Part shown: positions 1-64,000 of the stretch, piece after piece
How positions within the stretch are numbered: the first letter of the stretch is position 1
Layout: each line of letters opens with the position of its first letter
From: Falsiroseomonas algicola
GTDB lineage: Bacteria; Pseudomonadota; Alphaproteobacteria; Acetobacterales; Acetobacteraceae
DNA length: 64,000 bases
Direction: 5' to 3'
Assembly: GCF_011040385.1 (NCBI RefSeq)
Contig: NZ_JAAIKB010000002.1
Location: 310,001 to 374,000, forward strand
The notes under the pieces: generated by a model
Seen by the model: the letters and a program-made list of their open reading frames with translations, nothing else
The model's database searches: none
What the model was told of the DNA's origin: nothing
Position numbers and translations under genes: made by a program

Positions 1-435
1 GGCGGCATCGGCCAGGGCATCGCCATGGGCATCGGAGCGGGGCTGGCCGGCGCCGGCAAGGCGGTGGTGTTGGTCGGCGATGGCGCGGCGCAGCTTTCGC
101 TCGGTGAACTGGCGACGGCGATGGAGACGCAGGCGGACCTCGTCCTCATCCTGATGAACGACCGCGGCTATGGCGTGATCCGCAACATCCAGGACGCGCA
201 ATATGGTGGGCGGCACGACTACGCGAACATCCTGACGCCGGATTTCGGCCTTGTCTGCCGGGCGATCGGCCTGCCGCATGCGCGCATCACGGCGGCTGAG
301 GATTTCGCGCCCGCGCTCGACGCCGCGCTGGCCTCGCCCGGGCTGCGGATGATCGAGGTGGACATGGTCGCCATCGGGCCCTTTGCCGAGAGCTTCGCCG
401 GCCCGCCCGCCGGCGCCGCGGGCAGCGTGCGCTGA
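1..435 (+). CDS. Thiamine-pyrophosphate enzyme, C-terminal part (partial)
   Basis: The frame is open from base 1, so the start lies outside the window. The visible 144 residues are the C-terminal TPP-binding domain of a decarboxylase/acetolactate-synthase-like enzyme. They carry GDGAAQ followed about 25 residues later by NDRGYGV, which is the GDG-X(24-27)-N diphosphate/Mg2+ motif. Benzoylformate or related 2-oxoacid decarboxylases belong to this family. The next gene starts 2 bases after the stop and the downstream genes are aromatic oxygenases, so a role in aromatic 2-oxoacid breakdown is inferred. The substrate cannot be read from the fragment. Confidence 0.85.
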   Translation, partial: GGIGQGIAMGIGAGLAGAGKAVVLVGDGAAQLSLGELATAMETQADLVLILMNDRGYGVIRNIQDAQYGGRHDYANILTPDFGLVCRAIGLPHARITAAEDFAPALDAALASPGLRMIEVDMVAIGPFAESFAGPPAGAAGSVR

Positions 436-437
436 CC

Positions 438-1370
438 ATGGCAGGCACCCTCACGCTTCGTCTGCGCGGCCTGCGCTGGGAAGCGGAGGGCGTGTTCGCG
501 CTGGAACTGGAAGCGGCGGATGGCGGCGTGCTGCCGCGCTTCGAGCCCGGCGCGCATATCGACCTGCTGCTGCCCGGTCTGCCACCGCGGCAATACTCGC
601 TCTGCGGCGATCCCGCCGATGTGGCGCGGTGGCGCATCGGCGTGCGCGCCGTTGCGGGCGGGCGCGTCTCGCAGCTCATCCACCGCGCCCTGCGTCCAGG
701 CGCGCTGCTGGAAGCGAGCCTCCCGCGCAACAACTTTCCCCTGTTAGCGTCGACGAACTATCTCTTCATCGCCGGCGGCATCGGCATCACGCCGCTGCTG
801 CCGATGCTGCGTGCGGTCGGGCCACGCGGCACGCTGCTGTTCTGCGCGAAGAGCGCTGCCGATGCGCCCTTCCTGGCGGAAGCCCGGGCCACGGGCGGTA
901 CGGTGGAGGTCTTCGCCTCCTCCGAGGGGCAGCGCCTCGACATCGCGCGGCGTCTCGCGACCGTGCCGGCGGAGACGCGGCTCTATTGCTGCGGGCCGGA
1001 GCGGCTGATGCTGGCGGTGGAGCAGGCCGCGGCGCATTGGCCGCAGGACAGGGTTCATTTCGAATGGTTCGCGGCGCGGTCGCGACCGGAGGATGAGGGC
1101 TCGGAGTCCTTCGACCTGGTCTGCGCCCAGCGCGGCCTGACACTTTCCGTCGCCGCCGGCACCAGCGTGTTGCACGCACTGCGCGGCGCGGGGATCGACC
1201 TGCCATCCTCCTGCGAGCAGGGCGTCTGCGGCACCTGCGAATGCCGCGTGCTGGAAGGCGAAATCGACCACCGCGACAGCATCCTCTCCGCCGCCGAGCG
1301 TGCGGAGGGCGCGGTGATGATGGCCTGCGTGTCGCGCGCGCGCGGCAAGCGTCTCGTCCTCGATCTCTGA
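438..1370 (+). CDS. Ferredoxin reductase component of aromatic oxygenase (PDR/VanB type)
   Basis: A 310-aa reductase that would pass electrons from NAD(P)H through flavin to a 2Fe-2S centre and on to an oxygenase. The order is that of phthalate dioxygenase reductase/VanB: flavin domain with RQYSL near residue 51, nucleotide domain with AGGIGITP near 112, and a C-terminal plant-type ferredoxin domain with CEQGVCGTC near 258-266 and a fourth Cys near 296. The partner is very likely the Rieske oxygenase at 1621. The length is normal for the family. The start follows the upstream stop by two bases and has only a weak ribosome binding site, so coupling is likely. Confidence 0.88.
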   Translation: MAGTLTLRLRGLRWEAEGVFALELEAADGGVLPRFEPGAHIDLLLPGLPPRQYSLCGDPADVARWRIGVRAVAGGRVSQLIHRALRPGALLEASLPRNNFPLLASTNYLFIAGGIGITPLLPMLRAVGPRGTLLFCAKSAADAPFLAEARATGGTVEVFASSEGQRLDIARRLATVPAETRLYCCGPERLMLAVEQAAAHWPQDRVHFEWFAARSRPEDEGSESFDLVCAQRGLTLSVAAGTSVLHALRGAGIDLPSSCEQGVCGTCECRVLEGEIDHRDSILSAAERAEGAVMMACVSRARGKRLVLDL

Positions 1371-1388
1371 GCAAGGCAGGAGGCAGCC

Positions 1389-1616
1389 ATGGCAACCTAC
1401 CGCTTCCCCCATCTCGACCCGCATCAGAGCCGGGAGAGGGAGCCGAGCGACTGGGAGATGGCGCTGGCCGGCGCCATCGAGGCCGCCTTCGGCCAGGGCC
1501 ACCACGAGTTGCCCGCGCTGGTCGCCGCCCTCAACGCCTCCCGCATCCGGCCGCAGGAGGGCGGCGCCTGGACGGAGGAAGGCTTCACTGCGCTGATGCG
1601 CCAGCTGGGGAATTGA
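1389..1616 (+). CDS. Small conserved-looking protein between reductase and oxygenase
   Basis: 75 residues with a strong AGGAGG site 6 bases before ATG, and a stop 4 bases before the Rieske gene, so it is clearly part of the operon. The C-terminal half (SRIRPQEGGAWTEEGF) resembles the short recombinase-like helix-turn-helix proteins I recall next to Rieske oxygenases. That recollection is not verified. There are no Cys residues and no signal peptide, so it is not an electron carrier. Possible roles are an oxygenase accessory subunit or a small DNA/protein-binding factor. Function unknown. Confidence 0.7.
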   Translation: MATYRFPHLDPHQSREREPSDWEMALAGAIEAAFGQGHHELPALVAALNASRIRPQEGGAWTEEGFTALMRQLGN

Positions 1617-1620
1617 GGCC

Positions 1621-2691
1621 ATGAGCAGCACGACCCTCGCGCGCCCGGTCGCGACCGTGGCAGCGCCGACCGACAAGGAGGTGCAGGCGGCGCTCGCCAC
1701 CGGCTTGCGCAACCGCTGGTATCCGGTCCTGCCCAGCCGCTTCGTGGAGACCGGCGGCAAGCCTGTCGGCCTGACGCGCCTCGGCGAGAAATTGGTGCTC
1801 TGGCGCGATGCGCGCGGCGCCGTCCATGTGCAGACCGATCGCTGCCCGCATCGCGGCGTGCCGCTTTCCCGCGGTCAGAATGAGGGCGACCGGCTGCGCT
1901 GCAACTACCATGGCGTGGAGGTCTCGCCCGACGGCACCGTGCTCGCCGTGCCGGGTCAGCCGGGCTGCCCGCTGGAAGGCAAGAAGGCCGTGCGGACCTG
2001 GCCCGCGGTGGAATGCGCCGACGCCATCTTCGTCTGGTTCGGCGATGCGCTGCACCAGGAAGCCCCGCCCTTCGTGCCGCCGGAACAGCTGGCGGGCGGG
2101 GCGTTCAGCAGCTTCTGCTGCTACGCCGACTGGAACGCGTCCTGGCGCTACATCTACGACAACCTCATGGACCCGATGCACGGGACCTTCCTGCACGCCA
2201 ATTCCCACACGATGTATCAAGGCGACACCAGCGCCACCTTCGTCACGCGCGCCACGGAGAAGGGCTTCTTCTTCGAGAAGTCGACTCAGCGCGACGTGAA
2301 TTTCGACTGGAGCGAGTTCCTCGATGACGGCGCGCTCTACGTCCGGTTGGAAATCCCTTATCCCAAGACCGGCGGGCCGGGCGGGAACTTCGGCATCGTC
2401 TCTGTCATCACCCCGATCGACGAGACGCATTCCGCCTGCTTCTTCTGGCGCTTCCGCAAGGTCGAGGGCTGGGTGCGGGACGTCTGGCGCTTCCTCTACC
2501 GCACCAAGCTGGAGCCGCGGCACTGGCAGGTGCTGGAGCAGGACCGGGAGATGATGGATGGCGTCGGTCTCGGGCTCGAACGGCATGAGATGCTGTACCA
2601 GCATGATGCCGGGCTGATCCGCCTGCGCCGCTACCTCGCACGCGAGGCGCGTGCGCAACTCGTCGAACTGCGCGCGTCGGGGCGGACGTGA
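1621..2691 (+). CDS. Rieske non-haem iron aromatic oxygenase, alpha subunit
   Basis: A 356-aa ring-hydroxylating or O-demethylating oxygenase. The N-terminal Rieske cluster ligands are visible: C75-P-H77 and C94-N-Y-H97. The catalytic mononuclear iron motif follows as D184-P-M-H187-G-T-F-L-H192. Length and layout match the single-subunit vanillate/phthalate class (VanA-like) rather than naphthalene-type alpha/beta enzymes, and no beta subunit is present. Electrons would come from the reductase at 438. The stop overlaps the next gene start in GTGA. Substrate unknown; a methoxylated or carboxylated aromatic is the likeliest guess. Confidence 0.9.
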   Translation: MSSTTLARPVATVAAPTDKEVQAALATGLRNRWYPVLPSRFVETGGKPVGLTRLGEKLVLWRDARGAVHVQTDRCPHRGVPLSRGQNEGDRLRCNYHGVEVSPDGTVLAVPGQPGCPLEGKKAVRTWPAVECADAIFVWFGDALHQEAPPFVPPEQLAGGAFSSFCCYADWNASWRYIYDNLMDPMHGTFLHANSHTMYQGDTSATFVTRATEKGFFFEKSTQRDVNFDWSEFLDDGALYVRLEIPYPKTGGPGGNFGIVSVITPIDETHSACFFWRFRKVEGWVRDVWRFLYRTKLEPRHWQVLEQDREMMDGVGLGLERHEMLYQHDAGLIRLRRYLAREARAQLVELRASGRT

Positions 2692-3833
2692 CGGTGCCGC
2701 CGATCGGCGTCCTCGGCGCGGGCATCGGTGGTCTCGCCGCCGCCATCGCCCTGCGGCAGGCGGGGCGGGATGTCGTTGTCTTCGAACAGGCGGCGCGCTT
2801 TGCCCGCGTCGGCGCCGACATCAACCTGACGCCCAATGCCGTGCGCGCGCTGGATGGCATCGGCCTCGGCCCCGCGCTGCGGGAGACGGCGGCACGGCCG
2901 CGCTTCCGCATCAGCCGGCTGTGGGATACGGGGGAGGAGACGTCGCGCCTCGGCATGGCGGAGGAGGCGGAGGACCGCTACGGCGCACCGCAGCTGACGC
3001 TGCACCGCGCCGACTTGATGAGCGCGCTGGAGGCCGCGCTGCCGGCGGAGGTTCTTCGCCTCGGCCGCAAGGCGGTCTCCGTGACTGAAGCCGAGAATGG
3101 CGTCACCATCGGCTTCGCCGATGGCCGCAGCGAAGTCGTCTCCGCGCTGGTCGGCGCGGATGGCATCCACTCGGTCGCCCGCGCGGCGCTGTTCGGGCAG
3201 GAGAGTCCGCGCTTCACCGGCGTCGTCGCCTTCCGCGCGGTGGTGCCGGCGGCGCGGCTGGCGGGCGTGCCCAACCTCGACAGCTTCACCAAATGGTGGG
3301 GCCCGACGCCCGAAAGCCAGATCGTCACCTTCCCGCTCAACCGCGGCCAGGACATCTTCATCTTCGCCACCACGGCGCAGGAAAGCTGGCGGCATGAGAG
3401 CTGGACGCAACCCGGCAGCGTCGAGGAGTTGCGAGGCTTCTACGCGGATTTCCATCCGGAGGCGCGGGCGCTGCTCGATGCCTGTGACGAGGTGCTGAAG
3501 ACCGCGCTCTGGGAACGCGACCCGCTGCCCGAATGGTCGCGCGGGCGCGTCACGCTGCTGGGCGATGCGGCGCATCCGATGATGCCCTTCATGGCGCAGG
3601 GTGCCGGCATGGCGATCGAGGATGCGATCGTGCTGGCGCGCGCCGTGGCGGATACCAGCGACATCGAAACGGCCTTCCGGCGCTACGAGGAGGCGCGGCG
3701 TGGCCGCACGGCGCGCATCCAGCTGGGCTCCCGCGCCAATACCTGGCTGCGGGAGGCCGGCAATGCGGATTGGGTCTATGGCTACGATTCCTGGCAGGTG
3801 CCGCTTCCGGCGGACGACCGTCAGGCGGCATGA
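2688..3833 (+). CDS. FAD-dependent aromatic hydroxylase (salicylate hydroxylase/NicC type)
   Basis: A 381-aa class A flavoprotein monooxygenase that would hydroxylate an aromatic acid using NAD(P)H and O2. It has the N-terminal Rossmann motif GAGIGG at residues 10-15, the HRADL stretch near 105, and the second FAD motif GDAAHPMMPFMAQGAG near 292. The C-terminal WVYGYD stretch resembles what I remember of 6-hydroxynicotinate 3-monooxygenase. It starts with GTG, overlapping the upstream stop by 4 bases, so the two genes are translationally coupled. Together with the VOC dioxygenase at 4847 it suggests hydroxylation followed by ring cleavage. The exact substrate is uncertain. Confidence 0.87.
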   Translation: MTVPPIGVLGAGIGGLAAAIALRQAGRDVVVFEQAARFARVGADINLTPNAVRALDGIGLGPALRETAARPRFRISRLWDTGEETSRLGMAEEAEDRYGAPQLTLHRADLMSALEAALPAEVLRLGRKAVSVTEAENGVTIGFADGRSEVVSALVGADGIHSVARAALFGQESPRFTGVVAFRAVVPAARLAGVPNLDSFTKWWGPTPESQIVTFPLNRGQDIFIFATTAQESWRHESWTQPGSVEELRGFYADFHPEARALLDACDEVLKTALWERDPLPEWSRGRVTLLGDAAHPMMPFMAQGAGMAIEDAIVLARAVADTSDIETAFRRYEEARRGRTARIQLGSRANTWLREAGNADWVYGYDSWQVPLPADDRQAA

Positions 3834-3843
3834 GGAGAGGGCG

Positions 3844-4833
3844 ATGAGCATGACGATCGGGCGGCGCGGGCTGCTGGTCGCGGGGACGGCACTGGCGGTG
3901 CTGCCCGCCCGCGCGCAGGGCACGCTGCCGGATGCCTTCCCGCGGCGGCCGATCACGCTGGTGGCGCCCTTCACGCCGGGCGGGCCGGTGGATGTGCTGG
4001 CGCGCCTGATCGCGCAGGGCATCCAGCTGCGGGGCGGCGCCTCGGCGGCGGTGGACAACCGCAGCGGCGGGGCGGGCACCATCGGCATTGATATCGTGCG
4101 CCGCGCGGCGCCGGACGGCACGACGCTGCTGGTGATCCCGGCCGGCAACCTCACCATCAACCCGACGCTGATCCCGAACATCAGCTACGACGTGGAACGC
4201 GACTTCGCGCCTGTGTCGATGCTGGCCACCGCGCCCAACCTCATCGTCGCGCGGGCGGGCTTCCCCGCGAAGACCGTGGCGGAGCTTCTCGCCCTGGCGC
4301 GGGCTCAGCCGGGGCAGATCACCTATGGCTCGCCGGGTGTCGGCAGCCAGCTGCACCTGGCGATGGAGCTGTTGCGCAGCAAGGCGGGCGTCGACCTGCA
4401 GCACGTCCCCTATCGCGGCACGACCCAGGCGCTGACGGACCTTCTCGGCGGCCGCATCCAGCTGCTGGCGAGCAACCTGCCCGTGGCGCTGCCCGGCGTG
4501 AGGGAAGGGCGGCTGCAGGCCATCGCGATGACGACCGCGCAGCGCGCGGCGGAACTGCCGGATGTGCCGACGCTGGCGGAAAGCGGCTTCCCCGACATCG
4601 ACGTCACCTCCTGGTACGGCGTGCTCGCGCCGCGCGCGACGCCGCCCGCCGTCGTGGCGGCGCTGGCGGAGGCGATGGAGGCGATCCTCCGCGCACCAGA
4701 GGCGGAACGCAGCATCACGGCGCAGGGCATGGTCGTGATGGCGGAGCCGCCGGCCGTGCTCGGCGCGCGCATCCGGCGCGAAAGCGCGGTCTGGGCGGAG
4801 GTGATCCGCACCCGCCGTATCACCCCGGATTGA
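3844..4833 (+). CDS. TctC/Bug-family periplasmic receptor
   Basis: A 329-aa extracytoplasmic solute receptor of the tripartite tricarboxylate transporter type. It has a TAT-like leader (GRRGLLVAG, then ARA-Q at the likely cleavage site). The two family ligand loops are visible as PFTPGGPVD and YGSPGVGSQLH. The frame is open upstream to 3601, but the ATG at 3844 behind GAGAGGGCG gives a proper leader, so it was chosen. No TctA/TctB membrane genes lie in the window, which is usual for orphan Bug proteins. It probably captures the aromatic acid used by this operon (inference). Confidence 0.88.
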   Translation: MSMTIGRRGLLVAGTALAVLPARAQGTLPDAFPRRPITLVAPFTPGGPVDVLARLIAQGIQLRGGASAAVDNRSGGAGTIGIDIVRRAAPDGTTLLVIPAGNLTINPTLIPNISYDVERDFAPVSMLATAPNLIVARAGFPAKTVAELLALARAQPGQITYGSPGVGSQLHLAMELLRSKAGVDLQHVPYRGTTQALTDLLGGRIQLLASNLPVALPGVREGRLQAIAMTTAQRAAELPDVPTLAESGFPDIDVTSWYGVLAPRATPPAVVAALAEAMEAILRAPEAERSITAQGMVVMAEPPAVLGARIRRESAVWAEVIRTRRITPD

Positions 4834-4846
4834 GGAGGCAGCGAGC

Positions 4847-5797
4847 ATGAATTTCTCGGGCGCGGATGCGGTGGTCTTTGGCGTCGCCGACATGGCGGCG
4901 GCGCAGCGCTTCCTGGAGGATTGGGGCCTCAGCCCCGTGACGATCGAGGTCGACCGCCTGGTCTTCGAGACGCAGGATGGCGGGCAGGTGATCGTCCGCC
5001 CGCAGCATGCGCCGGAACTGCCCCCGGCGATCGAGCCGGGCAATACGCTGCGGGAAGTGGTGTGGGGCGCGCCGGACCAGGCGGCGCTGGAGGCAGGGCT
5101 CGCGCGGCTGCGCGCGCATGGCGTGGCGGTGGAGGAGCGCGATGGGTTGCCGCGCGCGCGCGATCCCAATGGCCTCGGCCTTGCCTTCCGCGTCAGCCGG
5201 CGCAGGCCCGTGTCCGTCACGCCGACGCCCGCCAATGCGCCAGGCAATCCGGGGCGGATCGACCGGCGCTCGCCAGTTCATGCGAAGGCGTCGCCCATCA
5301 AGCTCGGCCACATCGTCCTGTTCGGCGCTGATTTCGCGGCGATGAGCGCCTTCTGGCGCGATGCGATGGGCTTCGTGGTCAGCGACCAGTACCCCGGCCA
5401 TGGCCTCTTCCTGCGCTGCCAGATGCGGGGCGAGCACCACAACGTCTTCATCCTCAACCGGCCGGGCAAGCCGGGCGTGAACCACGTGGCCTTCACGCTG
5501 ACCGACGTGCATGAGGTGATCGGCGGCGGCATCGCCATGGCGCAGAAGGGCTGGAAGACGGAGATCGGGCCGGGGCGCCATCCCATCTCTTCCGCCTATT
5601 TCTGGTACTTCCACAACCCGCTCGGCCCGCCGCTCGAATACTACGCCGACGACGATTACTGCACGGAGGCGTGGCAGCCCGGCGAATTCACCCGCAAGCC
5701 GGAACTCTTCGCGGAGTGGGCGATCGCCGGCGGCATCGATGGCACGACGCGCCGCCAGGTCGTCGCCACCGACAACAGCGGGCGCGGCCACGTGTGA
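4847..5797 (+). CDS. VOC-superfamily extradiol ring-cleavage dioxygenase
   Basis: 316 residues with two vicinal-oxygen-chelate halves. The C-terminal half (from about residue 152) keeps a plausible 2-His-1-carboxylate iron site at H155 (HIVLFG), H213 (NHVAF) and E264 (LEYYAD), as in catechol 2,3-dioxygenase-type enzymes. The N-terminal half is shorter and lacks obvious ligands. AGGAGGCAG lies just before the ATG. It probably cleaves the dihydroxylated product of the upstream hydroxylase by meta-cleavage (inference). A non-oxygenase VOC enzyme remains possible. Confidence 0.82.
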   Translation: MNFSGADAVVFGVADMAAAQRFLEDWGLSPVTIEVDRLVFETQDGGQVIVRPQHAPELPPAIEPGNTLREVVWGAPDQAALEAGLARLRAHGVAVEERDGLPRARDPNGLGLAFRVSRRRPVSVTPTPANAPGNPGRIDRRSPVHAKASPIKLGHIVLFGADFAAMSAFWRDAMGFVVSDQYPGHGLFLRCQMRGEHHNVFILNRPGKPGVNHVAFTLTDVHEVIGGGIAMAQKGWKTEIGPGRHPISSAYFWYFHNPLGPPLEYYADDDYCTEAWQPGEFTRKPELFAEWAIAGGIDGTTRRQVVATDNSGRGHV

Positions 5798-5921
5798 ACT
5801 GCATGACCCTCAAGCGCCGGGCGGCCGCTCCGCGGCCTTGGCTCGCCGCATTGGCGGCGGGCCGCAGTCGCGGCCTCGGCCGCCCAGGGGCGGCCGCCAT
5901 CCGGACGTCTGGTTCCGGCTG
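5798..5921. repeat. GC-rich intergenic stretch with two hairpins
   Basis: A gap of 124 bases after the dioxygenase holds two tight inverted repeats. CGCCGC/GCGGCG with an ATTG loop is at 5844-5859, and GGCCGCCC/GGGCGGCC with a 2-base loop is at 5878-5895. There is no T-run, so neither is a classical intrinsic terminator. They may stabilise the upstream mRNA end or attenuate readthrough. Confidence 0.5.
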
Positions 5922-6281
5922 ATGACGCCTGAGTTGCGGCGCATCGTGGCGGCGGAGGCGCATCGCCGCGCCACCGGCCGCTGCCCCGTGCTGCTGCACG
6001 CGCTCGGCACCGGGGAGAGCTTCGCCATCCGGCCGGAGGCCGAAGGCTTCACCGATATGGAAAGCGGGTTGGTCGTGCGCAGCGCGCCGGATGGCACGCT
6101 GCTGGTGGGCGCCGTGCATCGACTGGCGCTGGCGGCGGAGGATGCCGTGCTGTTCCGGGGCCAGGACCTGGTGACGGCGGAACGCTTCACTGGCCGGGCG
6201 GGCGGCGGTGCCTCCGTCACGCTCTACGCGGACGGAGGCGATTTCTTCCAATACGCGGTGGTCGATCAGGCGCGCGCGTAG
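5922..6281 (+). CDS. Hypothetical protein, 119 aa
   Basis: No family was recognised. The frame is open from 5739, but the first part would overlap the dioxygenase gene and translate a low-complexity Arg/Pro/Gly stretch. The ATG at 5922 gives a compact acidic 119-residue protein with regular beta-rich composition (repeated L-V-G and aromatic residues, ending YAVVDQARA) and no leader or membrane segment. No good ribosome binding site is visible. The 3' end overlaps the convergent bicupin gene by 16 bases. The start is uncertain. Confidence 0.5.
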   Translation: MTPELRRIVAAEAHRRATGRCPVLLHALGTGESFAIRPEAEGFTDMESGLVVRSAPDGTLLVGAVHRLALAAEDAVLFRGQDLVTAERFTGRAGGGASVTLYADGGDFFQYAVVDQARA

Positions 6282-7234
6282 CGCACCGTCTCAGCCCCGC
6301 TGTCGCCGATCACGGCCCAGACGGTGCAGGGGCCGGCGCCGTCATTGCGGAACCAATGGCGGCGGCCGGCCGGCGTCAGCAGCAGGTCGCGCGGGCCAAG
6401 CACGGCCTGCACCTGCTGCCCATCCTCTTCCCACCCCACGGTCAGGCTGCCCTCCAGCACCATGAAGGCGTCCTCGACATCGCGGGCGAAGGGCTGCACG
6501 CCCGCGCCGGCCGGCACCTCCCACATCTCCTTACGGCAGGTCTCGCTGGCGACGCCGCCGGGGCCGACATAGACGCGGCGCGTGAAGCCCGCCTCCTCCC
6601 GGATCGGCGTCGCCTCGGTATGGCGGATCACCTTCTGCGCCATGATCTGCTGCAGCGGGTGCGTGCCCTCGGGATCAAGTGGCAGCGTCTTGCCCGGCGC
6701 GGCGCCGAAGGCGCGCGCCAGTGCCGGATCGGTGCCGGTCTTCGGGTGGTAGAGGTAGCGGGGCGGCAGCGGCTTGCCGACATCGACGCTGATCGACATC
6801 AGCACCGGCACCACGCCGTCGTTGCGGAAGCCATGGCCGATGTCGCGCGCGTTCAGGATCATGTCCTTCGGGCCGAGCCGAACTTCGACCACCTCGCCCT
6901 CCTGTTCCCAGCCCACGGTCAGCACGCCCTCGATGACGAGGAAGCTCTCCTCGATCTCATGCGCGTGGCAGGCGGCGTAATTGCCGACGGGCTTGTGGAT
7001 CAGGCTGACGGTGAAATGCTCCGGCGCCAGCGTCCCGGCCTCCCCCACCTTGGGCGACCCGCCGGCACCGACATAGCGCATCTGGGCGCGGGCGAGGTCG
7101 GGATAGCCGCGGTTGGAGGGAAAGGCATCCCAGTCGAAGACCTTGTCGGTGTGGCGCACGATGTTGCGGCGAAGCGCGGTGGCGAGTGGCGTGGCGGGCT
7201 TGGGCGCGATGACGTTCACGGCGTTTCTCCTCAT
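6266..7234 (-). CDS. Bicupin protein (cupin-domain aromatic-pathway enzyme candidate)
   Basis: 322 residues with two cupin domains. The first (about residues 80-150) has the metal-ligand pattern HAHEIEES and a later GHGFRNDG. The second (about 230-300) has PFARDVEDAFMVLEG, in which the two histidines are absent, and then RRHWFRNDG. So only the N-terminal cupin looks able to bind a metal, a layout seen in gentisate dioxygenase-like bicupins. A dioxygenase, isomerase or ligand-binding role is possible. It faces the upstream operon and diverges from the IclR gene at 7289, which probably controls it. Confidence 0.8.
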   Translation of the reverse strand: MRRNAVNVIAPKPATPLATALRRNIVRHTDKVFDWDAFPSNRGYPDLARAQMRYVGAGGSPKVGEAGTLAPEHFTVSLIHKPVGNYAACHAHEIEESFLVIEGVLTVGWEQEGEVVEVRLGPKDMILNARDIGHGFRNDGVVPVLMSISVDVGKPLPPRYLYHPKTGTDPALARAFGAAPGKTLPLDPEGTHPLQQIMAQKVIRHTEATPIREEAGFTRRVYVGPGGVASETCRKEMWEVPAGAGVQPFARDVEDAFMVLEGSLTVGWEEDGQQVQAVLGPRDLLLTPAGRRHWFRNDGAGPCTVWAVIGDSGAETVRYARA

Positions 7235-7288
7235 GGGAAGGTGTCACAGCGATAGCGGCGGCCGCGCGGGCAGCGTATCCTGCGTTTC

Positions 7289-8131
7289 ATGGGTAAAACG
7301 CCGGCCGTTCCTCCCGCCGATCGCTACCTGGTGCCCGGGCTGCTGCGTGGGCTGGAACTGCTGCAACTCTTCACTGCGGAAGAACCGCGGCACAGCCAGG
7401 CCGCGCTGGCCGCGCGGCTCGGCGTCACGCGCTCCGCCATCTTCCGCATCGTCTATACGCTGACGCAGCAGGGCTTCCTGCTGCACGATCCGGCGACGCG
7501 GCTCTATAGCCTCGGCCCCGCGGTGCTGCGGCTGGGCGATGGTTTCCTGGCGGCGCGGGCGGTGCTGGAGGTCGCGCTGCCGGTGCTGGAGCGGCTGCGG
7601 GACGAGACCGGCTGGTCCGCCCATCTGGCGGTGCGGGAGGCGAGGGACGTCCTCTACCTGCTGCGCCTGCCGACGCGGCGCGGCCAGGCCAGCATCGTCC
7701 ATGTCGGCAGCCGCCTTCCGGCGGAGGCAACGGCGATGGGCCGCGTGCTGCTGGCGGACCTGCCGGAGGCGGCCTTGATGGACCTTTACCGGGACGCGCC
7801 GTCCCGTCGCGCCGGCGGTTCGCTGGCGGCGCTCGCCCGGCGGGCGAGGGCGGACCGTGCAAGTGGGCTGGTGGAGCATCTCGGCAGCTTCGAGGCCGGC
7901 GTGGCAAGCCTCGCGGCGCCGCTGCGCGATGGTTCGGAACGCGTCATCGCCGCCATCAACGTGACGGCCTCGCTGGCGGAGGCCGGGGCGCCGGCCCGCC
8001 GGGACGCGGTGAGGCAGGCGCTGGTGGAGGCCGCGGCGGAGATCTCCCGCAGCCTGGGCGCGCCCGCCCCCGTCAGATCCCCGCCCGCGGCACCGACGGC
8101 GGCGCGCCGGGGGCGAAGCGCTTCAGGGTGA
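7289..8131 (+). CDS. IclR-family transcriptional regulator
   Basis: 280 residues: an N-terminal winged helix (QAALAARLGVTRSAIFRIV, about residues 33-51) followed by the IclR effector domain (GSRLPAEATAMGRVLLA near 145-160, GVASLAAPL near 210). The family typically controls aromatic and acetate catabolism by binding a pathway acid. It is separated by 54 bases from the divergent bicupin, so a shared promoter/operator there is likely. The last 59 bases overlap the convergent oxidoreductase gene. The C-terminal tail of about 30 residues is rich in Ala, Pro and Arg and is probably unstructured. Confidence 0.9.
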   Translation: MGKTPAVPPADRYLVPGLLRGLELLQLFTAEEPRHSQAALAARLGVTRSAIFRIVYTLTQQGFLLHDPATRLYSLGPAVLRLGDGFLAARAVLEVALPVLERLRDETGWSAHLAVREARDVLYLLRLPTRRGQASIVHVGSRLPAEATAMGRVLLADLPEAALMDLYRDAPSRRAGGSLAALARRARADRASGLVEHLGSFEAGVASLAAPLRDGSERVIAAINVTASLAEAGAPARRDAVRQALVEAAAEISRSLGAPAPVRSPPAAPTAARRGRSASG

Positions 8132-9413
8132 AGGGGGAGGGGTCCACGATGCAGGGCGCGCCCATGGCGAGATCGGCCGCCAGGCGGCCCGCGCCAGGCC
8201 CGATGCCGAAGCCATGGCCGCTGAACCCGGCCGCGACGACCAGGCCCGGCATGGCATCGACCGGGCTGATCACCGGCACCGCATCCGGCGTGGAATCGAT
8301 CCACCCGGCCCAGATCCGCGCGGCCTGGATGCCCGCGAGCTCCGGATAGGCCGCCACGATCTCCCGCAGCGAGGGCTCGATGATCGACATCTTCGGTGCG
8401 GGATCGAGCACGCGCATCCGCTCGAACACCGTGGGTGCCTCGAAGGACCAGCGGCCATGCCAGGCATCCGGCCCTTCGAAGAAGGACCGGCCGAAGCGGA
8501 GTTCCACCAGCTTCCAGTTGGCGCGCAGCGCCGGCAGGAAGTGGCGGGCGTAGCGGATGCCGGCAGGCGTCAACTCCAGCCTTCCGCGCGCCTTGGCGGC
8601 GACGAGGTAGCCGCCATCGGGCAGCGGCGTCAGGATGAAGTCGGGCGTGAGCAGCGGGCCGGGGCTGACCTGCTTCGCCGGCGTGGTCGCGAAGACCGTG
8701 GAATGGACGCTTGACTGCGGCATGTCGATGCCGTGCCGGCGGAGGAACATGGAGGCCCAGGCCCCGCCCGCCAGCACCACGCATTGGCAGCGGATGCGCC
8801 CCTTTTCCGTGAAGACGCCGCTGATGCGCCCGCCGGTCGTGTCCAGCCCGCGCACCGCGCAGTTCTGGTGCAGCGAGACGCCGATTGCCCGTGCCGCGCG
8901 GGCGAGCGTCGGCGTGGCCCTCGCGGGATCGGCCCGGCCATCATTCGGGGAGACGACGCCGCCGATCCAGTCCTGCTCGTTCCCCGGCGTCAGGCGCTTC
9001 GCCTCCGCCGCGTCAATCATGCGCGCCACTGGCTGGTAGGGGCGCGCCATGTCGAGCCAGGCCTGCCAGCCCGCAAGCTGTTTCGGGTCCTTCGTGACGT
9101 AAGTCAGGCCTGCGCGCCGAAAGCGCATATCGGCGCCGATCGCCGCCGGCAGGCTGTCCCACAGCGCCATGCTGTGTTGCATGAGCGGGATCTCCCGCTC
9201 ATCGCGGTTGAGCACGCGGCACCAGCCCCAGTTGCGGCTGGACTGTTCCCCGGCGACGACGCCTTTTTCGAGCAGCGCGACCGAATGCCCGGCCTTGGCG
9301 GCCGCATAGGCCGCGGCGACGCCGATCATGCCCGCGCCGATGACGACGAGGTCCACCGCCTCCGGCAGCGTGGGGTCGCTCTCGACGGTCTCGAGCAGTC
9401 GCGTGCCGACCAT
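8073..9413 (-). CDS. FAD-dependent amino-acid/amine oxidoreductase (DAO family)
   Basis: A 446-aa flavoprotein of the glycine/D-amino-acid oxidase superfamily. The N-terminal dinucleotide motif VIGAGMIGVAAAYAAAKAGH is near residues 22-41, a SSRNWGW stretch is near 60, and a C-terminal G-x-G-rich FAD contact (FSGHGFGIGPGAG) is near 405. It would oxidise an amine or amino acid with reduction of FAD; the substrate is unknown. The frame is open upstream to 9719, but the ATG at 9413 sits in TGATG with the stop of a small upstream ORF and gives the normal N-terminus. Confidence 0.88.
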   Translation of the reverse strand: MVGTRLLETVESDPTLPEAVDLVVIGAGMIGVAAAYAAAKAGHSVALLEKGVVAGEQSSRNWGWCRVLNRDEREIPLMQHSMALWDSLPAAIGADMRFRRAGLTYVTKDPKQLAGWQAWLDMARPYQPVARMIDAAEAKRLTPGNEQDWIGGVVSPNDGRADPARATPTLARAARAIGVSLHQNCAVRGLDTTGGRISGVFTEKGRIRCQCVVLAGGAWASMFLRRHGIDMPQSSVHSTVFATTPAKQVSPGPLLTPDFILTPLPDGGYLVAAKARGRLELTPAGIRYARHFLPALRANWKLVELRFGRSFFEGPDAWHGRWSFEAPTVFERMRVLDPAPKMSIIEPSLREIVAAYPELAGIQAARIWAGWIDSTPDAVPVISPVDAMPGLVVAAGFSGHGFGIGPGAGRLAADLAMGAPCIVDPSPFTLKRFAPGAPPSVPRAGI

Positions 9414-9592
9414 CAGAGGGAGACCTTCGTCTCGCCGCCGCACCAGGGGCCGTCGGACCGACGATCCGCCGCGTGCTTGCCTTGTCTCTCCGCCAGCCGA
9501 GCGTTCACGACAACCGCCTCTGCGTCCATGGGGCTTGCATCGGGATCGTCTTTCTCCCTCGGGCCCTCGCTGTCCAGAGGGTCGTGACTCAA
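9413..9592 (-). CDS. Possible small gene coupled to the oxidoreductase, 59 aa
   Basis: This frame begins with TTG at 9592, five bases after GGGAGG. It encodes a strongly charged 59-residue peptide (many Asp, Glu, Arg, Lys; ends GGETKVSL) and stops in TGATG, exactly overlapping the oxidoreductase start. The spacing and coupling are the evidence for a real gene; no family was recognised. An ATG start at 9529 would give only 38 residues without a ribosome site. It could be a leader peptide for translational coupling. Confidence 0.42.
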   Translation of the reverse strand: MSHDPLDSEGPREKDDPDASPMDAEAVVVNARLAERQGKHAADRRSDGPWCGGETKVSL

Positions 9593-9769
9593 TTCTGCCT
9601 CCCGCACGCAGCAGCGAGCACATCTGCTGCGCCGCGATTGACGGGATGCACGTGCGGACAGAAGGTGATCGCGGTGGCGGAGCCAGGCGCCACCCTGGCT
9701 TGAAAAGGCGCGAGACCAAATCCGGCGCGCTGGATCGGATGGCAAGGTGCCGGCGAGCAGGATGCAGCG
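9593..9769. promoter_or_regulatory. Divergent promoter region
   Basis: 177 bases separate the minus-strand oxidoreductase unit from the plus-strand hydrolase. No unambiguous -35/-10 pair, operator palindrome or further gene can be read. It must hold at least one promoter per direction by position. Confidence 0.35.
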
Positions 9770-10585
9770 ATGCTTGTATCTCCTTTCAGCGCGACCCGTC
9801 ATGCCACAGGCACTGATGGGCTCACTCTGGCCTATGGCATTGCCTCGGCGCGCAGCCCCGGCGTCCCGCGCATCGCGTTGCTGCATTCTCTGGCGCTGGA
9901 CCGGCGCTTCTGGGACGGCGTCGCGCTGGCCGTCGATGGCGAGGCCGAGATGCTGGCCTTGGATTGCCGCGGCCATGGTGCCTCCGGCCGGGATGCCGGG
10001 CCCATCCCGGTGGAGCGCATGGCCGATGATCTTGCGGCGGTTCTGGATCACGCCGGCTGGGACCGCGCGCTGATCGTCGGCTGTTCCATGGGCGGGACCA
10101 TCGCCCTGGCCTTCGCGGCACGGCACGCTGGGCGCTGCACCGGATTGGTGGCGATCGACACCACCGCCTGGTACGGGCCGGAGGCGCCGCAAGCCTGGGA
10201 GGATCGGGCCGCCCGGGCGGAGGCCGGCGGCATGGCGGCGCTGCTGCCCTTCCAGCACGCCCGCTGGCTGAGCCCGGCTTTTCGCGAAGCCCATCCGGAG
10301 GTCGAGGCCGCCGCCGATGCTGTGTTCCTGGCGAATGACGTGCCGTCCTACGGCGCCGCCTGCCGCATGCTGGGCACGACGGACCTGCGGGACGCCATCA
10401 CCAGTATCCGCGTGCCGACGCTGGTGATGGTCGGCGCGGAGGATGGCGCGACGCCGCCCTCGATGGCGGAGGAGATCGTCCGCCGCATCCCCGGCGCCAG
10501 GCTTCAGCCGCTGCCGGGCGCGCGGCACCTGACGCCGTTGGAACGCCCGGCGGAGATCGCGGAGGCTCTGCTGCGCATGGCGTAG
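9770..10585 (+). CDS. Alpha/beta hydrolase (3-oxoadipate enol-lactonase-like)
   Basis: A 271-aa alpha/beta-fold hydrolase. The nucleophile elbow is GCSMGG with Ser106, the acid is likely Asp225 (GAEDGATP) and the base is His253 (GARHLTPLE). An oxyanion region lies at HSLALDRRFWD near residue 40. Length and motifs match the PcaD/ester-hydrolase branch, so lactone or ester hydrolysis in an aromatic or dicarboxylate pathway is plausible. It stands alone, facing the SDR at 10592 with 6 bases between stops. The start ATG has no strong ribosome binding site; internal starts are less attractive. Confidence 0.85.
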   Translation: MLVSPFSATRHATGTDGLTLAYGIASARSPGVPRIALLHSLALDRRFWDGVALAVDGEAEMLALDCRGHGASGRDAGPIPVERMADDLAAVLDHAGWDRALIVGCSMGGTIALAFAARHAGRCTGLVAIDTTAWYGPEAPQAWEDRAARAEAGGMAALLPFQHARWLSPAFREAHPEVEAAADAVFLANDVPSYGAACRMLGTTDLRDAITSIRVPTLVMVGAEDGATPPSMAEEIVRRIPGARLQPLPGARHLTPLERPAEIAEALLRMA

Positions 10586-10591
10586 CAGGCG

Positions 10592-11368
10592 TCACATGTT
10601 GGTCGTGGTGATCCCGCCATCCACGGCCAGCACCTGCCCGGTGACGAAGCTCGCCTGGTCGGTTGCCAGGAAGCAGATCGCCTTGGCGATGTCCTCCACC
10701 GTGCCGAGCCGGCCGAGCGGCGTGCGGGCGATTCGCTTCGCATCCTTCTCCGCCGTGCGGTGCTTCGCCGTGCCTTCCGTCGGCACGGCGGAGGGCGCGA
10801 TGGCATTCACGCGGATGCCGCGCGCGCCCAGGTCCGCCGCCGCGGCGCGCGTGATGCCCATGACGCCCGCCTTGATGCCGCTATAGACGATGGAGGAGGG
10901 CGTTGCGCGCAGCCCGGCGGTGGAGGCGACGTTGACGATGCTGCCGCCCCGCGCGGGGTCCATCACCTCCGCCGCCGCCTGGATGCCCCAGATCACCGCC
11001 TTGAAGCCGATGTCGAGCATGCGCTCTACCGTCTCCGGCGCGATGTCCGGCACGGCCTGGTAGCGCACCCAGGCGGCATTGTTCACGACGATGTCGAGGC
11101 GCCCGGCCTGCTCCGCGAGCCCCAGCACCGCCTGGCGCATGCCGTCGCGGGAGGCGACGTTGCAGGCGATGCCGATGGCACGGCCACCCGCCTGCTCGAT
11201 CTCCGCCACCGCGGCATCGACGAAGTCCTGCTTCAGGTCGTTCACGCCGACGATGGCACCCATCGCGGCAAGCCGCCGTGCCGTGGCTCGGCCGATGCCG
11301 TTCCCCGCGCCCGTTACCAGCGCCACGCGCCCTGCCAGCAGCCCGGCCATCGCCTGATCGTCCGTCAT
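10592..11368 (-). CDS. Short-chain dehydrogenase/reductase
   Basis: A 258-aa classical SDR, NAD(P)-dependent. It shows TGAGNGIG at 19-26, NNAA at 96-99, the catalytic Ser149, and Y162-S-G-I-K166. It is the last gene of the acyl-CoA operon and probably oxidises the hydroxyacyl-CoA made by the hydratase (inference). The frame is open to 11389, but the ATG at 11368 lies behind GAGGACGGG and 10 bases after the upstream stop, so it was chosen. The C-terminal VDGGITT is typical of the family. Confidence 0.88.
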   Translation of the reverse strand: MTDDQAMAGLLAGRVALVTGAGNGIGRATARRLAAMGAIVGVNDLKQDFVDAAVAEIEQAGGRAIGIACNVASRDGMRQAVLGLAEQAGRLDIVVNNAAWVRYQAVPDIAPETVERMLDIGFKAVIWGIQAAAEVMDPARGGSIVNVASTAGLRATPSSIVYSGIKAGVMGITRAAAADLGARGIRVNAIAPSAVPTEGTAKHRTAEKDAKRIARTPLGRLGTVEDIAKAICFLATDQASFVTGQVLAVDGGITTTNM

Positions 11369-11378
11369 CGTCCCGTCC

Positions 11379-12353
11379 TCAATTCGCATCGATCAGCGTG
11401 GCCGCGAGCGCTTCGCGGAGCCGCGGCGCCTCGCCCTGCGCTTCCAGCGCGCGGATGCGGCGGAGGTGGCGATGCACCGGCACCTCCCAGGTGAAGCCCA
11501 TGCCGCCATGGGCCTGGATGGCGCCCTCCGCGATCAGCGGCGCATGGGTGGCGGCGGCGAGGAAGGCGGCGCGACGCGCCACCGCATCACCGGGCCGCGC
11601 GGTGGCGCGCGTCAGCGCGCCGCGCATGCCCTCCAGTGCCAGCTTCTGGCGTGCCAGCAGATGGCGCATGGCCTGGTTCGCCACCAGGGGCTTGCCGAAC
11701 TGCCGCCGGTTCGTGACGTGCTCCACCGCCAGCGCCAGGCAGGTCTCGGAAGCGCCCACCATGGCGGCGGCGCGCAGCGGCAGTGCCTCCTCCGCCAGTG
11801 CCTCCCAGGCGGCAGCATCGAGCCGGCAGGCCGGGTTGGCGCCGGAAAGCGCCACGCGATGCTCCGCGGCGGTCTCGTCCAGGCTGATCATCGCGGTGGC
11901 GGTGACGTCGCCGCCAGCGACCAGCGCCGCGCCATCGGGCGTGCGTACCAGTACCCAATCCGTGCCTTCGGCCATCGGCGCACGGCCGACCGTGCCGGTC
12001 AGGTCCGCCCGGGCGGTGCCGGCCCAGGCGATGGTGCCGCGCGCGCTGCCGCCGGCGATCGCTTCCGCCACCGCGGGCGCCACGGGGGCGAGGTGACGGG
12101 CGAGCAGCATCGTCTCCAGCAGCGGGAAGGCGAGGTCACCCGCGCCGGCAGCCTGCAGAACCGGCAGCGCGAAGCGCAAATCGAGCCCGAGCCCGCCGAC
12201 GTCTTCCGGCGCCAGCATGCCGAGCAGCCCATCCTCCGCCAGCCGGGCCGCGATGCCAGCAGCGTGGAGCCCCGCGCAGGCGGCAACCGCGCGCGCCGCG
12301 CTGTCCGCGAATTCTGCGGGATCGAGCCCGCCCTGGGTGATGTCCATGCTCAT
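11379..12353 (-). CDS. Acyl-CoA dehydrogenase, small subunit type
   Basis: 324 residues, clearly acyl-CoA dehydrogenase in the C-terminal half (NRRQFGKPL near 220, IQAHGGMGFTWEVPVHRHLRRI near 285). The N-terminal domain is short and diverged, as in the non-catalytic or partner subunit of heteromeric enzymes in steroid and dicarboxylate degradation. It starts at 12353, overlapping the upstream stop in ATGA, so it is coupled to the larger acyl-CoA dehydrogenase at 12350. The two probably form an alpha2beta2 complex (inference from pairing). Confidence 0.87.
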   Translation of the reverse strand: MSMDITQGGLDPAEFADSAARAVAACAGLHAAGIAARLAEDGLLGMLAPEDVGGLGLDLRFALPVLQAAGAGDLAFPLLETMLLARHLAPVAPAVAEAIAGGSARGTIAWAGTARADLTGTVGRAPMAEGTDWVLVRTPDGAALVAGGDVTATAMISLDETAAEHRVALSGANPACRLDAAAWEALAEEALPLRAAAMVGASETCLALAVEHVTNRRQFGKPLVANQAMRHLLARQKLALEGMRGALTRATARPGDAVARRAAFLAAATHAPLIAEGAIQAHGGMGFTWEVPVHRHLRRIRALEAQGEAPRLREALAATLIDAN

Positions 12354-13540
12354 TTCCCCCGCGGCAGGTTCAGCACGCGATCGGCGATGATGCCGAGCTG
12401 GATCTCGGTGGTGCCGGCGTAGATCGTCTCCGCCCGCGCCTGGAGGTAGATGTCCTTGAAGCGCTTCTGCGCGGCGATGACGGCGGGCGGCGCCTCCGGG
12501 CTTGCCTGAGACAGCATCTCCATCGCCAGCGAGGCGAAGCGCTGATGCGCCTCGCTCCAATGCAGCTTCATGAGGCTGCCGCGGGCACCGATCGGCTCAC
12601 CCGCCACCAGCGCCTCCACCACCGGCTCGACGTTGCCCTTCACGATCTCGATGTCGATCAGCGTATCCGACAGCCGGCGGCGATAGGCGCCGTCGCGCAG
12701 CAGCGGCATCAGCGCAGCATCCTGCCGGCAGGCGGCGATCAGGTGGCGCAACTCATTCTCGAAGCGCCAGGCGCGGTACATGCGGTTGGTGGCGCGCTCA
12801 ATGCCGAGCACGCGGATGGCGGCGGCCCAGCCCTCATCCGGCGCGCCCAGCGCATCCTCCTGCCCCACCGGCACGTCATCCAGGAAGACCTCGGCAAAGC
12901 CGCCCGCCTTGTCGTTGATCTGGCGGATCGGCCGCACGCGGATGCCGGGCGCGTCCATCGGCACGGCGAAGAGGGCGAGGCCCTTGTGCCGGTCCTCGAG
13001 CGGTCCGGTGCGGGCCAGAAGCAGGCAGCGCGCGGCCTTGGCGGCGCCGCTGGTCCAGACCTTCTGGCCGGTGATGCGCCAGCCCCCGCCATCGCGCACC
13101 GCGCGGGTCCGCAGCCCGGCCAGGTCCGACCCCGCCTCGGGCTCGGAGAAGCCCTGGCACCACATCTCCCGCATCTCCAGGATGGCGGGCAGGTAGCGGC
13201 GCTTCTGCTCCTCCGTCCCGATGGCCAGGATGATGGGGCCGGCCAGTTCCTTGCCGATGGAACTGACGCTTTCCGGCAAGGCGAGGGCGCCAATCTCCTG
13301 GTTCGCGATCAGGTGTTCGCGTAGCGTGCGGCCATGCCCGCCATAGGCCTTGGGCCAGGTGATCCCGGCGAGCCCCGCGCGATGCATCGCCGCTTCCCAG
13401 GCGCGGCACTGGTCGAGCGTCGGCGTCGTGTAGCCGGGCTGGTCGGCAAGCATGCCCGGGGGGACATTGGCAGCGAGCCAGTCGCGGACATGGGTGCGGA
13501 AACTCTCGCCCGTCAGTTCGGGCAGCATGCCGTCCATCAT
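12350..13540 (-). CDS. Acyl-CoA dehydrogenase, large subunit type
   Basis: A 396-aa FAD acyl-CoA dehydrogenase that would introduce a 2,3 double bond into an acyl-CoA. It contains CQGFSEPEAGSDLAGLRT near 125-142, WRITGQKVWTSGA near 150-162 (FAD-binding loop), and the C-terminal YAGTTEIQLGIIADRVL. It overlaps the ligase gene upstream and the second dehydrogenase downstream by ATGA each. This kind of long-helix enzyme often pairs with a smaller paralogue, which is present next door. Confidence 0.9.
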   Translation of the reverse strand: MMDGMLPELTGESFRTHVRDWLAANVPPGMLADQPGYTTPTLDQCRAWEAAMHRAGLAGITWPKAYGGHGRTLREHLIANQEIGALALPESVSSIGKELAGPIILAIGTEEQKRRYLPAILEMREMWCQGFSEPEAGSDLAGLRTRAVRDGGGWRITGQKVWTSGAAKAARCLLLARTGPLEDRHKGLALFAVPMDAPGIRVRPIRQINDKAGGFAEVFLDDVPVGQEDALGAPDEGWAAAIRVLGIERATNRMYRAWRFENELRHLIAACRQDAALMPLLRDGAYRRRLSDTLIDIEIVKGNVEPVVEALVAGEPIGARGSLMKLHWSEAHQRFASLAMEMLSQASPEAPPAVIAAQKRFKDIYLQARAETIYAGTTEIQLGIIADRVLNLPRGK

Positions 13541-15657
13541 GCGGGGTGCTCCATCCGCGCGGGCAGGATGAGCGCGTCCAGCGCCACCGCGCCCTGGCCT
13601 TCCGGCCGCAGCAGCAAGGGGTTGATGTCGATCTCCGCGATGTCGGCCGCGTGCTGCGCGGCGAAGCGCGACAGCGCGGCGATGGCGGAAGCGGCGGCGC
13701 GCAGATCCGCCTTCGGCCGGCCGCGTACGCCATCGAGCACGGGGAAGGCCTTCAGGCTGCGCAGCATCGCCATCGCCTCCGCTTCCTCGACCGGGGCAGG
13801 GCGCAGTGCCACATCCTGCAGGACCTCCGCGAAGATGCCGCCGAGGCCGACCAGCACGACGGGCCCGAAGACCGGATCGCGCTTGGTGCCGAGGATCATC
13901 TCGACCCCGCCGGTCACCATGGGGGAGACGAGCATGCCCTCGATCCGCGCCGCGGGCGCCGCCGCGCGCACGCGGGCGAACATGGCGTCATGCGCCTCGG
14001 CCACGGCCGCTGCGTCGCGCAGGTCCAGCACGACGCCGCCGACTTCCGTCTTGTGGGGCAGGTCAGGCGAGACGATCTTGAGGACGACGGGGAAGCCCAT
14101 GGACGTCGCCGCCGCGACGGCACCGGCGGCATCGGCCACGACCCGTTCCGGCAGCACCGGCAGGCCGGCTGCGGCCAGCGCCTGCTTGGCGCCGGCTTCG
14201 GTGGCAAGCGCCGGGAGATCGATCGTCGGGCCAGGCGCGGGCGGTGCCGGCGGCGCGGGGACGCGCCGCGCGTCCGACAGCGCGCAGAGCCCTGCCAGCG
14301 CGCGGGTGGAGGCATCGACGCCATCGACCACGGGGAAGCCCATAGCGGTCAGTTCCGCGATGGCGTCGGCAGGGCCGTGCACGGCGAGCATGACGATGCG
14401 GTCGGGATGCTTCTCCCGCACCGCGCGCAGGGTCGGCATGTAGATGGCGCGCAGCCGGGGCAGGTAGAGCGACGCGGACAGCAGCAGCAGCAGCGCGTCG
14501 CAGCCATCATCCTCCAGCAGCGCGGCCAAAATCTCCGCCAGGATCTCCGGGCGGCTCGACATCTGCGCCGTCGCATCCACGGGATTGCGGGGCGAAGCGT
14601 AGGGCACGACGGAGAGGATGCGACTCTGGGTCGCCTCGCTGGGAGAGGGCAGGGCGAGCCCGGCCGCGCTGGCGGCATCCGCCAGCATCACGCCGAAGCC
14701 GCCGGAGGCGGTCAGCAGCATGGTGCGGCGGCCGGCCGGCAGCCTGTCGCCCAGCACGGCGGCGGCATGGCCCAGGTCGAGCAGCGCTTCGACGCTGTGC
14801 ACGCGCACCGCGCCGGCGCGCTTCAGCACCGCATCCGCCACGGCATCCGACCCCGCCAGCGCCCCGGTATGGGATGCCGCGGCGGCCTGGCCGGCTTCGG
14901 AGGCGCCGATCTTCAGCACCACCACAGGCTTGCGGGCCTGGCGCGCCTCCTCCAGCGCCGCGATCAGGCGCGGCGCGTCGCGGCAGGTCTCCAGCACGCA
15001 GAGGATGACGCGCGTCGCCGGATCGCGCGCGAGATAGGCGATGCCATCGGCGATATTGACGTCGCATTCATTGCCCGTGGTCAGGAAGCGGCTGACGCCG
15101 ATGCCACGTTCCCGCGCCAGCAGCATGGTGTAGCTGCCGATATTGCCACTCTGCGAGGCGATCCCGATCGGCCCCGCCTGCGGCATGCCGGCTTCCAGCA
15201 CGACGGAGAAGGTGGCGATGCTACGTTCCGCCATGCTGGCGGCTCCGAGGCAATTGGGACCGAGCACGCGGATGCCGGTGCGGTGCGCGATCTCCCGCAG
15301 CCTGGCCTGCAGCGCTTCGCCTTTCTCGCCCAGTTCGGCGAAGCCGGAGGAGAAGATGACGGCGGCCGCGACACCCTTGGCCGCGCAGCCTTCTAGTGCA
15401 TCGGGAGCGCCTTCCGCGGCGACGGCGATGATGGCGAGGTCGGGCACCTCGGGCACCGCCTGGATGGTGGGATAGGCGGGCAGGCCCTGCACCTCCGCCG
15501 CGCGGGGGTTCACGGGGTAGATGGCGCCGGGGAAGCCGAAGCGGCGCAGCAGCTCCACCGGCCTTCCGCCGATCTTGGTGGCATCCTGCGAAGCGCCGAT
15601 GATGGCGATGGAGCGCGGAGCGAGGATGGCGCCGAGGCCGGCGCCGAGCAGCGGCAT
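13537..15657 (-). CDS. ADP-forming acyl-CoA synthetase (acetate--CoA ligase family)
   Basis: 706 residues in the fused alpha-beta order of NDP-forming acyl-CoA synthetases. A CoA-binding Rossmann domain comes first (SIAIIGASQDATKIGG near 15-30), then two flavodoxin-like domains with the phospho-histidine loop SHTGALAGSD near 260. A C-terminal ATP-grasp domain follows from about 475 (GFPVVLKIVSPDLPHKTEVGGV, then VGLGGIF). It would activate a carboxylate with ATP and CoA, feeding the two dehydrogenases downstream. It begins 3 bases after the hydratase stop. Substrate unknown. Confidence 0.9.
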   Translation of the reverse strand: MPLLGAGLGAILAPRSIAIIGASQDATKIGGRPVELLRRFGFPGAIYPVNPRAAEVQGLPAYPTIQAVPEVPDLAIIAVAAEGAPDALEGCAAKGVAAAVIFSSGFAELGEKGEALQARLREIAHRTGIRVLGPNCLGAASMAERSIATFSVVLEAGMPQAGPIGIASQSGNIGSYTMLLARERGIGVSRFLTTGNECDVNIADGIAYLARDPATRVILCVLETCRDAPRLIAALEEARQARKPVVVLKIGASEAGQAAAASHTGALAGSDAVADAVLKRAGAVRVHSVEALLDLGHAAAVLGDRLPAGRRTMLLTASGGFGVMLADAASAAGLALPSPSEATQSRILSVVPYASPRNPVDATAQMSSRPEILAEILAALLEDDGCDALLLLLSASLYLPRLRAIYMPTLRAVREKHPDRIVMLAVHGPADAIAELTAMGFPVVDGVDASTRALAGLCALSDARRVPAPPAPPAPGPTIDLPALATEAGAKQALAAAGLPVLPERVVADAAGAVAAATSMGFPVVLKIVSPDLPHKTEVGGVVLDLRDAAAVAEAHDAMFARVRAAAPAARIEGMLVSPMVTGGVEMILGTKRDPVFGPVVLVGLGGIFAEVLQDVALRPAPVEEAEAMAMLRSLKAFPVLDGVRGRPKADLRAAASAIAALSRFAAQHAADIAEIDINPLLLRPEGQGAVALDALILPARMEHPA

Positions 15658-15660
15658 GGC

Positions 15661-16431
15661 TCAGCGCCCCTTGAAGTTCGGCTTGCGCTTCTCGACGAAG
15701 GCCATCCGCGCCTCCTTCGCATCCTCGGTGCGGGACAGCGCCACGGTGAAGTTCTGCTCGAAGCGATAGGCGTCGCGCTGCGGCATGAGGTCCACCATGT
15801 TGGCGGAAGTCTTGGCGTAGTTGACCGCCAGCGGGCTCTTGCCCGCGATGCGCGTCGCCATGCGCATGGCTTCCGGCAGCAACTCCGGCAGCGGCAGCGC
15901 GGCCTCCACGATGCCACGGCGGTAGAGCTCGGCCCCGGTCAGCCGGTCGCCCGTCAGCATCAGGCGCCGCATGGTGGACCGGCCGAAGATGGTGCGCAGC
16001 ATGGCGCCGCCGCCGGCCAGGCCGACATCGATCTCCGGCATGCCGAAGACCGCGTCCTCCGCCACGAAGTAGATATCGCAGGCCGCCATCAACCCGAGCC
16101 CGGCGCCGAGGGCCGCGCCGTTGACCGCAGCGATGACGGGCTTGGCGCATTCGCGGATGGCGTTGCCCGTCTCCCGCGTCACGCGGTTATGTGCGTGGTA
16201 GGCGCCCGTCCGGGTGGGATCAGGGCGGTCCTTAAGGTCCGCGCCGGCGCAGAAGGCGCGGCCGGCGCCGGTGAGAACGGCCACGCGGATGTCGTCGCGT
16301 TCCGAGATGGCGTCGAAGGTCTCGATGATCGCGTCGCGCAGCGCGCGGTTCAGCGCGTTCACCGGCGGGCGGTTGAGCGTGACGAGGGCGACATGGTCCG
16401 TGACCTCCAGAGTCACGATATCCTCAGCCAT
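15661..16431 (-). CDS. Enoyl-CoA hydratase/isomerase
   Basis: A 256-aa crotonase-fold protein that would add water to an enoyl-CoA. The oxyanion-hole stretches AFCAGADLKDR (about 60-70) and NGAALGAGLGLMAACD (about 100-115) are present, and the glutamate region reads FGMPEIDVGLAGGGA. The start at 16431 follows GGAAGGAACGAGC; the longer open frame to 16548 runs through the operator region and was rejected. It is the first gene of the 16.4-10.6 kb operon. Two TetR-type palindromes lie 44-73 bases upstream. Confidence 0.9.
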   Translation of the reverse strand: MAEDIVTLEVTDHVALVTLNRPPVNALNRALRDAIIETFDAISERDDIRVAVLTGAGRAFCAGADLKDRPDPTRTGAYHAHNRVTRETGNAIRECAKPVIAAVNGAALGAGLGLMAACDIYFVAEDAVFGMPEIDVGLAGGGAMLRTIFGRSTMRRLMLTGDRLTGAELYRRGIVEAALPLPELLPEAMRMATRIAGKSPLAVNYAKTSANMVDLMPQRDAYRFEQNFTVALSRTEDAKEARMAFVEKRKPNFKGR

Positions 16432-16474
16432 GCTCGTTCCTTCCCCCTCTTTGCGGCTGTCCTGGCGGCGGCTT

Positions 16475-16490
16475 GTCCGGTCGACCGGAC
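16475..16490. promoter_or_regulatory. Perfect 16-bp palindrome, operator candidate
   Basis: GTCCGGTCGACCGGAC reads identically on both strands. It lies 44 bases upstream of the hydratase start and directly abuts a second site at 16491. It shares the GACCG half-site with the other TetR-type sites in this region. Confidence 0.65.
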
Positions 16491-16504
16491 TGTCCGATCG
16501 GTCA
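16491..16504. promoter_or_regulatory. TetR-type operator candidate (one mismatch)
   Basis: TGTCCGATCGGTCA differs at one base from the perfect palindrome at 19476 (TGACCGATCGGTCA). Together with the adjoining 16475 palindrome it forms a double site in front of the acyl-CoA operon. Confidence 0.68.
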
Positions 16505-16570
16505 GTCCCCGATCTTCTAGGCCATCGCCATGCGCCGGCGCAAGCCATGCGGACCGCAGAAGTCCTTCAT

Positions 16571-16584
16571 TGACCGATTGGTCA
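16571..16584. promoter_or_regulatory. TetR-type operator candidate
   Basis: TGACCGATTGGTCA keeps both half-sites of the 19476 palindrome, with one central mismatch. It lies between the hydratase operon (minus) and the Bug receptor at 16791 (plus), so it could act on either. The rest of the 359-base gap 16432-16790 shows no gene. Confidence 0.68.
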
Positions 16585-16790
16585 GCCAGGTCCTATCCTT
16601 CGGTCTGTAGGAATTCGCGATGGGAAGCGGTCCCTCGCCCCCGTGTCGCCGCGAGGTTCAAGGGCGGCCCCAGGGTGGCACCACGTGCGCCGTTCCCTCG
16701 ACGGCGCAGGGCGGTTCAGTGCGGGCGGCGCGATCGGAACGGTAAGCATCAAGCCCGGAACAACGGGCGGCGCAGGTGGAGGACGACAGG

Positions 16791-17762
16791 ATGAGCGATC
16801 TCACGAGGCGGCAGGCACTGGCCGCCAGCGCGCTGGGCCTTGCCCGGCCGGCACAGGCGCAGTCGAACTGGCCGGAACGACCCGTCCGCCTCGTCGTGGC
16901 CTTCTCGGCAGGCGGGGAGCCCGACATTCTGGCGCGCGCCATGCAGCCGGCCATGCAGGAGGCTCTGGGCCAGCCCGTGGTGATCGACAATCGCCCTGGC
17001 GCGTCCACCCTGATTGCGACGGAGCATGTCGCGCAGTCGCGGCCGGATGGCTATACGCTGCTGCTGACCTCCTCCACCACCTTCGCCGTCAATCCGCATC
17101 TCCTCGCGCGGCTGCCCTACCGGCTGGAGCAGTTCCGGCCGGTGACGCAGCTGATGCGCGCGCAACTCGTGCTCTACGCCAATCCGCGCCTGCCCGTGGG
17201 CAGCCTGGCGGAGTTGATCGAATATGCGCGCCGGCAGCCCCACGGCATCACCTACACCACCACACTTCGGGGCGGCGTCGCGCATCTGGCGGGCGAGCGC
17301 ATGAAGCAGGTGACAGGCCTGTCGATGACGGATGTGCCCTTCCGCGCCAGCACGGCGGCGGCGCAGGCGTTGATTCGCGGCGATGTCGATGTCGGCTTCG
17401 ATGGGCTTGCGACCTACGCCGGCATGGTGCGCGCCGGGGAGATCCGCGCGCTGGCCATCACCGGGGAGAGGCGGGCGGAGGCGATGCCGGATGTGCCGAC
17501 CTTCGCCGAAGCCGGCTTCCCCGACCTGGCGCAGGGCTACTGGTACGGCCTGTTCGCACCGGCCGGCACGCCGGATGCGGTGATGGCGCGAATCCTGGCG
17601 GCGACGCGCGCGGGGCTGCGCGGGGATTCGCTGACGGCCCAGATGGTTGCCATGGGCGCGACGATGGAAGAGATCGAGCCCGTGGCCTTCGAGCGGCTGC
17701 TTGCCGCGGAGAGCGACCGCTGGGGCGGGCTGATCCGCAGTATCGGCCTCAGGCTGGAATAG
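16791..17762 (+). CDS. TctC/Bug-family periplasmic receptor
   Basis: 323 residues with a TAT-like leader (TRRQALAAS, cleavage after AQA). The mature part begins WPERPVRLVVAFSAGGEPD, which is the first ligand loop of the family; further typical stretches are VIDNRPGAST and FAEAGFPDLAQGYWYGLF. The ATG at 16791 follows GGAGGACGACAGG. Divergent from the acyl-CoA operon and sharing its operator region, it probably binds the carboxylate that the ligase activates (inference). No TctA/TctB partner is nearby. It is paralogous to the gene at 18472. Confidence 0.88.
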   Translation: MSDLTRRQALAASALGLARPAQAQSNWPERPVRLVVAFSAGGEPDILARAMQPAMQEALGQPVVIDNRPGASTLIATEHVAQSRPDGYTLLLTSSTTFAVNPHLLARLPYRLEQFRPVTQLMRAQLVLYANPRLPVGSLAELIEYARRQPHGITYTTTLRGGVAHLAGERMKQVTGLSMTDVPFRASTAAAQALIRGDVDVGFDGLATYAGMVRAGEIRALAITGERRAEAMPDVPTFAEAGFPDLAQGYWYGLFAPAGTPDAVMARILAATRAGLRGDSLTAQMVAMGATMEEIEPVAFERLLAAESDRWGGLIRSIGLRLE

Positions 17763-17765
17763 CGC

Positions 17766-18386
17766 TCAGCCCTCCACCTTCAGGCCGTTGAGGATCATGT
17801 CGAAATAGGCATCCGCGATCTGCGGCGCAGACATTCCCTTCTCCGGCTTGTACCAGCGGTGCATCCAGTTGAGCGAAGACAAGATCAGCCGGCCGGCCAG
17901 CGGCACGTCCAGCGGCCGCAACTCGCCGGCCTCGATCGCCGCCTGAATCAGGCCGCGCAGCAGGTTCTCGTAGCGGTCGCGCCACATCATGCGCTCCTTC
18001 TGCCGGCGCTGCTCCGGGTCGTTCCAGAAAGCGGTGGTGGAGGCGACCCAGGCCCAGCGGTAGCGCTGGAAGTATTCGCCGGTCGCGACCATGAAGCCGC
18101 GGATGCGCTCGATCGGCCGGGCGCCCTCCGGCAGGCGGTCGAAGACAAATTGGTAGAGTTCCCGCGTGGAGCCCAGCGTGATGCGGGCGTAGATCTCATC
18201 CTTGTCCTTGAAGTGATGATAGAGCAGGGATTTGGAGATGCCGCAGGCCTCGGCGATGTCCCGCATCGAGGTGCCGTCATAGCCCGTGGTGGCAAAGAGC
18301 CGCGCGGATTCCGAGAGGATCTGCAGGATGCGCTCAGCCCCGTCCAGCGGCTCCGCTGCCTGGGCTTTCACTGCCGCGCGCGCCAT
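17766..18386 (-). CDS. TetR-family transcriptional regulator
   Basis: 206 residues. The N-terminal TetR helix-turn-helix is at about 22-65 (RILQILSESARLFATTGYDG, then IAEACGISKSLLYHHFKDKDEIY), and a helical ligand domain follows. Acyl-CoA-responsive TetR proteins (KstR2/FadR-like) commonly control neighbouring CoA operons. A GACCG-N2-CGGTC site lies 61 bases upstream of its start, suggesting autoregulation. Related sites precede the hydratase operon and both Bug genes, making this the likely local repressor. Its stop is 3 bases from the convergent Bug gene stop. Confidence 0.9.
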   Translation of the reverse strand: MARAAVKAQAAEPLDGAERILQILSESARLFATTGYDGTSMRDIAEACGISKSLLYHHFKDKDEIYARITLGSTRELYQFVFDRLPEGARPIERIRGFMVATGEYFQRYRWAWVASTTAFWNDPEQRRQKERMMWRDRYENLLRGLIQAAIEAGELRPLDVPLAGRLILSSLNWMHRWYKPEKGMSAPQIADAYFDMILNGLKVEG

Positions 18387-18446
18387 GCGTCACCTCCTGC
18401 TCCACCGGCCGACCATCTGGCGCTATTGCGGCGCCCTGGCAAGGAT

Positions 18447-18460
18447 CGACCGGACGGTCA
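18447..18460. promoter_or_regulatory. TetR-type operator candidate upstream of the tetR gene
   Basis: CGACCGGACGGTCA contains GACCG and CGGTC half-sites separated by two bases. It sits between the TetR start (18386) and the end of the Bug gene (18472), as expected for autoregulation. Confidence 0.62.
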
Positions 18461-18471
18461 GGTGTTCCGGC

Positions 18472-19437
18472 TTACTCCAGGACTAGGCCCACGCGTCGGA
18501 TCACGCGGCCCCAGGCTTCGGCTTCCGTCGCGATCTGCGCGGTGAAGGAAGCAGGCGTGTTCGTCTCGATCGTCGCACCCTCATGCGCCAGGCCCTGCCA
18601 GAGCTCCGGATCCGCCATCGCGGCGACGGCGGCCGCATGGGTGCGCTCCAGCACCGGTGCCGGCAGCCCGGCCGGGGCGAACAGGCCATACCAGTGCTGC
18701 TGGCCGGTATCGGCCAGCCCTGCCTCCGCGAAGCTCGGCACGTCCGGCAGCGCGCCCACGCGGCCTTCGCCGGTCACGGCCAGGACCTTGACGCGACCAT
18801 CCCGCGCGATGGAGAGCCAGGCAGGGATGCCGTCGATCGCGAGCGGGATGTCGCCCCGCATCACGCCCTGCTGCATCGCGGGCGTGCCGCGATAGGGCAC
18901 GTCGAGCAGTTCGATCCCGGCCGCGATCTTCAGCGCCTCCCCGGTCAGGTGCGTGGAGTTGCCGCGCCCCGTGATGCCGTAGTGCAGGGGCTCCGGCGCT
19001 GCGCGGGCCAGGGCGACGGCGCCGGCCATGTCCGTAGTGGCGAAGGTCGGGCTGGCATAGAGGGCGAGGCGGGTTCGGGCCAGCATGGTGATGGGCTGGA
19101 ACTGCGCAAGATCGTAGCTCAGCCGCCGATAGAGATGCGGATTGGCCGCGAAGGTGGTGGAGGCCGTCATCATCAGCGTGAGCCCATCGGCGGGCGAGGC
19201 GGCGACATGCTCCGCCCCCAGCATGGTACTGGCACCGCCGCGGTTATCCACGATGACGGCCTGGCCGAGCCGGGGCGCGATCCCCTGCGCGAGGCGGCGC
19301 GCAAACAGATCGGGCCCGCTGCCGGCGCTGTAGGGCACGACGATGCGTACCGGACGACCCTGCGCCCATGCCACACCAGTCAAGGGCAGGCCGGCCAGAC
19401 CCGCCAGCGCCACGCGCCTTCCCATGCGATGCTGCAT
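18472..19437 (-). CDS. TctC/Bug-family periplasmic receptor
   Basis: 321 residues with leader GRRVALAGLAGLPLTGVAWAQ. The family loop VPYSAGSGPD and later stretches (DNRGGASTMLGAEH, DVPYRGTPAMQQG, GQQHWYGLFAPAG) are clear. It closely resembles the receptor at 16791 in length and motifs, so the pair probably arose by duplication. The start at 19437 has an ideal AGGAGGAAGCGTG upstream; the longer frame to 19551 runs through the operator and the LysR end. A perfect palindrome lies 39 bases upstream of the ATG. Confidence 0.88.
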   Translation of the reverse strand: MQHRMGRRVALAGLAGLPLTGVAWAQGRPVRIVVPYSAGSGPDLFARRLAQGIAPRLGQAVIVDNRGGASTMLGAEHVAASPADGLTLMMTASTTFAANPHLYRRLSYDLAQFQPITMLARTRLALYASPTFATTDMAGAVALARAAPEPLHYGITGRGNSTHLTGEALKIAAGIELLDVPYRGTPAMQQGVMRGDIPLAIDGIPAWLSIARDGRVKVLAVTGEGRVGALPDVPSFAEAGLADTGQQHWYGLFAPAGLPAPVLERTHAAAVAAMADPELWQGLAHEGATIETNTPASFTAQIATEAEAWGRVIRRVGLVLE

Positions 19438-19475
19438 CACGCTTCCTCCTGCCTCGGACGACATTTGGCAGGAGC

Positions 19476-19489
19476 TGACCGATCGGTCA
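19476..19489. promoter_or_regulatory. Perfect TetR-type palindrome (best site)
   Basis: TGACCGATCGGTCA is a perfect 14-bp palindrome in the promoter of the minus-strand Bug gene. It overlaps the stop codon of the LysR gene by three bases. It gives the consensus for the four related sites at 16475-16584 and 18447. Confidence 0.72.
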
Positions 19490-20407
19490 ATCAGCCTCGG
19501 CGCGCCCCAGGCTGCGCGGCAGTGCGGCGACGAGGAAGTCGAGGAAGGCACGCGTCTTGGCCGGAAGCAGGCTGGTCTGGCGGAAGACTGCGAAGATGCC
19601 GAGTTCGAAGCCCGTATTCGTCACGCGTAGATGTGGCAGCAGGCGCGTCAGGCGGCCTGCCTCCAGCTCCTCCCGCACGGTATAGTCATCCAGCAGCGCG
19701 ATGCCGTGGCCGGCCAGCGCCATCTGGCGCAGTACCTCGCCGTTGTTGGCGGAGAAGCGCGCCGCGATGCGCAGCTCCTCGAGCACGCCCTGGTCGAGGA
19801 AGCGCCAGACGACATCCTCCGGCCCCATCCAGTAGGCGAGGCAGTGATGCGCCAGCAGGTCGCGCGGAGAGCGAAGCGCGGGCATGCGGGTGAGGTAGTC
19901 CGGGCTGGCGACCAGAACGCGTTCGCTGCGCAGCAGGCGGCGCTGCATCAGGTGGCGTTCGGGGGGCGCACCGATGCGCAGGTCGACGTCGATGTCATCC
20001 TCGGCCAGCCGCGCGGCGTGCTCCGCCAGGCGCAGTTCCACCCGCAGCTCGGGATAGCGTTCCTGGAAGGCCGGGATCAGCGGCGCCACCACGCGCATGC
20101 CGAACATGAGGCGTGAATGGACGCGAAGCGTGCCGCGTGGCGTGGCCTGCAGCGCCGCGGCCGCGGCCTCGGCCTCCGCGATGTCCTGCAGGATCGGCTC
20201 CAGCCGCGCCAAGTATTCCCGGCCGGCCTCCGTCAGAGCGAGGGAACGGCTGGTGCGGTTCAGCAGCTGCGTGCCGAGCGATGCCTCCAGCGCCGCGACC
20301 TGCCGGGAAACGGCAGCCGGCGACAGCCCCGCGCGCCGACCGGCGGCAGAGAAGCTGCCTTCCCGGACGGCGCTGGCAAAAAGCTCCATCGCCTGCAGAC
20401 GCCGCAT
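19487..20407 (-). CDS. LysR-family transcriptional regulator
   Basis: 306 residues: winged helix at about 4-63 (SFSAAGRRAGLSPAAVSRQVAAL, then GTQLLNRTSRSLALTEAG), and a substrate-binding domain from about 90. It looks like the CrgA/AaeR branch (short linker, ERHLMQRRLLRSERVLVASPDYL). It diverges from the monooxygenase at 20511 across 103 bases, so it probably controls that gene. The downstream Bug gene follows on the same strand but has its own operator and ribosome binding site. Confidence 0.9.
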   Translation of the reverse strand: MRRLQAMELFASAVREGSFSAAGRRAGLSPAAVSRQVAALEASLGTQLLNRTSRSLALTEAGREYLARLEPILQDIAEAEAAAAALQATPRGTLRVHSRLMFGMRVVAPLIPAFQERYPELRVELRLAEHAARLAEDDIDVDLRIGAPPERHLMQRRLLRSERVLVASPDYLTRMPALRSPRDLLAHHCLAYWMGPEDVVWRFLDQGVLEELRIAARFSANNGEVLRQMALAGHGIALLDDYTVREELEAGRLTRLLPHLRVTNTGFELGIFAVFRQTSLLPAKTRAFLDFLVAALPRSLGRAEAD

Positions 20408-20510
20408 CGCCCACCTTTACCGAAAACGCACAGATGCTGCTCTCACTTAACCCATTGTTGCGCGGATCGGCCAGGGCCTAGGCTCCTCCCATCAAGGGAG
20501 GGACAGGTCC

Positions 20511-21587
20511 ATGGAATTCGGCATCTTCATCCTGATGCAGCAGCGCGGGTATCATCAGAGCTCCGCCGACGTGCTGCTCGCCGCGACCGAGCAGACCATC
20601 GCCGCGGACCAGGCCGGCATCGACGCCGCCTGGTATGCGGAGCACCACTTCTCCAACTACGGGCTCTGCGGTTCGCCCCTGATGATGGTGGCGCATATGG
20701 CGTCGCAGACGAAGCGCATCCGCCTGGGCAGCGCCATCTGCGTGTTGCCGATGTACCATCCGCTGCGGCTGCTCACGGAAGTGGGCTTCTGCGACACGGT
20801 GACGAATGGCCGGCTGAATTTCGGCGTGGGCTCCGGCTACCAGAAGTTCGAATTCGATCGCTTCGGCGTGGACATCGCCGACGCGCCCGCGATGTTCCAC
20901 GAATTGCTGGACATCATGAAGCTGGGCCTGACGCAGAAGGGCTTCAGCTACGAGGGCAAGCATTTCCAGCTGCCGCTGACCTCCATCAGCATGCGCTGCG
21001 TCCAGCAGCCCATGCCGCCGATCTGGGTCGCGGCCTCCCACGCCGAGACGCAGGCCCGCACGATCCGGGAGGGCTACAACCTCTTCGTCACCGCGCTGCT
21101 GAACGGCACCGATCGGCTCCAGCAGATGCGGGACAACCTCTCTGCCATCGCGGTCAAGGAAGGCAAGCGGATAGAGGACACCACGCTCGGCCTGCTGCGC
21201 TGCGCCTATGTCAGCGACAGCAAGGCGGAGGTGATGAGCTACCTCGAGAATGCGCGCTACCAGCGCCGCATCTCGGAGGCACTGAAGTTCCGTCGCGCCC
21301 AGTCCGATGACGGCTTCCTGGTGAAGGAGGAAGAATCGCCCAACGACCTGACGCTGGACCAGATGCACGACAACCTGCCGGTCGGCAGCGTGGATCGCGT
21401 GGTGGAGCGGATGGTGCAGGAGATCCGCATCCTCAAACCGAAGCACGTCGCCATCCAGACGCAACTCGGCGATTTCGACCACAAGACCATGATGAAGCAG
21501 ATCGAGCTGTGGGGCACGCGCATCATCCCCGCGATCCGCAAGGAACTCGGCGTGGACGCGCCGGTGGCGACTCTGGCCGCGGAGTGA
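20511..21587 (+). CDS. Luciferase-like flavin-dependent monooxygenase
   Basis: A 358-aa LLM-class (bacterial luciferase fold) oxidoreductase using FMN or F420. It begins MEFGIFILMQQRGYHQ with AGGGAGGGACAGGTCC upstream. The TIM-barrel stretches DAAWYAEHHFSNYG and LNFGVGSGYQKFEFDRFG are typical of alkanal-monooxygenase-like proteins. A flavin reductase partner is not obvious nearby. Regulation by the divergent LysR gene is likely by arrangement. Substrate unknown. Confidence 0.88.
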   Translation: MEFGIFILMQQRGYHQSSADVLLAATEQTIAADQAGIDAAWYAEHHFSNYGLCGSPLMMVAHMASQTKRIRLGSAICVLPMYHPLRLLTEVGFCDTVTNGRLNFGVGSGYQKFEFDRFGVDIADAPAMFHELLDIMKLGLTQKGFSYEGKHFQLPLTSISMRCVQQPMPPIWVAASHAETQARTIREGYNLFVTALLNGTDRLQQMRDNLSAIAVKEGKRIEDTTLGLLRCAYVSDSKAEVMSYLENARYQRRISEALKFRRAQSDDGFLVKEEESPNDLTLDQMHDNLPVGSVDRVVERMVQEIRILKPKHVAIQTQLGDFDHKTMMKQIELWGTRIIPAIRKELGVDAPVATLAAE

Positions 21588-22236
21588 GGCGGTTCCAATC
21601 CCCATCGGGAAGGACGGGGCGGTGGCGATGGACGATCCCGGCAAGTTGCAGCTCTTGACGAGCCGCTTCAACCGCTGTGCGACAGGTTTGGCGGCTGCGG
21701 AACCGGGGCTTGAACCATCCGAACGGCGCGGCGGTGAACCGGGATCGGTGCCGCCTGCCCTGCTGCTTTCGATGGCATGGTGGCGGACAGCACGCCGCTT
21801 GCCAGACCACTTCGCTGGCCAGCATGGAGATTGCGCAGAGCTGCGGCCCGATCGATGCGATGGCGCGGGTCTTCGCTCACGTGACGTCTACGAAGGCGGT
21901 ACGCCCGGTTTGTGATCGGGCGGCCCGCCTCCGCCGCTGCTGTCGCTCCTGGTGCCATCCGCAGCAGCCGGGAATTACCAAGCATATCGCTCATTGCGTT
22001 GACAATCGGTAGTGCCGGCAGCCGTTGCAATGACGCGGGCTGAAGCCCCGTACGGTTCAGTTTCTACGGCATGCCAACGCCGTATCCGTCATCGGGGAAC
22101 CGACATCGATGAGGCTGCGCAGGCTCATACCGTGAGCGCATCCGCCGCGCGGTCTTCCGAGGTCGCGCATGGGGTGTAACGGCCCGCTTCCGACGCAACG
22201 GTGGGCCGCTCCGCGCTGTGGCCTAGTCGTTCGCCG
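21588..22236. other. Long non-coding stretch
   Basis: 649 bases with no supportable gene. The small open frames here (for example plus 21622-21915) have erratic composition, no ribosome binding site and no recognisable motif. Base composition is somewhat more mixed than the neighbouring genes. It may be a decayed gene or element; no inverted-repeat ends or transposase motif could be seen. Confidence 0.5.
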
Positions 22237-23292
22237 TCACCGCGCCGTCCGCTCTGTGACTGATCCGTTCGGACCCAGCATCGTCTCTTGAGATTCGGCG
22301 GATGTCGACTGCCGGACTATCAGCCTAGCCGGAATACGCAGATCCTGTGGACCGTCGCTGGGAGGTGAGGCCGGCATGGCGCGCTTCACGGCTTCCTCGA
22401 CGATCAGGTCCACTGGCTGCTGAACGGTAGTAAGCAGGTAGCGTGGCCAGGACGCCATGGCGACATCATCGAAGCCTGCCACCTTGATGTCCGCCGGAAT
22501 GCGCAGGCCAAGCCTGTCCCGCAGCGCATCCATGCCGCCTGTCGCCAGGATGTCATTGGCGAAAAACACGGCTTCGGGCTGCCTCCACAGGCACAGGCCC
22601 TCCGCCGCCCGCCAACCCGCGGTGTAGCTGTATTCGCCGGCGGTCACGGCTTCCGTCAGCGTCATGCCATGTTCGGCAATGCGAGTGATGAAGGCGTCGC
22701 GGCGTTCGCGCGCAATGACGGTGTGTTCCAGCCCGCCGACATAGGCCACGCGGCGCACGCCAATCGCGTGGAAATGGTCGGCGATGTCACGCGTGCCGGC
22801 TACGCTGTCGCAGCTGACGGATTGCAGGTCCGTCTCGCCCGCGACGCGGTTGACAAGCAGCATGCGGCGCCCTTCCGCCGCCCAGAGCAAGTCGCGCGCA
22901 GACAGCACGGTCGCAGAGATGACGATGAGGGAGGAGATGTTGTGCAGCCGCAGCGCGGCCAGTTGCTGCTTCACGTCGGCGCCGGGCGTGACGTTGAACA
23001 GCAGGGCCTGGAGCCCGGCTTCCTGCAGCCGCTGTGTCAGCCGGTCGAGCAGCGTCGAGTAGAACGGGTTGGCGAAATCGGAAATGACGATGCCGACCAC
23101 GTCGCGGCGTTCACCCGTCAGGTTCCGCGCGATCGGGTGGGGGCTGTAGCCGAGCCGCTTGGCCGCGGAGAGGATGCGCGCACGCATCTCCGGCGCGATG
23201 GAGGCGGCGGGGTTGAAGGCGCGTGAGACGGCGGACTGGCTCACGCCGATCAACTGGGCGAGATCGCGGGAGGTCAGGGGGCGCTCATGCAT
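22237..23292 (-). CDS. LacI-family transcriptional regulator
   Basis: About 351 residues. The LacI helix-turn-helix and hinge are present (TSRDLAQLIGVSQSAVSRAFNP, then RILSAAKRLGYSPHPIARNL), followed by a periplasmic-binding-like effector domain (VGIVISDFANPFYSTLLDRL, VAGFDDVAMASWPRYLLTTV). Start candidates are 23307 and 23292; neither has a clear ribosome site, and 23292 gives the usual N-terminus. It diverges from the CoA-transferase operon. A textbook LacI-type site lies in front of that operon, so this regulator very likely controls it. Confidence 0.9.
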   Translation of the reverse strand: MHERPLTSRDLAQLIGVSQSAVSRAFNPAASIAPEMRARILSAAKRLGYSPHPIARNLTGERRDVVGIVISDFANPFYSTLLDRLTQRLQEAGLQALLFNVTPGADVKQQLAALRLHNISSLIVISATVLSARDLLWAAEGRRMLLVNRVAGETDLQSVSCDSVAGTRDIADHFHAIGVRRVAYVGGLEHTVIARERRDAFITRIAEHGMTLTEAVTAGEYSYTAGWRAAEGLCLWRQPEAVFFANDILATGGMDALRDRLGLRIPADIKVAGFDDVAMASWPRYLLTTVQQPVDLIVEEAVKRAMPASPPSDGPQDLRIPARLIVRQSTSAESQETMLGPNGSVTERTAR

Positions 23293-23309
23293 GCCAACAT
23301 GAACCATGA

Positions 23310-23326
23310 TTGCATCATTGATGCAA
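23310..23326. promoter_or_regulatory. 17-bp inverted repeat in lacI-type promoter
   Basis: TTGCATCATTGATGCAA consists of two perfect 8-base arms around a central T. It lies 18 bases upstream of the chosen LacI start, where an autoregulatory operator would be expected, but it does not match the usual CG-centred LacI consensus. Confidence 0.6.
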
Positions 23327-23470
23327 GGCTGCGGCCGCCTGACACAGGACTTATCGGTCGTGAATTCTCGACAGTATGGCCGCATGACGGAACTTATTTG
23401 CCCGAAACGCCAGCTGATGGCTTGCGTCCCGGCCTGCGCGGCTCGTGGTGAGTGCGTGTAGAAGAGGTGT

Positions 23471-23484
23471 TGCAAGCGGTTTCA
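23471..23484. promoter_or_regulatory. LacI-family operator
   Basis: TGCAAGCGGTTTCA fits the general LacI-family consensus TG-N-AA-N-CG-N-TT-N-CA at every fixed position. It lies 78 bases before the CoA-transferase ATG and faces the divergent LacI gene. Confidence 0.75.
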
Positions 23485-23562
23485 TGCTCATCTAGCGTCA
23501 TCGCAAGACATCGGCAGCCGGGGCAACCGGCCGGCACGGTGGAGGAAGTGGGAGCCAAGGAA

Positions 23563-25938
23563 ATGCCGGACCATGCTCTGCATGGCCTCCGTGTGGTCGA
23601 TGCCTCTGAATCGATTGCCGGCCAGTACTGCGCGCGGCTCTTCGCCGATTTCGGCGCCGAGGTCGTGCTGGCCGAGCCGGCGGACGGCTCCGTCATCCGC
23701 CAAAAGCCGCCTTTCTCAGTAACCGGTGGCGACTCCCTGACTTTCCTGCATCTCAATTCAGGTAAGCACTCCATTGTGCTGACGGCGCTGCCGGAGCGGG
23801 AGCGCGAGGCGCTGCTCGCCGCCGCCGATGTCGTGATCCTGCCGTCGTCGCGCCCTGGATCGCTGTCCGGCCTGTCGCCATCCTGCGTGACGGTCGATGT
23901 GACGCCCTTCGGTCGCGAAGGGCCGCGCGCGGGCTGGGCAGGGCCGGAGATCGTCATCCAGGCGCTGTCCGGCATGATGTTCAACAATGGCGAGGATGGT
24001 CGCGAGCCGCTCTATGGCTGCGGGGACCGTTCCTCCTACGCCGCCGGCCTCGCGGCCTATATCGGCGCGCTGGCGGCGCTGCAGGCGCGGGAGGAGCGCG
24101 GCGGCGGCCAGCATGTCGACATCACGGCTGCCGAGACCGCCGCGGCCACCTGCTTCCCGCACGCCTTCCAGCACATCTACAGCGGCACGCTCCGCACCCG
24201 TGCGGATCGGACCAATCCCTGCGGCCAGATCCTTTGCCGCGATGGCTGGGTCTGCATCTGGATCTACAACCACCGCTGGGTGCGCTTTTGCGAGACGGTC
24301 GGGCTGCAGCACCTCATCCCCGACGACCGCTTCGCCGATCCGGTGATCCGCCGCCAGAACTGGGTGGAGCTCTTCGCGATCATCCAGGCGCATCTCGGCG
24401 GGGAGGAGGCCGAGGCGCTGGTGGACCGGCTGCAGCGCGCCGACGTCATCGCCGCCAAATCCTATCGACTGACGGAACTGCCGGTGCAGAAGCACCTGGC
24501 AGAGCGCGGCTACTGGGAGAGCCTGCCGGACGGGCGGCGCATCCTCGGCCCGACCTTCAGGCTGTCGCGCACGCCGCGCCGCGTCCGCGGCGGCCCGCCT
24601 GCGCTGGGGCAGGGGAAGGTTGCGTGGGATCCGCGCCCCGTCCGCGAGGGATTGGTGCAGGCGCCGCGCGCTGCTGCCGGAACCGGCCCCTTGTCGGGCC
24701 TGCGCGTGATGGAGCTGACCACCGCCTGGGCGGGGCCGATGGCGGGCCGCGTCCTCGGCTTCCTCGGCGCCGAATGCATCCACATCGAATCGCCGAACCG
24801 CGTGAATTCCTGGCGCCTGAACAAGGAACGCCCGAACCCCGACAACTTCCCGGCGGGCGAGCCGGGGGAGCGGCCCTATGACCGCTCCTTCCTCTTCAAC
24901 TCGCAGAACGTCAACAAGCTCTCCTGCATCCTCGATCTCAAGACGCAGGAAGGGCGCGCCATCGCGAAGCGCCTCGCCGCCGCCTGCGATGTCGTCATCT
25001 GCAACTTCCGCCCCGGAACGCTCGCCAAGCTCGGGCTGGATTATGAAAGCCTGCGCGCGCTGCGCCCCGACATGATCGTGGCGGAACTGCCGGCCTTCGG
25101 CCTGTCCGGCCCGCTGTCCAACCATGCAGCGCTTGGCCCGACCATGGAGATGGCGGCCGGCATGTCGAGCCTGGTCGGATACCGGGATGGCCAGCCGGAG
25201 ACGACGGGCCCCTCATATCTCGACCCCATCGGCGGCTTCAACACGGCGGCCGCGATCCTCACCGCGCTCCGCCACCGGCAGCGCACCGGCGAGGGGCAGC
25301 ATGTAGAGGTCCCGCAGGTCGAGGCCGCGATGCATCTGATCGGCGGCGAAATCCTGTCCGCGGCCGAGACCGGCCAGGATCCCGTCCGTGACGGCAACCG
25401 CTTGCCGCATGCGGCGCCGCATGATGCCTTCCCTTGTGCGGGCCATGAATCCTGGGTCGCCATCGCCGTTCGTGACGATCGCGAATGGCGCGACCTGTGC
25501 CAGGCGATGGGGCGAGACGATCTCTCCGCCGATCCGCGCTTCGCGACGCATGCCGACCGCAAGCGGCATGAGGATGAGCTGACCGCGGTGATCGCGGCCT
25601 GGTCCTGCGACAGGGATGCGCAGGCGATCGCCGACCAGCTGCAGAGCGCCGGCGTGCCGGCCGCCGCCGTGCAGAAGCCGCGCGACGTAGCGCAGGATTG
25701 CCAGCTCTCGCATCGCGGGTTCTTCCATCGGCTGGCGCATCCCGATGCAGGGGAGCATCCGCATCCGGGCCTGCCTTTCCGCCTCAGTGCCACGCCTGGC
25801 AGCCAGCGCCGCGCCGCACCGGCCTTCGGCCAGCACACCGACGATGTGCTGGCGCGCATCGCGGGCCTCAGCGCGGAGGAAATCAGGCTGGCCTGGGCCA
25901 CGAAGGCGACGGCGACCGCGCCGTTGCCGGGCGGTTGA
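23563..25938 (+). CDS. Tandem CaiB/BaiF (class III) CoA-transferase
   Basis: 791 residues, twice the usual length. Two CaiB-type domains lie in one chain: residues 1 to about 375 (HALHGLRVVDASESIAGQYCARLFADFGAEVV) and about 378 to 791 (SGLRVMELTTAWAGPMAGRVLGFLGAE, FRPGTLAKLGLDY). The second half has the fuller conserved set. Class III enzymes move CoA between carboxylic acids through a mixed anhydride. The ATG at 23563 follows GGAGCCAAGGAA. It heads an operon with a hotdog protein, an enolase and an ABC importer. Donor and acceptor acids are unknown. Confidence 0.88.
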   Translation: MPDHALHGLRVVDASESIAGQYCARLFADFGAEVVLAEPADGSVIRQKPPFSVTGGDSLTFLHLNSGKHSIVLTALPEREREALLAAADVVILPSSRPGSLSGLSPSCVTVDVTPFGREGPRAGWAGPEIVIQALSGMMFNNGEDGREPLYGCGDRSSYAAGLAAYIGALAALQAREERGGGQHVDITAAETAAATCFPHAFQHIYSGTLRTRADRTNPCGQILCRDGWVCIWIYNHRWVRFCETVGLQHLIPDDRFADPVIRRQNWVELFAIIQAHLGGEEAEALVDRLQRADVIAAKSYRLTELPVQKHLAERGYWESLPDGRRILGPTFRLSRTPRRVRGGPPALGQGKVAWDPRPVREGLVQAPRAAAGTGPLSGLRVMELTTAWAGPMAGRVLGFLGAECIHIESPNRVNSWRLNKERPNPDNFPAGEPGERPYDRSFLFNSQNVNKLSCILDLKTQEGRAIAKRLAAACDVVICNFRPGTLAKLGLDYESLRALRPDMIVAELPAFGLSGPLSNHAALGPTMEMAAGMSSLVGYRDGQPETTGPSYLDPIGGFNTAAAILTALRHRQRTGEGQHVEVPQVEAAMHLIGGEILSAAETGQDPVRDGNRLPHAAPHDAFPCAGHESWVAIAVRDDREWRDLCQAMGRDDLSADPRFATHADRKRHEDELTAVIAAWSCDRDAQAIADQLQSAGVPAAAVQKPRDVAQDCQLSHRGFFHRLAHPDAGEHPHPGLPFRLSATPGSQRRAAPAFGQHTDDVLARIAGLSAEEIRLAWATKATATAPLPGG

Positions 25939-25947
25939 GGCGACGCC

Positions 25948-26763
25948 ATGACAGCCACCATCGCCGATCCGATCGCGCTCACCATTCGGCTGGACGCCAA
26001 TCCCCGCTACAGCGGCAGCGTGCATGACGATGCCGTGGCGCGCCGCATGGGCTACCGCGCCGCGCTGGTCCCGGGCGCCTTCCTCTATGGCCATTTCAGC
26101 CGCGTCGCCGTCGATCTCTGGGGCGTGGATTGGATCGCCCGTGGTGCCATGGGGGCGACCTTCCGCCGCCCCGTCTACAACGGCGACGACGTGACCATCA
26201 CCTGCGCGCCCGGCGATGATGGCTCGATCCGCCTGTCGATGATCGGCGTCGATGGCCAGGTGGCGGCAGAAGGCTGGATCGCGCCGCCATCTGCGGGCGA
26301 AGCGCCGTCTTTGACGGACTGGCCGATGCTGCCGCTGCCGCTCCCGCAGGAGCGTCCATCGGTCACCATTCACGACCGGCTTGCCGGGCGCCGGGGTGGC
26401 ACGGCGGGATCGGTGGCGACGGAGGCGGAGATCCTGGAATCGCGGGTGGCCTTCGATGAGACGCATCCGATCTATGCCAGCACGGGGATCGCGCATCCCG
26501 GCTTCCTGATGCGGCGCGCGATGTTCGAGGTGAATGGCAGCTTCCGCTGGCCAGGCCCCATCGTGCTCACGGGCTGCGAGGCGCGGCATTTCGCGGCCCT
26601 GACGCCCGGCCAGCGCTTCGAGACATCGAGCGTGATCGTCGAGACCTTCGTACGGCGCGGCAAGCACTACGTCGTGACCGACGAGGTTGTGCTGGCCGAT
26701 GGCCGTCCCGCGGCGCGGTTCCGGCGCACGCAGCTCTACGGGCGGGACGCGGCCAATGCGTGA
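25948..26763 (+). CDS. Hotdog-fold (MaoC-like) dehydratase or thioesterase-like protein
   Basis: A 271-aa protein with a hotdog-like N-terminal part (HDDAVARRMGYRAALVPGAFLYGH near 25-50, FRRPVYNGDDVTI near 70) and a second similar part (HPGFLMRRAMFEVNG, ARHFAALTPGQRF). This suggests a double-hotdog arrangement as in MaoC/MfnB-type hydratases. It probably acts on the CoA ester made by the CoA-transferase 9 bases upstream. The usual hydratase Asp-His dyad cannot be placed with certainty. Confidence 0.65.
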   Translation: MTATIADPIALTIRLDANPRYSGSVHDDAVARRMGYRAALVPGAFLYGHFSRVAVDLWGVDWIARGAMGATFRRPVYNGDDVTITCAPGDDGSIRLSMIGVDGQVAAEGWIAPPSAGEAPSLTDWPMLPLPLPQERPSVTIHDRLAGRRGGTAGSVATEAEILESRVAFDETHPIYASTGIAHPGFLMRRAMFEVNGSFRWPGPIVLTGCEARHFAALTPGQRFETSSVIVETFVRRGKHYVVTDEVVLADGRPAARFRRTQLYGRDAANA

Positions 26764-26925
26764 AGAACGCCCCTTGCCAGCCGGATCGCACCTGTCGTCA
26801 GATCGTGGCAGCGGTGCAGGACAAGCTTCGCGTCCTGCGCGACAGAAGAATGAACAATCGGGTGGAAACGCGGGCAGCGCGGACCAAACACGGTCCACGA
26901 CGTGCCCGGCCAGGAAGGTAAAGCC

Positions 26926-28044
26926 ATGGCGGTAGCTCGCGCGACGATCAAGACCGTCGAGCCGTTCCAGGTCGCATGGTCCGCGGATGACCCGCCGGGC
27001 AGCCGCAGCGCCTTCGTGCGCATCACCACGACCGATGGCGTCGTCGGCTATGGCGAGGCATCGCCCATGCAGGGCGGCCTGCATTCCCTTGGCATCATCG
27101 AACGGGACTTGGCACCCGGCCTGATCGGCGCCGATGCCTTCGACCAGGCGGTGCTGCATGACCGCCTGTTCCACAAGAACATCAAGCTGGGCCCCGAAGG
27201 CGCGCTGACGGGGGCGCTGGCGGCCGTCGACATCGCGCTGTGGGACATCAAGGGCAAGGTGCTCGGCCTGCCCATCGCGAAGATGCTGGGCGGCGCCTGG
27301 CGCAGCGAGGTGGCTTTCTATTCCTCCGTCGGCGGCAATGCGCGCCGCACGGTGGAGGAGGTGGTGAAGGTGGTGGAAGGCCGCTTCCAGCGGGAGAAGC
27401 CCTCCGCCATCAAGGTCCGGCGTGACGGCGATCGTTCCAAGCTGGATCTCGACATTCCCGGCGACATCGCCAAGGCGAAGGCCGTACGCAGGCTGGTGGG
27501 GGATGACTTCCCGCTCGCCTGGGACGCCAACAACGGCTACTCGGTCGGCGGCGCGATCAGGGTGGGCCGGGCGCTCGAAGAACTCGGCTATATCTGGTTC
27601 GAGGAGCCTGTGCAGCACTACGACGTGCGCAACATGGGTGAGGTCGCGCAGCGCCTCGACATCACCGTCTCCGCGGCCGAACAGACCTATACGACGCAGG
27701 CCCTGGTGGACATCATCAGTGCCGGTGTCCGCATGGTGCAGCCCGACATCGTCAAGATGGGTGGCATTACCGGGCTGATGCAGTGCGCCGCGATCTGCTA
27801 CGCGCATGGCGTTGAACTGGTCCCACACCAGACGCAGCCGACGATCGGCCATGTCGCCAACCTGCATGTGCTCGCCGCCATCATGCATCTGACGAAGCCT
27901 GCGGAATATGCGGACGGGTCGGGCCGCATGGACGCGGCCTTTCCCGATCTGCCGAAGCCGCAGGGCGGGCAGTTCACCATCCCGGACGGACCCGGGCTCG
28001 GCATCCAGATCGATGACGGCGAACTCAGGCGACGCACCGCCTGA
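26926..28044 (+). CDS. Mandelate racemase/muconate-lactonizing family enzyme
   Basis: A 372-aa enolase-superfamily member. The C-terminal barrel carries KVR (Lys base region), the metal ligands in WDANNGYS, FEEPV and AAEQTY, and the Asp-His dyad candidates in QPDIVKMGG and PHQTQPTIGH. That set fits the mandelate-racemase subgroup, probably an acid-sugar dehydratase or racemase. The start at 26926 follows CAGGAAGGTAAAGCC. A 162-base gap upstream could hold a second promoter. The likely substrate is a hydroxy-acid imported by the downstream ABC system (inference). Confidence 0.88.
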   Translation: MAVARATIKTVEPFQVAWSADDPPGSRSAFVRITTTDGVVGYGEASPMQGGLHSLGIIERDLAPGLIGADAFDQAVLHDRLFHKNIKLGPEGALTGALAAVDIALWDIKGKVLGLPIAKMLGGAWRSEVAFYSSVGGNARRTVEEVVKVVEGRFQREKPSAIKVRRDGDRSKLDLDIPGDIAKAKAVRRLVGDDFPLAWDANNGYSVGGAIRVGRALEELGYIWFEEPVQHYDVRNMGEVAQRLDITVSAAEQTYTTQALVDIISAGVRMVQPDIVKMGGITGLMQCAAICYAHGVELVPHQTQPTIGHVANLHVLAAIMHLTKPAEYADGSGRMDAAFPDLPKPQGGQFTIPDGPGLGIQIDDGELRRRTA

Positions 28045-28074
28045 CAGCGACCGCGCAACAGGGAGGAAAGAACC

Positions 28075-29661
28075 ATGAATCGCCGTGAAGTGCTCAAGCT
28101 TGGCAGCGCCGCCTTCGCGGCAAGCATGGCTGGCGTCGCGTCATCCCATGCACAGGAAGCGGATGTGCTCCGCATCGGCATCGCCGCCGCCCGCCCGCGG
28201 CACAGCGACCCGAACCTGACCACGCAGGGATCGGACAACTGGGCGACCGAGCAGATGTACGAACAGCTCGTGCGCCCGGATGACGGCCGCTTCGCCGTGA
28301 CGCCGGAGGAGAACATCCCGACGCTGGCGATCAGCTGGACGCAGTCCGAGGATGCGCTGACCTGGCGCTTCCGGCTGCGGGAAGGCGTGCAGTTCCACAA
28401 GGGCTACGGGGAGATGACGTCGGAGGACGTCGTCTACTCCTACCAGCGCGCGATCACCGGCGGCACGAATACGACGATCCTCGCGAATGTCGCGGATGTG
28501 CAGCCGGATGGCCGCTACGGCGTCGTCATCCGGCTGAAGAGCCCTGATGCCAGCTTCCTCGGATCCACCGCCTTTCTGAACAACACCTCCATCGTCTCCA
28601 AGAAGGCGGCGACGGAGATGGGAGAGCGGTTCACGACGGACGCGGTCGGTACTGGCCCCTATGAACTGGTCCGCTTCGACACCAATGGCGCCATCATCAT
28701 GAAGCGCCATGAGGGCTACTGGGGCCAGAAGGCGAAGATCGGCAACGTCGAGTGCGTGTACATCGCCGACACCACGGCGCGGACGCTCGCGCTGCTCGCC
28801 GGCCGCATCGACATGATGGAGGCGGTGCGCGCCCCGGGTTGGGTGCAATCTATGTTGCAGCGTGACCGCACGCTGAAGATGGATATGACGGCGCCAGGTT
28901 CCTTCAACACGCTGCATGTGAACCTGACGAGGGCCCCCTTCGGCAATCTGAAGGTCCGCCAGGCATTGATGCACGCCATCAACCGCCCCGCCGTGTCGCA
29001 GGCGCTGGCCCCGATGGGCGGCGTGATGGCGTGCCTGCAGCCGCCCGGTTTCCCCGCTGGCTTCACGACCGAACAGCTGCCGCCGGAACTACGCTACCCC
29101 CACGACCCACGCCGCGCCCGCGCGCTGCTGGCGGAAGCGGGTTTTCCGAACGGGATCAGCTTCTCCGCGAACAGCAGCCGGCGGGAGGACTATTCCTCCA
29201 CCATGCTCATCGTGCAGGAACAGCTGCGCGCGGCGGGCTTCAACATGGATTTGAAGATCGGCGACCACACCGCGTATCACGCCGATAATCGCTCGGACAA
29301 GAATACGCTGGCGATGCATTCGTCGAGCTACCCGCCCATCCCGACGCAGCTCTACCAGCAGCAACTGGCGGCGGCGTCGGTGGTGAAGGCGGATGGCTCG
29401 GGTGGCGGCAATTACAGCCATTACGGCGTCGCGATGCCCGGCATCGACGGGCTGCTCGACCGCGCGCTGAAGACCTCGAGCTTCCGGGACTATGAAGCCA
29501 TCTGCAAGGAGATCGAGCTTCAGGTCCTGCGCGACCTGCCGCTCATCGGGCTGTCCACCCTGTCCTTCACCGTAGCCCGTCGCGGCAACATCGACCTCGG
29601 CTACGAGGTGAAGGGCGGCTATGCCCGCTGGCGCTTCCACCGCGCCACGAAGCGCGTCTGA
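28075..29661 (+). CDS. ABC transporter substrate-binding protein, family 5 (Dpp/Opp type)
   Basis: 528 residues with a twin-arginine leader (NRREVLKLGSAAFAAS, cleavage near SHAQ). Domain stretches include YEQLVRPDDGRF, LTWRFRLREGVQFHKG, SEDVVYSYQRAI and GTGPYELVRFD, all typical of peptide/nickel/opine-type receptors. GGGAGGAAAGAACC precedes the ATG. The full set of two permeases and two ATPases follows, so the import system is complete. Family 5 members also carry non-peptide ligands, which would suit the enolase and CoA-transferase context. Confidence 0.92.
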   Translation: MNRREVLKLGSAAFAASMAGVASSHAQEADVLRIGIAAARPRHSDPNLTTQGSDNWATEQMYEQLVRPDDGRFAVTPEENIPTLAISWTQSEDALTWRFRLREGVQFHKGYGEMTSEDVVYSYQRAITGGTNTTILANVADVQPDGRYGVVIRLKSPDASFLGSTAFLNNTSIVSKKAATEMGERFTTDAVGTGPYELVRFDTNGAIIMKRHEGYWGQKAKIGNVECVYIADTTARTLALLAGRIDMMEAVRAPGWVQSMLQRDRTLKMDMTAPGSFNTLHVNLTRAPFGNLKVRQALMHAINRPAVSQALAPMGGVMACLQPPGFPAGFTTEQLPPELRYPHDPRRARALLAEAGFPNGISFSANSSRREDYSSTMLIVQEQLRAAGFNMDLKIGDHTAYHADNRSDKNTLAMHSSSYPPIPTQLYQQQLAAASVVKADGSGGGNYSHYGVAMPGIDGLLDRALKTSSFRDYEAICKEIELQVLRDLPLIGLSTLSFTVARRGNIDLGYEVKGGYARWRFHRATKRV

Positions 29662-29679
29662 ACGGCGGGGGAGCACAGC

Positions 29680-30618
29680 ATGGGCCACTTCCTCCTTCGA
29701 CGCCTGTTCGATGCGGTGCCGACGGTCCTGCTGGTGCTGACCCTCGTCTTTGCCGCGATGCGCATCCTGCCGGGCGATCCGGCGCTGGCGGCGCTGGGCG
29801 ACAATGCGTTGCCCGAACAGCTGGCCGCCTTCCGCGAGCAGTTCGGGCTGAACCAGCCCCTGTGGCGGCAATATCTCGATTTCCTTGGCGGCGTGCTGAC
29901 CTTCGACCTCGGGCGGTCGCTGCTGCACAGCCGCCCGGTGCTGGAGATGCTGGCCCATGCGCTGCCCTTCACCATCGAGCTGACGATCGTCGCCACCTTC
30001 ATCGGCGTGACCATCGGCGTGCCGCTCGGCGTGCTCGCCGCCACGCGGCGCAACCGGCTGCCGGATTCCGGCGTGCGGCTGTTCTCCCTCGTGGGATATG
30101 CGGTGCCTGACTTCTATCTCGGCGCCCTGCTGCTTATCACCTTCTCGCTCAACCTCGGCCTGTTCCCGATCAGCGGTGGCGGAGAGGGTTTCTGGGATCG
30201 CATGTACCATGTGCTGCTGCCCGCCATCACGCTCGCCTTCCTGAAGGCGGCCTTCATCGGCAAGCTGACGCGCACCTCCCTGCTGGAGGTCTTCGGCAAG
30301 GACTATGTCCGCACCGCCCGCGCCAAGGGCGCGCGGGAAGGCCGCGTCATCTACCGCCATGCGCTGCGCAACGCGCTGCTGCCGCTGACCACGGGCCTCG
30401 GCATCAGCCTGCTGGCGACGCTGTCGGGATCCGTGGCGGTGGAACTCGTGTTCAACCGACCCGGCATCGGCACGCTGCTGATCGGCGCCATCAGCGAACG
30501 CGACTACGCCGTCATCCAGGGCGGCATCATCGTCTTCGCGCTTCTCGTCGTCTTCGTGAACCTGCTGATCGATCTGCTCTACATCGCCGTCGATCCGAGG
30601 CTGAGGGTGCAGGCATGA
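29680..30618 (+). CDS. ABC permease, DppB type
   Basis: 312 residues of inner-membrane permease. The N-terminus LLRRLFDAVPTVLLVLTLVF with MRILPGDPA is diagnostic of the DppB/OppB branch. The cytoplasmic coupling loop DYVRTARAKGAREGRVIYRHALRNALLPL is typical. About six membrane segments are visible. The stop overlaps the next permease start in ATGA. Confidence 0.93.
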   Translation: MGHFLLRRLFDAVPTVLLVLTLVFAAMRILPGDPALAALGDNALPEQLAAFREQFGLNQPLWRQYLDFLGGVLTFDLGRSLLHSRPVLEMLAHALPFTIELTIVATFIGVTIGVPLGVLAATRRNRLPDSGVRLFSLVGYAVPDFYLGALLLITFSLNLGLFPISGGGEGFWDRMYHVLLPAITLAFLKAAFIGKLTRTSLLEVFGKDYVRTARAKGAREGRVIYRHALRNALLPLTTGLGISLLATLSGSVAVELVFNRPGIGTLLIGAISERDYAVIQGGIIVFALLVVFVNLLIDLLYIAVDPRLRVQA

Positions 30619-31492
30619 GCGCCGTGACCGAACGCCTTGACCTGCTGGCGCCGGAGCCCTCCCGCCTGGCCATCGTGCGGATGGTCATCCTCAACAGGCC
30701 GAGCACCATCGCTGCGGTCTGCCTGATTCTCGTCTTCGTGGCGATCGCAACCGCCGCGCCCCTGATCGCGCCCTATGATCCGCTGGCGCAGAGCTACATC
30801 AAGATCAACCAGTCGCCCTCCTGGGAGCATTGGCTGGGCACCGACCAGTTCGGCCGCGACGTACTGTCCCGCATGATCTACGGGTCCCGCAATTCGCTGA
30901 TCATCGGCGTGCTCGCGCCGCTGGTCGCGGCCATCATCGGCACGACGCTGGGCGTGGTGGCGGGCTTCTTCGGTGGGATCATCGATCGCGTCATCTCCCG
31001 CCTCGTGGACCTGCTCATCTCCTTCCCGGAACTGCTGCTGGCCATCATCATCGCGGCCGCCCTCGGTGGCGGCTTCTGGAACATCGTCATCGTGCTGGCC
31101 GCCGCCTTCGTACCGAATTTCGCGCGGGTGGCCCGGGCGCAGACCATGGCGGTGCGGGCGGAGCCCTATGTGGAAGCGGCCGTCGCCTCCGGCGTCACGC
31201 AGCTCCGCATCATCATGCGCCACATCATCCCGAATATCGCCGCCCCGATCGTGGTGCTGATGACGCTCTGGACCGCCTCTGCCATCCGGCTCGAAGCCTC
31301 GCTGAGCTTCCTCGGCCTCGGCACACAGGCGCCGCAGCCGAGCTGGGGCAACATCATCCGCGACGGGCTGAACAATTTGTTCGGATCGCCCTGGCCCGTG
31401 ATCGGCGCGGGCCTCGCCATCACCAGCGTCGTGCTCGCCTTCAATCTGCTGGGCGACACGATCCGCGATGTGCTGGACCCGGAGACCTCCCC

Positions 31493-31496
<4 letters not shown>
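30615..31496 (+). CDS. ABC permease, DppC type
   Basis: 293 residues. LAPLIAPYDPLAQ-like N-terminal stretch (APLIAPYDPLAQSYIKIN), LGTDQFGRDVLSRMIYGSR and the coupling loop YVEAAVASGVTQLRIIMRHIIPN identify the DppC/OppC branch. SFLGLGTQAPQPSWGNII near the C-terminus is a further hallmark. It is coupled by ATGA to both the permease before it and the ATPase after it. Confidence 0.93.
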
Positions 31497-32511
<1,015 letters not shown>

Positions 32512-32515
<4 letters not shown>

Positions 32516-33504
32516 CCGGACCGCTGCTCTCCGTCCGCGACCTTCGCAAGGTGTTCAATGCGCAGGCCGGGTTCGGGCGTCCGTCGGCCGGCGTTCGCGC
32601 CGTCGACGGCATATCCTTCGATGTCGAGCCCGGGGAAACGCTGGCGCTGGTTGGCGAGTCCGGCTGCGGCAAGTCCACGCTCGGGCGGCTGATCCTGCAA
32701 CTCATCCCGGCCAGTGGAGGCCAGGTGATGTTCGAGGGGGTGGACCTTGTCCATCTCGGCACGCGTCCGTTGCGCGAGATGCGGCGCCGGATGCAGATGG
32801 TGTTCCAGGACCCCTTCGGATCGCTCAGCCCGCGGCGCAGCGTGGCCGACATCGTGGCGGAGCCAATCGATTCCTTCGGCCTGGCGCCATCGCGGAAGGC
32901 GAGGCGGGAGATGGTGGCGGATTTGCTCCACCAGGTCGGCCTGCCATCGTCGGTGATGGACCGCTACCCCCGGCAGTTCTCCGGCGGGCAGCGGCAGCGC
33001 ATCGGCATCGCGCGCGCCATCGCGGCCGGGCCCTCCTTCATCGTGGCGGATGAACCGGTCTCGGCGCTCGATGTCTCCGTGCAGGCGCAGGTGATCAACC
33101 TGATGCAGGATCTGCAGGAAAGCCGCGGCCTCACCTACCTGTTCATCGCGCATGACCTGGCGGTGGTGCGGCACATCGCGACGCGGGTCGCGGTGATGTA
33201 TCTCGGCCGCATCGTGGAGATCGGCCCCAAGGCGCGGGTCTATGCCGCGCCCCACCACCCCTACACCCAGGCGCTGCTCTCCGCGGCGCCGAACCCCGAC
33301 CCCGATATTCCGAAGCGCCAGATCATCCTGACGGGCGACGTGCCAAGCCCGAGCAACGCACCGAGCGGCTGCGCCTTCCACACGCGCTGCCCGATCGCGC
33401 AGGCACGCTGCCGGATGGAAGCGCCGGAGTTGCGCCCAGTCGGCGGCGGCCACCAGGCCGCCTGCCACTTCGCGACGGATCACCCGATCCCGGTGCCCTC
33501 CTGA
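32512..33504 (+). CDS. ABC ATPase, DppF type
   Basis: 330 residues. Walker [10 protein letters not shown] near 43, [16 protein letters not shown], signature [14 protein letters not shown], Walker [13 protein letters not shown], and the C-terminal [15 protein letters not shown]. It completes the heterodimeric ATPase of the importer and is coupled to the previous gene by ATGA. It is the last gene of the LacI-controlled plus-strand cluster; the convergent ThuA gene ends 12 bases later. Confidence 0.93.
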
Positions 33505-33516
33505 CGCGGCATCACG

Positions 33517-34164
33517 TCAGTCCCGCGCGGCCCAGTTCATGCCGCGGCGGAGGATGGTGCGCATCGACGGCACTTCCAGCTCCGCCGCGACATGGCCGAG
33601 GGAGGAGTAGAAGACGCGGCCCTTGCCGTGGCGGCGCTTCCACACGACGGGCATGACATGGCCCGCGATCCAGTCGGCGTGTTCGCCGCTGAAGGTCGTC
33701 GTCGCTAGCACCTCGTTGTTCGGATCGACATGCATGTAGTACTGCTCCGACCGGTAGGGGAAATCGCTGATCCCCTGCATGATCGGATCATCGGGCTTCG
33801 TGATCTGCACAGTGTAGTCTATGATGTTGCCGGGATGCGCGACCCATTGGCCGCCGACCATGAACTGGTAGCGCACCTCGTTGCGGAAGCTGTCGGCCAT
33901 CTGGCCGTGGAAGCCCGCGAGCCCCGTGCCGGCGCGCACCGCATTCGACAGGCCCTCCACCTCCTCCTTCTCGATGGTGGACATGGTCACCATCGGGACG
34001 ATGAGGTTGAAGTCGCCGAGCGCGGGGTCGGTATAGGCTTCCGTGGTGTTCTCTAGCACCACGTCGAAGCCGTCCTCCTTCAGCATCGCGGCCACGATGT
34101 CCGCGCATTCCTTGGGCTGGTGGCCGGGCCAGCCGCCCCAGACGATCAGGGCCTGCTTGGTCAT
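33517..34164 (-). CDS. ThuA-domain protein (trehalose-utilisation type)
   Basis: A 215-aa glutamine-amidotransferase-like ThuA protein. [34 protein letters not shown] and [20 protein letters not shown] match the family. ThuA proteins are associated with conversion of keto-sugars, often with a Gfo/Idh dehydrogenase, and such a gene lies immediately upstream. The start at 34164 follows GGAGGAAACATCC. It is the last gene of a three-gene minus-strand unit with the dehydrogenase and the ROK regulator. Confidence 0.88.
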
Positions 34165-34180
34165 GGATGTTTCCTCCGGT

Positions 34181-35278
34181 TCAGTCGAGATCGCCGAGCA
34201 CGCTGCGCGCGGGCAGGGGCGCGGGCCGCTCGCAGCGGCTTTCGATCGGGATGGTGCGGCCTTCGTCGCTGGAACGGCCGAAAGCCTCCATGATCTCCAG
34301 CACGTGGTAGGCGACATCGCCATTGCAGCGATGCGGGCGGCCGGAACGGATGGCGCGCGCCATGTCGGCCAGGCCGAGGATGCGGAAATTGCCGTCGGCA
34401 AAGCCGTGGGAGAGTGGCATATCTGCCCAGGGTTCGCGTCGCTTAGCGAGCGCGACCGTGCCGCCGAAGCGGTTGGGATCAGGCACGACGATCGTGCCCT
34501 CCGTCCCGTAGATCTCCATGTTGCCATGGCGATGCTGCCAGACATCGAAGCTGGTGGTCACCGCGATCACAGCGCCGTTCACGAAGTGCAGCAGCCCGGT
34601 GACATGGGTCGGCGTCTCGACCTTGATCACCTCGCCGGTCTTCGGCCCGCTGCCGACCATGCGCTCCGCGAAGCCGCTGGTGGTGGCGCCGATGACGTGG
34701 GCAACGGGGCCAAGCAGGTTGATGAGGTTGGTCAGGTAGTAGGGCCCCATGTCGAACATCGGCCCGCCGCCCGGCGCGTAGTAGAAGGCGGGGTCGGGAT
34801 GCCAATGCTCATGCCCGTGGTTGAGCATGAAGGCGGTGCCCGAAAGTGGCGTGCCGATCGCGCCGTCATCGATCAGCTTGCGCGCGGTCTGGTGCGCGCC
34901 GCCAAGGAAGGTGTCCGGCGCGCTGCCGACGCGCAGCCCCGCCTTGGCCGCTTCCTCCAGCAGCGTTCGGCCCTCCGCCGTGGAGGTCGCGAGCGGCTTC
35001 TCGGTGTGCACATGCTTGCCCGCGCGGATGGCAGCGAGGCCGACGGGCACATGCGCCTGGGGCGTGGTGAGGTTCAGCACCACCTCGATCGCGGGATCGG
35101 CCAGCAGCGCCTCCACCGTGGTGGCGCGCAGGTTGAACTCCGTCGCGCGGCGCTGCGCCTGCTCCGCGTTCATGTCGGCGCAGCAGGTGATGGCGAGTTC
35201 GGGAAACATTGGCGCGGTGCGCAGATAGGCGGCGCTGATGTTGCCGCAGCCGATCAGGCCGACGGTCACCGGTTTCAT
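34181..35278 (-). CDS. Gfo/Idh/MocA-family sugar dehydrogenase
   Basis: 365 residues. N-terminal Rossmann stretch [15 protein letters not shown], the catalytic-region motif EKPLATS near residue 95, and [15 protein letters not shown] in the C-terminal domain. It would oxidise or reduce a sugar or cyclitol with NAD(P). The ATG at 35278 has GGAGGAAACGAGCC upstream; the open frame extends to 35359 but would overlap the ROK gene. A second family member lies at 40830 in the divergent operon, so two oxidation steps are possible. Confidence 0.9.
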
Positions 35279-35300
35279 GGCTCGTTTCCTCCATGCCCCA

Positions 35301-36503
35301 TCATGTCGTGGCGTTCCACGGGGCTTCGTAGATTCGGCGAAGCATGATGGTGGCGGCACCGCGCGCCCACATCTCGTCGCCCCAGCTGTGGAACAGGATC
35401 TCCGTCCCGTCCTTCAGCGTCGGCAGCATGTTCTCCGCCACCGCTTCCAGCAGCGGCTCGCGCAGCAGCGGGCCGGCGCGCAGACCCTCACCTGTCAGGA
35501 TGACGCGCGGCGGGTTGAGCAGGTTCACCAGGTTGCTGACGGCGATGCCGATCGCCTGGCCGGCGCCGCGGAACAGCGCGGCCGCGGCCACCTCGCCCGC
35601 CAGCGCACGCTGGACCAGGCCCTCGATCCGGTCGGGCGCATCGTCTCCCTGCGGCAGCAGCCCGGCCTCCTCCGCCATGCGCAGCAGGCCCCAGTCGGAG
35701 GCATAGGCATCCAGGCAGCCGCGCAGGCCGCAGCGGCAGGGCAGCCCGCCCGGCACCAGCCTGGTATGGCCCAGCGCCGGCCCGATCCCATGCGCGCCGC
35801 GATAGAGCTTGCCATCGACGATCAGACCAAGGCCGATCGTGTTCTCCACGGTGACGACGGCAAAGGCCGTCTGGTCCCGCCCCAGGCCGAACCAGTGTTC
35901 CGCGACGGCCACGAGGTTCGCGTCATTCTCCAGCAGCACGGGCACGCCGAGGCGGCGGGAAACCGCCGCGGCGAAGGGCGCGGGCGTGCCGCCCAGCACG
36001 GGGCTCCAGTGGGAGACACCGTCGATGCCGTCGATCACGCCGGGCAGGCCCACGCCGACGCCGCTGATGCGGTCCATCGCCAGCCCGGCATCCGCCACGC
36101 AACGCCGCACGCCATCCTCCACCAGGTCGGCCACCACCTCCGGCGATTGCCGCGCGACGCGGATGGGCAGCACCAGGCTGCTCAGACTGCCGCCGCGCGC
36201 GTCGGTGACGGCGATGCCGATGCGGAAGGCCGTGAGCTTCACGCCGACGACGGTGTAGGCAGCGGGGTTGAGACCGAGCAGGACCCGCGGGCGCCCGCGC
36301 ACGGCATCGCCGCCGGGGGCGACATGATGGATGTCGATCAGCCCTTCCTCCATCAGCTGCGCCGTGATGGCGGAGACGGAGGCGGGGCTGAGGTCGGTGC
36401 GGGCGGCGATTTCCACCCGCGCGATCGGGCCATCGCGCCGGATGGTGTCGATCACGTGGTAGCGGTTGATCGCCCGCATGAGCTCCGGATCGGCCGTTTT
36501 CAT
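35301..36503 (-). CDS. ROK-family (XylR/NagC-like) regulator
   Basis: About 400 residues: an N-terminal winged helix (ARVEIAARTDLSPASVSAITAQL) fused to a ROK sugar-kinase-like domain with EHWFGLGRDQTAF, the LGH stretch and the zinc motif C-R-C-G-L-R-G-C. This architecture is that of XylR/NagC/Mlc repressors. A TTG at 36524 would extend it by 7 residues; the ATG at 36503 with GGGAG upstream was chosen. Adjacent XylA and XylB genes suggest it answers to xylose or a related aldose. Confidence 0.88.
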   Translation of the reverse strand: MKTADPELMRAINRYHVIDTIRRDGPIARVEIAARTDLSPASVSAITAQLMEEGLIDIHHVAPGGDAVRGRPRVLLGLNPAAYTVVGVKLTAFRIGIAVTDARGGSLSSLVLPIRVARQSPEVVADLVEDGVRRCVADAGLAMDRISGVGVGLPGVIDGIDGVSHWSPVLGGTPAPFAAAVSRRLGVPVLLENDANLVAVAEHWFGLGRDQTAFAVVTVENTIGLGLIVDGKLYRGAHGIGPALGHTRLVPGGLPCRCGLRGCLDAYASDWGLLRMAEEAGLLPQGDDAPDRIEGLVQRALAGEVAAAALFRGAGQAIGIAVSNLVNLLNPPRVILTGEGLRAGPLLREPLLEAVAENMLPTLKDGTEILFHSWGDEMWARGAATIMLRRIYEAPWNATT

Positions 36504-36702
36504 GCGGACGTCGTGTTCTCCCAAGGCGGGGAGGATCGGGTGGGGCTGCGGCGCCGGTCAAGGTGTTTAATCAGGCGGGCGAAAATAATGAACGTCGGAG
36601 CCGCAGTATTGCAGATCATGGTTGACGTGGCCGCTGGCCGGTCGTCATCTTTCTAAGGAGCCCGAAATAACCAAGCGCCGGAACGGCGCGATGGAGGAAA
36701 CG
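36504..36702. promoter_or_regulatory. AT-richer divergent promoter region of the sugar locus
   Basis: 199 bases between the ROK gene and the transporter operon. The stretch around 36565-36595 is markedly AT-richer than the surroundings (TTTAATC, AAAATAATGAA), as expected for promoters and a ROK binding site. No perfect operator palindrome could be defined. Confidence 0.5.
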
Positions 36703-37965
36703 ATGCGTATGTGGCTGCGCTCAGCCGTCCTATGCACGGCGCTGATGGTCTCCTCGCTTCCCGCCTTCGCCCAGACCACCATCCGATGGTTCATCTCGGA
36801 AAGCACGCCCGAGACCACCGTCTGGCAGCGCGACGTGGCGCGACGCTACCAGGAAGCCAACCCGAATGTCCGCTTCAATATCGAGGTGATGTCGGGCGAG
36901 CCCTACAAGGCGAAGCTCACGACGTCCCTGCAATCCAACGACCGGCCGCATCTGATCTACACCTGGGGCGGCGGCGTGATGTTCGCGCAGGTGGAAGCGG
37001 GCCTGCTGCAGGACATCACGGACCGCATCCGCGGCCCCTGGGCGGACAGCTTGAACCAGGGCGCCGTGGAGGCGCTGAGCTATCGCGGCCGCGTCTATGG
37101 CGCGCCGTCGCACCAGACGATGGTGGCGCTGTTCTACAACCGCCGCCTGCTCGCCCAGGCGGGCGTGGAGCCTGAGAGCCTGCGGACCTGGGACGGGATG
37201 CTGGAAGCGGTGCGCAAGCTCCGCGCCGCGGGCATCCAGCCCTTCAGCGCCGGCGGGTCCGACAAATGGCCGCTGAACATGATCTGGGCCAGCCTGTCGC
37301 TGCGCGTCGGCGGCCGCCAGGCCTTCGAGGCTGCGTTGGCCCGCACCGGCCAGGGCTTCAACGGCCCCGACTTCCTGCGGGCCAGCGAGCTCTTCAAGCA
37401 GCTGATCGATCTTCAGCCCTTCCAGCGCGGCTTCCTCGGCGATACCGCGCCGCAGGCGGCCGGGCAGTTCGGTGATGGCCGCGTGGCGCTCCAGGTCATG
37501 GGCAACTGGTTCGTCAACACGCAGCGTACGCAGAGCGCGAACCAGCAGGGCGTGCCGGATGCCGATTTCGGCTGGTTGCCATTCCCGGAGGTGCCGGGTG
37601 GCCGCGCGGCCAGCAACGACGTCGTCGGCGGCGTGAACGGCTTCCTGGTGACGCGCGGCGCGCCGCCGGAGGCGGTGGACTTCCTGCGCTTCTACACCAG
37701 CCCCGCCGTCCAGCGTGAAGCGGCGGAACGCGGCTTCTTCATCCCGGCTTCCCGAGGCGCCGGCGAGGCGCTGCAGAACCGCATGCTGCGGGAGATCGCG
37801 GGCTACCTCTCCCGCGCCGCCTATGTGCAGAACTTCTACGACCAGATGCTTGGCCCGTCGGTCGGCCGCGTGGCCAACGACACCTCCGCCGACCTGGCCG
37901 TGGGCCGCATCACGCCGCGCCAGGTCGGGCGGCTGATCCAGGATGCCTGGGAACTGGAGCGGTAA
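36703..37965 (+). CDS. Sugar ABC transporter substrate-binding protein (CUT1 type)
   Basis: 420 residues with a Sec-type leader (MWLRSAVLCTALMVSS, cleavage after AFA-Q). IRWFISESTPETTVW and WGGGVMFAQVEAGLLQDIT suit the extracellular family 1 receptors, as do VYGAPSHQTMVALFYNRRLL and VNGFLVTRGAPPEAVDFLRF. The ATG at 36703 follows GGAGGAAACG; an ATG at 36691 is less well placed. It heads the sugar operon. The ligand is probably an oligosaccharide or pentose derivative. Confidence 0.9.
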   Translation: MRMWLRSAVLCTALMVSSLPAFAQTTIRWFISESTPETTVWQRDVARRYQEANPNVRFNIEVMSGEPYKAKLTTSLQSNDRPHLIYTWGGGVMFAQVEAGLLQDITDRIRGPWADSLNQGAVEALSYRGRVYGAPSHQTMVALFYNRRLLAQAGVEPESLRTWDGMLEAVRKLRAAGIQPFSAGGSDKWPLNMIWASLSLRVGGRQAFEAALARTGQGFNGPDFLRASELFKQLIDLQPFQRGFLGDTAPQAAGQFGDGRVALQVMGNWFVNTQRTQSANQQGVPDADFGWLPFPEVPGGRAASNDVVGGVNGFLVTRGAPPEAVDFLRFYTSPAVQREAAERGFFIPASRGAGEALQNRMLREIAGYLSRAAYVQNFYDQMLGPSVGRVANDTSADLAVGRITPRQVGRLIQDAWELER

Positions 37966-37980
37966 GGAGGAGGCGGGACC

Positions 37981-38919
37981 GTGAGCGGCGCGAGCACCCT
38001 GCCGGCCGGCGTCGCACTCGGCACCGCCGAGCGCCGGCGCGGCCGGCGGCGGGCGGCGCTGTCCCGTACCGCGACGGCGGGCGGCTTCCTGCTGCCCGCC
38101 ACGCTTCTGTTCACGTTGTTCGTCGTGCTGCCGGTGGTGGAAGCCGCCTGGTACAGCTTCTACCGCTGGAACGGCTACGGCACGCCGACGAACTGGGTGG
38201 GCTGGCGGAACTACGAATTGCTGTTCAGCAACGCCGTCTTCGCCTCCGCCGCCACCAACACGATGATGGTGGTCGCCGTCTCCCTGCTACTGCAATTGCC
38301 GCTGGCGCTGTGGCTGGCGATGCTGGTGGCGCGCGGCGGGCGCGGCAGCACGATCTTCCGCACCATCTTCTTCCTGCCCTATGTGCTGGGGGAGGTCGCG
38401 GCCGGCCTGATCTGGCGCTTCATCTTTGATGGCAATGTCGGGCTGATTGCCGCCGCCGCGCGCGCCCTGGGCTTCGAGCCGCCCTTCCTTCTCGCCGATC
38501 CCGACATGGCGATCTACACGATCCTTGCCGTCGTGGTCTGGAAGTATTTCGGCTTCCACATGATGATCTATGTCGCGGGGCTGCAAGACATCCCGCGGGA
38601 GTTGAAGGAAGCCGCGGCGATCGACGGCGCGTCACGCTGGCAGTCCTTCCGCTACGTCATCCTGCCCATGCTGTGGCCGGCGATCCGCATCTCCATCTTC
38701 TTCTCGGTCGTGGGCTCCTTGCAGCTCTTCGACGTGGTGATGCCGCTGACGGGCGGCGGGCCCTCCAACGCCACGCATACCGTGGTCAGCTTCCAGTACA
38801 CCTTCGGCATCACGCGCATGAATATCGGCTTCGGCAGCGCTGTCGGCGTGGTGCTCTTCCTGGCCTGCGTCGGCTTCACCCTGATCTACCGGCGTTTCGT
38901 GCTGCGGGAGCGTGACTGA
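37981..38919 (+). CDS. Sugar ABC permease (MalF type)
   Basis: 312 residues starting at GTG 37981, which follows the AAGGAGGAGG at the end of the previous gene. A basic N-terminal tail precedes the first membrane helix (LLPATLLFTLFVVLPVVEAAWYSF). The family loop EAAAIDGASRWQSFRYVILPML and the MPLTGGGPSNAT stretch are present. Six membrane segments are visible. It pairs with the next permease; the two genes overlap by one base. Confidence 0.92.
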   Translation: MSGASTLPAGVALGTAERRRGRRRAALSRTATAGGFLLPATLLFTLFVVLPVVEAAWYSFYRWNGYGTPTNWVGWRNYELLFSNAVFASAATNTMMVVAVSLLLQLPLALWLAMLVARGGRGSTIFRTIFFLPYVLGEVAAGLIWRFIFDGNVGLIAAAARALGFEPPFLLADPDMAIYTILAVVVWKYFGFHMMIYVAGLQDIPRELKEAAAIDGASRWQSFRYVILPMLWPAIRISIFFSVVGSLQLFDVVMPLTGGGPSNATHTVVSFQYTFGITRMNIGFGSAVGVVLFLACVGFTLIYRRFVLRERD

Positions 38920-39740
38920 TGCGCGATGAATCATTGCTGCTGCGCCATCTCTCGCTGCTGCTGGTCGCGGGCTTCGTGCTGGTGCCGCTTGTGACCGTCG
39001 CGATCGGCGGCTTCAAGACCATGGGCGAGTTGCGGGTGAACCCCTTCGGCCTGCCGGAATCCTGGTTCCCCGACAATTACCTCTCCTCGCTGTTCAGCCA
39101 GCGTCTCTGGCTCTCGCTCGGCAATTCGGTGCTGCTGGCGCTGGGGACCGTGGTGCTGACGCTCATCGTCTCCACCATGGCGGCCTTCGCCTTCGCGCAG
39201 ATCCACTTCCTCGGCAAGAAACTGCTCTTCTCCTACTTCCTGATGGGTCTGCTCTTCCCGGCCGCGACAGCGATCCTGCCGCTCTTCATCCGCGTGAGAA
39301 ATCTCGGCCTGCTCGATACCTATTGGGGCGTCATCCTGCCGCAGACCGCCTTCGGCCTCGGCATGGCGATCCTGCTGCTCTGGGGCTTCTTCCGGCAACT
39401 GCCGGAAGCGCTGTGGGATGCCGCCACCATCGATGGCTGCGGCTATGCGCGCTTCCTGTGGCATGTGGTGCTGCCGCTGTCGCGGCCCATCCTGGCGACA
39501 GTCGCCGTCTTCTCCCTCGTGCATAGCTGGAACAGCTACCTGCTGCCGCTGACGCTGCTGAACTCGTCCCGCTCCTATCCCTGGACGCTCACCATCATGG
39601 ATTTCGCCGGCGAATACTCCACCGACTGGCCGATGATCCTGGCCTTCATCACCTTGACGCTCGTCCCCGCCGTGGTCTTCTTCCTTGTCGCGCAGAAGCA
39701 GATCGTCGCCGGGCTCACGAGCGGTGCCGTGAAGGGCTGA
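38919..39740 (+). CDS. Sugar ABC permease (MalG type)
   Basis: 273 residues, coupled by TGATG to the MalF-type gene. PFGLPESWFPDNYLSSL and the coupling loop DAATIDGCGYARFLWHVVLPLSRP are typical of MalG-branch permeases. About six membrane segments. No MsmK/UgpC-type ATPase follows: the next genes are metabolic, so the energising subunit must come from elsewhere in the genome. Confidence 0.92.
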   Translation: MRDESLLLRHLSLLLVAGFVLVPLVTVAIGGFKTMGELRVNPFGLPESWFPDNYLSSLFSQRLWLSLGNSVLLALGTVVLTLIVSTMAAFAFAQIHFLGKKLLFSYFLMGLLFPAATAILPLFIRVRNLGLLDTYWGVILPQTAFGLGMAILLLWGFFRQLPEALWDAATIDGCGYARFLWHVVLPLSRPILATVAVFSLVHSWNSYLLPLTLLNSSRSYPWTLTIMDFAGEYSTDWPMILAFITLTLVPAVVFFLVAQKQIVAGLTSGAVKG

Positions 39741-39772
39741 TGCCCGACCAAGAGACCGGAGGAAACAACGAT

Positions 39773-40828
39773 ATGCGGACCATCAGGGGCCCTGCCATCT
39801 TCCTCGCCCAGTTCGCGGGTGACGCCGACCCCTACAACAGCCTGGCCGGCATGGCGCGCTGGGCCGCCGGCCATGGCTACAAGGGCGTGCAGATCCCCTC
39901 CTGGGACTGGCGCCTCTTCGACCTCGCCAAGGCCGCGGAGAGCCGCGGCTATTGCGAGGAGGTGCTGGGCATCCTCGGCGAGCACGGCCTCGCGCTCACC
40001 GAATTGTCGACGCATCTGCAGGGCCAGCTCGTCGCCGTGCATCCCGCCTATGACCTCGCCTTCGATGGCTTCGCGGCGCCGGAGGTGCGGGGCAAGCCGC
40101 AGGCGCGCCAGGCCTGGGCGGTGGAGCAGATGAAGCTGGCGGCGCGGGCTTCGCGCAACCTCGGCCTGACGGCGCATGCCACCTTCTCCGGCGCGCTCGC
40201 CTGGCCCTTCATCTATCCATGGCCGCAGCGTCCCGCCGGTCTCGTGGAGACCGCCTTCGACGAACTCGCCGCGCGCTGGCGCCCCATCCTCGATGCTTTC
40301 GACGAAGCGGGCGTCGATGTCTGCTATGAGATCCATCCCGGCGAGGATCTGCATGATGGCGCGAGCTTCGAGATGTTCCTGGAGCGCGTCGGCAACCACC
40401 CGCGCTGCAACATCCTCTATGACCCCAGCCACTTCGTGCTGCAGCAGCTCGACTACCTCGACTACATCGACATCTACCATCAGCGCATCCGCGCCTTCCA
40501 CGCGAAGGACGCGGAGTTCAACCCGACCGGGCGGCAGGGCGTCTATGGCGGCTTCCAGCCCTGGGTGAAGCGGGCGGGCCGCTTCCGGTCGCTGGGTGAC
40601 GGGCAGGTGGATTTCGCGGCGATCTTCTCCAAGCTCTCGCAATACGGCTATGACGGCTGGGCGGTGCTGGAATGGGAATGCTGCATCAAGGACAGCGAAC
40701 AGGGCGCCGCGGAAGGCGGGCCCTTCATCGCCAACCACATCATCCAGGTGGCGTCTCGCGCCTTCGATGATTTCGCCGCCAGCGGCGTGGACATGGCGAC
40801 CAACCGCAAGCTGCTGGGGATCGGCTGA
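39773..40828 (+). CDS. Sugar phosphate isomerase/epimerase (AP endonuclease-2 TIM-barrel type)
   Basis: 351 residues of the xylose-isomerase-like TIM-barrel family. Metal-ligand regions are visible as CYEIHPGEDLHDG, LYDPSHFVLQQLDY, AFHAKDAEF and AVLEWEC. The ATG at 39773 sits behind GGAGGAAACAACGAT; an in-frame ATG at 39740 overlaps the previous stop but lacks a ribosome site. Such proteins commonly work with Gfo/Idh/MocA dehydrogenases on inositol or keto-sugars, and one follows directly. Confidence 0.88.
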   Translation: MRTIRGPAIFLAQFAGDADPYNSLAGMARWAAGHGYKGVQIPSWDWRLFDLAKAAESRGYCEEVLGILGEHGLALTELSTHLQGQLVAVHPAYDLAFDGFAAPEVRGKPQARQAWAVEQMKLAARASRNLGLTAHATFSGALAWPFIYPWPQRPAGLVETAFDELAARWRPILDAFDEAGVDVCYEIHPGEDLHDGASFEMFLERVGNHPRCNILYDPSHFVLQQLDYLDYIDIYHQRIRAFHAKDAEFNPTGRQGVYGGFQPWVKRAGRFRSLGDGQVDFAAIFSKLSQYGYDGWAVLEWECCIKDSEQGAAEGGPFIANHIIQVASRAFDDFAASGVDMATNRKLLGIG

Positions 40829-40829
40829 G

Positions 40830-42011
40830 ATGGTGATCGAGGCAGGCAGGGACGGCGCGGCGGGACGGCGGCTGCGGCTCGGCATGGTCGGCGGCGGGCA
40901 GGGAGCCTTCATCGGCGCCGTGCACCGCATCGCCGCCCGGCTGGACGACCGGTACGAACTGGTGGCGGGCGCCTTGTCCTCCGACCCCGATCGCGCCCGC
41001 GCCAGCGCCGCCGACCTGCACATCGCGCCAGACCGTGCCTATGCGGATTTCGAGGCGATGGCGGAGGCCGAGGCCGCGCGGCCCGATGGCATCGACGTGG
41101 TCGCGATCGTCACGCCGAACCACCGGCATGCCGGGCCCGTGCAGGCCTTCGCGCGGCGCGGCATCCATGTGATCTGCGACAAGCCGCTGACGCATCGGCT
41201 GGAGGATGCGGAGGCGCTGGCGGCGATGCTGGCGCGCACCGACGTCATCTTCGGCCTGACGCACAACTACACGGGATATCCCCTGGTGCGGCAGGCGCGG
41301 GAGATGGTGGCGCAAGGTGACCTCGGCGCGCTGCGCGTCGTGCAGGTGGAATACCCGCAGGACTGGCTGACGACGCGGCTGGAGGAGACGGGCCAGAAGC
41401 AGGCGGCTTGGCGCACCGATCCCGAACGCTCCGGTGCCGCGGGCTGCGTCGGCGATATCGGCACCCATGCCTTCAACCTCGCGGAATTCGTCACCGGGCT
41501 TCGCTGCGAAAGCCTGGCGGCGGAATTGACGCGCTTCGTCCCCGGCCGGCGGCTGGACGACAACGCCCACATGATGCTGCGCTTCGCCGGCGGCGCGCGG
41601 GGCATGCTGTGGTCGTCCCAGGTCGCGCCGGGGAACGAGAACGGCCTCAAGCTCCGCGTCTATGGGGAGAAGGGCGGGCTGGAGTGGCATCAGGAACAGC
41701 CGAACACGCTGCGCCATACGCCCTTCGGGGAACCCTCCCGCCTGATCAGCCGATCCGGCCCCGGCTCCTCCGCCGTGGCCGGCCATGCCAGCCGCATCCC
41801 GGCCGGGCATCCCGAGGGATACCTCGAGGGTTTCGCGCAGCTCTATCGCGACCTGGCGGAGCAGATCTCGGCGCGGATCGATGGGCGCGCGCCCGATCCC
41901 GCCAGCCTGCTGGTGCCCGGCATCGCGGAGGGGCTTCGCGGCATGCGCTTCATCGCGGCCGCGGTGGCGTCCAGCCAGCGCGGCGCCGCCTGGACGGACA
42001 TCCCCGCCTGA
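40830..42011 (+). CDS. Gfo/Idh/MocA-family dehydrogenase
   Basis: 393 residues with LGMVGGGQGAFIG at the N-terminus, the motif CDKPLTHRLEDAE near 115, and GCVGDIGTHAFNLAEF near 205, as in inositol dehydrogenase-like proteins. It starts one base after the epimerase stop. The longer frame to 40596 is only readthrough. It is more like the myo-inositol/glucose-oxidoreductase branch than the copy at 34181. It probably oxidises the imported sugar before epimerisation (inference). Confidence 0.9.
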   Translation: MVIEAGRDGAAGRRLRLGMVGGGQGAFIGAVHRIAARLDDRYELVAGALSSDPDRARASAADLHIAPDRAYADFEAMAEAEAARPDGIDVVAIVTPNHRHAGPVQAFARRGIHVICDKPLTHRLEDAEALAAMLARTDVIFGLTHNYTGYPLVRQAREMVAQGDLGALRVVQVEYPQDWLTTRLEETGQKQAAWRTDPERSGAAGCVGDIGTHAFNLAEFVTGLRCESLAAELTRFVPGRRLDDNAHMMLRFAGGARGMLWSSQVAPGNENGLKLRVYGEKGGLEWHQEQPNTLRHTPFGEPSRLISRSGPGSSAVAGHASRIPAGHPEGYLEGFAQLYRDLAEQISARIDGRAPDPASLLVPGIAEGLRGMRFIAAAVASSQRGAAWTDIPA

Positions 42012-43492
42012 TGCATCTCGGCCTCGATCTCGGCACCTCCGGCGTGAAGGCCGTGCTGACCGGCGCGGCGGGGGAGGTGCTGGCCCAGGCGACGGCGCCG
42101 CTCGGCCTCTCCAACCCGCATCCGCTGTGGAGCGAGCAGGACCCTGGCGACTGGTGGGACGCGACCATCGCCGCCATTACCGCGCTGGGACGCCAGCATG
42201 ACCTTTCGGGCCTGCGCTGCATCGGCATCGCCGGGCAGATGCATGGCGCGGTGCTGCTCGACGCCGGCGACCAGATGCTGCGCCCCGCCATTCTGTGGAA
42301 TGACGGCCGCAGCCATGCCGAATGCCGCGCGCTGGAAGCGGCGGAGCCGCGGTCCCGCGCCATCACCGGCAACCTCGCCATGCCGGGCTTCACCGCGCCG
42401 AAGCTGCTCTGGGTACGGCACCATGAGCCCGACATCTTCGCCCGCACCCGCCGCGTGCTGCTGCCGAAGGACTGGTTGCGCCTGCGCCTGACCGGGGAGG
42501 CGGTGTCGGAGATGTCGGACGCCGCCGGCACGCTGTGGCTCGACGTGGCGGCAAGGCGCTGGTCGCCCGCGATGCTGGCGGCGACGGGGCTCGACCTTTC
42601 CCACATGCCGCGTCTGGTGGAGGGCACGGAGGTCACCGGCCGGCTGCGCGCCGATGTCGCGGCGCAACTCGGCCTCCCGGCAGGCATCCCGGTGGCGGGC
42701 GGGGCCGGGGACAATGCGGGCGGCGCGGCCGGCATCGGATGCGTGGCGCCCGGCGATGCCTTCGTCTCGCTCGGCACCTCCGGCGTCGTCTTCGTCAGCG
42801 ACAAGGGTTTCCTGCCCGACCCCGAACGCGCCGTGCACGCCTTCTGCCACTGCCTGCCAGATACCTGGCACCGCATGTCGGTCATCCTCTCCGCCGCCGC
42901 CTCCCTCGCCTGGCTGGCGCGGGCCACGGCCACGCCGGAAGCGGCGCTGCTGGCGGAGATGGAAGGGGAGGGGCTGCGCGCCGAAGGGCGTCTCGTCTTC
43001 CTGCCCTACCTCTCCGGGGAGAGGACGCCGCACAACGACGCCGCCGCCACCGGCACCTTCTTCGGCCTGCATGGCAGCACCAGCCGTGCGGACCTGACCC
43101 GCGCGGTGCTGGAAGGCGTCGCCTTCGCGCTGGCCGATGGGGTGGAGGCACTGGAGGCCGCGGGACCGCGCATCCCGTCGCTGACCGCGATCGGCGGCGG
43201 CGCGCGCAGCGCCGCCTGGCTCCGCATCCTCGCCGCCACGCTCGGCCGGCCGATCCTGGCGACGGCAGGCGCGGAGGTCGGCCCCGCACTCGGTGCCGCA
43301 AGGCTGGCGCGCATCGCCTGCGGCGACGCTACCGTGGCGGAGGCCTGCGTGAAGCCGCCCGTCGCCGCCTGCCACGAGCCGGATCCCGCGCTGGCCGCCT
43401 CGCTGCTGTCCCGGCGAGAAGCCCACCGGCGCCTCTACCCGGCACTGCGTGACGTTTTCGCTGACACCGCCCGCATGGAACAGCCCACATGA
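42011..43492 (+). CDS. xylB: Xylulokinase
   Basis: A 493-aa FGGY-family kinase that phosphorylates D-xylulose. [13 protein letters not shown] starts the protein, [10 protein letters not shown] lies near 75, the catalytic Asp is likely D234 in GAGDNAGG, and [15 protein letters not shown] is near 395. It overlaps the upstream dehydrogenase stop in TGATG and the xylose isomerase start in ATGA. Adjacent XylA supports the xylulokinase assignment. Confidence 0.93.
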
Positions 43493-44802
43493 GCACCGCC
43501 TTCGACCACCTGCCGCATCTCCGCTACGCCGGGCCCGATGCCACGGGGCCTTTCGCGCTGCGCCACTACGACGCCAACCGCGTCGTGCTGGGCCGCACCA
43601 TGGCGGACTGGCTCCGCCCCTCCGTCGCCTATTGGCATTCCTTCGTCGGCACCGGCGCCGATCCCTTCGGCGCGCCGACCATGGACCGCCCCTGGTTCGG
43701 CGCCGCCGATGGAATGGAGGGCGCCCGCATGAAGGCCGGGGCGGCCTTCGCCTTCATGGAGCGCCTCGGCCTGCCCTTCTTCTGCTTCCACGACCGGGAC
43801 GTGGCGCCGGAAGGGGCCACGCTGCGGGAGAGCAACGCCAACCTCGACCGGATGCTGGAGGTGGTGCAGACCCACATGGCCCGCACCGGCATCGCGCTGC
43901 TCTGGGGCACGGCCAACCTCTTCAGCCATCCCCGCTACATGGCCGGCGCCGCCACCAACCCGGACCCGGAGGTCTTCGCCTTCGCCGCCGGCCAGGTGAA
44001 GCATGTGCTGGAGGCGACGCACCGCCTGGGCGGCGCCAACTACGTGCTCTGGGGTGGTCGCGAAGGCTACGACACCCTGCTCAACACCGATCTGGCGCGT
44101 GAGGATGCGCAGCTCGGACGCTTCCTCAACCTCGTCGTCGAGCACAAGCACCGGATCGGCTTCAAGGGCACCATCCTGATCGAGCCCAAGCCCATGGAGC
44201 CCACCAAGCACCAGTACGACCGCGATGTCGCGACGGTCTATGGCTTCCTCGCCCGGCACGGCCTCGCGAAGGAGGTGAAGGTGAACATCGAGGCCAATCA
44301 TGCGACGCTTGCCGGCCACAGCTTCGAGCATGAGATCGCGACCGCCGGCGCGCTCGGCATCCTGGGCTCGCTCGACATGAACCGTGGCGATCCGCAGAAT
44401 GGCTGGGACACCGACCAGTTCCCGAACAACGCGCAGGATCTGTCGCTGGCAATGCTGGAGGTGGTGCGCGCCGGTGGCCTCGGCACGGGCGGCATCAACT
44501 TCGACGCCAAGATCAGGCGCCAGAGCATCGATGCCGAGGACCTGATGCACGCCCATGCCGGCGGCCTGGATTGCTGCGCCCGCGCCCTGCTGATCGCGGA
44601 ACGCATCGTGCAGGACGGCACGCTCGACCGGCTGCGGGCCGAACGCTATGCCGGCTGGGACAGCGCGACGGGGCGGGCGATCCTGGAAGGCCGCATGGGG
44701 CTCGATGCGCTGGCGGCGCATGCGGAAGCCGGTGGCGCCGGCCCTATGCCCCGCAGCGGCCGCCAGGAAGCGCTGGAGAACCTGGCCGCGCGCTTCGCCT
44801 GA
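43489..44802 (+). CDS. xylA: Xylose isomerase
   Basis: A 437-aa class II (long) xylose isomerase converting D-xylose to D-xylulose. Catalytic H101 and D104 lie in FCFHDRDV. The signature [16 protein letters not shown] and the metal-binding stretches [32 protein letters not shown] and [20 protein letters not shown] are all present. It is the last gene of the sugar operon and gives the locus its best substrate clue: D-xylose, alongside another sugar handled by the dehydrogenases. Confidence 0.96.
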
Positions 44803-44831
44803 GGGCATCCTCCGCGCCAGAGGGGGCGTGA

Positions 44832-46469
44832 ATGGCACGGCGGATCGAGCTTCTGGTCGGCGCGGCCATCGGCCTTGGCATGACAGCCCGGGCCGCGGCT
44901 GATGGCGGCGCGGATTTCCTGCTGGCACTCAGCGCCGGGCGGCTGCGCGTCATGGGCGCGCCCTCCCTCGCCGCGATGCTTCCGATCCGCGACAGCAACG
45001 CCTTCACCGATGATTTCGCGCGCAGCGAGATCCTGGACCGCGTCGCCATCCCCGTCTTCTTCGGCGCGGCTGCCTGCGACCCCCGCCATTCGATCGAGGC
45101 CTTGCTCGGCCGCATCCGGGACGCCGGCTACCAGGGCGTCGCGAACTTCCCCACCGCCATCCACCACGACGGCGCATTCCGCGCGGCGCTGGAACAGGCT
45201 GGACTCGGCTTCGGGCGGGAGGTCGAGCTGATCCGCGCCGCACCGCGCTTCGGCCTCGCGACGCTCGGCTACGCCAAGACCCGCGCGGAGGTCGATGCGC
45301 TGGTGGAAGCGGGGGTGCAGCGGCTCTGCCTCAACTTCGGCTGGAACTCCGGCGGCAGCCAGGGCGTGCCGAGCGGCGTGCCGATCGACCAGGCGGCCGA
45401 ACGCGCACGCCGCGTCTTCGCGCAGGTCCGACGCCGCGCGCCTGGCACCATCTGCCTGGTGGAGGGCGGGCCGATCGTCGGGCCGGTCCACCTGCTGCAC
45501 GTCTGCGATGCCTCCCGCGCCGATGGCTATGTCGGCGGTTCCACGCTGGACCGCCTGCCGCTCGAGATGTCGGTCATGCAGACCACCTCCGCCTTCAAGA
45601 CGGCAGCGCTGCTCCGTGATGAACCGGCTGGGGAGGCGGAGCGGCTCCCCGGCCTCGCCGGCCGCTCGCAGGCCATGCGCCAGCTGGCCGCGCGCGTGGC
45701 CCGGCTGGTGGCGACCGACCTGCCCATCCTTCTTGAGGGCGAGCCCGGATCGGGGCGCACCACGCTGGCACGCGCCATCCACCAGGGCAGCCGCCGCGCC
45801 GGCCCGCTGACGCTCCTCGACGCACGTGAGGATATCGGGTCGCGCTTGTTCGGAGAGGGCGGGCCCACCGCCCTGCTGGCGCTGCGCCAGAGCACCTTGG
45901 TGCTGGAGAACGCCGATGCGCTGCCGCCCACGCTGCGCACGAAGCTGGCTGACTGGATCGAGCGCGGCAGCTTCGAACGCTTCGCCAAGGCCGGCGAACG
46001 CCTGCCCCGCGCGCGCCTCATCCTCACCCATCCGCCGGGCGGTGAGGCGCTGGCCCGGTCGCTTTCCGCCCAGCGCCTCGTGGTCCCCCCGCTGCGCGAC
46101 CGGCTCGATGACCTGCCGCTGCTGGCACGCACGATGCTGCGCGGCCTGCACCGCGGCCCGACGGCGCTGGACCCCGCCGTGCTGCGCTTCCTGATGGCGC
46201 GGAACTGGCCCGGCAATCTGCGCGAGCTCGCCCATGTGCTGACGCGAGCGGCGACCGATGCGCCCGGCGGCCGGATCACGCTGGCGGTGCTGGAGGCGCA
46301 GCTGGGCCCCGCCACCGCCGTCGCCGCACCCTCGCCGGCGGATGAGCGCGCCTGGATCCTCGACGCGCTGCGCCGGAACCGCTTCCGCCGGGGAGAGACG
46401 GCGGCCTTCCTCGGCATCGCACGCAAGACGCTCTACAACCGGATGCGGCGCCTCGGGCTGGAGACCTGA
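44832..46469 (+). CDS. TIM-barrel sensor fused to a degenerate AAA+ domain and Fis-type HTH
   Basis: 545 residues in three parts. Residues 1 to about 260 form a PEP-hydrolase-like TIM barrel (AAIGLGMTARAAADGGADF, GYQGVANFPTAI, LVEGGPIVGPVHL). About 275-480 resemble the sigma-54 AAA+ domain, but Walker A is GEPGSGRT (Lys to Arg), Walker B is LVLENAD and GAFTGA is absent, so ATP hydrolysis and sigma-54 contact are unlikely. The C-terminus is a Fis/TyrR-type HTH (GETAAFLGIARKTLYNRMRRLGL). It probably senses a small molecule and regulates the Liv/Tm-1 cluster downstream. Confidence 0.87.
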   Translation: MARRIELLVGAAIGLGMTARAAADGGADFLLALSAGRLRVMGAPSLAAMLPIRDSNAFTDDFARSEILDRVAIPVFFGAAACDPRHSIEALLGRIRDAGYQGVANFPTAIHHDGAFRAALEQAGLGFGREVELIRAAPRFGLATLGYAKTRAEVDALVEAGVQRLCLNFGWNSGGSQGVPSGVPIDQAAERARRVFAQVRRRAPGTICLVEGGPIVGPVHLLHVCDASRADGYVGGSTLDRLPLEMSVMQTTSAFKTAALLRDEPAGEAERLPGLAGRSQAMRQLAARVARLVATDLPILLEGEPGSGRTTLARAIHQGSRRAGPLTLLDAREDIGSRLFGEGGPTALLALRQSTLVLENADALPPTLRTKLADWIERGSFERFAKAGERLPRARLILTHPPGGEALARSLSAQRLVVPPLRDRLDDLPLLARTMLRGLHRGPTALDPAVLRFLMARNWPGNLRELAHVLTRAATDAPGGRITLAVLEAQLGPATAVAAPSPADERAWILDALRRNRFRRGETAAFLGIARKTLYNRMRRLGLET

Positions 46470-47062
46470 CCGGCGGCGGGCGCCGCCCAGCCCAGCGCCT
46501 CGCCCCCCTCGATCGCGACATGGCCGGCAAGGTCAGCCCACCAGGCCTGCGGATCGGCCGGTGGCGCCAGCCCGGGATGCAGCAGGACGCGGCGCAGCCC
46601 GACGCTGATCGCGGCATCGACGGCGTGGCGGTCGGTCGCGCAAGCGATGGCCGCGAAGCCTGATTGCGTGAGGCGCTGGAGAAGGCGGAACTCGGCTTCC
46701 GCCCTGTAGCCCACTGCGGCGAGCGCGGCCGCGCTCTCCCCCTCGAACATCTGCACGGTCGGGTAGTTGACCACGGTTGTGATGCCCCCCTGGCGCAGCG
46801 CCGCCGCCAGGTCCGCGAGGCGCAGGAAGGGGTCGCAGGCAAAGATGCCCGCGATGGGCCGGGCGCCGCGGAAGGGCCGGCGCGCGGCCAGCGCCGCGCG
46901 CAGCGCGCCGTTGATGTCGAGCACCGGCAGCAATGCGACCAGCGGCCAGGTATCGGGTGGGAAGGGGGCAAGCGCCGGCAGGAAGACGGTGCGCACGCGC
47001 CGCGCTGGCGCCAGCCCCTCGAGGGTCGCTGCTGGTTCCAGGAAAGTCGGCTGCTGGGGCAT
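46433..47062 (-). CDS. Diverged TIM-barrel (PEP-hydrolase-like) paralogue
   Basis: 209 residues. The central stretch (GIFACDPFLRLADLAAALRQGG, ITTVVNYPTVQMFEG, then LLQRLTQSGFAAIACATDRHAVDAAI) aligns by eye with the same part of the gene at 53068 ([21 protein letters not shown]) and with the sensor half of 44832. It is about 65 residues shorter than the 53068 protein and lacks its N-terminal [11 protein letters not shown] region and C-terminal glycine-rich loop. The 3' end overlaps the convergent regulator by 37 bases. It may be a ligand-binding relic or accessory. Confidence 0.7.
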   Translation of the reverse strand: MPQQPTFLEPAATLEGLAPARRVRTVFLPALAPFPPDTWPLVALLPVLDINGALRAALAARRPFRGARPIAGIFACDPFLRLADLAAALRQGGITTVVNYPTVQMFEGESAAALAAVGYRAEAEFRLLQRLTQSGFAAIACATDRHAVDAAISVGLRRVLLHPGLAPPADPQAWWADLAGHVAIEGGEALGWAAPAAGQVSSPRRRIRL

Positions 47063-47178
47063 GACCCAATCTTACCCATTATTGCCTGGAAGTCACCTTG
47101 CGGCCCGCCATCCCCGGCCGCCATGGTGTGCCCCGCAAGCGGCGCGATGACGCCGTCCAGGGAGGATCGGTCCAAAGC

Positions 47179-48054
47179 ATGGATCTCGCGGCGACCATCG
47201 TGCTGAACGGGCTGACGCTCGCCGCGCTGTATTTCGTCGTGGCCAGCGGCTTCTCGCTCATCTTCGGGCTCATGCGCGTGGTGAACATGGCGCATGGCGC
47301 GATGTATCTCGTGGCGGGCTATGTCGGTTACGCGGTGTTCGAACCGCTCTATGATCGCGATGTCTGGTACGCCTGGTATGCAGGCCTCGCCGCCGGCGTC
47401 GCCTTCGCCGCGGTCTTCGGCGCGGCGGTGCAGGTGGCGCTGCTCGGCTGGATGCAGGGGCAGGAGCTGCGCCAGGCGCTGGTCACGATCGGCCTCTCCA
47501 TCATCGTGGCCGACCAGCTCCTCGCCTTCTATGGCGGCACGCCGCGGCAGTTCTTCGCGCCGGACGCCATCTTCGGCGCGACGCAGCTGCCGGGGATCGG
47601 CGGCTACCCGACCTTCCGCCTGGTGCAGATCGGCGTCGCGGTCGCGGTCGGCATCGGGCTCTGGCTGCTGCTGAACCGGACGAGGCTCGGCATCATGATC
47701 CGTGCCGGCGTGGATGACCGGCAGATGCTGGGCGCCTGCGGTGTCAACGTGCCGCTGATCGGCATCGCGGTTTTTGCCCTTGGCGCGGCGCTGGCCGGGC
47801 TCGGCGGCGTCATCGGCGCCACGGCGCAGCCGCTAGCCATGGGGGCGGATGGGCGCTTCCTGCTGATTTCGCTGGTCGTCGTCATCGTGGGCGGCATGGG
47901 CAGCGTGACCGGCACGGCGGTGGGCGCGGTGCTGATCGGCCTCGCGGAGCAGATCGGCCAGGCGCTCTTTCCGACCTATTCGGTCATTCTCACCTTCGTC
48001 ATCATGGTCGCCGTGCTGGCGCTGCGGCCGCAGGGGATCCTCGGCCGTGCATAG
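47179..48054 (+). CDS. Branched-chain amino-acid-type ABC permease (LivH)
   Basis: 291 residues, very hydrophobic with about eight membrane segments. LIFGLMRVVNMAHGAMYLVAGYVGY is the LivH hallmark, and LAGLGGVIGA with VVVIVGGMGSVTGTAVGAVLIGLAEQ follows. The ATG at 47179 lies behind GGGAGGATCGG; the frame upstream to 47098 has no membrane character. It overlaps the LivM gene by 8 bases. It is the first gene of an eight-gene operon. Confidence 0.92.
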   Translation: MDLAATIVLNGLTLAALYFVVASGFSLIFGLMRVVNMAHGAMYLVAGYVGYAVFEPLYDRDVWYAWYAGLAAGVAFAAVFGAAVQVALLGWMQGQELRQALVTIGLSIIVADQLLAFYGGTPRQFFAPDAIFGATQLPGIGGYPTFRLVQIGVAVAVGIGLWLLLNRTRLGIMIRAGVDDRQMLGACGVNVPLIGIAVFALGAALAGLGGVIGATAQPLAMGADGRFLLISLVVVIVGGMGSVTGTAVGAVLIGLAEQIGQALFPTYSVILTFVIMVAVLALRPQGILGRA

Positions 48055-49105
48055 CCGCGCGATCCTGGCAACACTGGTCGTGCTCGCGCTGCTGCTGGCG
48101 CTGCCCTGGCTGCTGCCGCAATTCCTGCCGGCGAACCAGGCGCAGTTCTGGACGGCCAACATCCTCGGCCGCGCCATCGTCTTCGGCATCATCGCCATGT
48201 CGCTGACCTTCCTCGCGACCTATGGCGGCTTCATCTCGCTCGCGCAGATGATGGTGGCGGGTGTCGCCGGCTACACGCTGGCGATCTTCGTGGATGGCGC
48301 ACTGCCGCGAATCGTCGGCGGCTGGGGCTATGCCGCGGCCATCCCGCTCAGCCTGGTGGCCGCCACGGTGATGGGGCTGGTGGTCGGCGCCATCAGCGTC
48401 CGCACGCGCGACATCTACCTGCTGATGATCACGCTGGCACTCGCCATGGGCGTCTTCCGCTTCATCGAGACGAACATCGCCTGGTTCAACGGCTATGAGG
48501 GCATCCGCAACGTCGTTGGCCCCACGCTGTTCGGGCTCGATTTCCGCAACGCCTTCGTCTTCTACCACGTGGCGCTCGGCACGGCCGCAGCTCTCTTCCT
48601 CGGCATCCTCTACCTCGTGAAGACGCCCTTCGGCCTGGTGCTGCAGGGTATCCGGGACAATCCGCGGCGCGTCGCGGCACTCGGCTATTCGGTCGGGCTG
48701 CACCGCATCGCCGCCTTCGGCGTGGCGGGCTTCATCGCGGGCTGCGGCGGCGTGCTGTCCACCATCTACAACATCGGCATCTCGCCGGGCTCGATCGGGC
48801 TCGGCGCGACGGTGAACATCCTGATCATGAGCGTCGTCGGCGGTCTCGGCCATCCCGCGGGCGCCTTCATCGGATCGCTCATCTTCACCGTCTTCGACAC
48901 CTTCGCGGCCACGATCTACGACCGCGACCGCTTCAACACCCTCATCGGCCTCGTCTTCCTCGTGATCGTGCTGGTCTCGCCGGATGGCGCGATCGGCATC
49001 GGCGCGAAGCTGCGACGTTTGCTGGGGGCGGGGCGGAACCATCCGCGCGGGGCAGAAGGCTCCCGCGCGTCCCAACAACAAGCAGGAGAGGAAACGACGC
49101 CATGA
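48047..49105 (+). CDS. Branched-chain amino-acid-type ABC permease (LivM)
   Basis: 352 residues starting with GTG inside the end of LivH. GGFISLAQMMVAGVAGYTLAI, VRTRDIYLLMITLALA, and the coupling region GIRDNPRRVAALGYSVGLHRIAAFGVAGFIAG identify the LivM family. The C-terminal tail is basic and hydrophilic. The stop overlaps the receptor gene in ATGA. Substrates of this family include amino acids, but also urea and aromatic acids. Confidence 0.92.
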   Translation: MHSRAILATLVVLALLLALPWLLPQFLPANQAQFWTANILGRAIVFGIIAMSLTFLATYGGFISLAQMMVAGVAGYTLAIFVDGALPRIVGGWGYAAAIPLSLVAATVMGLVVGAISVRTRDIYLLMITLALAMGVFRFIETNIAWFNGYEGIRNVVGPTLFGLDFRNAFVFYHVALGTAAALFLGILYLVKTPFGLVLQGIRDNPRRVAALGYSVGLHRIAAFGVAGFIAGCGGVLSTIYNIGISPGSIGLGATVNILIMSVVGGLGHPAGAFIGSLIFTVFDTFAATIYDRDRFNTLIGLVFLVIVLVSPDGAIGIGAKLRRLLGAGRNHPRGAEGSRASQQQAGEETTP

Positions 49106-50367
49106 CCATCATGATCACCCGCCGCGCCGCGCTGCTGGGCGGTGCCGGCCTTGCCGCCGGCAGCCTCGCGCTGCCTGCCATCGCGCAGAACGCGCCGATC
49201 CGCATCGGCGGCCTCACTACCCTGGAGGGACCCTTCGCCACTGGCGGGCAGGATGCCTTCCGCTGCGTGCAGATGGAGCTGGAGCGCATCAACCACACCA
49301 TCGGCGGCCGCCGTATCGAATTCATCCGCGAAAGCTCCAACGCCCAGGCGGATGTCGCGCTGGCCCGCGCGCGCAAGCTGATCGAGCAGGACAATGTCGA
49401 CATCATCCTCGGCCCGCTTTCGGGTGCGGAAGGCATTGCGCTGCGCGACTACTCCCGCACCCTCACGGGCAAGACCATCGTCAACGGATCCTCGGGTGCG
49501 TCCGACACGACGCTGCGCAATCCATCGCCCAACTTCTTCCGCTTCTCCACGGATGGCACGCAATGGATGGCAGGCCTCGGCCGGCATATCCATGGCATGG
49601 GCATCCGCGACGTCGCCATCACCGCGGGCGACTACGCCTTCCCCTACGCGCAGGTCTTCGGCTTCAACCTGGAATTCTGCCGCCTGGGCGGCCGCGTGAC
49701 GCAGTACTGGGCGCCACTCGGCACGACCGACTTCACCTCCCAGATCGCGCAGATCAACCGCTCCAATGCCGGCGCGATCGTCATCGTGCATGGCGGCACG
49801 GATGGCCTCGCCTTCATGACGCAATACGCGCAGGCTGGCGGCAGCAAGCCGCTGGTCGGCGGATCGATCATGGCGGATCAGACCATGCTTTCCGCCCGCG
49901 GCCCGCATCGCCGCGTCATGATGGGCATGCTTTCCGGCGGGCCCATCGCCGACATCATCGATGACCCCACTTGGAACGACTTCGTCGCGCGCTATCGCCG
50001 CCGTTGGGCGAATGAGGGCGGCTTCGCATCCCCCTCCATCCACGGCGTCAACTACGTCACGAACCTCTACGGCATCCTCGCAGGCCTGCGCGCGACGAAT
50101 GGCGACCTGTCGGGCAACCAGGCGGCCTTCCAGCGCGCGATGGCGGCGGCGGAGGTCACGGCGCCGACCGGTGCCGCGGTCAAGCTCGACCACAACCGTC
50201 AGGCCATCTCCGACATCTTCCTGAACCGGATCGAGGAGCGTGGTGGCAGCGCCGTGGTGGTGGCCTTCGACCGTGCCCGGGCCGTCAATCAGACGCTCGG
50301 CATGCCGGAGGCGCAGTTCCTCGGCCTCGGCTCGCCGTCGCGCGACAACGCAGGCTGCGTGGCCTGA
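49102..50367 (+). CDS. LivK-type periplasmic substrate-binding protein
   Basis: 421 residues with a twin-arginine-like leader (ITRRAALLGGAGLAAGS, cleavage after AIA-Q). The mature part starts PIRIGGLTTLEGPFATGGQDAF, the type I receptor fold. KTIVNGSSGASDTTLRNPSPNFFRFS and the AIVIVHGGTDGLAFMTQ stretch are typical of the amide/branched-chain family. AGGAGAGGAAACGACGCC precedes the ATG. It would deliver the ligand to LivH/LivM; the ligand could be an aromatic or amino acid. Confidence 0.9.
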   Translation: MTIMITRRAALLGGAGLAAGSLALPAIAQNAPIRIGGLTTLEGPFATGGQDAFRCVQMELERINHTIGGRRIEFIRESSNAQADVALARARKLIEQDNVDIILGPLSGAEGIALRDYSRTLTGKTIVNGSSGASDTTLRNPSPNFFRFSTDGTQWMAGLGRHIHGMGIRDVAITAGDYAFPYAQVFGFNLEFCRLGGRVTQYWAPLGTTDFTSQIAQINRSNAGAIVIVHGGTDGLAFMTQYAQAGGSKPLVGGSIMADQTMLSARGPHRRVMMGMLSGGPIADIIDDPTWNDFVARYRRRWANEGGFASPSIHGVNYVTNLYGILAGLRATNGDLSGNQAAFQRAMAAAEVTAPTGAAVKLDHNRQAISDIFLNRIEERGGSAVVVAFDRARAVNQTLGMPEAQFLGLGSPSRDNAGCVA

Positions 50368-50409
50368 CGTGACGCGCGTGGCAGGCATCGCCGGCGGCCT
50401 CGTCTCGCC

Positions 50410-51156
50410 ATGACGGCTCCGGCCATCCGCCTGCGCGGTGTCAGCCGTCGCTTCGGCGCGCTGCAAGCCCTGCGTGACGTCAGCTTCGACGTCATGCCGG
50501 GCGAGCGGCGCGCCGTGCTCGGCCCGAACGGCGCGGGGAAGACGACGCTGTTCAACACCATCTGCGGCGATTTCCCACCAACGTCCGGCAGCATTGAACT
50601 GTTCGACCGGGACATCACGCGGCTCCGCCCGCATGAACGCACGCGGCTCGGCATCGGGCGCACCTACCAGACCTCGCTGCTCTTCAACGGCCTCAGCGTG
50701 CTGGAAAACCTCTTCATCGCGGTGCGCGGCGTGCGGCCGAACCGCTTCTCATTCCTCCGCCCCTCGGCTGGCGATGGCGGCATGGCGAAGGCGCGCGACC
50801 TCGCGGATCGCATGCGCCTGTCGCATCTGATCGACGCGGAGGTGGTGAACCTCAGCCACGGCCAGCGCCGTCAGCTGGAGGTCGGCATGGCGATGGCGGG
50901 CGACCCGCGCGTGCTGATGCTGGACGAGCCCGCCGCCGGCCTCTCACCGGGCGATCGCCCCGAATTGCTGCGTCTGCTACGTGAACTGCCGCGCACGCTG
51001 ACGCTCGTGCTGATCGAGCACGACATGGACATCGCGCTGCCTGCCGCGGACATCGTCACCGTCATGAAGGATGGCGAGGTGGTGGTGGAAGCGCCGCCCG
51101 ACCGGATCGAGGACGATCCCGTCGTCCAGGCCATCTATCTCGGGGACGGGCATTGA
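50410..51156 (+). CDS. Liv-type ABC ATPase (LivG)
   Basis: 248 residues. Walker A GPNGAGKTT near residue 38, the LivG-specific LGIGRTYQTSLLFNGLSVLENL, signature LSHGQRRQLEV, Walker B VLMLDEPAAGLSPGD and the H-loop LIEHDMDIAL. Note PGD in place of the common PEE/PAE after AGLS. The stop overlaps the LivF start in TGATG. Confidence 0.93.
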   Translation: MTAPAIRLRGVSRRFGALQALRDVSFDVMPGERRAVLGPNGAGKTTLFNTICGDFPPTSGSIELFDRDITRLRPHERTRLGIGRTYQTSLLFNGLSVLENLFIAVRGVRPNRFSFLRPSAGDGGMAKARDLADRMRLSHLIDAEVVNLSHGQRRQLEVGMAMAGDPRVLMLDEPAAGLSPGDRPELLRLLRELPRTLTLVLIEHDMDIALPAADIVTVMKDGEVVVEAPPDRIEDDPVVQAIYLGDGH

Positions 51157-51857
51157 TGCTGGCGGTGCGCGACCTTCATGTGCGCTTCGGCCAGGCGCAT
51201 ATCCTGCAGGGCGTGGCGCTGACGGTCGGCGCGCAGCCACTCGCCATCGTCGGCCGCAACGGCATGGGCAAGACCACGCTCTGCCAGGCGGTGATGGGCC
51301 TGGTTGCGGCCTCGGCCGGCGAGATCGCTTTCGATGGCCAGCCGATCCAAGGCCTGCCCCCCTTCCGCATCGCGCGGCGCGGCATCGCGCTGGTGCCGCA
51401 GGGGCGGCGCACCTGGCCTTCCCTGTCGGTGCACGAACATCTGCGGCTCGTCGCGACGCGCGGCGCGCGCTGGACCATCGATCGCGTCTACGAGACCTTC
51501 CCGCGCCTGGCGGAGCGCCGCCGCAACGGGGGCACGGAACTCTCAGGCGGGGAACAGCAGATGCTGGCTATCGCCCGTGCGCTGCTGATGAACCCCAGGC
51601 TCGTCATCATGGACGAGCCGAGCGAGGGCCTGGCGCCCGTGATCGTGGAACAACTCATCGGCCTGCTCCGCGGCCTGCCCGCGGATGGCATGAGCCTGCT
51701 GCTGGTCGAACAGAATCTGCGCGTCGCGACGGCGGTGGCGGAGGAGGTTGCCATCATGGTCACTGGCCGCATCGCCGCGACCATGCCGGCACGCCAACTT
51801 GCCGAGGATACGGATCTGCAGCGCCGCTACCTCGGCGTCGCGGCCGGCGGACATTGA
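51156..51857 (+). CDS. Liv-type ABC ATPase (LivF)
   Basis: 233 residues. Walker A GRNGMGKTT near 33, VPQGRRTWPSLSVHEHL, signature LSGGEQQMLAIARALLM, Walker B LVIMDEPSEGLAPVI and the C-terminal RRYLGVAAGGH typical of LivF. The start was placed at the ATG 51156; a TTG one codon earlier is less likely. It is followed after 11 bases by the Tm-1-like gene in the same operon. Confidence 0.93.
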   Translation: MLAVRDLHVRFGQAHILQGVALTVGAQPLAIVGRNGMGKTTLCQAVMGLVAASAGEIAFDGQPIQGLPPFRIARRGIALVPQGRRTWPSLSVHEHLRLVATRGARWTIDRVYETFPRLAERRRNGGTELSGGEQQMLAIARALLMNPRLVIMDEPSEGLAPVIVEQLIGLLRGLPADGMSLLLVEQNLRVATAVAEEVAIMVTGRIAATMPARQLAEDTDLQRRYLGVAAGGH

Positions 51858-51868
51858 CGGAGGAGAGG

Positions 51869-53065
51869 ATGGCAAGGGTCTATGTCATCGGCACGATGGA
51901 CACGAAGGCGGAGGAACTGCGCTTCGCCGCCGCCTGCGTGCGCCGCGCGGGTGCCGACCCGGTGCTGGTGGATGTCGGGACCAGGGGCGTGGGGCAGGGC
52001 GCCGATGTGACGGCGGCCGAGGTCGCTGCCTGCCACCGGGACGGAGCCGCCGCCGTGCTCGGCCTTGATGATCGCGGCCGTGCCGTGGCTGGCATGGCGG
52101 AAGCGCTGACGGCCTGGTTGTTGGCGCGTGGGGACATCGGCGCGGTGCTCGGGCTTGGCGGTTCGGGCAACACGGCACTCGTCACCCAGGCCATGCGCGC
52201 CCTGCCGATCGGCACGCCGAAGCTGATGGTCAGCACCGTCGCCGCCGGGAATGTCGCGCCCTATGTCGGTCCCTCCGACATCGCCATGATGTATTCGGTG
52301 GTGGATGTCGCGGGCATCAACGCCATCTCACGCCGTGTCATCGCCAATGCCGCCCATGCGGCCGCCGGCATGGCGTTGACCGCGCCGCCCGCCGCCTCCG
52401 GCACCGAGAAGCCCGGCATCGGCCTGACCATGTTCGGCGTCACCACCGCCTGCGTGACGCAACTGCGGGAGGCGCTCGAGCCTTCGCATGAATGCTACGT
52501 CTTCCACGCCACCGGCGCTGGCGGCCGCAGCATGGAGAAGCTTGCTGATTCCGGCTTGGTTTCTGCGTTGATCGACATCACGACGACGGAGGTGCCCGAC
52601 TTCCTCGTGGGTGGCGTCTTCCCCTGCGATGCCGATCGCTTCGGTGCGCCGATCCGCACGCGCCTGCCCTATATCGGCAGCGTCGGCGCCGTGGACATGG
52701 TCAATTTCGGCGCGAAGGAGACGGTGCCGCCGCAATTCGCGGGCCGCAACCTTTACGTCCACAACCCGCAGGTGACGCTGATGCGGACGACGGCGGCGGA
52801 GAATGTGGAGATCGGCCGCTTCATCGTGGAGCGGTTGAACCGGATGGAAGGCCCGGTACGGTTCCTGCTGCCGCTCGGCGGCGTCTCGGCCATCGATGTG
52901 CCGGGCATGCCCTTCCATGATCCTGCCGCCGACGCGGCGCTGTTCGACACCATCCGCGCCGGCTTTGTGCCTGCGCCCCACCGCAGGCTGATCGAGGTCG
53001 AGGCCGCGATCAACGACCCTGCCTTCGTGCAGGCCGTGCTGGCGGCCTTCCGGGAGATTGCCTGA
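51869..53065 (+). CDS. Tm-1-like ATP-binding (UPF0261) protein
   Basis: 398 residues. [19 protein letters not shown] is the start of the UPF0261 family, and [21 protein letters not shown] with [17 protein letters not shown] are its conserved core. The family corresponds to the N-terminal half of the plant Tm-1 resistance protein. GGAGGAGAGG lies directly before the ATG. It is encoded next to the TIM-barrel partner at 53068, the second half of the plant protein. Its biochemical reaction is not established. Confidence 0.9.
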
Positions 53066-53067
53066 CC

Positions 53068-53898
53068 ATGCCCCGCTTCACCCGCAGCGAGTTGCTCGCC
53101 CGCTTCAACGGCATGGTCGCACGGCGAGAGCCCATCATCGGTGGCGGCGCCGGCACCGGCCTCTCCGCCAAATGCGAGGAGGCCGGCGGCATCGACCTGA
53201 TCGTCATCTACAATTCCGGCCGCTACCGCATGGCCGGCCGCGGCTCGCTCGCGGGGCTGCTCGCCTATGGCAGCGCGAATGAGATCGTGAAGGAGATGGC
53301 GCGGGAGGTGTTGCCGGTGGTGCAACGCACGCCGGTCATCGCCGGCGTGAACGGCACCGACCCCTTCGCCATCATGGATCACCTGCTGGATGAGCTGAAG
53401 GCGCTGGGCTTCGCCGGCGTGCAGAACTTCCCGACCGTCGGCCTGATCGACGGCGTGTTCCGCGCGAACCTGGAGGAGACAGGCATGGGGTTCGGGCATG
53501 AGATCGACATGATCCGCCTGGCCCACGCGAAGGACATGCTGACCACCCCCTATGTCTTCAACGCGGAGGAAGCGGCGGAGATGGCGAAGGCCGGCGCGGA
53601 CATCCTGGTGGCGCATCTCGGCCTGACCACCGGCGGCGCCATCGGCGCGCAGACGGCCCTCAAGCTCGCGGACTGCCCTGTGCTGATCGACGAATGGGCC
53701 GCGGCCGCGCGCCGCGTGCGCAAGGACATCATCGTGCTCTGCCATGGCGGCCCGATTGCGACGCCGGAGGATGCCACCTTCATCCTGCGCAACACCGCGA
53801 ACATCAACGGCTTCTACGGCGCTTCCTCCATGGAACGCCTGCCGACCGAAACCGCGCTGGTCGAGCGCACCCGCGAGTTCAAGTCGATCTCCTTCTGA
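53068..53898 (+). CDS. TIM-barrel PEP-hydrolase-family protein (Tm-1 C-terminal half homologue)
   Basis: 276 residues. The N-terminal [36 protein letters not shown] region, [21 protein letters not shown] and the phosphate-type loop region [13 protein letters not shown] are characteristic of the PEP-hydrolase-like TIM-barrel family. It follows the UPF0261 gene by 2 bases. Two further versions occur upstream: the sensor half of 44832 and the short 46433 protein. Catalytic activity on phosphoenolpyruvate has been described for the family name, but the true substrate is unclear. Confidence 0.9.
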
Positions 53899-53910
53899 GG
53901 GATTCACGCC

Positions 53911-54831
53911 ATGGCCCGCGCCTATGCCTCCACCATCCTCGACGCGCCGGTCGAGGCCGTCTGGGATCTGGTCCGCGACTTCAACGGATTGCCAGCCTGG
54001 AACGCCGCCATCGCGCGGTCGGAGATCGAGGATGGCCTCGATTCCGACGTAGTCGGCTGCGTCCGGCGCTTCCATTTGCCCGACGGCACACTGGTGCGCG
54101 AACGCCTGCTGAGCCTGAACGACCGCGACTACAGCTTCACCTACAACTTCGAGACGCCGGCCTTCCCGGTGACGAACTACCTGGCCCGCATGCGGCTGCT
54201 GCCGGTGACCGATGGAGAGAAGACCTTCGCGGAATGGGAGGCGACTTTCGACGAGGCGCCGGAGGATGCCGGCAAGTATGTGGACATCGTCTCCAACGCC
54301 GTTTTCCAGGCCGGATGGAATTCCCTGAAGCCTCGCGTGGCCGGCCGCGCCGCGCCGGCGGGTGCGCAGCGCTGGAGCGGCTTCCCGCCCAGCAAGGCCT
54401 GGTGCAGCACGGTCATCGATGCACCGGTGGAAGCGGTATGGTCCATCATCCGCGACTTCGCCGGCATGGGCGGCTGGCATGACGATATAACGCGGATGCA
54501 GATGCTGGATGGCGCGCGCAGCGACAAGGTCTCCGGCACGCGCGACTTCCTGTTCGGCGCGGGGCATTTGAATGAGAAGCTGCTGCACCTCGACGATACG
54601 GAGCGCAGCTATTCCTACTTCATCACGAAATCCGAGCTTCCCTGGATGCAGTACGTCAGCGGCCCGCGGCTCTGGCCCGTGACGGATGGCAACCGCACCT
54701 TCGGCACCTGGTTCGGCGACTGGGTGGCATCGCCGCGCGACGATGCAGCGCTGATCCCGAACACGGAGCAGAACGTCTACCTCAAGGCCCTCCACACCGT
54801 GGCGCGGCGGTGTTCCAGGGCCTTGGTGTGA
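53911..54831 (+). CDS. Tandem SRPBCC (START-like) protein, 3' end altered by IS
   Basis: 306 residues in two SRPBCC repeats: about 1-150 (LDAPVEAVWDLVRDFNGLPAWN) and about 165-306 (IDAPVEAVWSIIRDFAGMGGWH). Each is a hydrophobic-ligand pocket of the MxaD/polyketide-cyclase-like type. It is the last gene of the Liv/Tm-1 operon. The stop (TGA) lies inside the left inverted repeat of the IS1182-type element, so the native C-terminus has been replaced. The last helix is nearly complete, so the protein may still fold. Confidence 0.85.
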   Translation: MARAYASTILDAPVEAVWDLVRDFNGLPAWNAAIARSEIEDGLDSDVVGCVRRFHLPDGTLVRERLLSLNDRDYSFTYNFETPAFPVTNYLARMRLLPVTDGEKTFAEWEATFDEAPEDAGKYVDIVSNAVFQAGWNSLKPRVAGRAAPAGAQRWSGFPPSKAWCSTVIDAPVEAVWSIIRDFAGMGGWHDDITRMQMLDGARSDKVSGTRDFLFGAGHLNEKLLHLDDTERSYSYFITKSELPWMQYVSGPRLWPVTDGNRTFGTWFGDWVASPRDDAALIPNTEQNVYLKALHTVARRCSRALV

Positions 54832-56263
54832 TACCAACGCCCTGGGCCTGTTGAAGAATTGCCGCTGGGGTCTGGATGGCGCAGCGGGCGGGTGATGAGC
54901 CGGTTGGTGACGGGTGACGATGCTGGGTAGAGCCGGGCGCAGCGCCGACGGCGAGCGCGGCGAGGAGCGCCATCATGGCGGCCCTTGCCAGCCGCTTGAG
55001 GTTGATGACGGCGGCGGTGAGGAAGGCCTGGCTCTGCATGTTGGCCAGCCCCCGCCGGATGGCGCGGGCGAGGCCGTGCCAGGTCTTGGCCTCGCCGTGG
55101 ACGCCTTCGACCTGGCGACGGTGGCAGCGGTAGAGGGTGCGCTCGCGTGGCCCCCAGCCGGCGTATTTGCGGCGTGCCCGCAACAGGGCCGGATGGTCCT
55201 TGTGCAGCAGGATGGCGCGTCGCCGCATGGTGGTGCTGAAGCAGATCGCGCGTAGGCAGCAGGGTTCGCAGTCCGGGATGCGGGCGCGATAGTGCTGGAA
55301 GCCGTCGCTGTCGGGCACGCCGTGCGGACGGAGGACCTTCCCGGCTGGGCAGCGGACAATGCGGTGCTTGGCGTCCAGCTTGAAGCGCCGCTCCGGGATG
55401 GTGCCTCGCTTGGGTGGCCGTTCGGCCTTGGCCGGGATCACCGCCTCGATCCCCCGCGCCTCGAGGGCGGCAAGGACGCAGGTGATGGCGTAGCTCGCAT
55501 CCATCGTGGCGATCCTGATGGGCACCCTGGTGGTGGCGCGGACGGCGTCGAACTGGCCTTCGACGTTTCGGGTGTCATGCTGCGCGCCGGTGGTCACCGC
55601 CACGTCGAGCACCACGCCGGCCTCGGCATCGACCGCCGTGTGCTGTTTGTAGGCGGGCTCCACCCGGCGGGCCCGGTTGCTGGTTGCCAGGCTGGCATCC
55701 GGGGCGGTCCGGCAGACCGGCTCCGTCGGGCCGTTCGCCGCCTCGACCGCATCCGCGTGCTTGCGCGCGATCGCCTCCCAGCTGACGTCGGCACGGACCA
55801 GCGAGCTGTCGATGTGCACCACCTCGCCCTTGGCGATGCCGGCCGCCACGCAGGCCTCGACGGTGCGCGTGAAGACCAGCCGGAACCGCTCCGCACCCCA
55901 GCGCTGACGGATGCGCGTCAGGCTGGAGTGGTCGGGCAGCGCCTCGGTGAGCCCGTAGCCGGCAAACCAGCGGATGGCGATGTTCACAGCCGCCTCCCGC
56001 ATCAGTCGCCGGTCGTGCACGATGCCGAGCAGCAGGCCGGCCAGCATCAGGCGGACCGCCGCCTCAGGGTCGATCCCAGGCCGCCCGCTGCCGGCCGCAT
56101 AGCAATCCGCGACCTCCGTCCGTAGCCAGCCGAGGTCGAGAACACGGTCCACACGGACCAGCACATGGTCGCCCGGAATCAGCTCGCGCAGTGAGCCAGC
56201 GAACACCAACTCCCCCTGATCCCGCGCCCGACGTCCCAACATCCCGACCCGCCGCAACAGCAT
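54782..56263 (-). CDS. IS1182-type DDE transposase
   Basis: 493 residues. DDE candidates are Asp in VVHIDSSLVRADVSW, Asp in IATMDASYAI and Glu in QVEGVHGEAKTWHG, the last being the typical IS1182/IS4-like E region. N-terminal LFAGSLRELIP-like stretch (VFAGSLRELIPGDHVLV) and DPEAAVRLMLAGLLLGI fit the family DUF772-type domain. The start at 56263 lies inside the right inverted repeat. The frame reads out through the left repeat and stops in the host SRPBCC gene, so the last 15 or so residues are host-encoded. Confidence 0.85.
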   Translation of the reverse strand: MLLRRVGMLGRRARDQGELVFAGSLRELIPGDHVLVRVDRVLDLGWLRTEVADCYAAGSGRPGIDPEAAVRLMLAGLLLGIVHDRRLMREAAVNIAIRWFAGYGLTEALPDHSSLTRIRQRWGAERFRLVFTRTVEACVAAGIAKGEVVHIDSSLVRADVSWEAIARKHADAVEAANGPTEPVCRTAPDASLATSNRARRVEPAYKQHTAVDAEAGVVLDVAVTTGAQHDTRNVEGQFDAVRATTRVPIRIATMDASYAITCVLAALEARGIEAVIPAKAERPPKRGTIPERRFKLDAKHRIVRCPAGKVLRPHGVPDSDGFQHYRARIPDCEPCCLRAICFSTTMRRRAILLHKDHPALLRARRKYAGWGPRERTLYRCHRRQVEGVHGEAKTWHGLARAIRRGLANMQSQAFLTAAVINLKRLARAAMMALLAALAVGAAPGSTQHRHPSPTGSSPARCAIQTPAAILQQAQGVGITPRPWNTAAPRCGGP

Positions 56264-56318
56264 CGAATCAGGGCGACGCCACTTCTTCAACAGGCCCAGG
56301 GCGTTAACATCACACCAA
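54823..56318 (-). mobile_element. IS1182-family-like insertion sequence
   Basis: About 1.5 kb with 36-bp terminal inverted repeats at 54823-54858 and 56283-56318. The outer 10 and inner 23 bases match, with three mismatches between them. It carries one transposase gene on the minus strand. No target-site duplication is evident at the ends. It separates the tandem SRPBCC gene from an IS256-type remnant. Confidence 0.82.
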
Positions 56319-56650
56319 AAAGCCTTCGGCAAACCCGGCGCGGTTCATAGACGTCCAACGGCCGAGAGGATGCGGCGCTGCGCCTTGCCCGCATGGGCGA
56401 GCGCGTTGCGGGTGAAGTGGAAACGGCAACGCTGCCAGGATCCCGCAGCACCTTCGCCACGGCGGCCTTCAGGCCCTCATGGACGTCGGAGAGCAGCAGC
56501 TTCACGCCGGCCAAGCCGTGCCGCTTCAGGGTAAGGTCGGTCGACGCACTGCGTCGACGAGCCAGAAGGGCTCCGCCTGGGAACTGCCGCCCACCAAGCC
56601 GAGGACTTCGCGCCACCCGTCGGCGCGCCCCACAGCTTCATTGTCTTCCG
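56319..56650 (-). pseudogene. IS256-family (mutator) transposase remnant
   Basis: Fragments in shifted frames on the minus strand align by eye to the central part of IS256 transposases. They are EAVGRADGWREVLGL, then GLAGVKLLLSDVHEGLKAAVAKVL, then WQRCRFHFTRNALAHAGKAQRRILSAV. At least two frame changes separate them, and neither end is present. A 19-base inverted repeat (GTCGACGCA, centre C, TGCGTCGAC) near 56540-56558 sits at one of the breaks. No inverted-repeat ends of the element are recognisable. Confidence 0.78.
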
Positions 56651-56654
56651 TTGG

Positions 56655-57389
56655 TCAGGCTGCGGCAGAAGCCGGGGTTTCGCGCGGGTCAGCGGCGTTC
56701 GGCAGCCTGATCGCGCCGTTTGGCTCGCGTAGGACATAGCCGCGACCCCACACTGTTCCGATGAGTTCAGCGGCGCCAGCGCTGGCCAGTTTCTTTCGCA
56801 GTTTGCAGATGAAGACGTCGATGATCTTTACTTCCGGTTCGTCCATGCCGCCGTAGAGATGATTGAGGAACGCTTCCTTAGTGAGCACGACGCCCTTGCG
56901 GAGAGTGAGCAATTCCAGGACGGCATACTCCTTGCCGGTCAGATGCACAGCGCGCCCATCGACCAGCACTTCACGCGACCCAAGGTTCAATGTGAGAGGA
57001 CCGACCGAAAGTGTCGGCTGGCTGAAGCCCTTGGCACGCCGGACAATTGCCTGGATGCGTGCGACCAACTCCTGCTGGTCGAAGGGCTTTGTAATGTAGT
57101 CGTCTGCCCCCATGCCGAAGCCTCGAACCTTGGCTTGAGGGCGGGTCAGGCCGGACAGGATAAGCACTGGCGTCTCCACCCGCGCCGCCCGCAACCGGCG
57201 CACAACTTCGTACCCCTCCATGTCCGGCAGCATCAGATCGAGGACGACGATGTCGTAGTCATATAGGCGCGCCAACTCCAGCGCTTCCTCCCCGGTGTCG
57301 GCCGTATCGATGATCATGGCAGCAGCCTTGAGGGCCAACGCCACCCCGCGCGCTACGATTGTATCGTCTTCAACCAGAAGGACACGCAT
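56655..57389 (-). CDS. CtrA-type cell-cycle/flagellar response regulator
   Basis: 244 residues. The receiver domain begins MRVLLVEDD with the phosphoacceptor D51 ([15 protein letters not shown]). The C-terminal OmpR-type DNA-binding domain contains [50 protein letters not shown]. That block is nearly the diagnostic CtrA sequence. CtrA controls cell-cycle and motility genes in alphaproteobacteria. The ATG at 57389 was chosen over the longer frame. It diverges from fliI, and its composition is less GC-rich than the neighbours. Confidence 0.9.
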
Positions 57390-57465
57390 GCGACGGCTCC
57401 ACACACCTGATGCGTGTAGAGATACCATCTTTGCGCGATATGTGAAGGGCTGATTCATCCGAAAA

Positions 57466-58860
57466 ATGGATCATCTTTCGCTACAGTTTAAAAAACAGGA
57501 CGTTTTTCGAAATATGGCGAAATTGGAGTTGGCCAAGCGACTGAGGTTGGTCGATGGGTTAATGCAGTCGCAAGCATTAACCCTACAGCAGGGTCACGTT
57601 GCCGCCGTCGATCAAAACGGCCTCGTGTTTGCCGGCTTTCGACCACCGCTCGCCGTACGTGACCGTGTGATGGTGCGGGATCGACGCGGTAGACCTTTGC
57701 TCGCCGAAGTAGTCAGCGCTGATGGCCAACTGGCGCGAGCAGCACTGTTTGGCGAAGCGGAGGGCTTAGCCTCAGGTACGCGTGCAGAGAGCCTTCCAAG
57801 CCAAGGGTTGCCCGTCAGCACGGAATGGCTCGGCCGCGTCCTCGATCCACTAGGGCGTCCGATGGATGGCAGGCCGATGCCAACTTCCTCGCTTCGCCGT
57901 TCTCCCACTCGCTGCGCGCCCCCGTCTCCCGGTGTGCGCCAGCGTCTGGGCGCGCCGGTATCGCTTGGCGTCCGGGCGATTGACTGCTTCTGCACTATTC
58001 GCGAAGGCCAACGCCTTGGCCTTTTCGCTGCCTCTGGTGTCGGCAAATCGACCCTCCTCGCGACCATGGCAAGATCGACCAGCTTCGACGTGACAGTCTT
58101 GGCCATGGTTGGGGAGCGTGGACGCGAACTGCGCGAGTTTCTGGAAGATGACCTCGGGGCCGAAGGTTTGCGCCGAAGTGTCGTTGTCTGCGCGACATCC
58201 GACGCACCAGCGGCGCTGCGCCGGGAAGCTACCTACGCGGCAATGGCCATTGCCGAGCACTTTCGAGACGAGGGCAAGCGTGTCCTGCTGCTACTCGACT
58301 CGATCACTCGCTTTGCGCATGCTTGCCGTGAGATCGGACTGGCCGCCGGCGAACCACCGGCGACGCGCGGTTATCCACCCAGTGTGTTCGGTGAACTACC
58401 AGCGGTGCTGGAGCGAGCTGGCCCTGGCGCGCCGGGGGCCGGCAGCATCACAGCCCTCATGACCGTGCTTGTCGAAGGCGATGACCACGACGAACCGATC
58501 GCCGATGCTGTCCGTGGAACGCTTGATGGACATGTAGTACTCGACCGGCGGATTGCAGAGTCTGGCCGCTACCCAGCCGTCAACGTCTTACGCAGCCTGT
58601 CGCGTACGGTCCCTGGATGCCAGACGCGAGACCAGGCGGACCTTGCTACCCGAGCGAGGCGTCTGCTTTCGCTGTCCGACAGCGTAGCCGATCTCGTGCG
58701 CCTCGGCGCCTACAGGGTCGGAACCGATCCGGAAACCGACCTCGCCCTCCGCCTGGCACCAAAAATCGAGGTTGTGCTTCGCCAACAGAAGGGAGAGGTC
58801 GGTTCCCTTGATGATGCCTTCCGGGCGCTGGGCGAGGCGATGAACGATGAGTCGCCCTGA
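57466..58860 (+). CDS. fliI: Flagellar protein-export ATPase
   Basis: 464 residues. Walker A ASGVGKST near 190, [38 protein letters not shown], and the C-terminal [23 protein letters not shown] are typical of FliI/type III export ATPases, which energise flagellar secretion. In-frame ATGs at 57514 and 57562 are alternative starts. No other flagellar structural genes lie in the window. The stop overlaps the start of a truncated fliJ-like frame by 14 bases. Confidence 0.88.
57556..57583. repeat. 28-bp inverted repeat in the 5' part of fliI
   Basis: GGGTTAATGC, an 8-base centre, then GCATTAACCC: two perfect 10-base arms. Two TTAA tetramers lie inside, 14 bases apart. The canonical CtrA box has TTAA-N7-TTAA, so the spacing does not fit. 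It overlaps the alternative start ATG at 57562. Confidence 0.6.
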
Positions 58861-58961
58861 TCCACTTGACATTCTGTTTCTGTTGCGGAGGACCGATGTG
58901 GAGTCAGCGCGCCGGCAGGCCGCGGTGGCTATCGACCAGCACCGTGACTCGGCGCAGAGCG
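58847..58961 (+). pseudogene. Truncated fliJ-like gene start
   Basis: About the first 32 residues ([21 protein letters not shown]) have the amphipathic, charged character and the operon position of FliJ, overlapping fliI by 14 bases. The frame then runs into IS3-type sequence near 58962, so the protein is cut off. Assignment rests mainly on position and composition; sequence alone is too short to be certain. Confidence 0.55.
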
Positions 58962-59134
58962 CGCCCTCGAGTGCGAGCTGCTCGACCGTCGCAGCTTCCG
59001 CTCCCAGGCCGAGGCACGGATCGTGGTGTTCGCCTTCATCAGAAGGCTTCTACAACCCGACCAGGCGCCACTCCGCCCTGGGCTACCTCTCGCCCATCGA
59101 ATACGAAGCAAGAGCCATGGCCAAGAACGACTGA
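58962..59134 (+). pseudogene. IS3-family transposase (OrfB) C-terminal remnant
   Basis: Reading with one frame change gives LECELLDRRSFRSQAEAR, then GFYNPTRRHSALGYLSPIEYE, the C-terminal end of IS3-type OrfB integrases. A one-base insertion near 59040 breaks the frame. Only about 170 bases remain. It abuts the fliJ-like fragment, indicating insertion followed by deletion. Confidence 0.8.
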
Positions 59135-59203
59135 TCCCTACCCACCAACCATCTACTGAAGCTGTGCAACTTCACTACGCACAGGCGACGCCCATATACG
59201 ACA

Positions 59204-59220
59204 GGTCCGCGATGCGGACC
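59204..59220 (-). terminator. Terminator-like hairpin after the helicase gene
   Basis: GGTCCGC-GAT-GCGGACC is a perfect 7-bp stem with a 3-base loop, 50 bases beyond the helicase stop. There is no T-run, so it may be a weak terminator or an mRNA-end stabiliser. Confidence 0.35.
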
Positions 59221-59269
59221 GCCGTTTCCGCGCCAGGTGGCGCGAGAGACCCTGGATGTGAACGGCCGC

Positions 59270-61936
59270 CTATCGGCGCAGCGGCCCCGGCTTTCGCCGT
59301 GCCTTCGGGTCCGGCCTTTCCGGCGCGTGGCGACCGCCTCGCGCCGGATGGCTGGCCAGCACGGCCTCGATCCAGTCATTCACGCGGGTGCTCTCGCGCG
59401 CCGCTTCCTCGGCGGCCACATAGGTGTCGGGAAAGCGCATGGACAGCCAGCGCCACGCCACCAGGCGCTTGTAGGTCTTCTCGGCCCGTTCCAGTTCCAG
59501 CGGGCCCGCCGTGTCGGGGCGGGGCAGGGTGCCCGCCTCAGGGGGGCGAACCTTGTGCCCGCGTGTATGGTCCAGGGCCCAGCGCGCCAACCTCTCGATC
59601 CCATAGTCGCGCGAATCGACGGGACACAGGGCATAGGTCCATCGTGTCGCCAGGGGCAGGTCGAGCTTGTCGATCTCGGCTGCGATGGTGATCTGCGCCG
59701 AGATGTCTGCGAGGCGGTAGGACGGATCATCCGGCCGCAGCACCGCCCGTTGCAGTCGCGTCAGCGTGGCGTAGAGCGACTCGGTCCCCATCTCCCGTGC
59801 CACGGCCGTGACGATGGCCAGGTCCGGCGCGACGCGCGGGCGCAGGTCGTCGGGCGCGGCGGGTACCGTGCCGAGTGCGAGCTTGATCGCCGCCGGCCGG
59901 CCGGCGCCGACAAGCACGGCGACGACACCCTCCTCGTGATGCCCGAAGCGACCGGCGCGTCCGCCGATCTGCCGGACCTCCGACGCATGCAGCGCCCGTC
60001 GAGCCGTGCCGTCCCATTTCTCCAGCGTGGAGAAGACGATGCGCGAGATCGGCAGGTTGAGCCCGAGCCCGATGGCATCCGTGGCGACGAGGATGTCTGC
60101 CTCCCCGGTCTCCCGGAAGCGGCGCGCCTCGGCCCTGCGCACCTCCGGGCTCAACGCCCCGTAGATCGTCGCCACCCGGCGGTTGCGCCGCTGCAATTCG
60201 CTGCGCAGTTCGAGGACATCGCGGCGCGAGAAGGCGATCAGCGCGTCGCCCTTTCGCAGGTCGCCGAGCGCCACGGGTTCATCCGCTGCCCTCAGCGGCG
60301 ACTTCCGTTCCAGCGAGATTTCCTCGACCGGTTCATCCGTGAGCGCCGCGATCCGCCTGACGAGCGGGATGCAGTCCGGCGAGCCAAGCACCACCACCTC
60401 CCGCGCCGGGACGCCCATGATTGCGGCAGTCCAGGCATGGCCGCGGTCGGGGTCGGTCAGCAACTGCGCCTCGTCGATGACGGCCACGTCGACGGGCGTG
60501 TTGAAGGGGCACATCTCCACCGTGGCCGCGGTGAAGCGGCTGCCGGGAACCGGGTCCCGCTCCTCCCCGGTCACGAGTGTCGCCTGGATGCCCCGTGCCG
60601 CCAGCGCTTCCCGGAATTCATGCGCCAGCAGGCGGAGCGGCGCGAGCGCGATCCCGCTCTCCGCCCTGGACAGGCGGTCGAGTGCCTGGTGGCTCTTGCC
60701 GGAATTGGTCGGCCCCGTGATCAGCGTGATGCGCCGGTCGAGCGCACGGGCCGTCGTGAAGTGACTCACGAAGCGGTCCATGGCGGCGGCCTTTGCCAGC
60801 ACCGCATTCGCGACGCGCTGGGGCGGTGCCCCTGGCGCTTCCACCCGGCTCCGGGCCGGGCGGCCTGTTGGCGCCGCCTCCTGCCGCCATGCCGCGACCT
60901 CCGGCCGCAGCGAGGCCAACACGGCGGGATCGAATTGCAGGATCTCGGCGCCGCGCCCGCGGCCCGTCGCCAGGCGGCGCGCCACCGGGATGCGACGCGC
61001 CCGGATCCAGGCCTCGGCTTCCGCCGCCGTGCAGCCCAACAGCGCTGCGATGGCGTCGCGCGTGACCAGGCTGGCTTCCCACTCCTTCTGCTGCCGGTCG
61101 GCTTCCTCCCGCGCCTTCCGGGCCGCGCTGGCGGCGTCACGCAGGGCTTTCCGGCGGGCGCGCTCAGCCTCCAGCGTTTCCGCGACGAAGCGCGCCGTCG
61201 CTCCCTCATCAAGGTCGAACGCCTGCGCGGCCAATCCGGCACAGGCGGCGATTCCTTCCAGCGTCGCCTCCGGCTTGCCCTGCTGCGCTGCCAGATCCTC
61301 GGCGGCCAGGGAAGCGGCAGCTTCCGGCGATCCCGCCAGCCGAAGTCGTCGACGGATCGCACCCCGCAGCGTGGACAGCAGCGCATCTGGGGATGGGTCC
61401 GCAACCCCGATGGTCTCGAGCGCGCCTTCCACATCGGTCCTGCGTACCGGCAGCAGAGGCTGTTCCGCCATCACTGCCGCAAGGCCGGCCCGCCATGCTG
61501 GCCGGCGGAGGGCCTGCAGCGCCTGTCCAAGGGCGGCTGTCGTCGGTTCCGGAAGGGACGCGAAGCGCCGCGTCAGCAGGGTCAGCTCCTCTGCCGAGGC
61601 TGCAAGCGACGCCGTTTCCAGCCGCCCCGCGATGAACTGCTTCAGCCCTGGATCGACCTCCGGCAGAGGAGGCGGGATGCCGTTATTCGCTCGAAGGGTC
61701 CGGAGCGCGAGGGCAGCTTCCTCAACCGTCGGCTCAAGCGCGCCAACGCCCGCCAGCATCTCCGCGACCAGGCGTGCCTCGCCCCGCTGCGGCGGCAGCC
61801 TCGCCTGGGCCAGCAGGGTGGAGATGCGGCCGGCGCTGATGGCGGGCGCTGGAGGCTGGCGCTGGGGGGAGGGGGGCATGAAGCTGACATGCGGCCGATC
61901 CTGCGGCACTGCAACAGGACAGGCCGCGCGGTTCAT
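59270..61936 (-). CDS. Suv3-like ATP-dependent RNA helicase
   Basis: 888 residues. A roughly 400-residue Ala/Arg-rich N-terminal region with a charged helical stretch precedes the helicase core. The core has Walker A GPTNSGKS near 408, DEAQ (VIDEAQLLTDPDRGH) near 482 and motif VI QIGGRAGRFGHH near 657. The QIxGRAGRFG motif is the Suv3 hallmark; mitochondrial Suv3 works in RNA degradation. The start at 61936 overlaps the oxidoreductase stop in ATGA. Role inferred: RNA turnover. Confidence 0.87.
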   Translation of the reverse strand: MNRAACPVAVPQDRPHVSFMPPSPQRQPPAPAISAGRISTLLAQARLPPQRGEARLVAEMLAGVGALEPTVEEAALALRTLRANNGIPPPLPEVDPGLKQFIAGRLETASLAASAEELTLLTRRFASLPEPTTAALGQALQALRRPAWRAGLAAVMAEQPLLPVRRTDVEGALETIGVADPSPDALLSTLRGAIRRRLRLAGSPEAAASLAAEDLAAQQGKPEATLEGIAACAGLAAQAFDLDEGATARFVAETLEAERARRKALRDAASAARKAREEADRQQKEWEASLVTRDAIAALLGCTAAEAEAWIRARRIPVARRLATGRGRGAEILQFDPAVLASLRPEVAAWRQEAAPTGRPARSRVEAPGAPPQRVANAVLAKAAAMDRFVSHFTTARALDRRITLITGPTNSGKSHQALDRLSRAESGIALAPLRLLAHEFREALAARGIQATLVTGEERDPVPGSRFTAATVEMCPFNTPVDVAVIDEAQLLTDPDRGHAWTAAIMGVPAREVVVLGSPDCIPLVRRIAALTDEPVEEISLERKSPLRAADEPVALGDLRKGDALIAFSRRDVLELRSELQRRNRRVATIYGALSPEVRRAEARRFRETGEADILVATDAIGLGLNLPISRIVFSTLEKWDGTARRALHASEVRQIGGRAGRFGHHEEGVVAVLVGAGRPAAIKLALGTVPAAPDDLRPRVAPDLAIVTAVAREMGTESLYATLTRLQRAVLRPDDPSYRLADISAQITIAAEIDKLDLPLATRWTYALCPVDSRDYGIERLARWALDHTRGHKVRPPEAGTLPRPDTAGPLELERAEKTYKRLVAWRWLSMRFPDTYVAAEEAARESTRVNDWIEAVLASHPARGGRHAPERPDPKARRKPGPLRR

Positions 61937-64000
61937 CCCATCGGCAGCAAATCAGGCAGTTCGTGCGCCCGGACGGCTGGCGGCATGGCGGGCGCCGCTG
62001 CGACCTCGACCAGGCACGTCTGGGCGATGCAGCCCTGGGACAGGCCCGAGGCGCCGATATCCAGCGTCAGCACATTCGGATTGCCGTGCCGCTCAAGGCC
62101 GCTGTCGTCATCGGCCGGATCGAACCAGGCGCCGGTCGAGAGCCGTGCCACGCCGGGCATCACCGCCTCCGTCAGGCGAAGCCCGGCAAGGCAGGCCCCT
62201 CGGTCGTTGAACACCCGCACTACCTGGCCATCGACCAGGCCGCGGGCAGCGGCATCGGCAGGATGCAGGCAGATCGGCGCCCGCCCCGAGACCTTGTCCG
62301 CCGCGCTCAGCGGGCTCGGATCCAACTGGCTATGGAGGCGCGTCACCGGCTGATCTGACAACAGGTGCAGCGGATGCCGCCTGGTAGCCGCGGCGCCCAG
62401 CCACTCCGCCGGCTCGCGCCAGACCGGATGGCCAGGGCAGTCGGCGATGCCGAAGCCCGCGATGGTGTCGCTGAAGATTTCTATGCGACCGGAGGGCGTC
62501 GGCAGCGGATGCGCCTGCGGATCGGCGCGGAATTCGGACAGGAAGACGGGCGCTGCCGCCGGCACCGCGACCTCGGCCAGCCCTGCCTGGCGAAGCCCGT
62601 CCCAGTCCGGCAGCACCACGCCCGCTTTGGCAGCGCGCTGGCGGCTTTCCTCATAGAGGTGCCGCAGCCAGCCTGCCGCGTCCCGGCCCTCGGTGAAGCG
62701 CGCCCCGGCGCCCAGGCGCTCCGCCAGCGCGGCGAAGATCGCGTAGTCGTCGCGGGCTTCGCCCGCCGGGCGCCGGACGGCCGGCATGTGGATGATGTGG
62801 CTCTCGCGGTTGGCGTAGCCGATATCCTCGCGCTCCAGCGTCGTGGTGGCCGGCAGCACGATGTCGGCCATGCGGGCTGCGGGAGTCCAATACTGCTCAT
62901 GGACAACCACGGTGTCCGGCTTGCTCCAGGCCTCCATCAGCTGGTTCAGGTCCTGGTGGTGATGGAAGGGATTGCCGCCGGCCCAGTAGACCAGCCTGAT
63001 GTCCGGATAGGCATGGGTGCCGCCATTGTAGGTGAAGGCACCCCCGGGGTTCAGCAGCATGTCCGCGATGCGCGCCACGGGAATGAAGTCGCGCACGGGG
63101 TTGTGGCCCTGGGGCAGCGTCGGCCCGCTGAAGCGGGCATTGGGGCTGCCCATCAGGTTGGTGGCGCCGTAGCCGAGCCCGAAGCCGCCCCCTGGCAACC
63201 CGACTTGGCCCAGCATGGCGGCGAGAGTCACCAGGGCCCAGAAAGGCTGCTCTCCGTGATGGGCGCGCTGCAGCGACCAGGCGATGTTCAGCATGGTCCG
63301 CGTCGCGGCCATTTCCCGGGCAAGCGCCGTGGTCCGCGCGGCCGGGATGCCGGTGATCCCTTCCGCCCAGGCAGGATCCTTGGGCTGCCCATCCGTGGCG
63401 CCGGTCAGGTAGCGCAGGAAGCGGTCGAAGCCGGTGCAGTGGCTGGCGAGGAAGGCGGCGTCATGCAGGCCCTCCGCATGCAGGACCCAGCAGAGCGCCA
63501 GCATCAGCGCCGTGTCGGTGTTCGGGCGGATTGGCAGCCATTCGAAGGGGGCCCCGGTGTCCAGGTCGTCCCGCGTCGGGCTGATGTTCACGAAGCGGCA
63601 GCCCGCCTCCGCCATGCGTCGAAGCCCGCCGGGGACGCGATGCTGGATCGCGCCGCCCTGGCTGATCTGCGCGTTCTTGGCCGGCACGCCGCCGAAGGTC
63701 ACGAACAGCCTTGTGTGCTGCTCCATCACCGACCAGGCGGTGTGCCGGGCCATGAGTTCATCCATCGGCGCCACGATGTGCGGCATCAGGACGCGGGCGG
63801 CGCCCAGGCTGTAGCTGTCCGTGCTGCGGACATAGCCGCCCAGGCTGTTGAGGAAGCGGTGGACCTGGCTCTGCGCGTGGTGGAAGCGCCCGGCGCTCGA
63901 CCAGCCATAGGATCCGCCAAAGATCGCGCGGTTGCCGTGCATGTCCAGCACGCGCCGCAGTTCTCCCGCGGTCGCGTCGAGCGCCTGTTCCCACGAGACC
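61933..64000 (-). CDS. Molybdopterin oxidoreductase, TMAO/biotin-sulfoxide reductase type (partial)
   Basis: At least 689 residues are visible; the 5' end lies beyond base 64000, since VSWEQALD continues the frame upstream of the first internal start. GSYGWSSAGRFHHAQSQVHRFLN, then GGYVRSTDSYS (likely Mo-ligand Ser) place it in the BisC/TorA/DmsA branch of the DMSO reductase family. GALIQH-type loops and the C-terminal SRVRVFNDRGACLAG-like region (VRVFNDRGACLAGLRL) are typical of the MGD-binding domain. It reduces an S- or N-oxide using a molybdopterin cofactor (family knowledge). Confidence 0.9.
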   Translation of the reverse strand, partial: VSWEQALDATAGELRRVLDMHGNRAIFGGSYGWSSAGRFHHAQSQVHRFLNSLGGYVRSTDSYSLGAARVLMPHIVAPMDELMARHTAWSVMEQHTRLFVTFGGVPAKNAQISQGGAIQHRVPGGLRRMAEAGCRFVNISPTRDDLDTGAPFEWLPIRPNTDTALMLALCWVLHAEGLHDAAFLASHCTGFDRFLRYLTGATDGQPKDPAWAEGITGIPAARTTALAREMAATRTMLNIAWSLQRAHHGEQPFWALVTLAAMLGQVGLPGGGFGLGYGATNLMGSPNARFSGPTLPQGHNPVRDFIPVARIADMLLNPGGAFTYNGGTHAYPDIRLVYWAGGNPFHHHQDLNQLMEAWSKPDTVVVHEQYWTPAARMADIVLPATTTLEREDIGYANRESHIIHMPAVRRPAGEARDDYAIFAALAERLGAGARFTEGRDAAGWLRHLYEESRQRAAKAGVVLPDWDGLRQAGLAEVAVPAAAPVFLSEFRADPQAHPLPTPSGRIEIFSDTIAGFGIADCPGHPVWREPAEWLGAAATRRHPLHLLSDQPVTRLHSQLDPSPLSAADKVSGRAPICLHPADAAARGLVDGQVVRVFNDRGACLAGLRLTEAVMPGVARLSTGAWFDPADDDSGLERHGNPNVLTLDIGASGLSQGCIAQTCLVEVAAAPAMPPAVRAHELPDLLPMG

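Follow-up and report, generated by a model that had tools for sequence, protein, structure and literature searches.

The split pair of a UPF0261 protein and a TIM barrel has already been published as the bacterial counterpart of the plant protein Tm-1. The pair is common in bacteria, its members were reported to co-occur and to co-evolve, and almost every land plant genome sequenced so far encodes a fused Tm-1-like protein (PMC5028733). Plant Tm-1 works through binding viral replication proteins (PMC5028733). Furthermore, a fungal COG5441/COG5564 pair has been described (PMC8963296), and the assignment of COG5441 as one of the two families of the pair is available as well (PMC2364660).

We analyzed a locus of Falsiroseomonas algicola in which both domains are encoded by adjacent genes, as is the case for Mll9387 (PDB 2p10) and its neighbour. 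The other family of the pair is presumably COG5564. A sequence-only reading of this DNA had proposed the pair to be the split domains of Tm-1; the same two domains are indeed present side by side, but the relation is not new (PMC5028733). Tm-1 and the Tm-1-like proteins of plants share both domains with the locus, with up to 42% identity in the UPF0261 part. However, plant Tm-1 is one chain, whereas here two genes lie in an operon that also encodes a transporter and has a dedicated regulator, without any viral context.

The loci of Mesorhizobium, where we take the corresponding gene to be Mll9387, and of NGR234 also carry a regulator and a gene similar to the shortened TIM barrel here named PEPm. 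In the stretches examined, a cupin replaces the SRPBCC protein, neither a Liv set nor a LivF fusion is found, and NGR234 has a sugar-type ABC transporter.

MarK is reported to be a single-component kinase starting acetovanillone catabolism in Novosphingobium; apart from this kinase, the pathway closely resembles Hpe/Acv (PMC13101465). For the two-component aromatic kinases HpeHI and AcvAB phosphorylation is reported to be the first catabolic step, and catabolism would open in the same way in the cassette proposed here. HpeHI has been compared with CreHI and PpsAB, whereas the UPF0261 protein of our locus had no match to any PEP-utilising family in Pfam. Unlike MarK it is accompanied by a TIM-barrel partner and a Liv importer. 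In Hpe/Acv-type pathways the kinase is encoded together with a three-component carboxylase and a phosphatase; neither of these two families was found among the 10 genes scanned with Pfam.

The five-subunit set is shared with the Liv importers of branched-chain amino acids. The receptor differs by the lack of the LivJ residue Glu226, and in some relatives of the locus the ATPase is fused to a second domain. The accessible parts of the open-licence literature searched contained no function for the UPF0261/TIM pair, nor did they describe the Liv cassette, the LivF-UPF0261 fusion, PEPm or the repeat reported below. Hall et al. 2025 (MarK) is reportedly cited for gene-cluster surveys.

Organization of the locus

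All coordinates refer to positions within the window, i.e. the whole stretch of 64,000 nt that was analyzed (Table 1).

Table 1. Genes and sequence elements of the UPF0261/TIM-barrel locus of F. algicola
Feature	Position	Strand	Basis
Regulator: TIM-barrel (PF09370) sensor, AAA domain without GAFTGA, Fis-type HTH	44832..46469	+	Pfam
PEPm: third, shortened TIM-barrel paralogue	46433..47062	-	Pfam, fold model
Direct repeat ACCCAATCTTACCCA in the PEPm-LivH interval, candidate operator	47064..47078	.	Sequence
LivH-type permease (BPD_transp_2)	47179..48054	+	Pfam
LivM-type permease (BPD_transp_2)	48047..49105	+	Pfam
LivK-type receptor (Peripla_BP_6)	49102..50367	+	Pfam
LivG-type ATPase (ABC_tran)	50410..51156	+	Pfam
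LivF-type ATPase (ABC_tran)	51153..51857	+	Pfam
UPF0261 protein, family of the N-terminal part of Tm-1; putative small-molecule kinase	51869..53065	+	Pfam; ATG at 51869 within frame 51857-53065
PEPH: TIM-barrel PEP_hydrolase-like protein, relative of Mll9387 (2p10)	53068..53898	+	Pfam
Tandem SRPBCC protein, Polyketide_cyc2 in two stretches	53911..54831	+	Pfam

Pfam confirmed the gene order LivH-LivM-LivK-LivG-LivF-UPF0261-PEP_hydrolase-SRPBCC that had been read from the sequence as one operon. The intergenic gaps from LivH to the SRPBCC gene are -8, -4, 42, -4, 11, 2 and 12 nt, which makes a single operon plausible. The TIM barrel, fused C-terminally to UPF0261 in the plant form, is here a separate gene, and the spacing of 2 bases noted earlier is exact (53065 to 53068). 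The earlier inventory missed one gene, the PF09370 gene PEPm on the minus strand, which was found by Pfam. In total, the genome carries three PF09370 genes and a single UPF0261 gene, all of them within this locus.

The end of the SRPBCC gene is abutted by an insertion sequence with inverted repeats at 54823-54864 and 56277-56318. About six codons ahead of the SRPBCC stop the DNA diverges from that of the nearest relative (L002); the protein comprises 306 aa in both.

The UPF0261 protein and its fusion to LivF in other loci

The UPF0261 protein matched PF06792 with 203.3 bits (3.7e-60) and PF23189/UPF0261_C with 287.2 bits (7.9e-86) at a cut-off of 27 each. Its structure model (pTM 0.69) matched Tm-1, at the identity given above, and 9mpy (36% identity) in the structure search. 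The latter is Saro_1862 with bound acetovanillone; both proteins have the UPF0261 fold, and their comparison yielded 278.9 bits (5.8e-82) and a Foldseek E value of ~1e-36. Among the UPF0261 structures retrieved, acetovanillone, an aromatic ketone, was the sole small ligand to be mentioned in a title. We infer that MarK and Saro_1862 are one protein.

In all 14 loci tested, which were chosen for their long open frames, LivF and UPF0261 form one protein of 721-792 aa; the domains were assigned by Pfam in four of these. Fusions in a single frame were additionally found on plasmids of Variovorax and Shinella. A long open frame as such was rejected as a sign of fusion: the window itself has a frame of 665 aa which is out of frame with LivF. 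Therefore, only loci with a common ORF for LivF and UPF0261 were counted as fused.

From this analysis we propose that the UPF0261 protein may act as a small-molecule kinase. Alternatively, it might bind ATP without being a kinase and serve the importer as a regulatory or scaffold subunit, which would leave the TIM barrel as the sole enzyme. The natural LivF-UPF0261 fusions would suit such a role, as would the action of plant Tm-1 via binding of viral replication proteins (PMC5028733). However, one crystal structure shows a UPF0261 protein together with a small aromatic compound, and the organism it comes from is reported to have a single-component aromatic kinase. We regard a regulatory or scaffold subunit as improbable.

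The Liv-type importer and its conservation

The importer contains all domains expected of a Liv system (BPD_transp_2 twice, ABC_tran twice and Peripla_BP_6 once). By Pfam and NCBIfam the subunits fall in the Liv/Urt families, although under the curated cut-offs for LivH, LivM, LivG, LivF and Urt. In 21 of 21 receptors a Ser was found at the position of E. coli LivJ Glu226, according to a low-identity alignment that is possibly shifted by one residue. Glu226 is presumably the residue binding the alpha-amino group. The best solved relatives of the receptor are 4zpj, followed by 4ey3, 4evq, 4evs and 4f06, the latter four of which we take to be aromatic-acid receptors. Judged from its sequence, the receptor is unlikely to bind an ordinary branched-chain amino acid.

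Conservation was assessed in the best 80 of 153 confirmed loci, a set which for this reason leans toward close relatives; the match of the window to itself (L001) was excluded from the counts. All five Liv genes (tblastn matches of at least 25% identity inside 9 kb) were located within 9 kb of UPF0261 in 34 of these 80 loci, including one of an Acidimicrobiia MAG (L054). LivF was directly upstream of UPF0261 in 31. The Liv genes and the pair also occur together in Thermomicrobium and Variovorax. A lack of joint conservation, which would have refuted the sequence-only reading, was thus not observed.

These data bear on the alternative that the importer is an ordinary one for branched-chain amino acids and lies beside unrelated genes by chance. 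The family assignment of the subunits is in agreement with it, even though below the curated cut-offs. The position of LivF next to UPF0261 in 31 of the 80 loci, the fusions and the replacement of Glu by Ser in all 21 receptors speak against it, and we consider it very improbable.

Gene neighbourhoods in other clades

In several loci the pair is surrounded by genes of a different kind. Sugar-type ABC transporters adjoin it in L082, L083, L086 and L118, and a PfkB kinase is located nearby in L079. Gfo/Idh together with AP_endonuc_2 genes were found in L054 and L079, and Gfo/Idh genes in L082, L084, L093 and L118. Additionally, xylose-isomerase-like barrels recur near the pair in other clades, and SPI or GFO orthologues (>55% identity) were present near 16 of the best 80 of 153 loci. 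This suggests a sugar- or cyclitol-like substrate in those clades, and the sugar-type transporters argue against a purely aromatic one.

On the same grounds the substrate of the whole cassette might be a sugar- or cyclitol-like polyol; Gfo/Idh and isomerase-type neighbours would oxidise it, and UPF0261 would then phosphorylate a keto/enol intermediate, which the TIM barrel would cleave in an aldolase-like manner. However, the nearest relatives of the receptor after 4zpj are presumed binders of aromatic acids, and the only small ligand in the UPF0261 structure titles is an aromatic ketone. This version is possible but rather doubtful.

PEPH and the SRPBCC protein

PEPH is a full-length member of PF09370 (3.2e-128, 2-267 of 267). 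In a sample of 398 genomes, with positions matched by eye, 28 PEPH genes scored above 420 bits and two reached ~297 bits; every one of these adjoins a UPF0261 gene. A number of UPF0261 genes in this sample had no neighbouring PF09370 gene, and no PEPH was found in the 16.5 kb covered at the fused locus L099. Thus the TIM-barrel step is not obligatory. A role of the SRPBCC protein as ligand binder is a guess.

The TIM-barrel regulator and PEPm

The regulator had been read as one with a TIM-barrel sensor. It does carry a PEP_hydrolase domain (PF09370, 1.1e-70), together with a sigma-54-type AAA domain and HTH_8, but it is not a normal sigma-54 activator. Such activators carry a GAFTGA loop, and a GAFTGA-like motif was absent from 30 of 33 regulators including that of the window (it is retained in L045, L047 and L058). 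None of 17 loci had a strict -24/-12 site in the 130 nt preceding LivH, and sigma-54 control was rejected on both counts.

PEPm is convergent to the regulator gene with an overlap of 37 nt. Its match to PF09370 is partial (75-180 of 267; 41.3 bits, cut-off 33.8, 1.4e-10). The structure model is confident (pLDDT 92.4), with 2p10 as top structural matches (TMq 0.70-0.75). A spurious antisense frame was ruled out by this fold and by an alignment of 29 rows, in which the relatives share 19-74% identity with the window protein. Among 93 loci surveyed (the 80, 12 plasmid loci and the window) 33 carry the TIM-barrel regulator, and PEPm accompanies it in all 33. In L112 the regulator is broken by stop codons, and its locus lacks a PEPm match.

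H183 and H226 of PEPH are each invariant (90/90). The matching positions of the regulators hold N (32/33) and E (33/33), respectively, while R is kept at the positions of R52 and R54 in all 33. As both invariant His are replaced, sensing of the product is likelier than its conversion, and from sequence comparison the regulator barrel probably senses the product.

A candidate operator

The direct repeat between PEPm and LivH has a single match genome-wide when up to one mismatch is allowed. Among 39 loci that carry the regulator or PEPm, 29 contain a degenerate form, counted wherever it falls in a locus, compared with 4 of 74 loci in the group lacking them; these figures are uncorrected for relatedness. 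The former group consists of the 33 regulator loci, of L008 and L031, in which PEPm is present and the contigs begin near or within the regulator, and of L095, L105, L106 and L107 with both genes; L112 was assigned to the latter. Of the additional plasmid loci L118 had the repeat, and L115, L116 and L117 did not. In 20 of 35 loci it was found at -60 to +300 nt from the PEPm start, some starts being set too long. The degenerate repeat followed by ATG occurs in 5 of 6 genomes searched and was hence ruled out as a specific marker by itself; the only case in the genome of the window lies away from the repeat locus. Based on its sequence and distribution, the repeat is a candidate operator.

Proposed function

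We tentatively favour a dedicated uptake-and-activation cassette, with import, phosphorylation by UPF0261, TIM-barrel processing and sensing by altered TIM copies. The logic of import, processing and sensing put forward from the sequence is supported. LivHMKGF would import a small molecule other than an ordinary branched-chain amino acid. Because a relative binds acetovanillone and LivF-UPF0261 fusions exist in nature, UPF0261 may phosphorylate this molecule with ATP by the inner face of the importer. PEPH would act on the phosphorylated product, possibly assisted by the SRPBCC protein, and the regulator with its partner PEPm would control the operon via the repeat. Points against this reading include the sugar-type neighbours of the pair in other clades, the UPF0261 genes that lack a PF09370 neighbour, the identity to 9mpy of only 36% and the pTM of 0.69 of the UPF0261 model.

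A bolder version, which we hold to be unlikely, is a new kind of ABC importer, with the substrate being modified as it enters the cell: the UPF0261 kinase would be part of the ATPase, two catalytically altered TIM-barrel paralogues, one of them shortened, would read the phosphorylated product, and plant Tm-1 would descend from the two cytoplasmic enzymes of such a system. If true, UPF0261 would functionally, and sometimes covalently, belong to the importer ATPase, so that uptake and phosphorylation would be coupled.

The fusion in relatives puts a UPF0261 protein at a membrane transporter. A Tm-1-like protein fused to the motor of an importer in some bacteria may reveal the role of the UPF0261 family. 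The locus further offers a receptor suited to ligand screening and a single candidate operator as the basis for a reporter, and with these and the transporter fusion the role of the Tm-1 family can be put to a direct test.

Gene content and arrangement of the locus

The gene families proposed by the sequence-only reading were recovered as the same families by Pfam, and the gap of 2 bases that it claimed between the UPF0261 gene and the full TIM-barrel gene (PF09370, here named PEPH) is 2 nt by coordinates. From LivH to the SRPBCC gene the intergenic gaps ranged from -8 to 42 nt, with 11 nt between LivF and UPF0261, which are two genes in the window. UPF0261 is a single-copy gene in its own genome. 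Three PF09370 genes were found there, every one in the cassette locus: PEPH, the upstream regulator (PF09370 sensor, AAA and HTH) and a shortened copy here named PEPm. An insertion sequence abuts the 3' end of the SRPBCC gene.

Features of the window and of related loci (L-numbers) with UPF0261 relatives
Feature	Locus	Coordinates	Strand	Remark
Upstream genes	Window	39740-44802		Read by eye: sugar-isomerase-like, Gfo/Idh, xylulokinase-like, xylose-isomerase-like
Sugar-isomerase-like (SPI) and Gfo/Idh (GFO) genes	Window	39740-42011		Upstream of cassette
Regulator	Window	44832-46469	plus
PEPm	Window	46433-47062	minus	Third PF09370 gene (Pfam); absent from the sequence-only reading
Direct repeat ACCCAATCTTACCCA	Window	47064-47078		Between PEPm and LivH; 10-nt spacing
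UPF0261 start	Window	51869		ATG
PEPH	Window	53068-53898	plus
DDE transposase of insertion sequence	Window	54782-56332	minus
Insertion sequence	Window	54823-56318		42-nt inverted repeats, 88%
UPF0261 and HAD hydrolase	L091	8971-10877
LivF-UPF0261 fusion	L115	7956-10208		750 aa
Flotillin-type gene	L074	12026-14119
Flotillin-type gene	L094	11761-14673
Flotillin-type gene	L104	12061-14400
Flotillin-type gene	L115	11087-12775

Conservation of the cassette

Among the best 80 of 153 named contigs with a UPF0261 relative, PEPH was located directly downstream of UPF0261 in 75 loci and LivF directly upstream in 31. All five Liv subunits were present within 9 kb in 34 of the 80 loci, one of them (L054) from an Acidimicrobiia MAG, and a SRPBCC relative within 9 kb in 53. 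The full set was also present in Thermomicrobium roseum and Variovorax paradoxus. Where PEPH was not adjacent, the contig ended inside it (L018) or it was found elsewhere in the locus (L043, L047); in the stretches examined of L040 and L051 none was seen.

In a phylum-wide sample of 398 genomes, PF09370 occurred in 27, the window's own genome being one of these, and all 27 carried UPF0261. By-eye comparison in this sample placed UPF0261 next to all 28 PEPH genes above 420 bits and to both at about 297 bits. Each family was present in one of 14 control genomes, Haloferax volcanii, and UPF0261 exceeded the cut-off in 46 of 200 genomes of the window's order. For some UPF0261 genes, for instance those of L091 and L092, the annotation shows no neighbouring PEPH. 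On the Agrobacterium vitis plasmid (L091) a HAD hydrolase directly follows UPF0261 where PEPH would otherwise lie, which resembles a pairing of kinase and phosphatase. A Thermomicrobium roseum plasmid (L117) carries Liv-UPF0261-PEPH beside a fumarylacetoacetate hydrolase and genes annotated as PEP/pyruvate-binding and PEP-utilizing, annotations which recall two-component dikinases.

Overall, the genes form a real and coherent cassette with wide conservation. Its Tm-1-like pair has been described before: UPF0261 was reported in 491 of 504 bacterial genomes having the TIM-barrel gene, with correlated evolution of the two genes and their fusion in plants (Yang et al. 2016, PMC5028733). Two further papers list a Brucella UPF0261 gene among genes with attenuated mutants (PMC2364660, PMC2858072). 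No description of the third barrel, the candidate operator or the LivF-UPF0261 fusion was found in the accessible portions of the literature searched.

Three types of TIM barrel

The 93 loci (the 80, 12 plasmid loci and the window) yielded 90 PEPH, 33 regulator and 35 PEPm sequences, two of the latter being divergent (L074, L082). PEPm was present in all 33 regulator loci; it occurred without a regulator only in L008 and L031, both cut at the contig start. Both genes were also found in L095, L105, L106 and L107. In L112 (G398:C144) there was no PEPm match and the regulator was partial with internal stops; an intact UPF0261-PEPH pair lies beside it. In 29 of the 33 loci the regulator and PEPm are convergent and no more than 100 bp apart; 12 of these loci, including the window, share a 37-nt overlap. 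Within 19 kb, a Terrarubrum flagellatum plasmid (L082) carries two UPF0261-PEPH pairs, a regulator, genes from two sets of sugar ABC genes and the divergent PEPm, which is annotated as "hypothetical protein".

H183 and H226 were each conserved in 90/90 PEPH sequences. In the regulators H183 was replaced by N (32/33) and H226 by E (33/33), T187 by N and E37 by A (PEPH numbering; both 33/33), and R52, R54, S60, N120, E145, S253 and R257 were unchanged in 33/33. PEPm retained N71 in 32/33, D98, N120 and E145 in 33/33 and H183 in 19/33; R52 (4/33) and R54 (2/33) fall where the alignment is weak, and the C-terminus is mostly gapped at H226. The PEPm model reached a pLDDT of 92.4, and its six best structure matches were chains of 2p10 (Mll9387 barrel). 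The residue pattern fits a predicted enzyme for PEPH and a putative ligand sensor without the histidine pair for the regulator. PEPm, a shortened third copy, may bind ligand or regulator.

A candidate operator

A GAFTGA-like motif was absent from the regulator in 30 of 33 loci, window included, and kept in L045, L047 and L058. As read from the alignment, the direct repeat pattern RCCCAN4TACCC was exact in 13 of 17 related loci and one base off in the other four. Its core had one match in 6.56 Mb at up to 1 mismatch (the reversed pattern had none) and one in the window at up to 2 mismatches, against 0.01 expected. A degenerate repeat was found in 29/39 loci with regulator or PEPm versus 4/74 without (Fisher p 2e-14, treating loci as unrelated). 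The four loci of the second group include L090, where the repeat precedes UPF0261 by 95 nt; in NGR234 it is located between PEPm and UPF0261. We infer that the repeat is the regulator's candidate target, and probably its only one.

Fusion of LivF and UPF0261

All 14 loci tested encode LivF and UPF0261 in a single open frame, 721-792 aa long; this count is not a frequency because 12 of the 14 regions were chosen for long frames. The linker spans about 81-118 aa and carries a T-R-W or N-R-W motif in 13/14; in four of the fusions Pfam placed ABC_tran, UPF0261 and UPF0261_C in one chain. Fusions were found in Sneathiella chungangensis (L074) and on plasmids of Shinella zoogloeoides and Variovorax paradoxus (L115), the last annotated "ABC transporter permease", likely a misannotation. 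In the fusion loci examined for it (L074, L094, L104, L115) a flotillin-type gene follows PEPH. No PEPH was seen in the examined region of the fused locus L099; L074 and L099 carry a SRPBCC-zinc alcohol dehydrogenase fusion.

Putative substrate

Sugar ABC transporters lie beside the UPF0261-PEPH pair in Terrarubrum, Rhizobium etli, Sinorhizobium meliloti and NGR234, an amino acid-type ABC transporter near it in Mesorhizobium AR07 and a dicarboxylate/amino acid symporter in Haloterrigena. A PfkB kinase adjoins the pair in L079, and Gfo/Idh oxidoreductases, xylose-isomerase-like barrels and cupins are recurrent neighbours. Orthologues of the window's SPI or GFO were near 16 of the 80 loci, in several directly downstream. 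These results speak against the phenolic reading set out below; the substrate may therefore resemble a cyclitol or a sugar, or vary from clade to clade.

The evidence for a phenolic substrate comes from the receptor and UPF0261. The closest solved relatives of the LivK-type receptor were 4zpj, then 4ey3, 4evq, 4evs and 4f06, the last four of which we take to be aromatic-acid receptors of Rhodopseudomonas. In 21/21 aligned receptors, E. coli LivJ Glu226 and Tyr150 correspond to Ser and Phe. The UPF0261 model (pLDDT 89.5, pTM 0.69) matched Tm-1 (3wrx and others; 35-42% identity) and, at 36% identity, 9mpy, entitled "Structure of Saro_1862, a UPF0261 domain protein from Novosphingobium aromaticivorans with bound acetovanillone". 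Saro_1862 would be MarK, described in one report as the single-component kinase starting acetovanillone catabolism in Novosphingobium (PMC13101465, citing Hall et al. 2025). Taken together, the model matches, MarK, the receptor relatives and the LivJ residue changes favour a substrate that is phenolic or of a similar oxygenated kind. In the mechanism that we infer for the cassette as a whole, such a substrate would be imported and phosphorylated afterwards.
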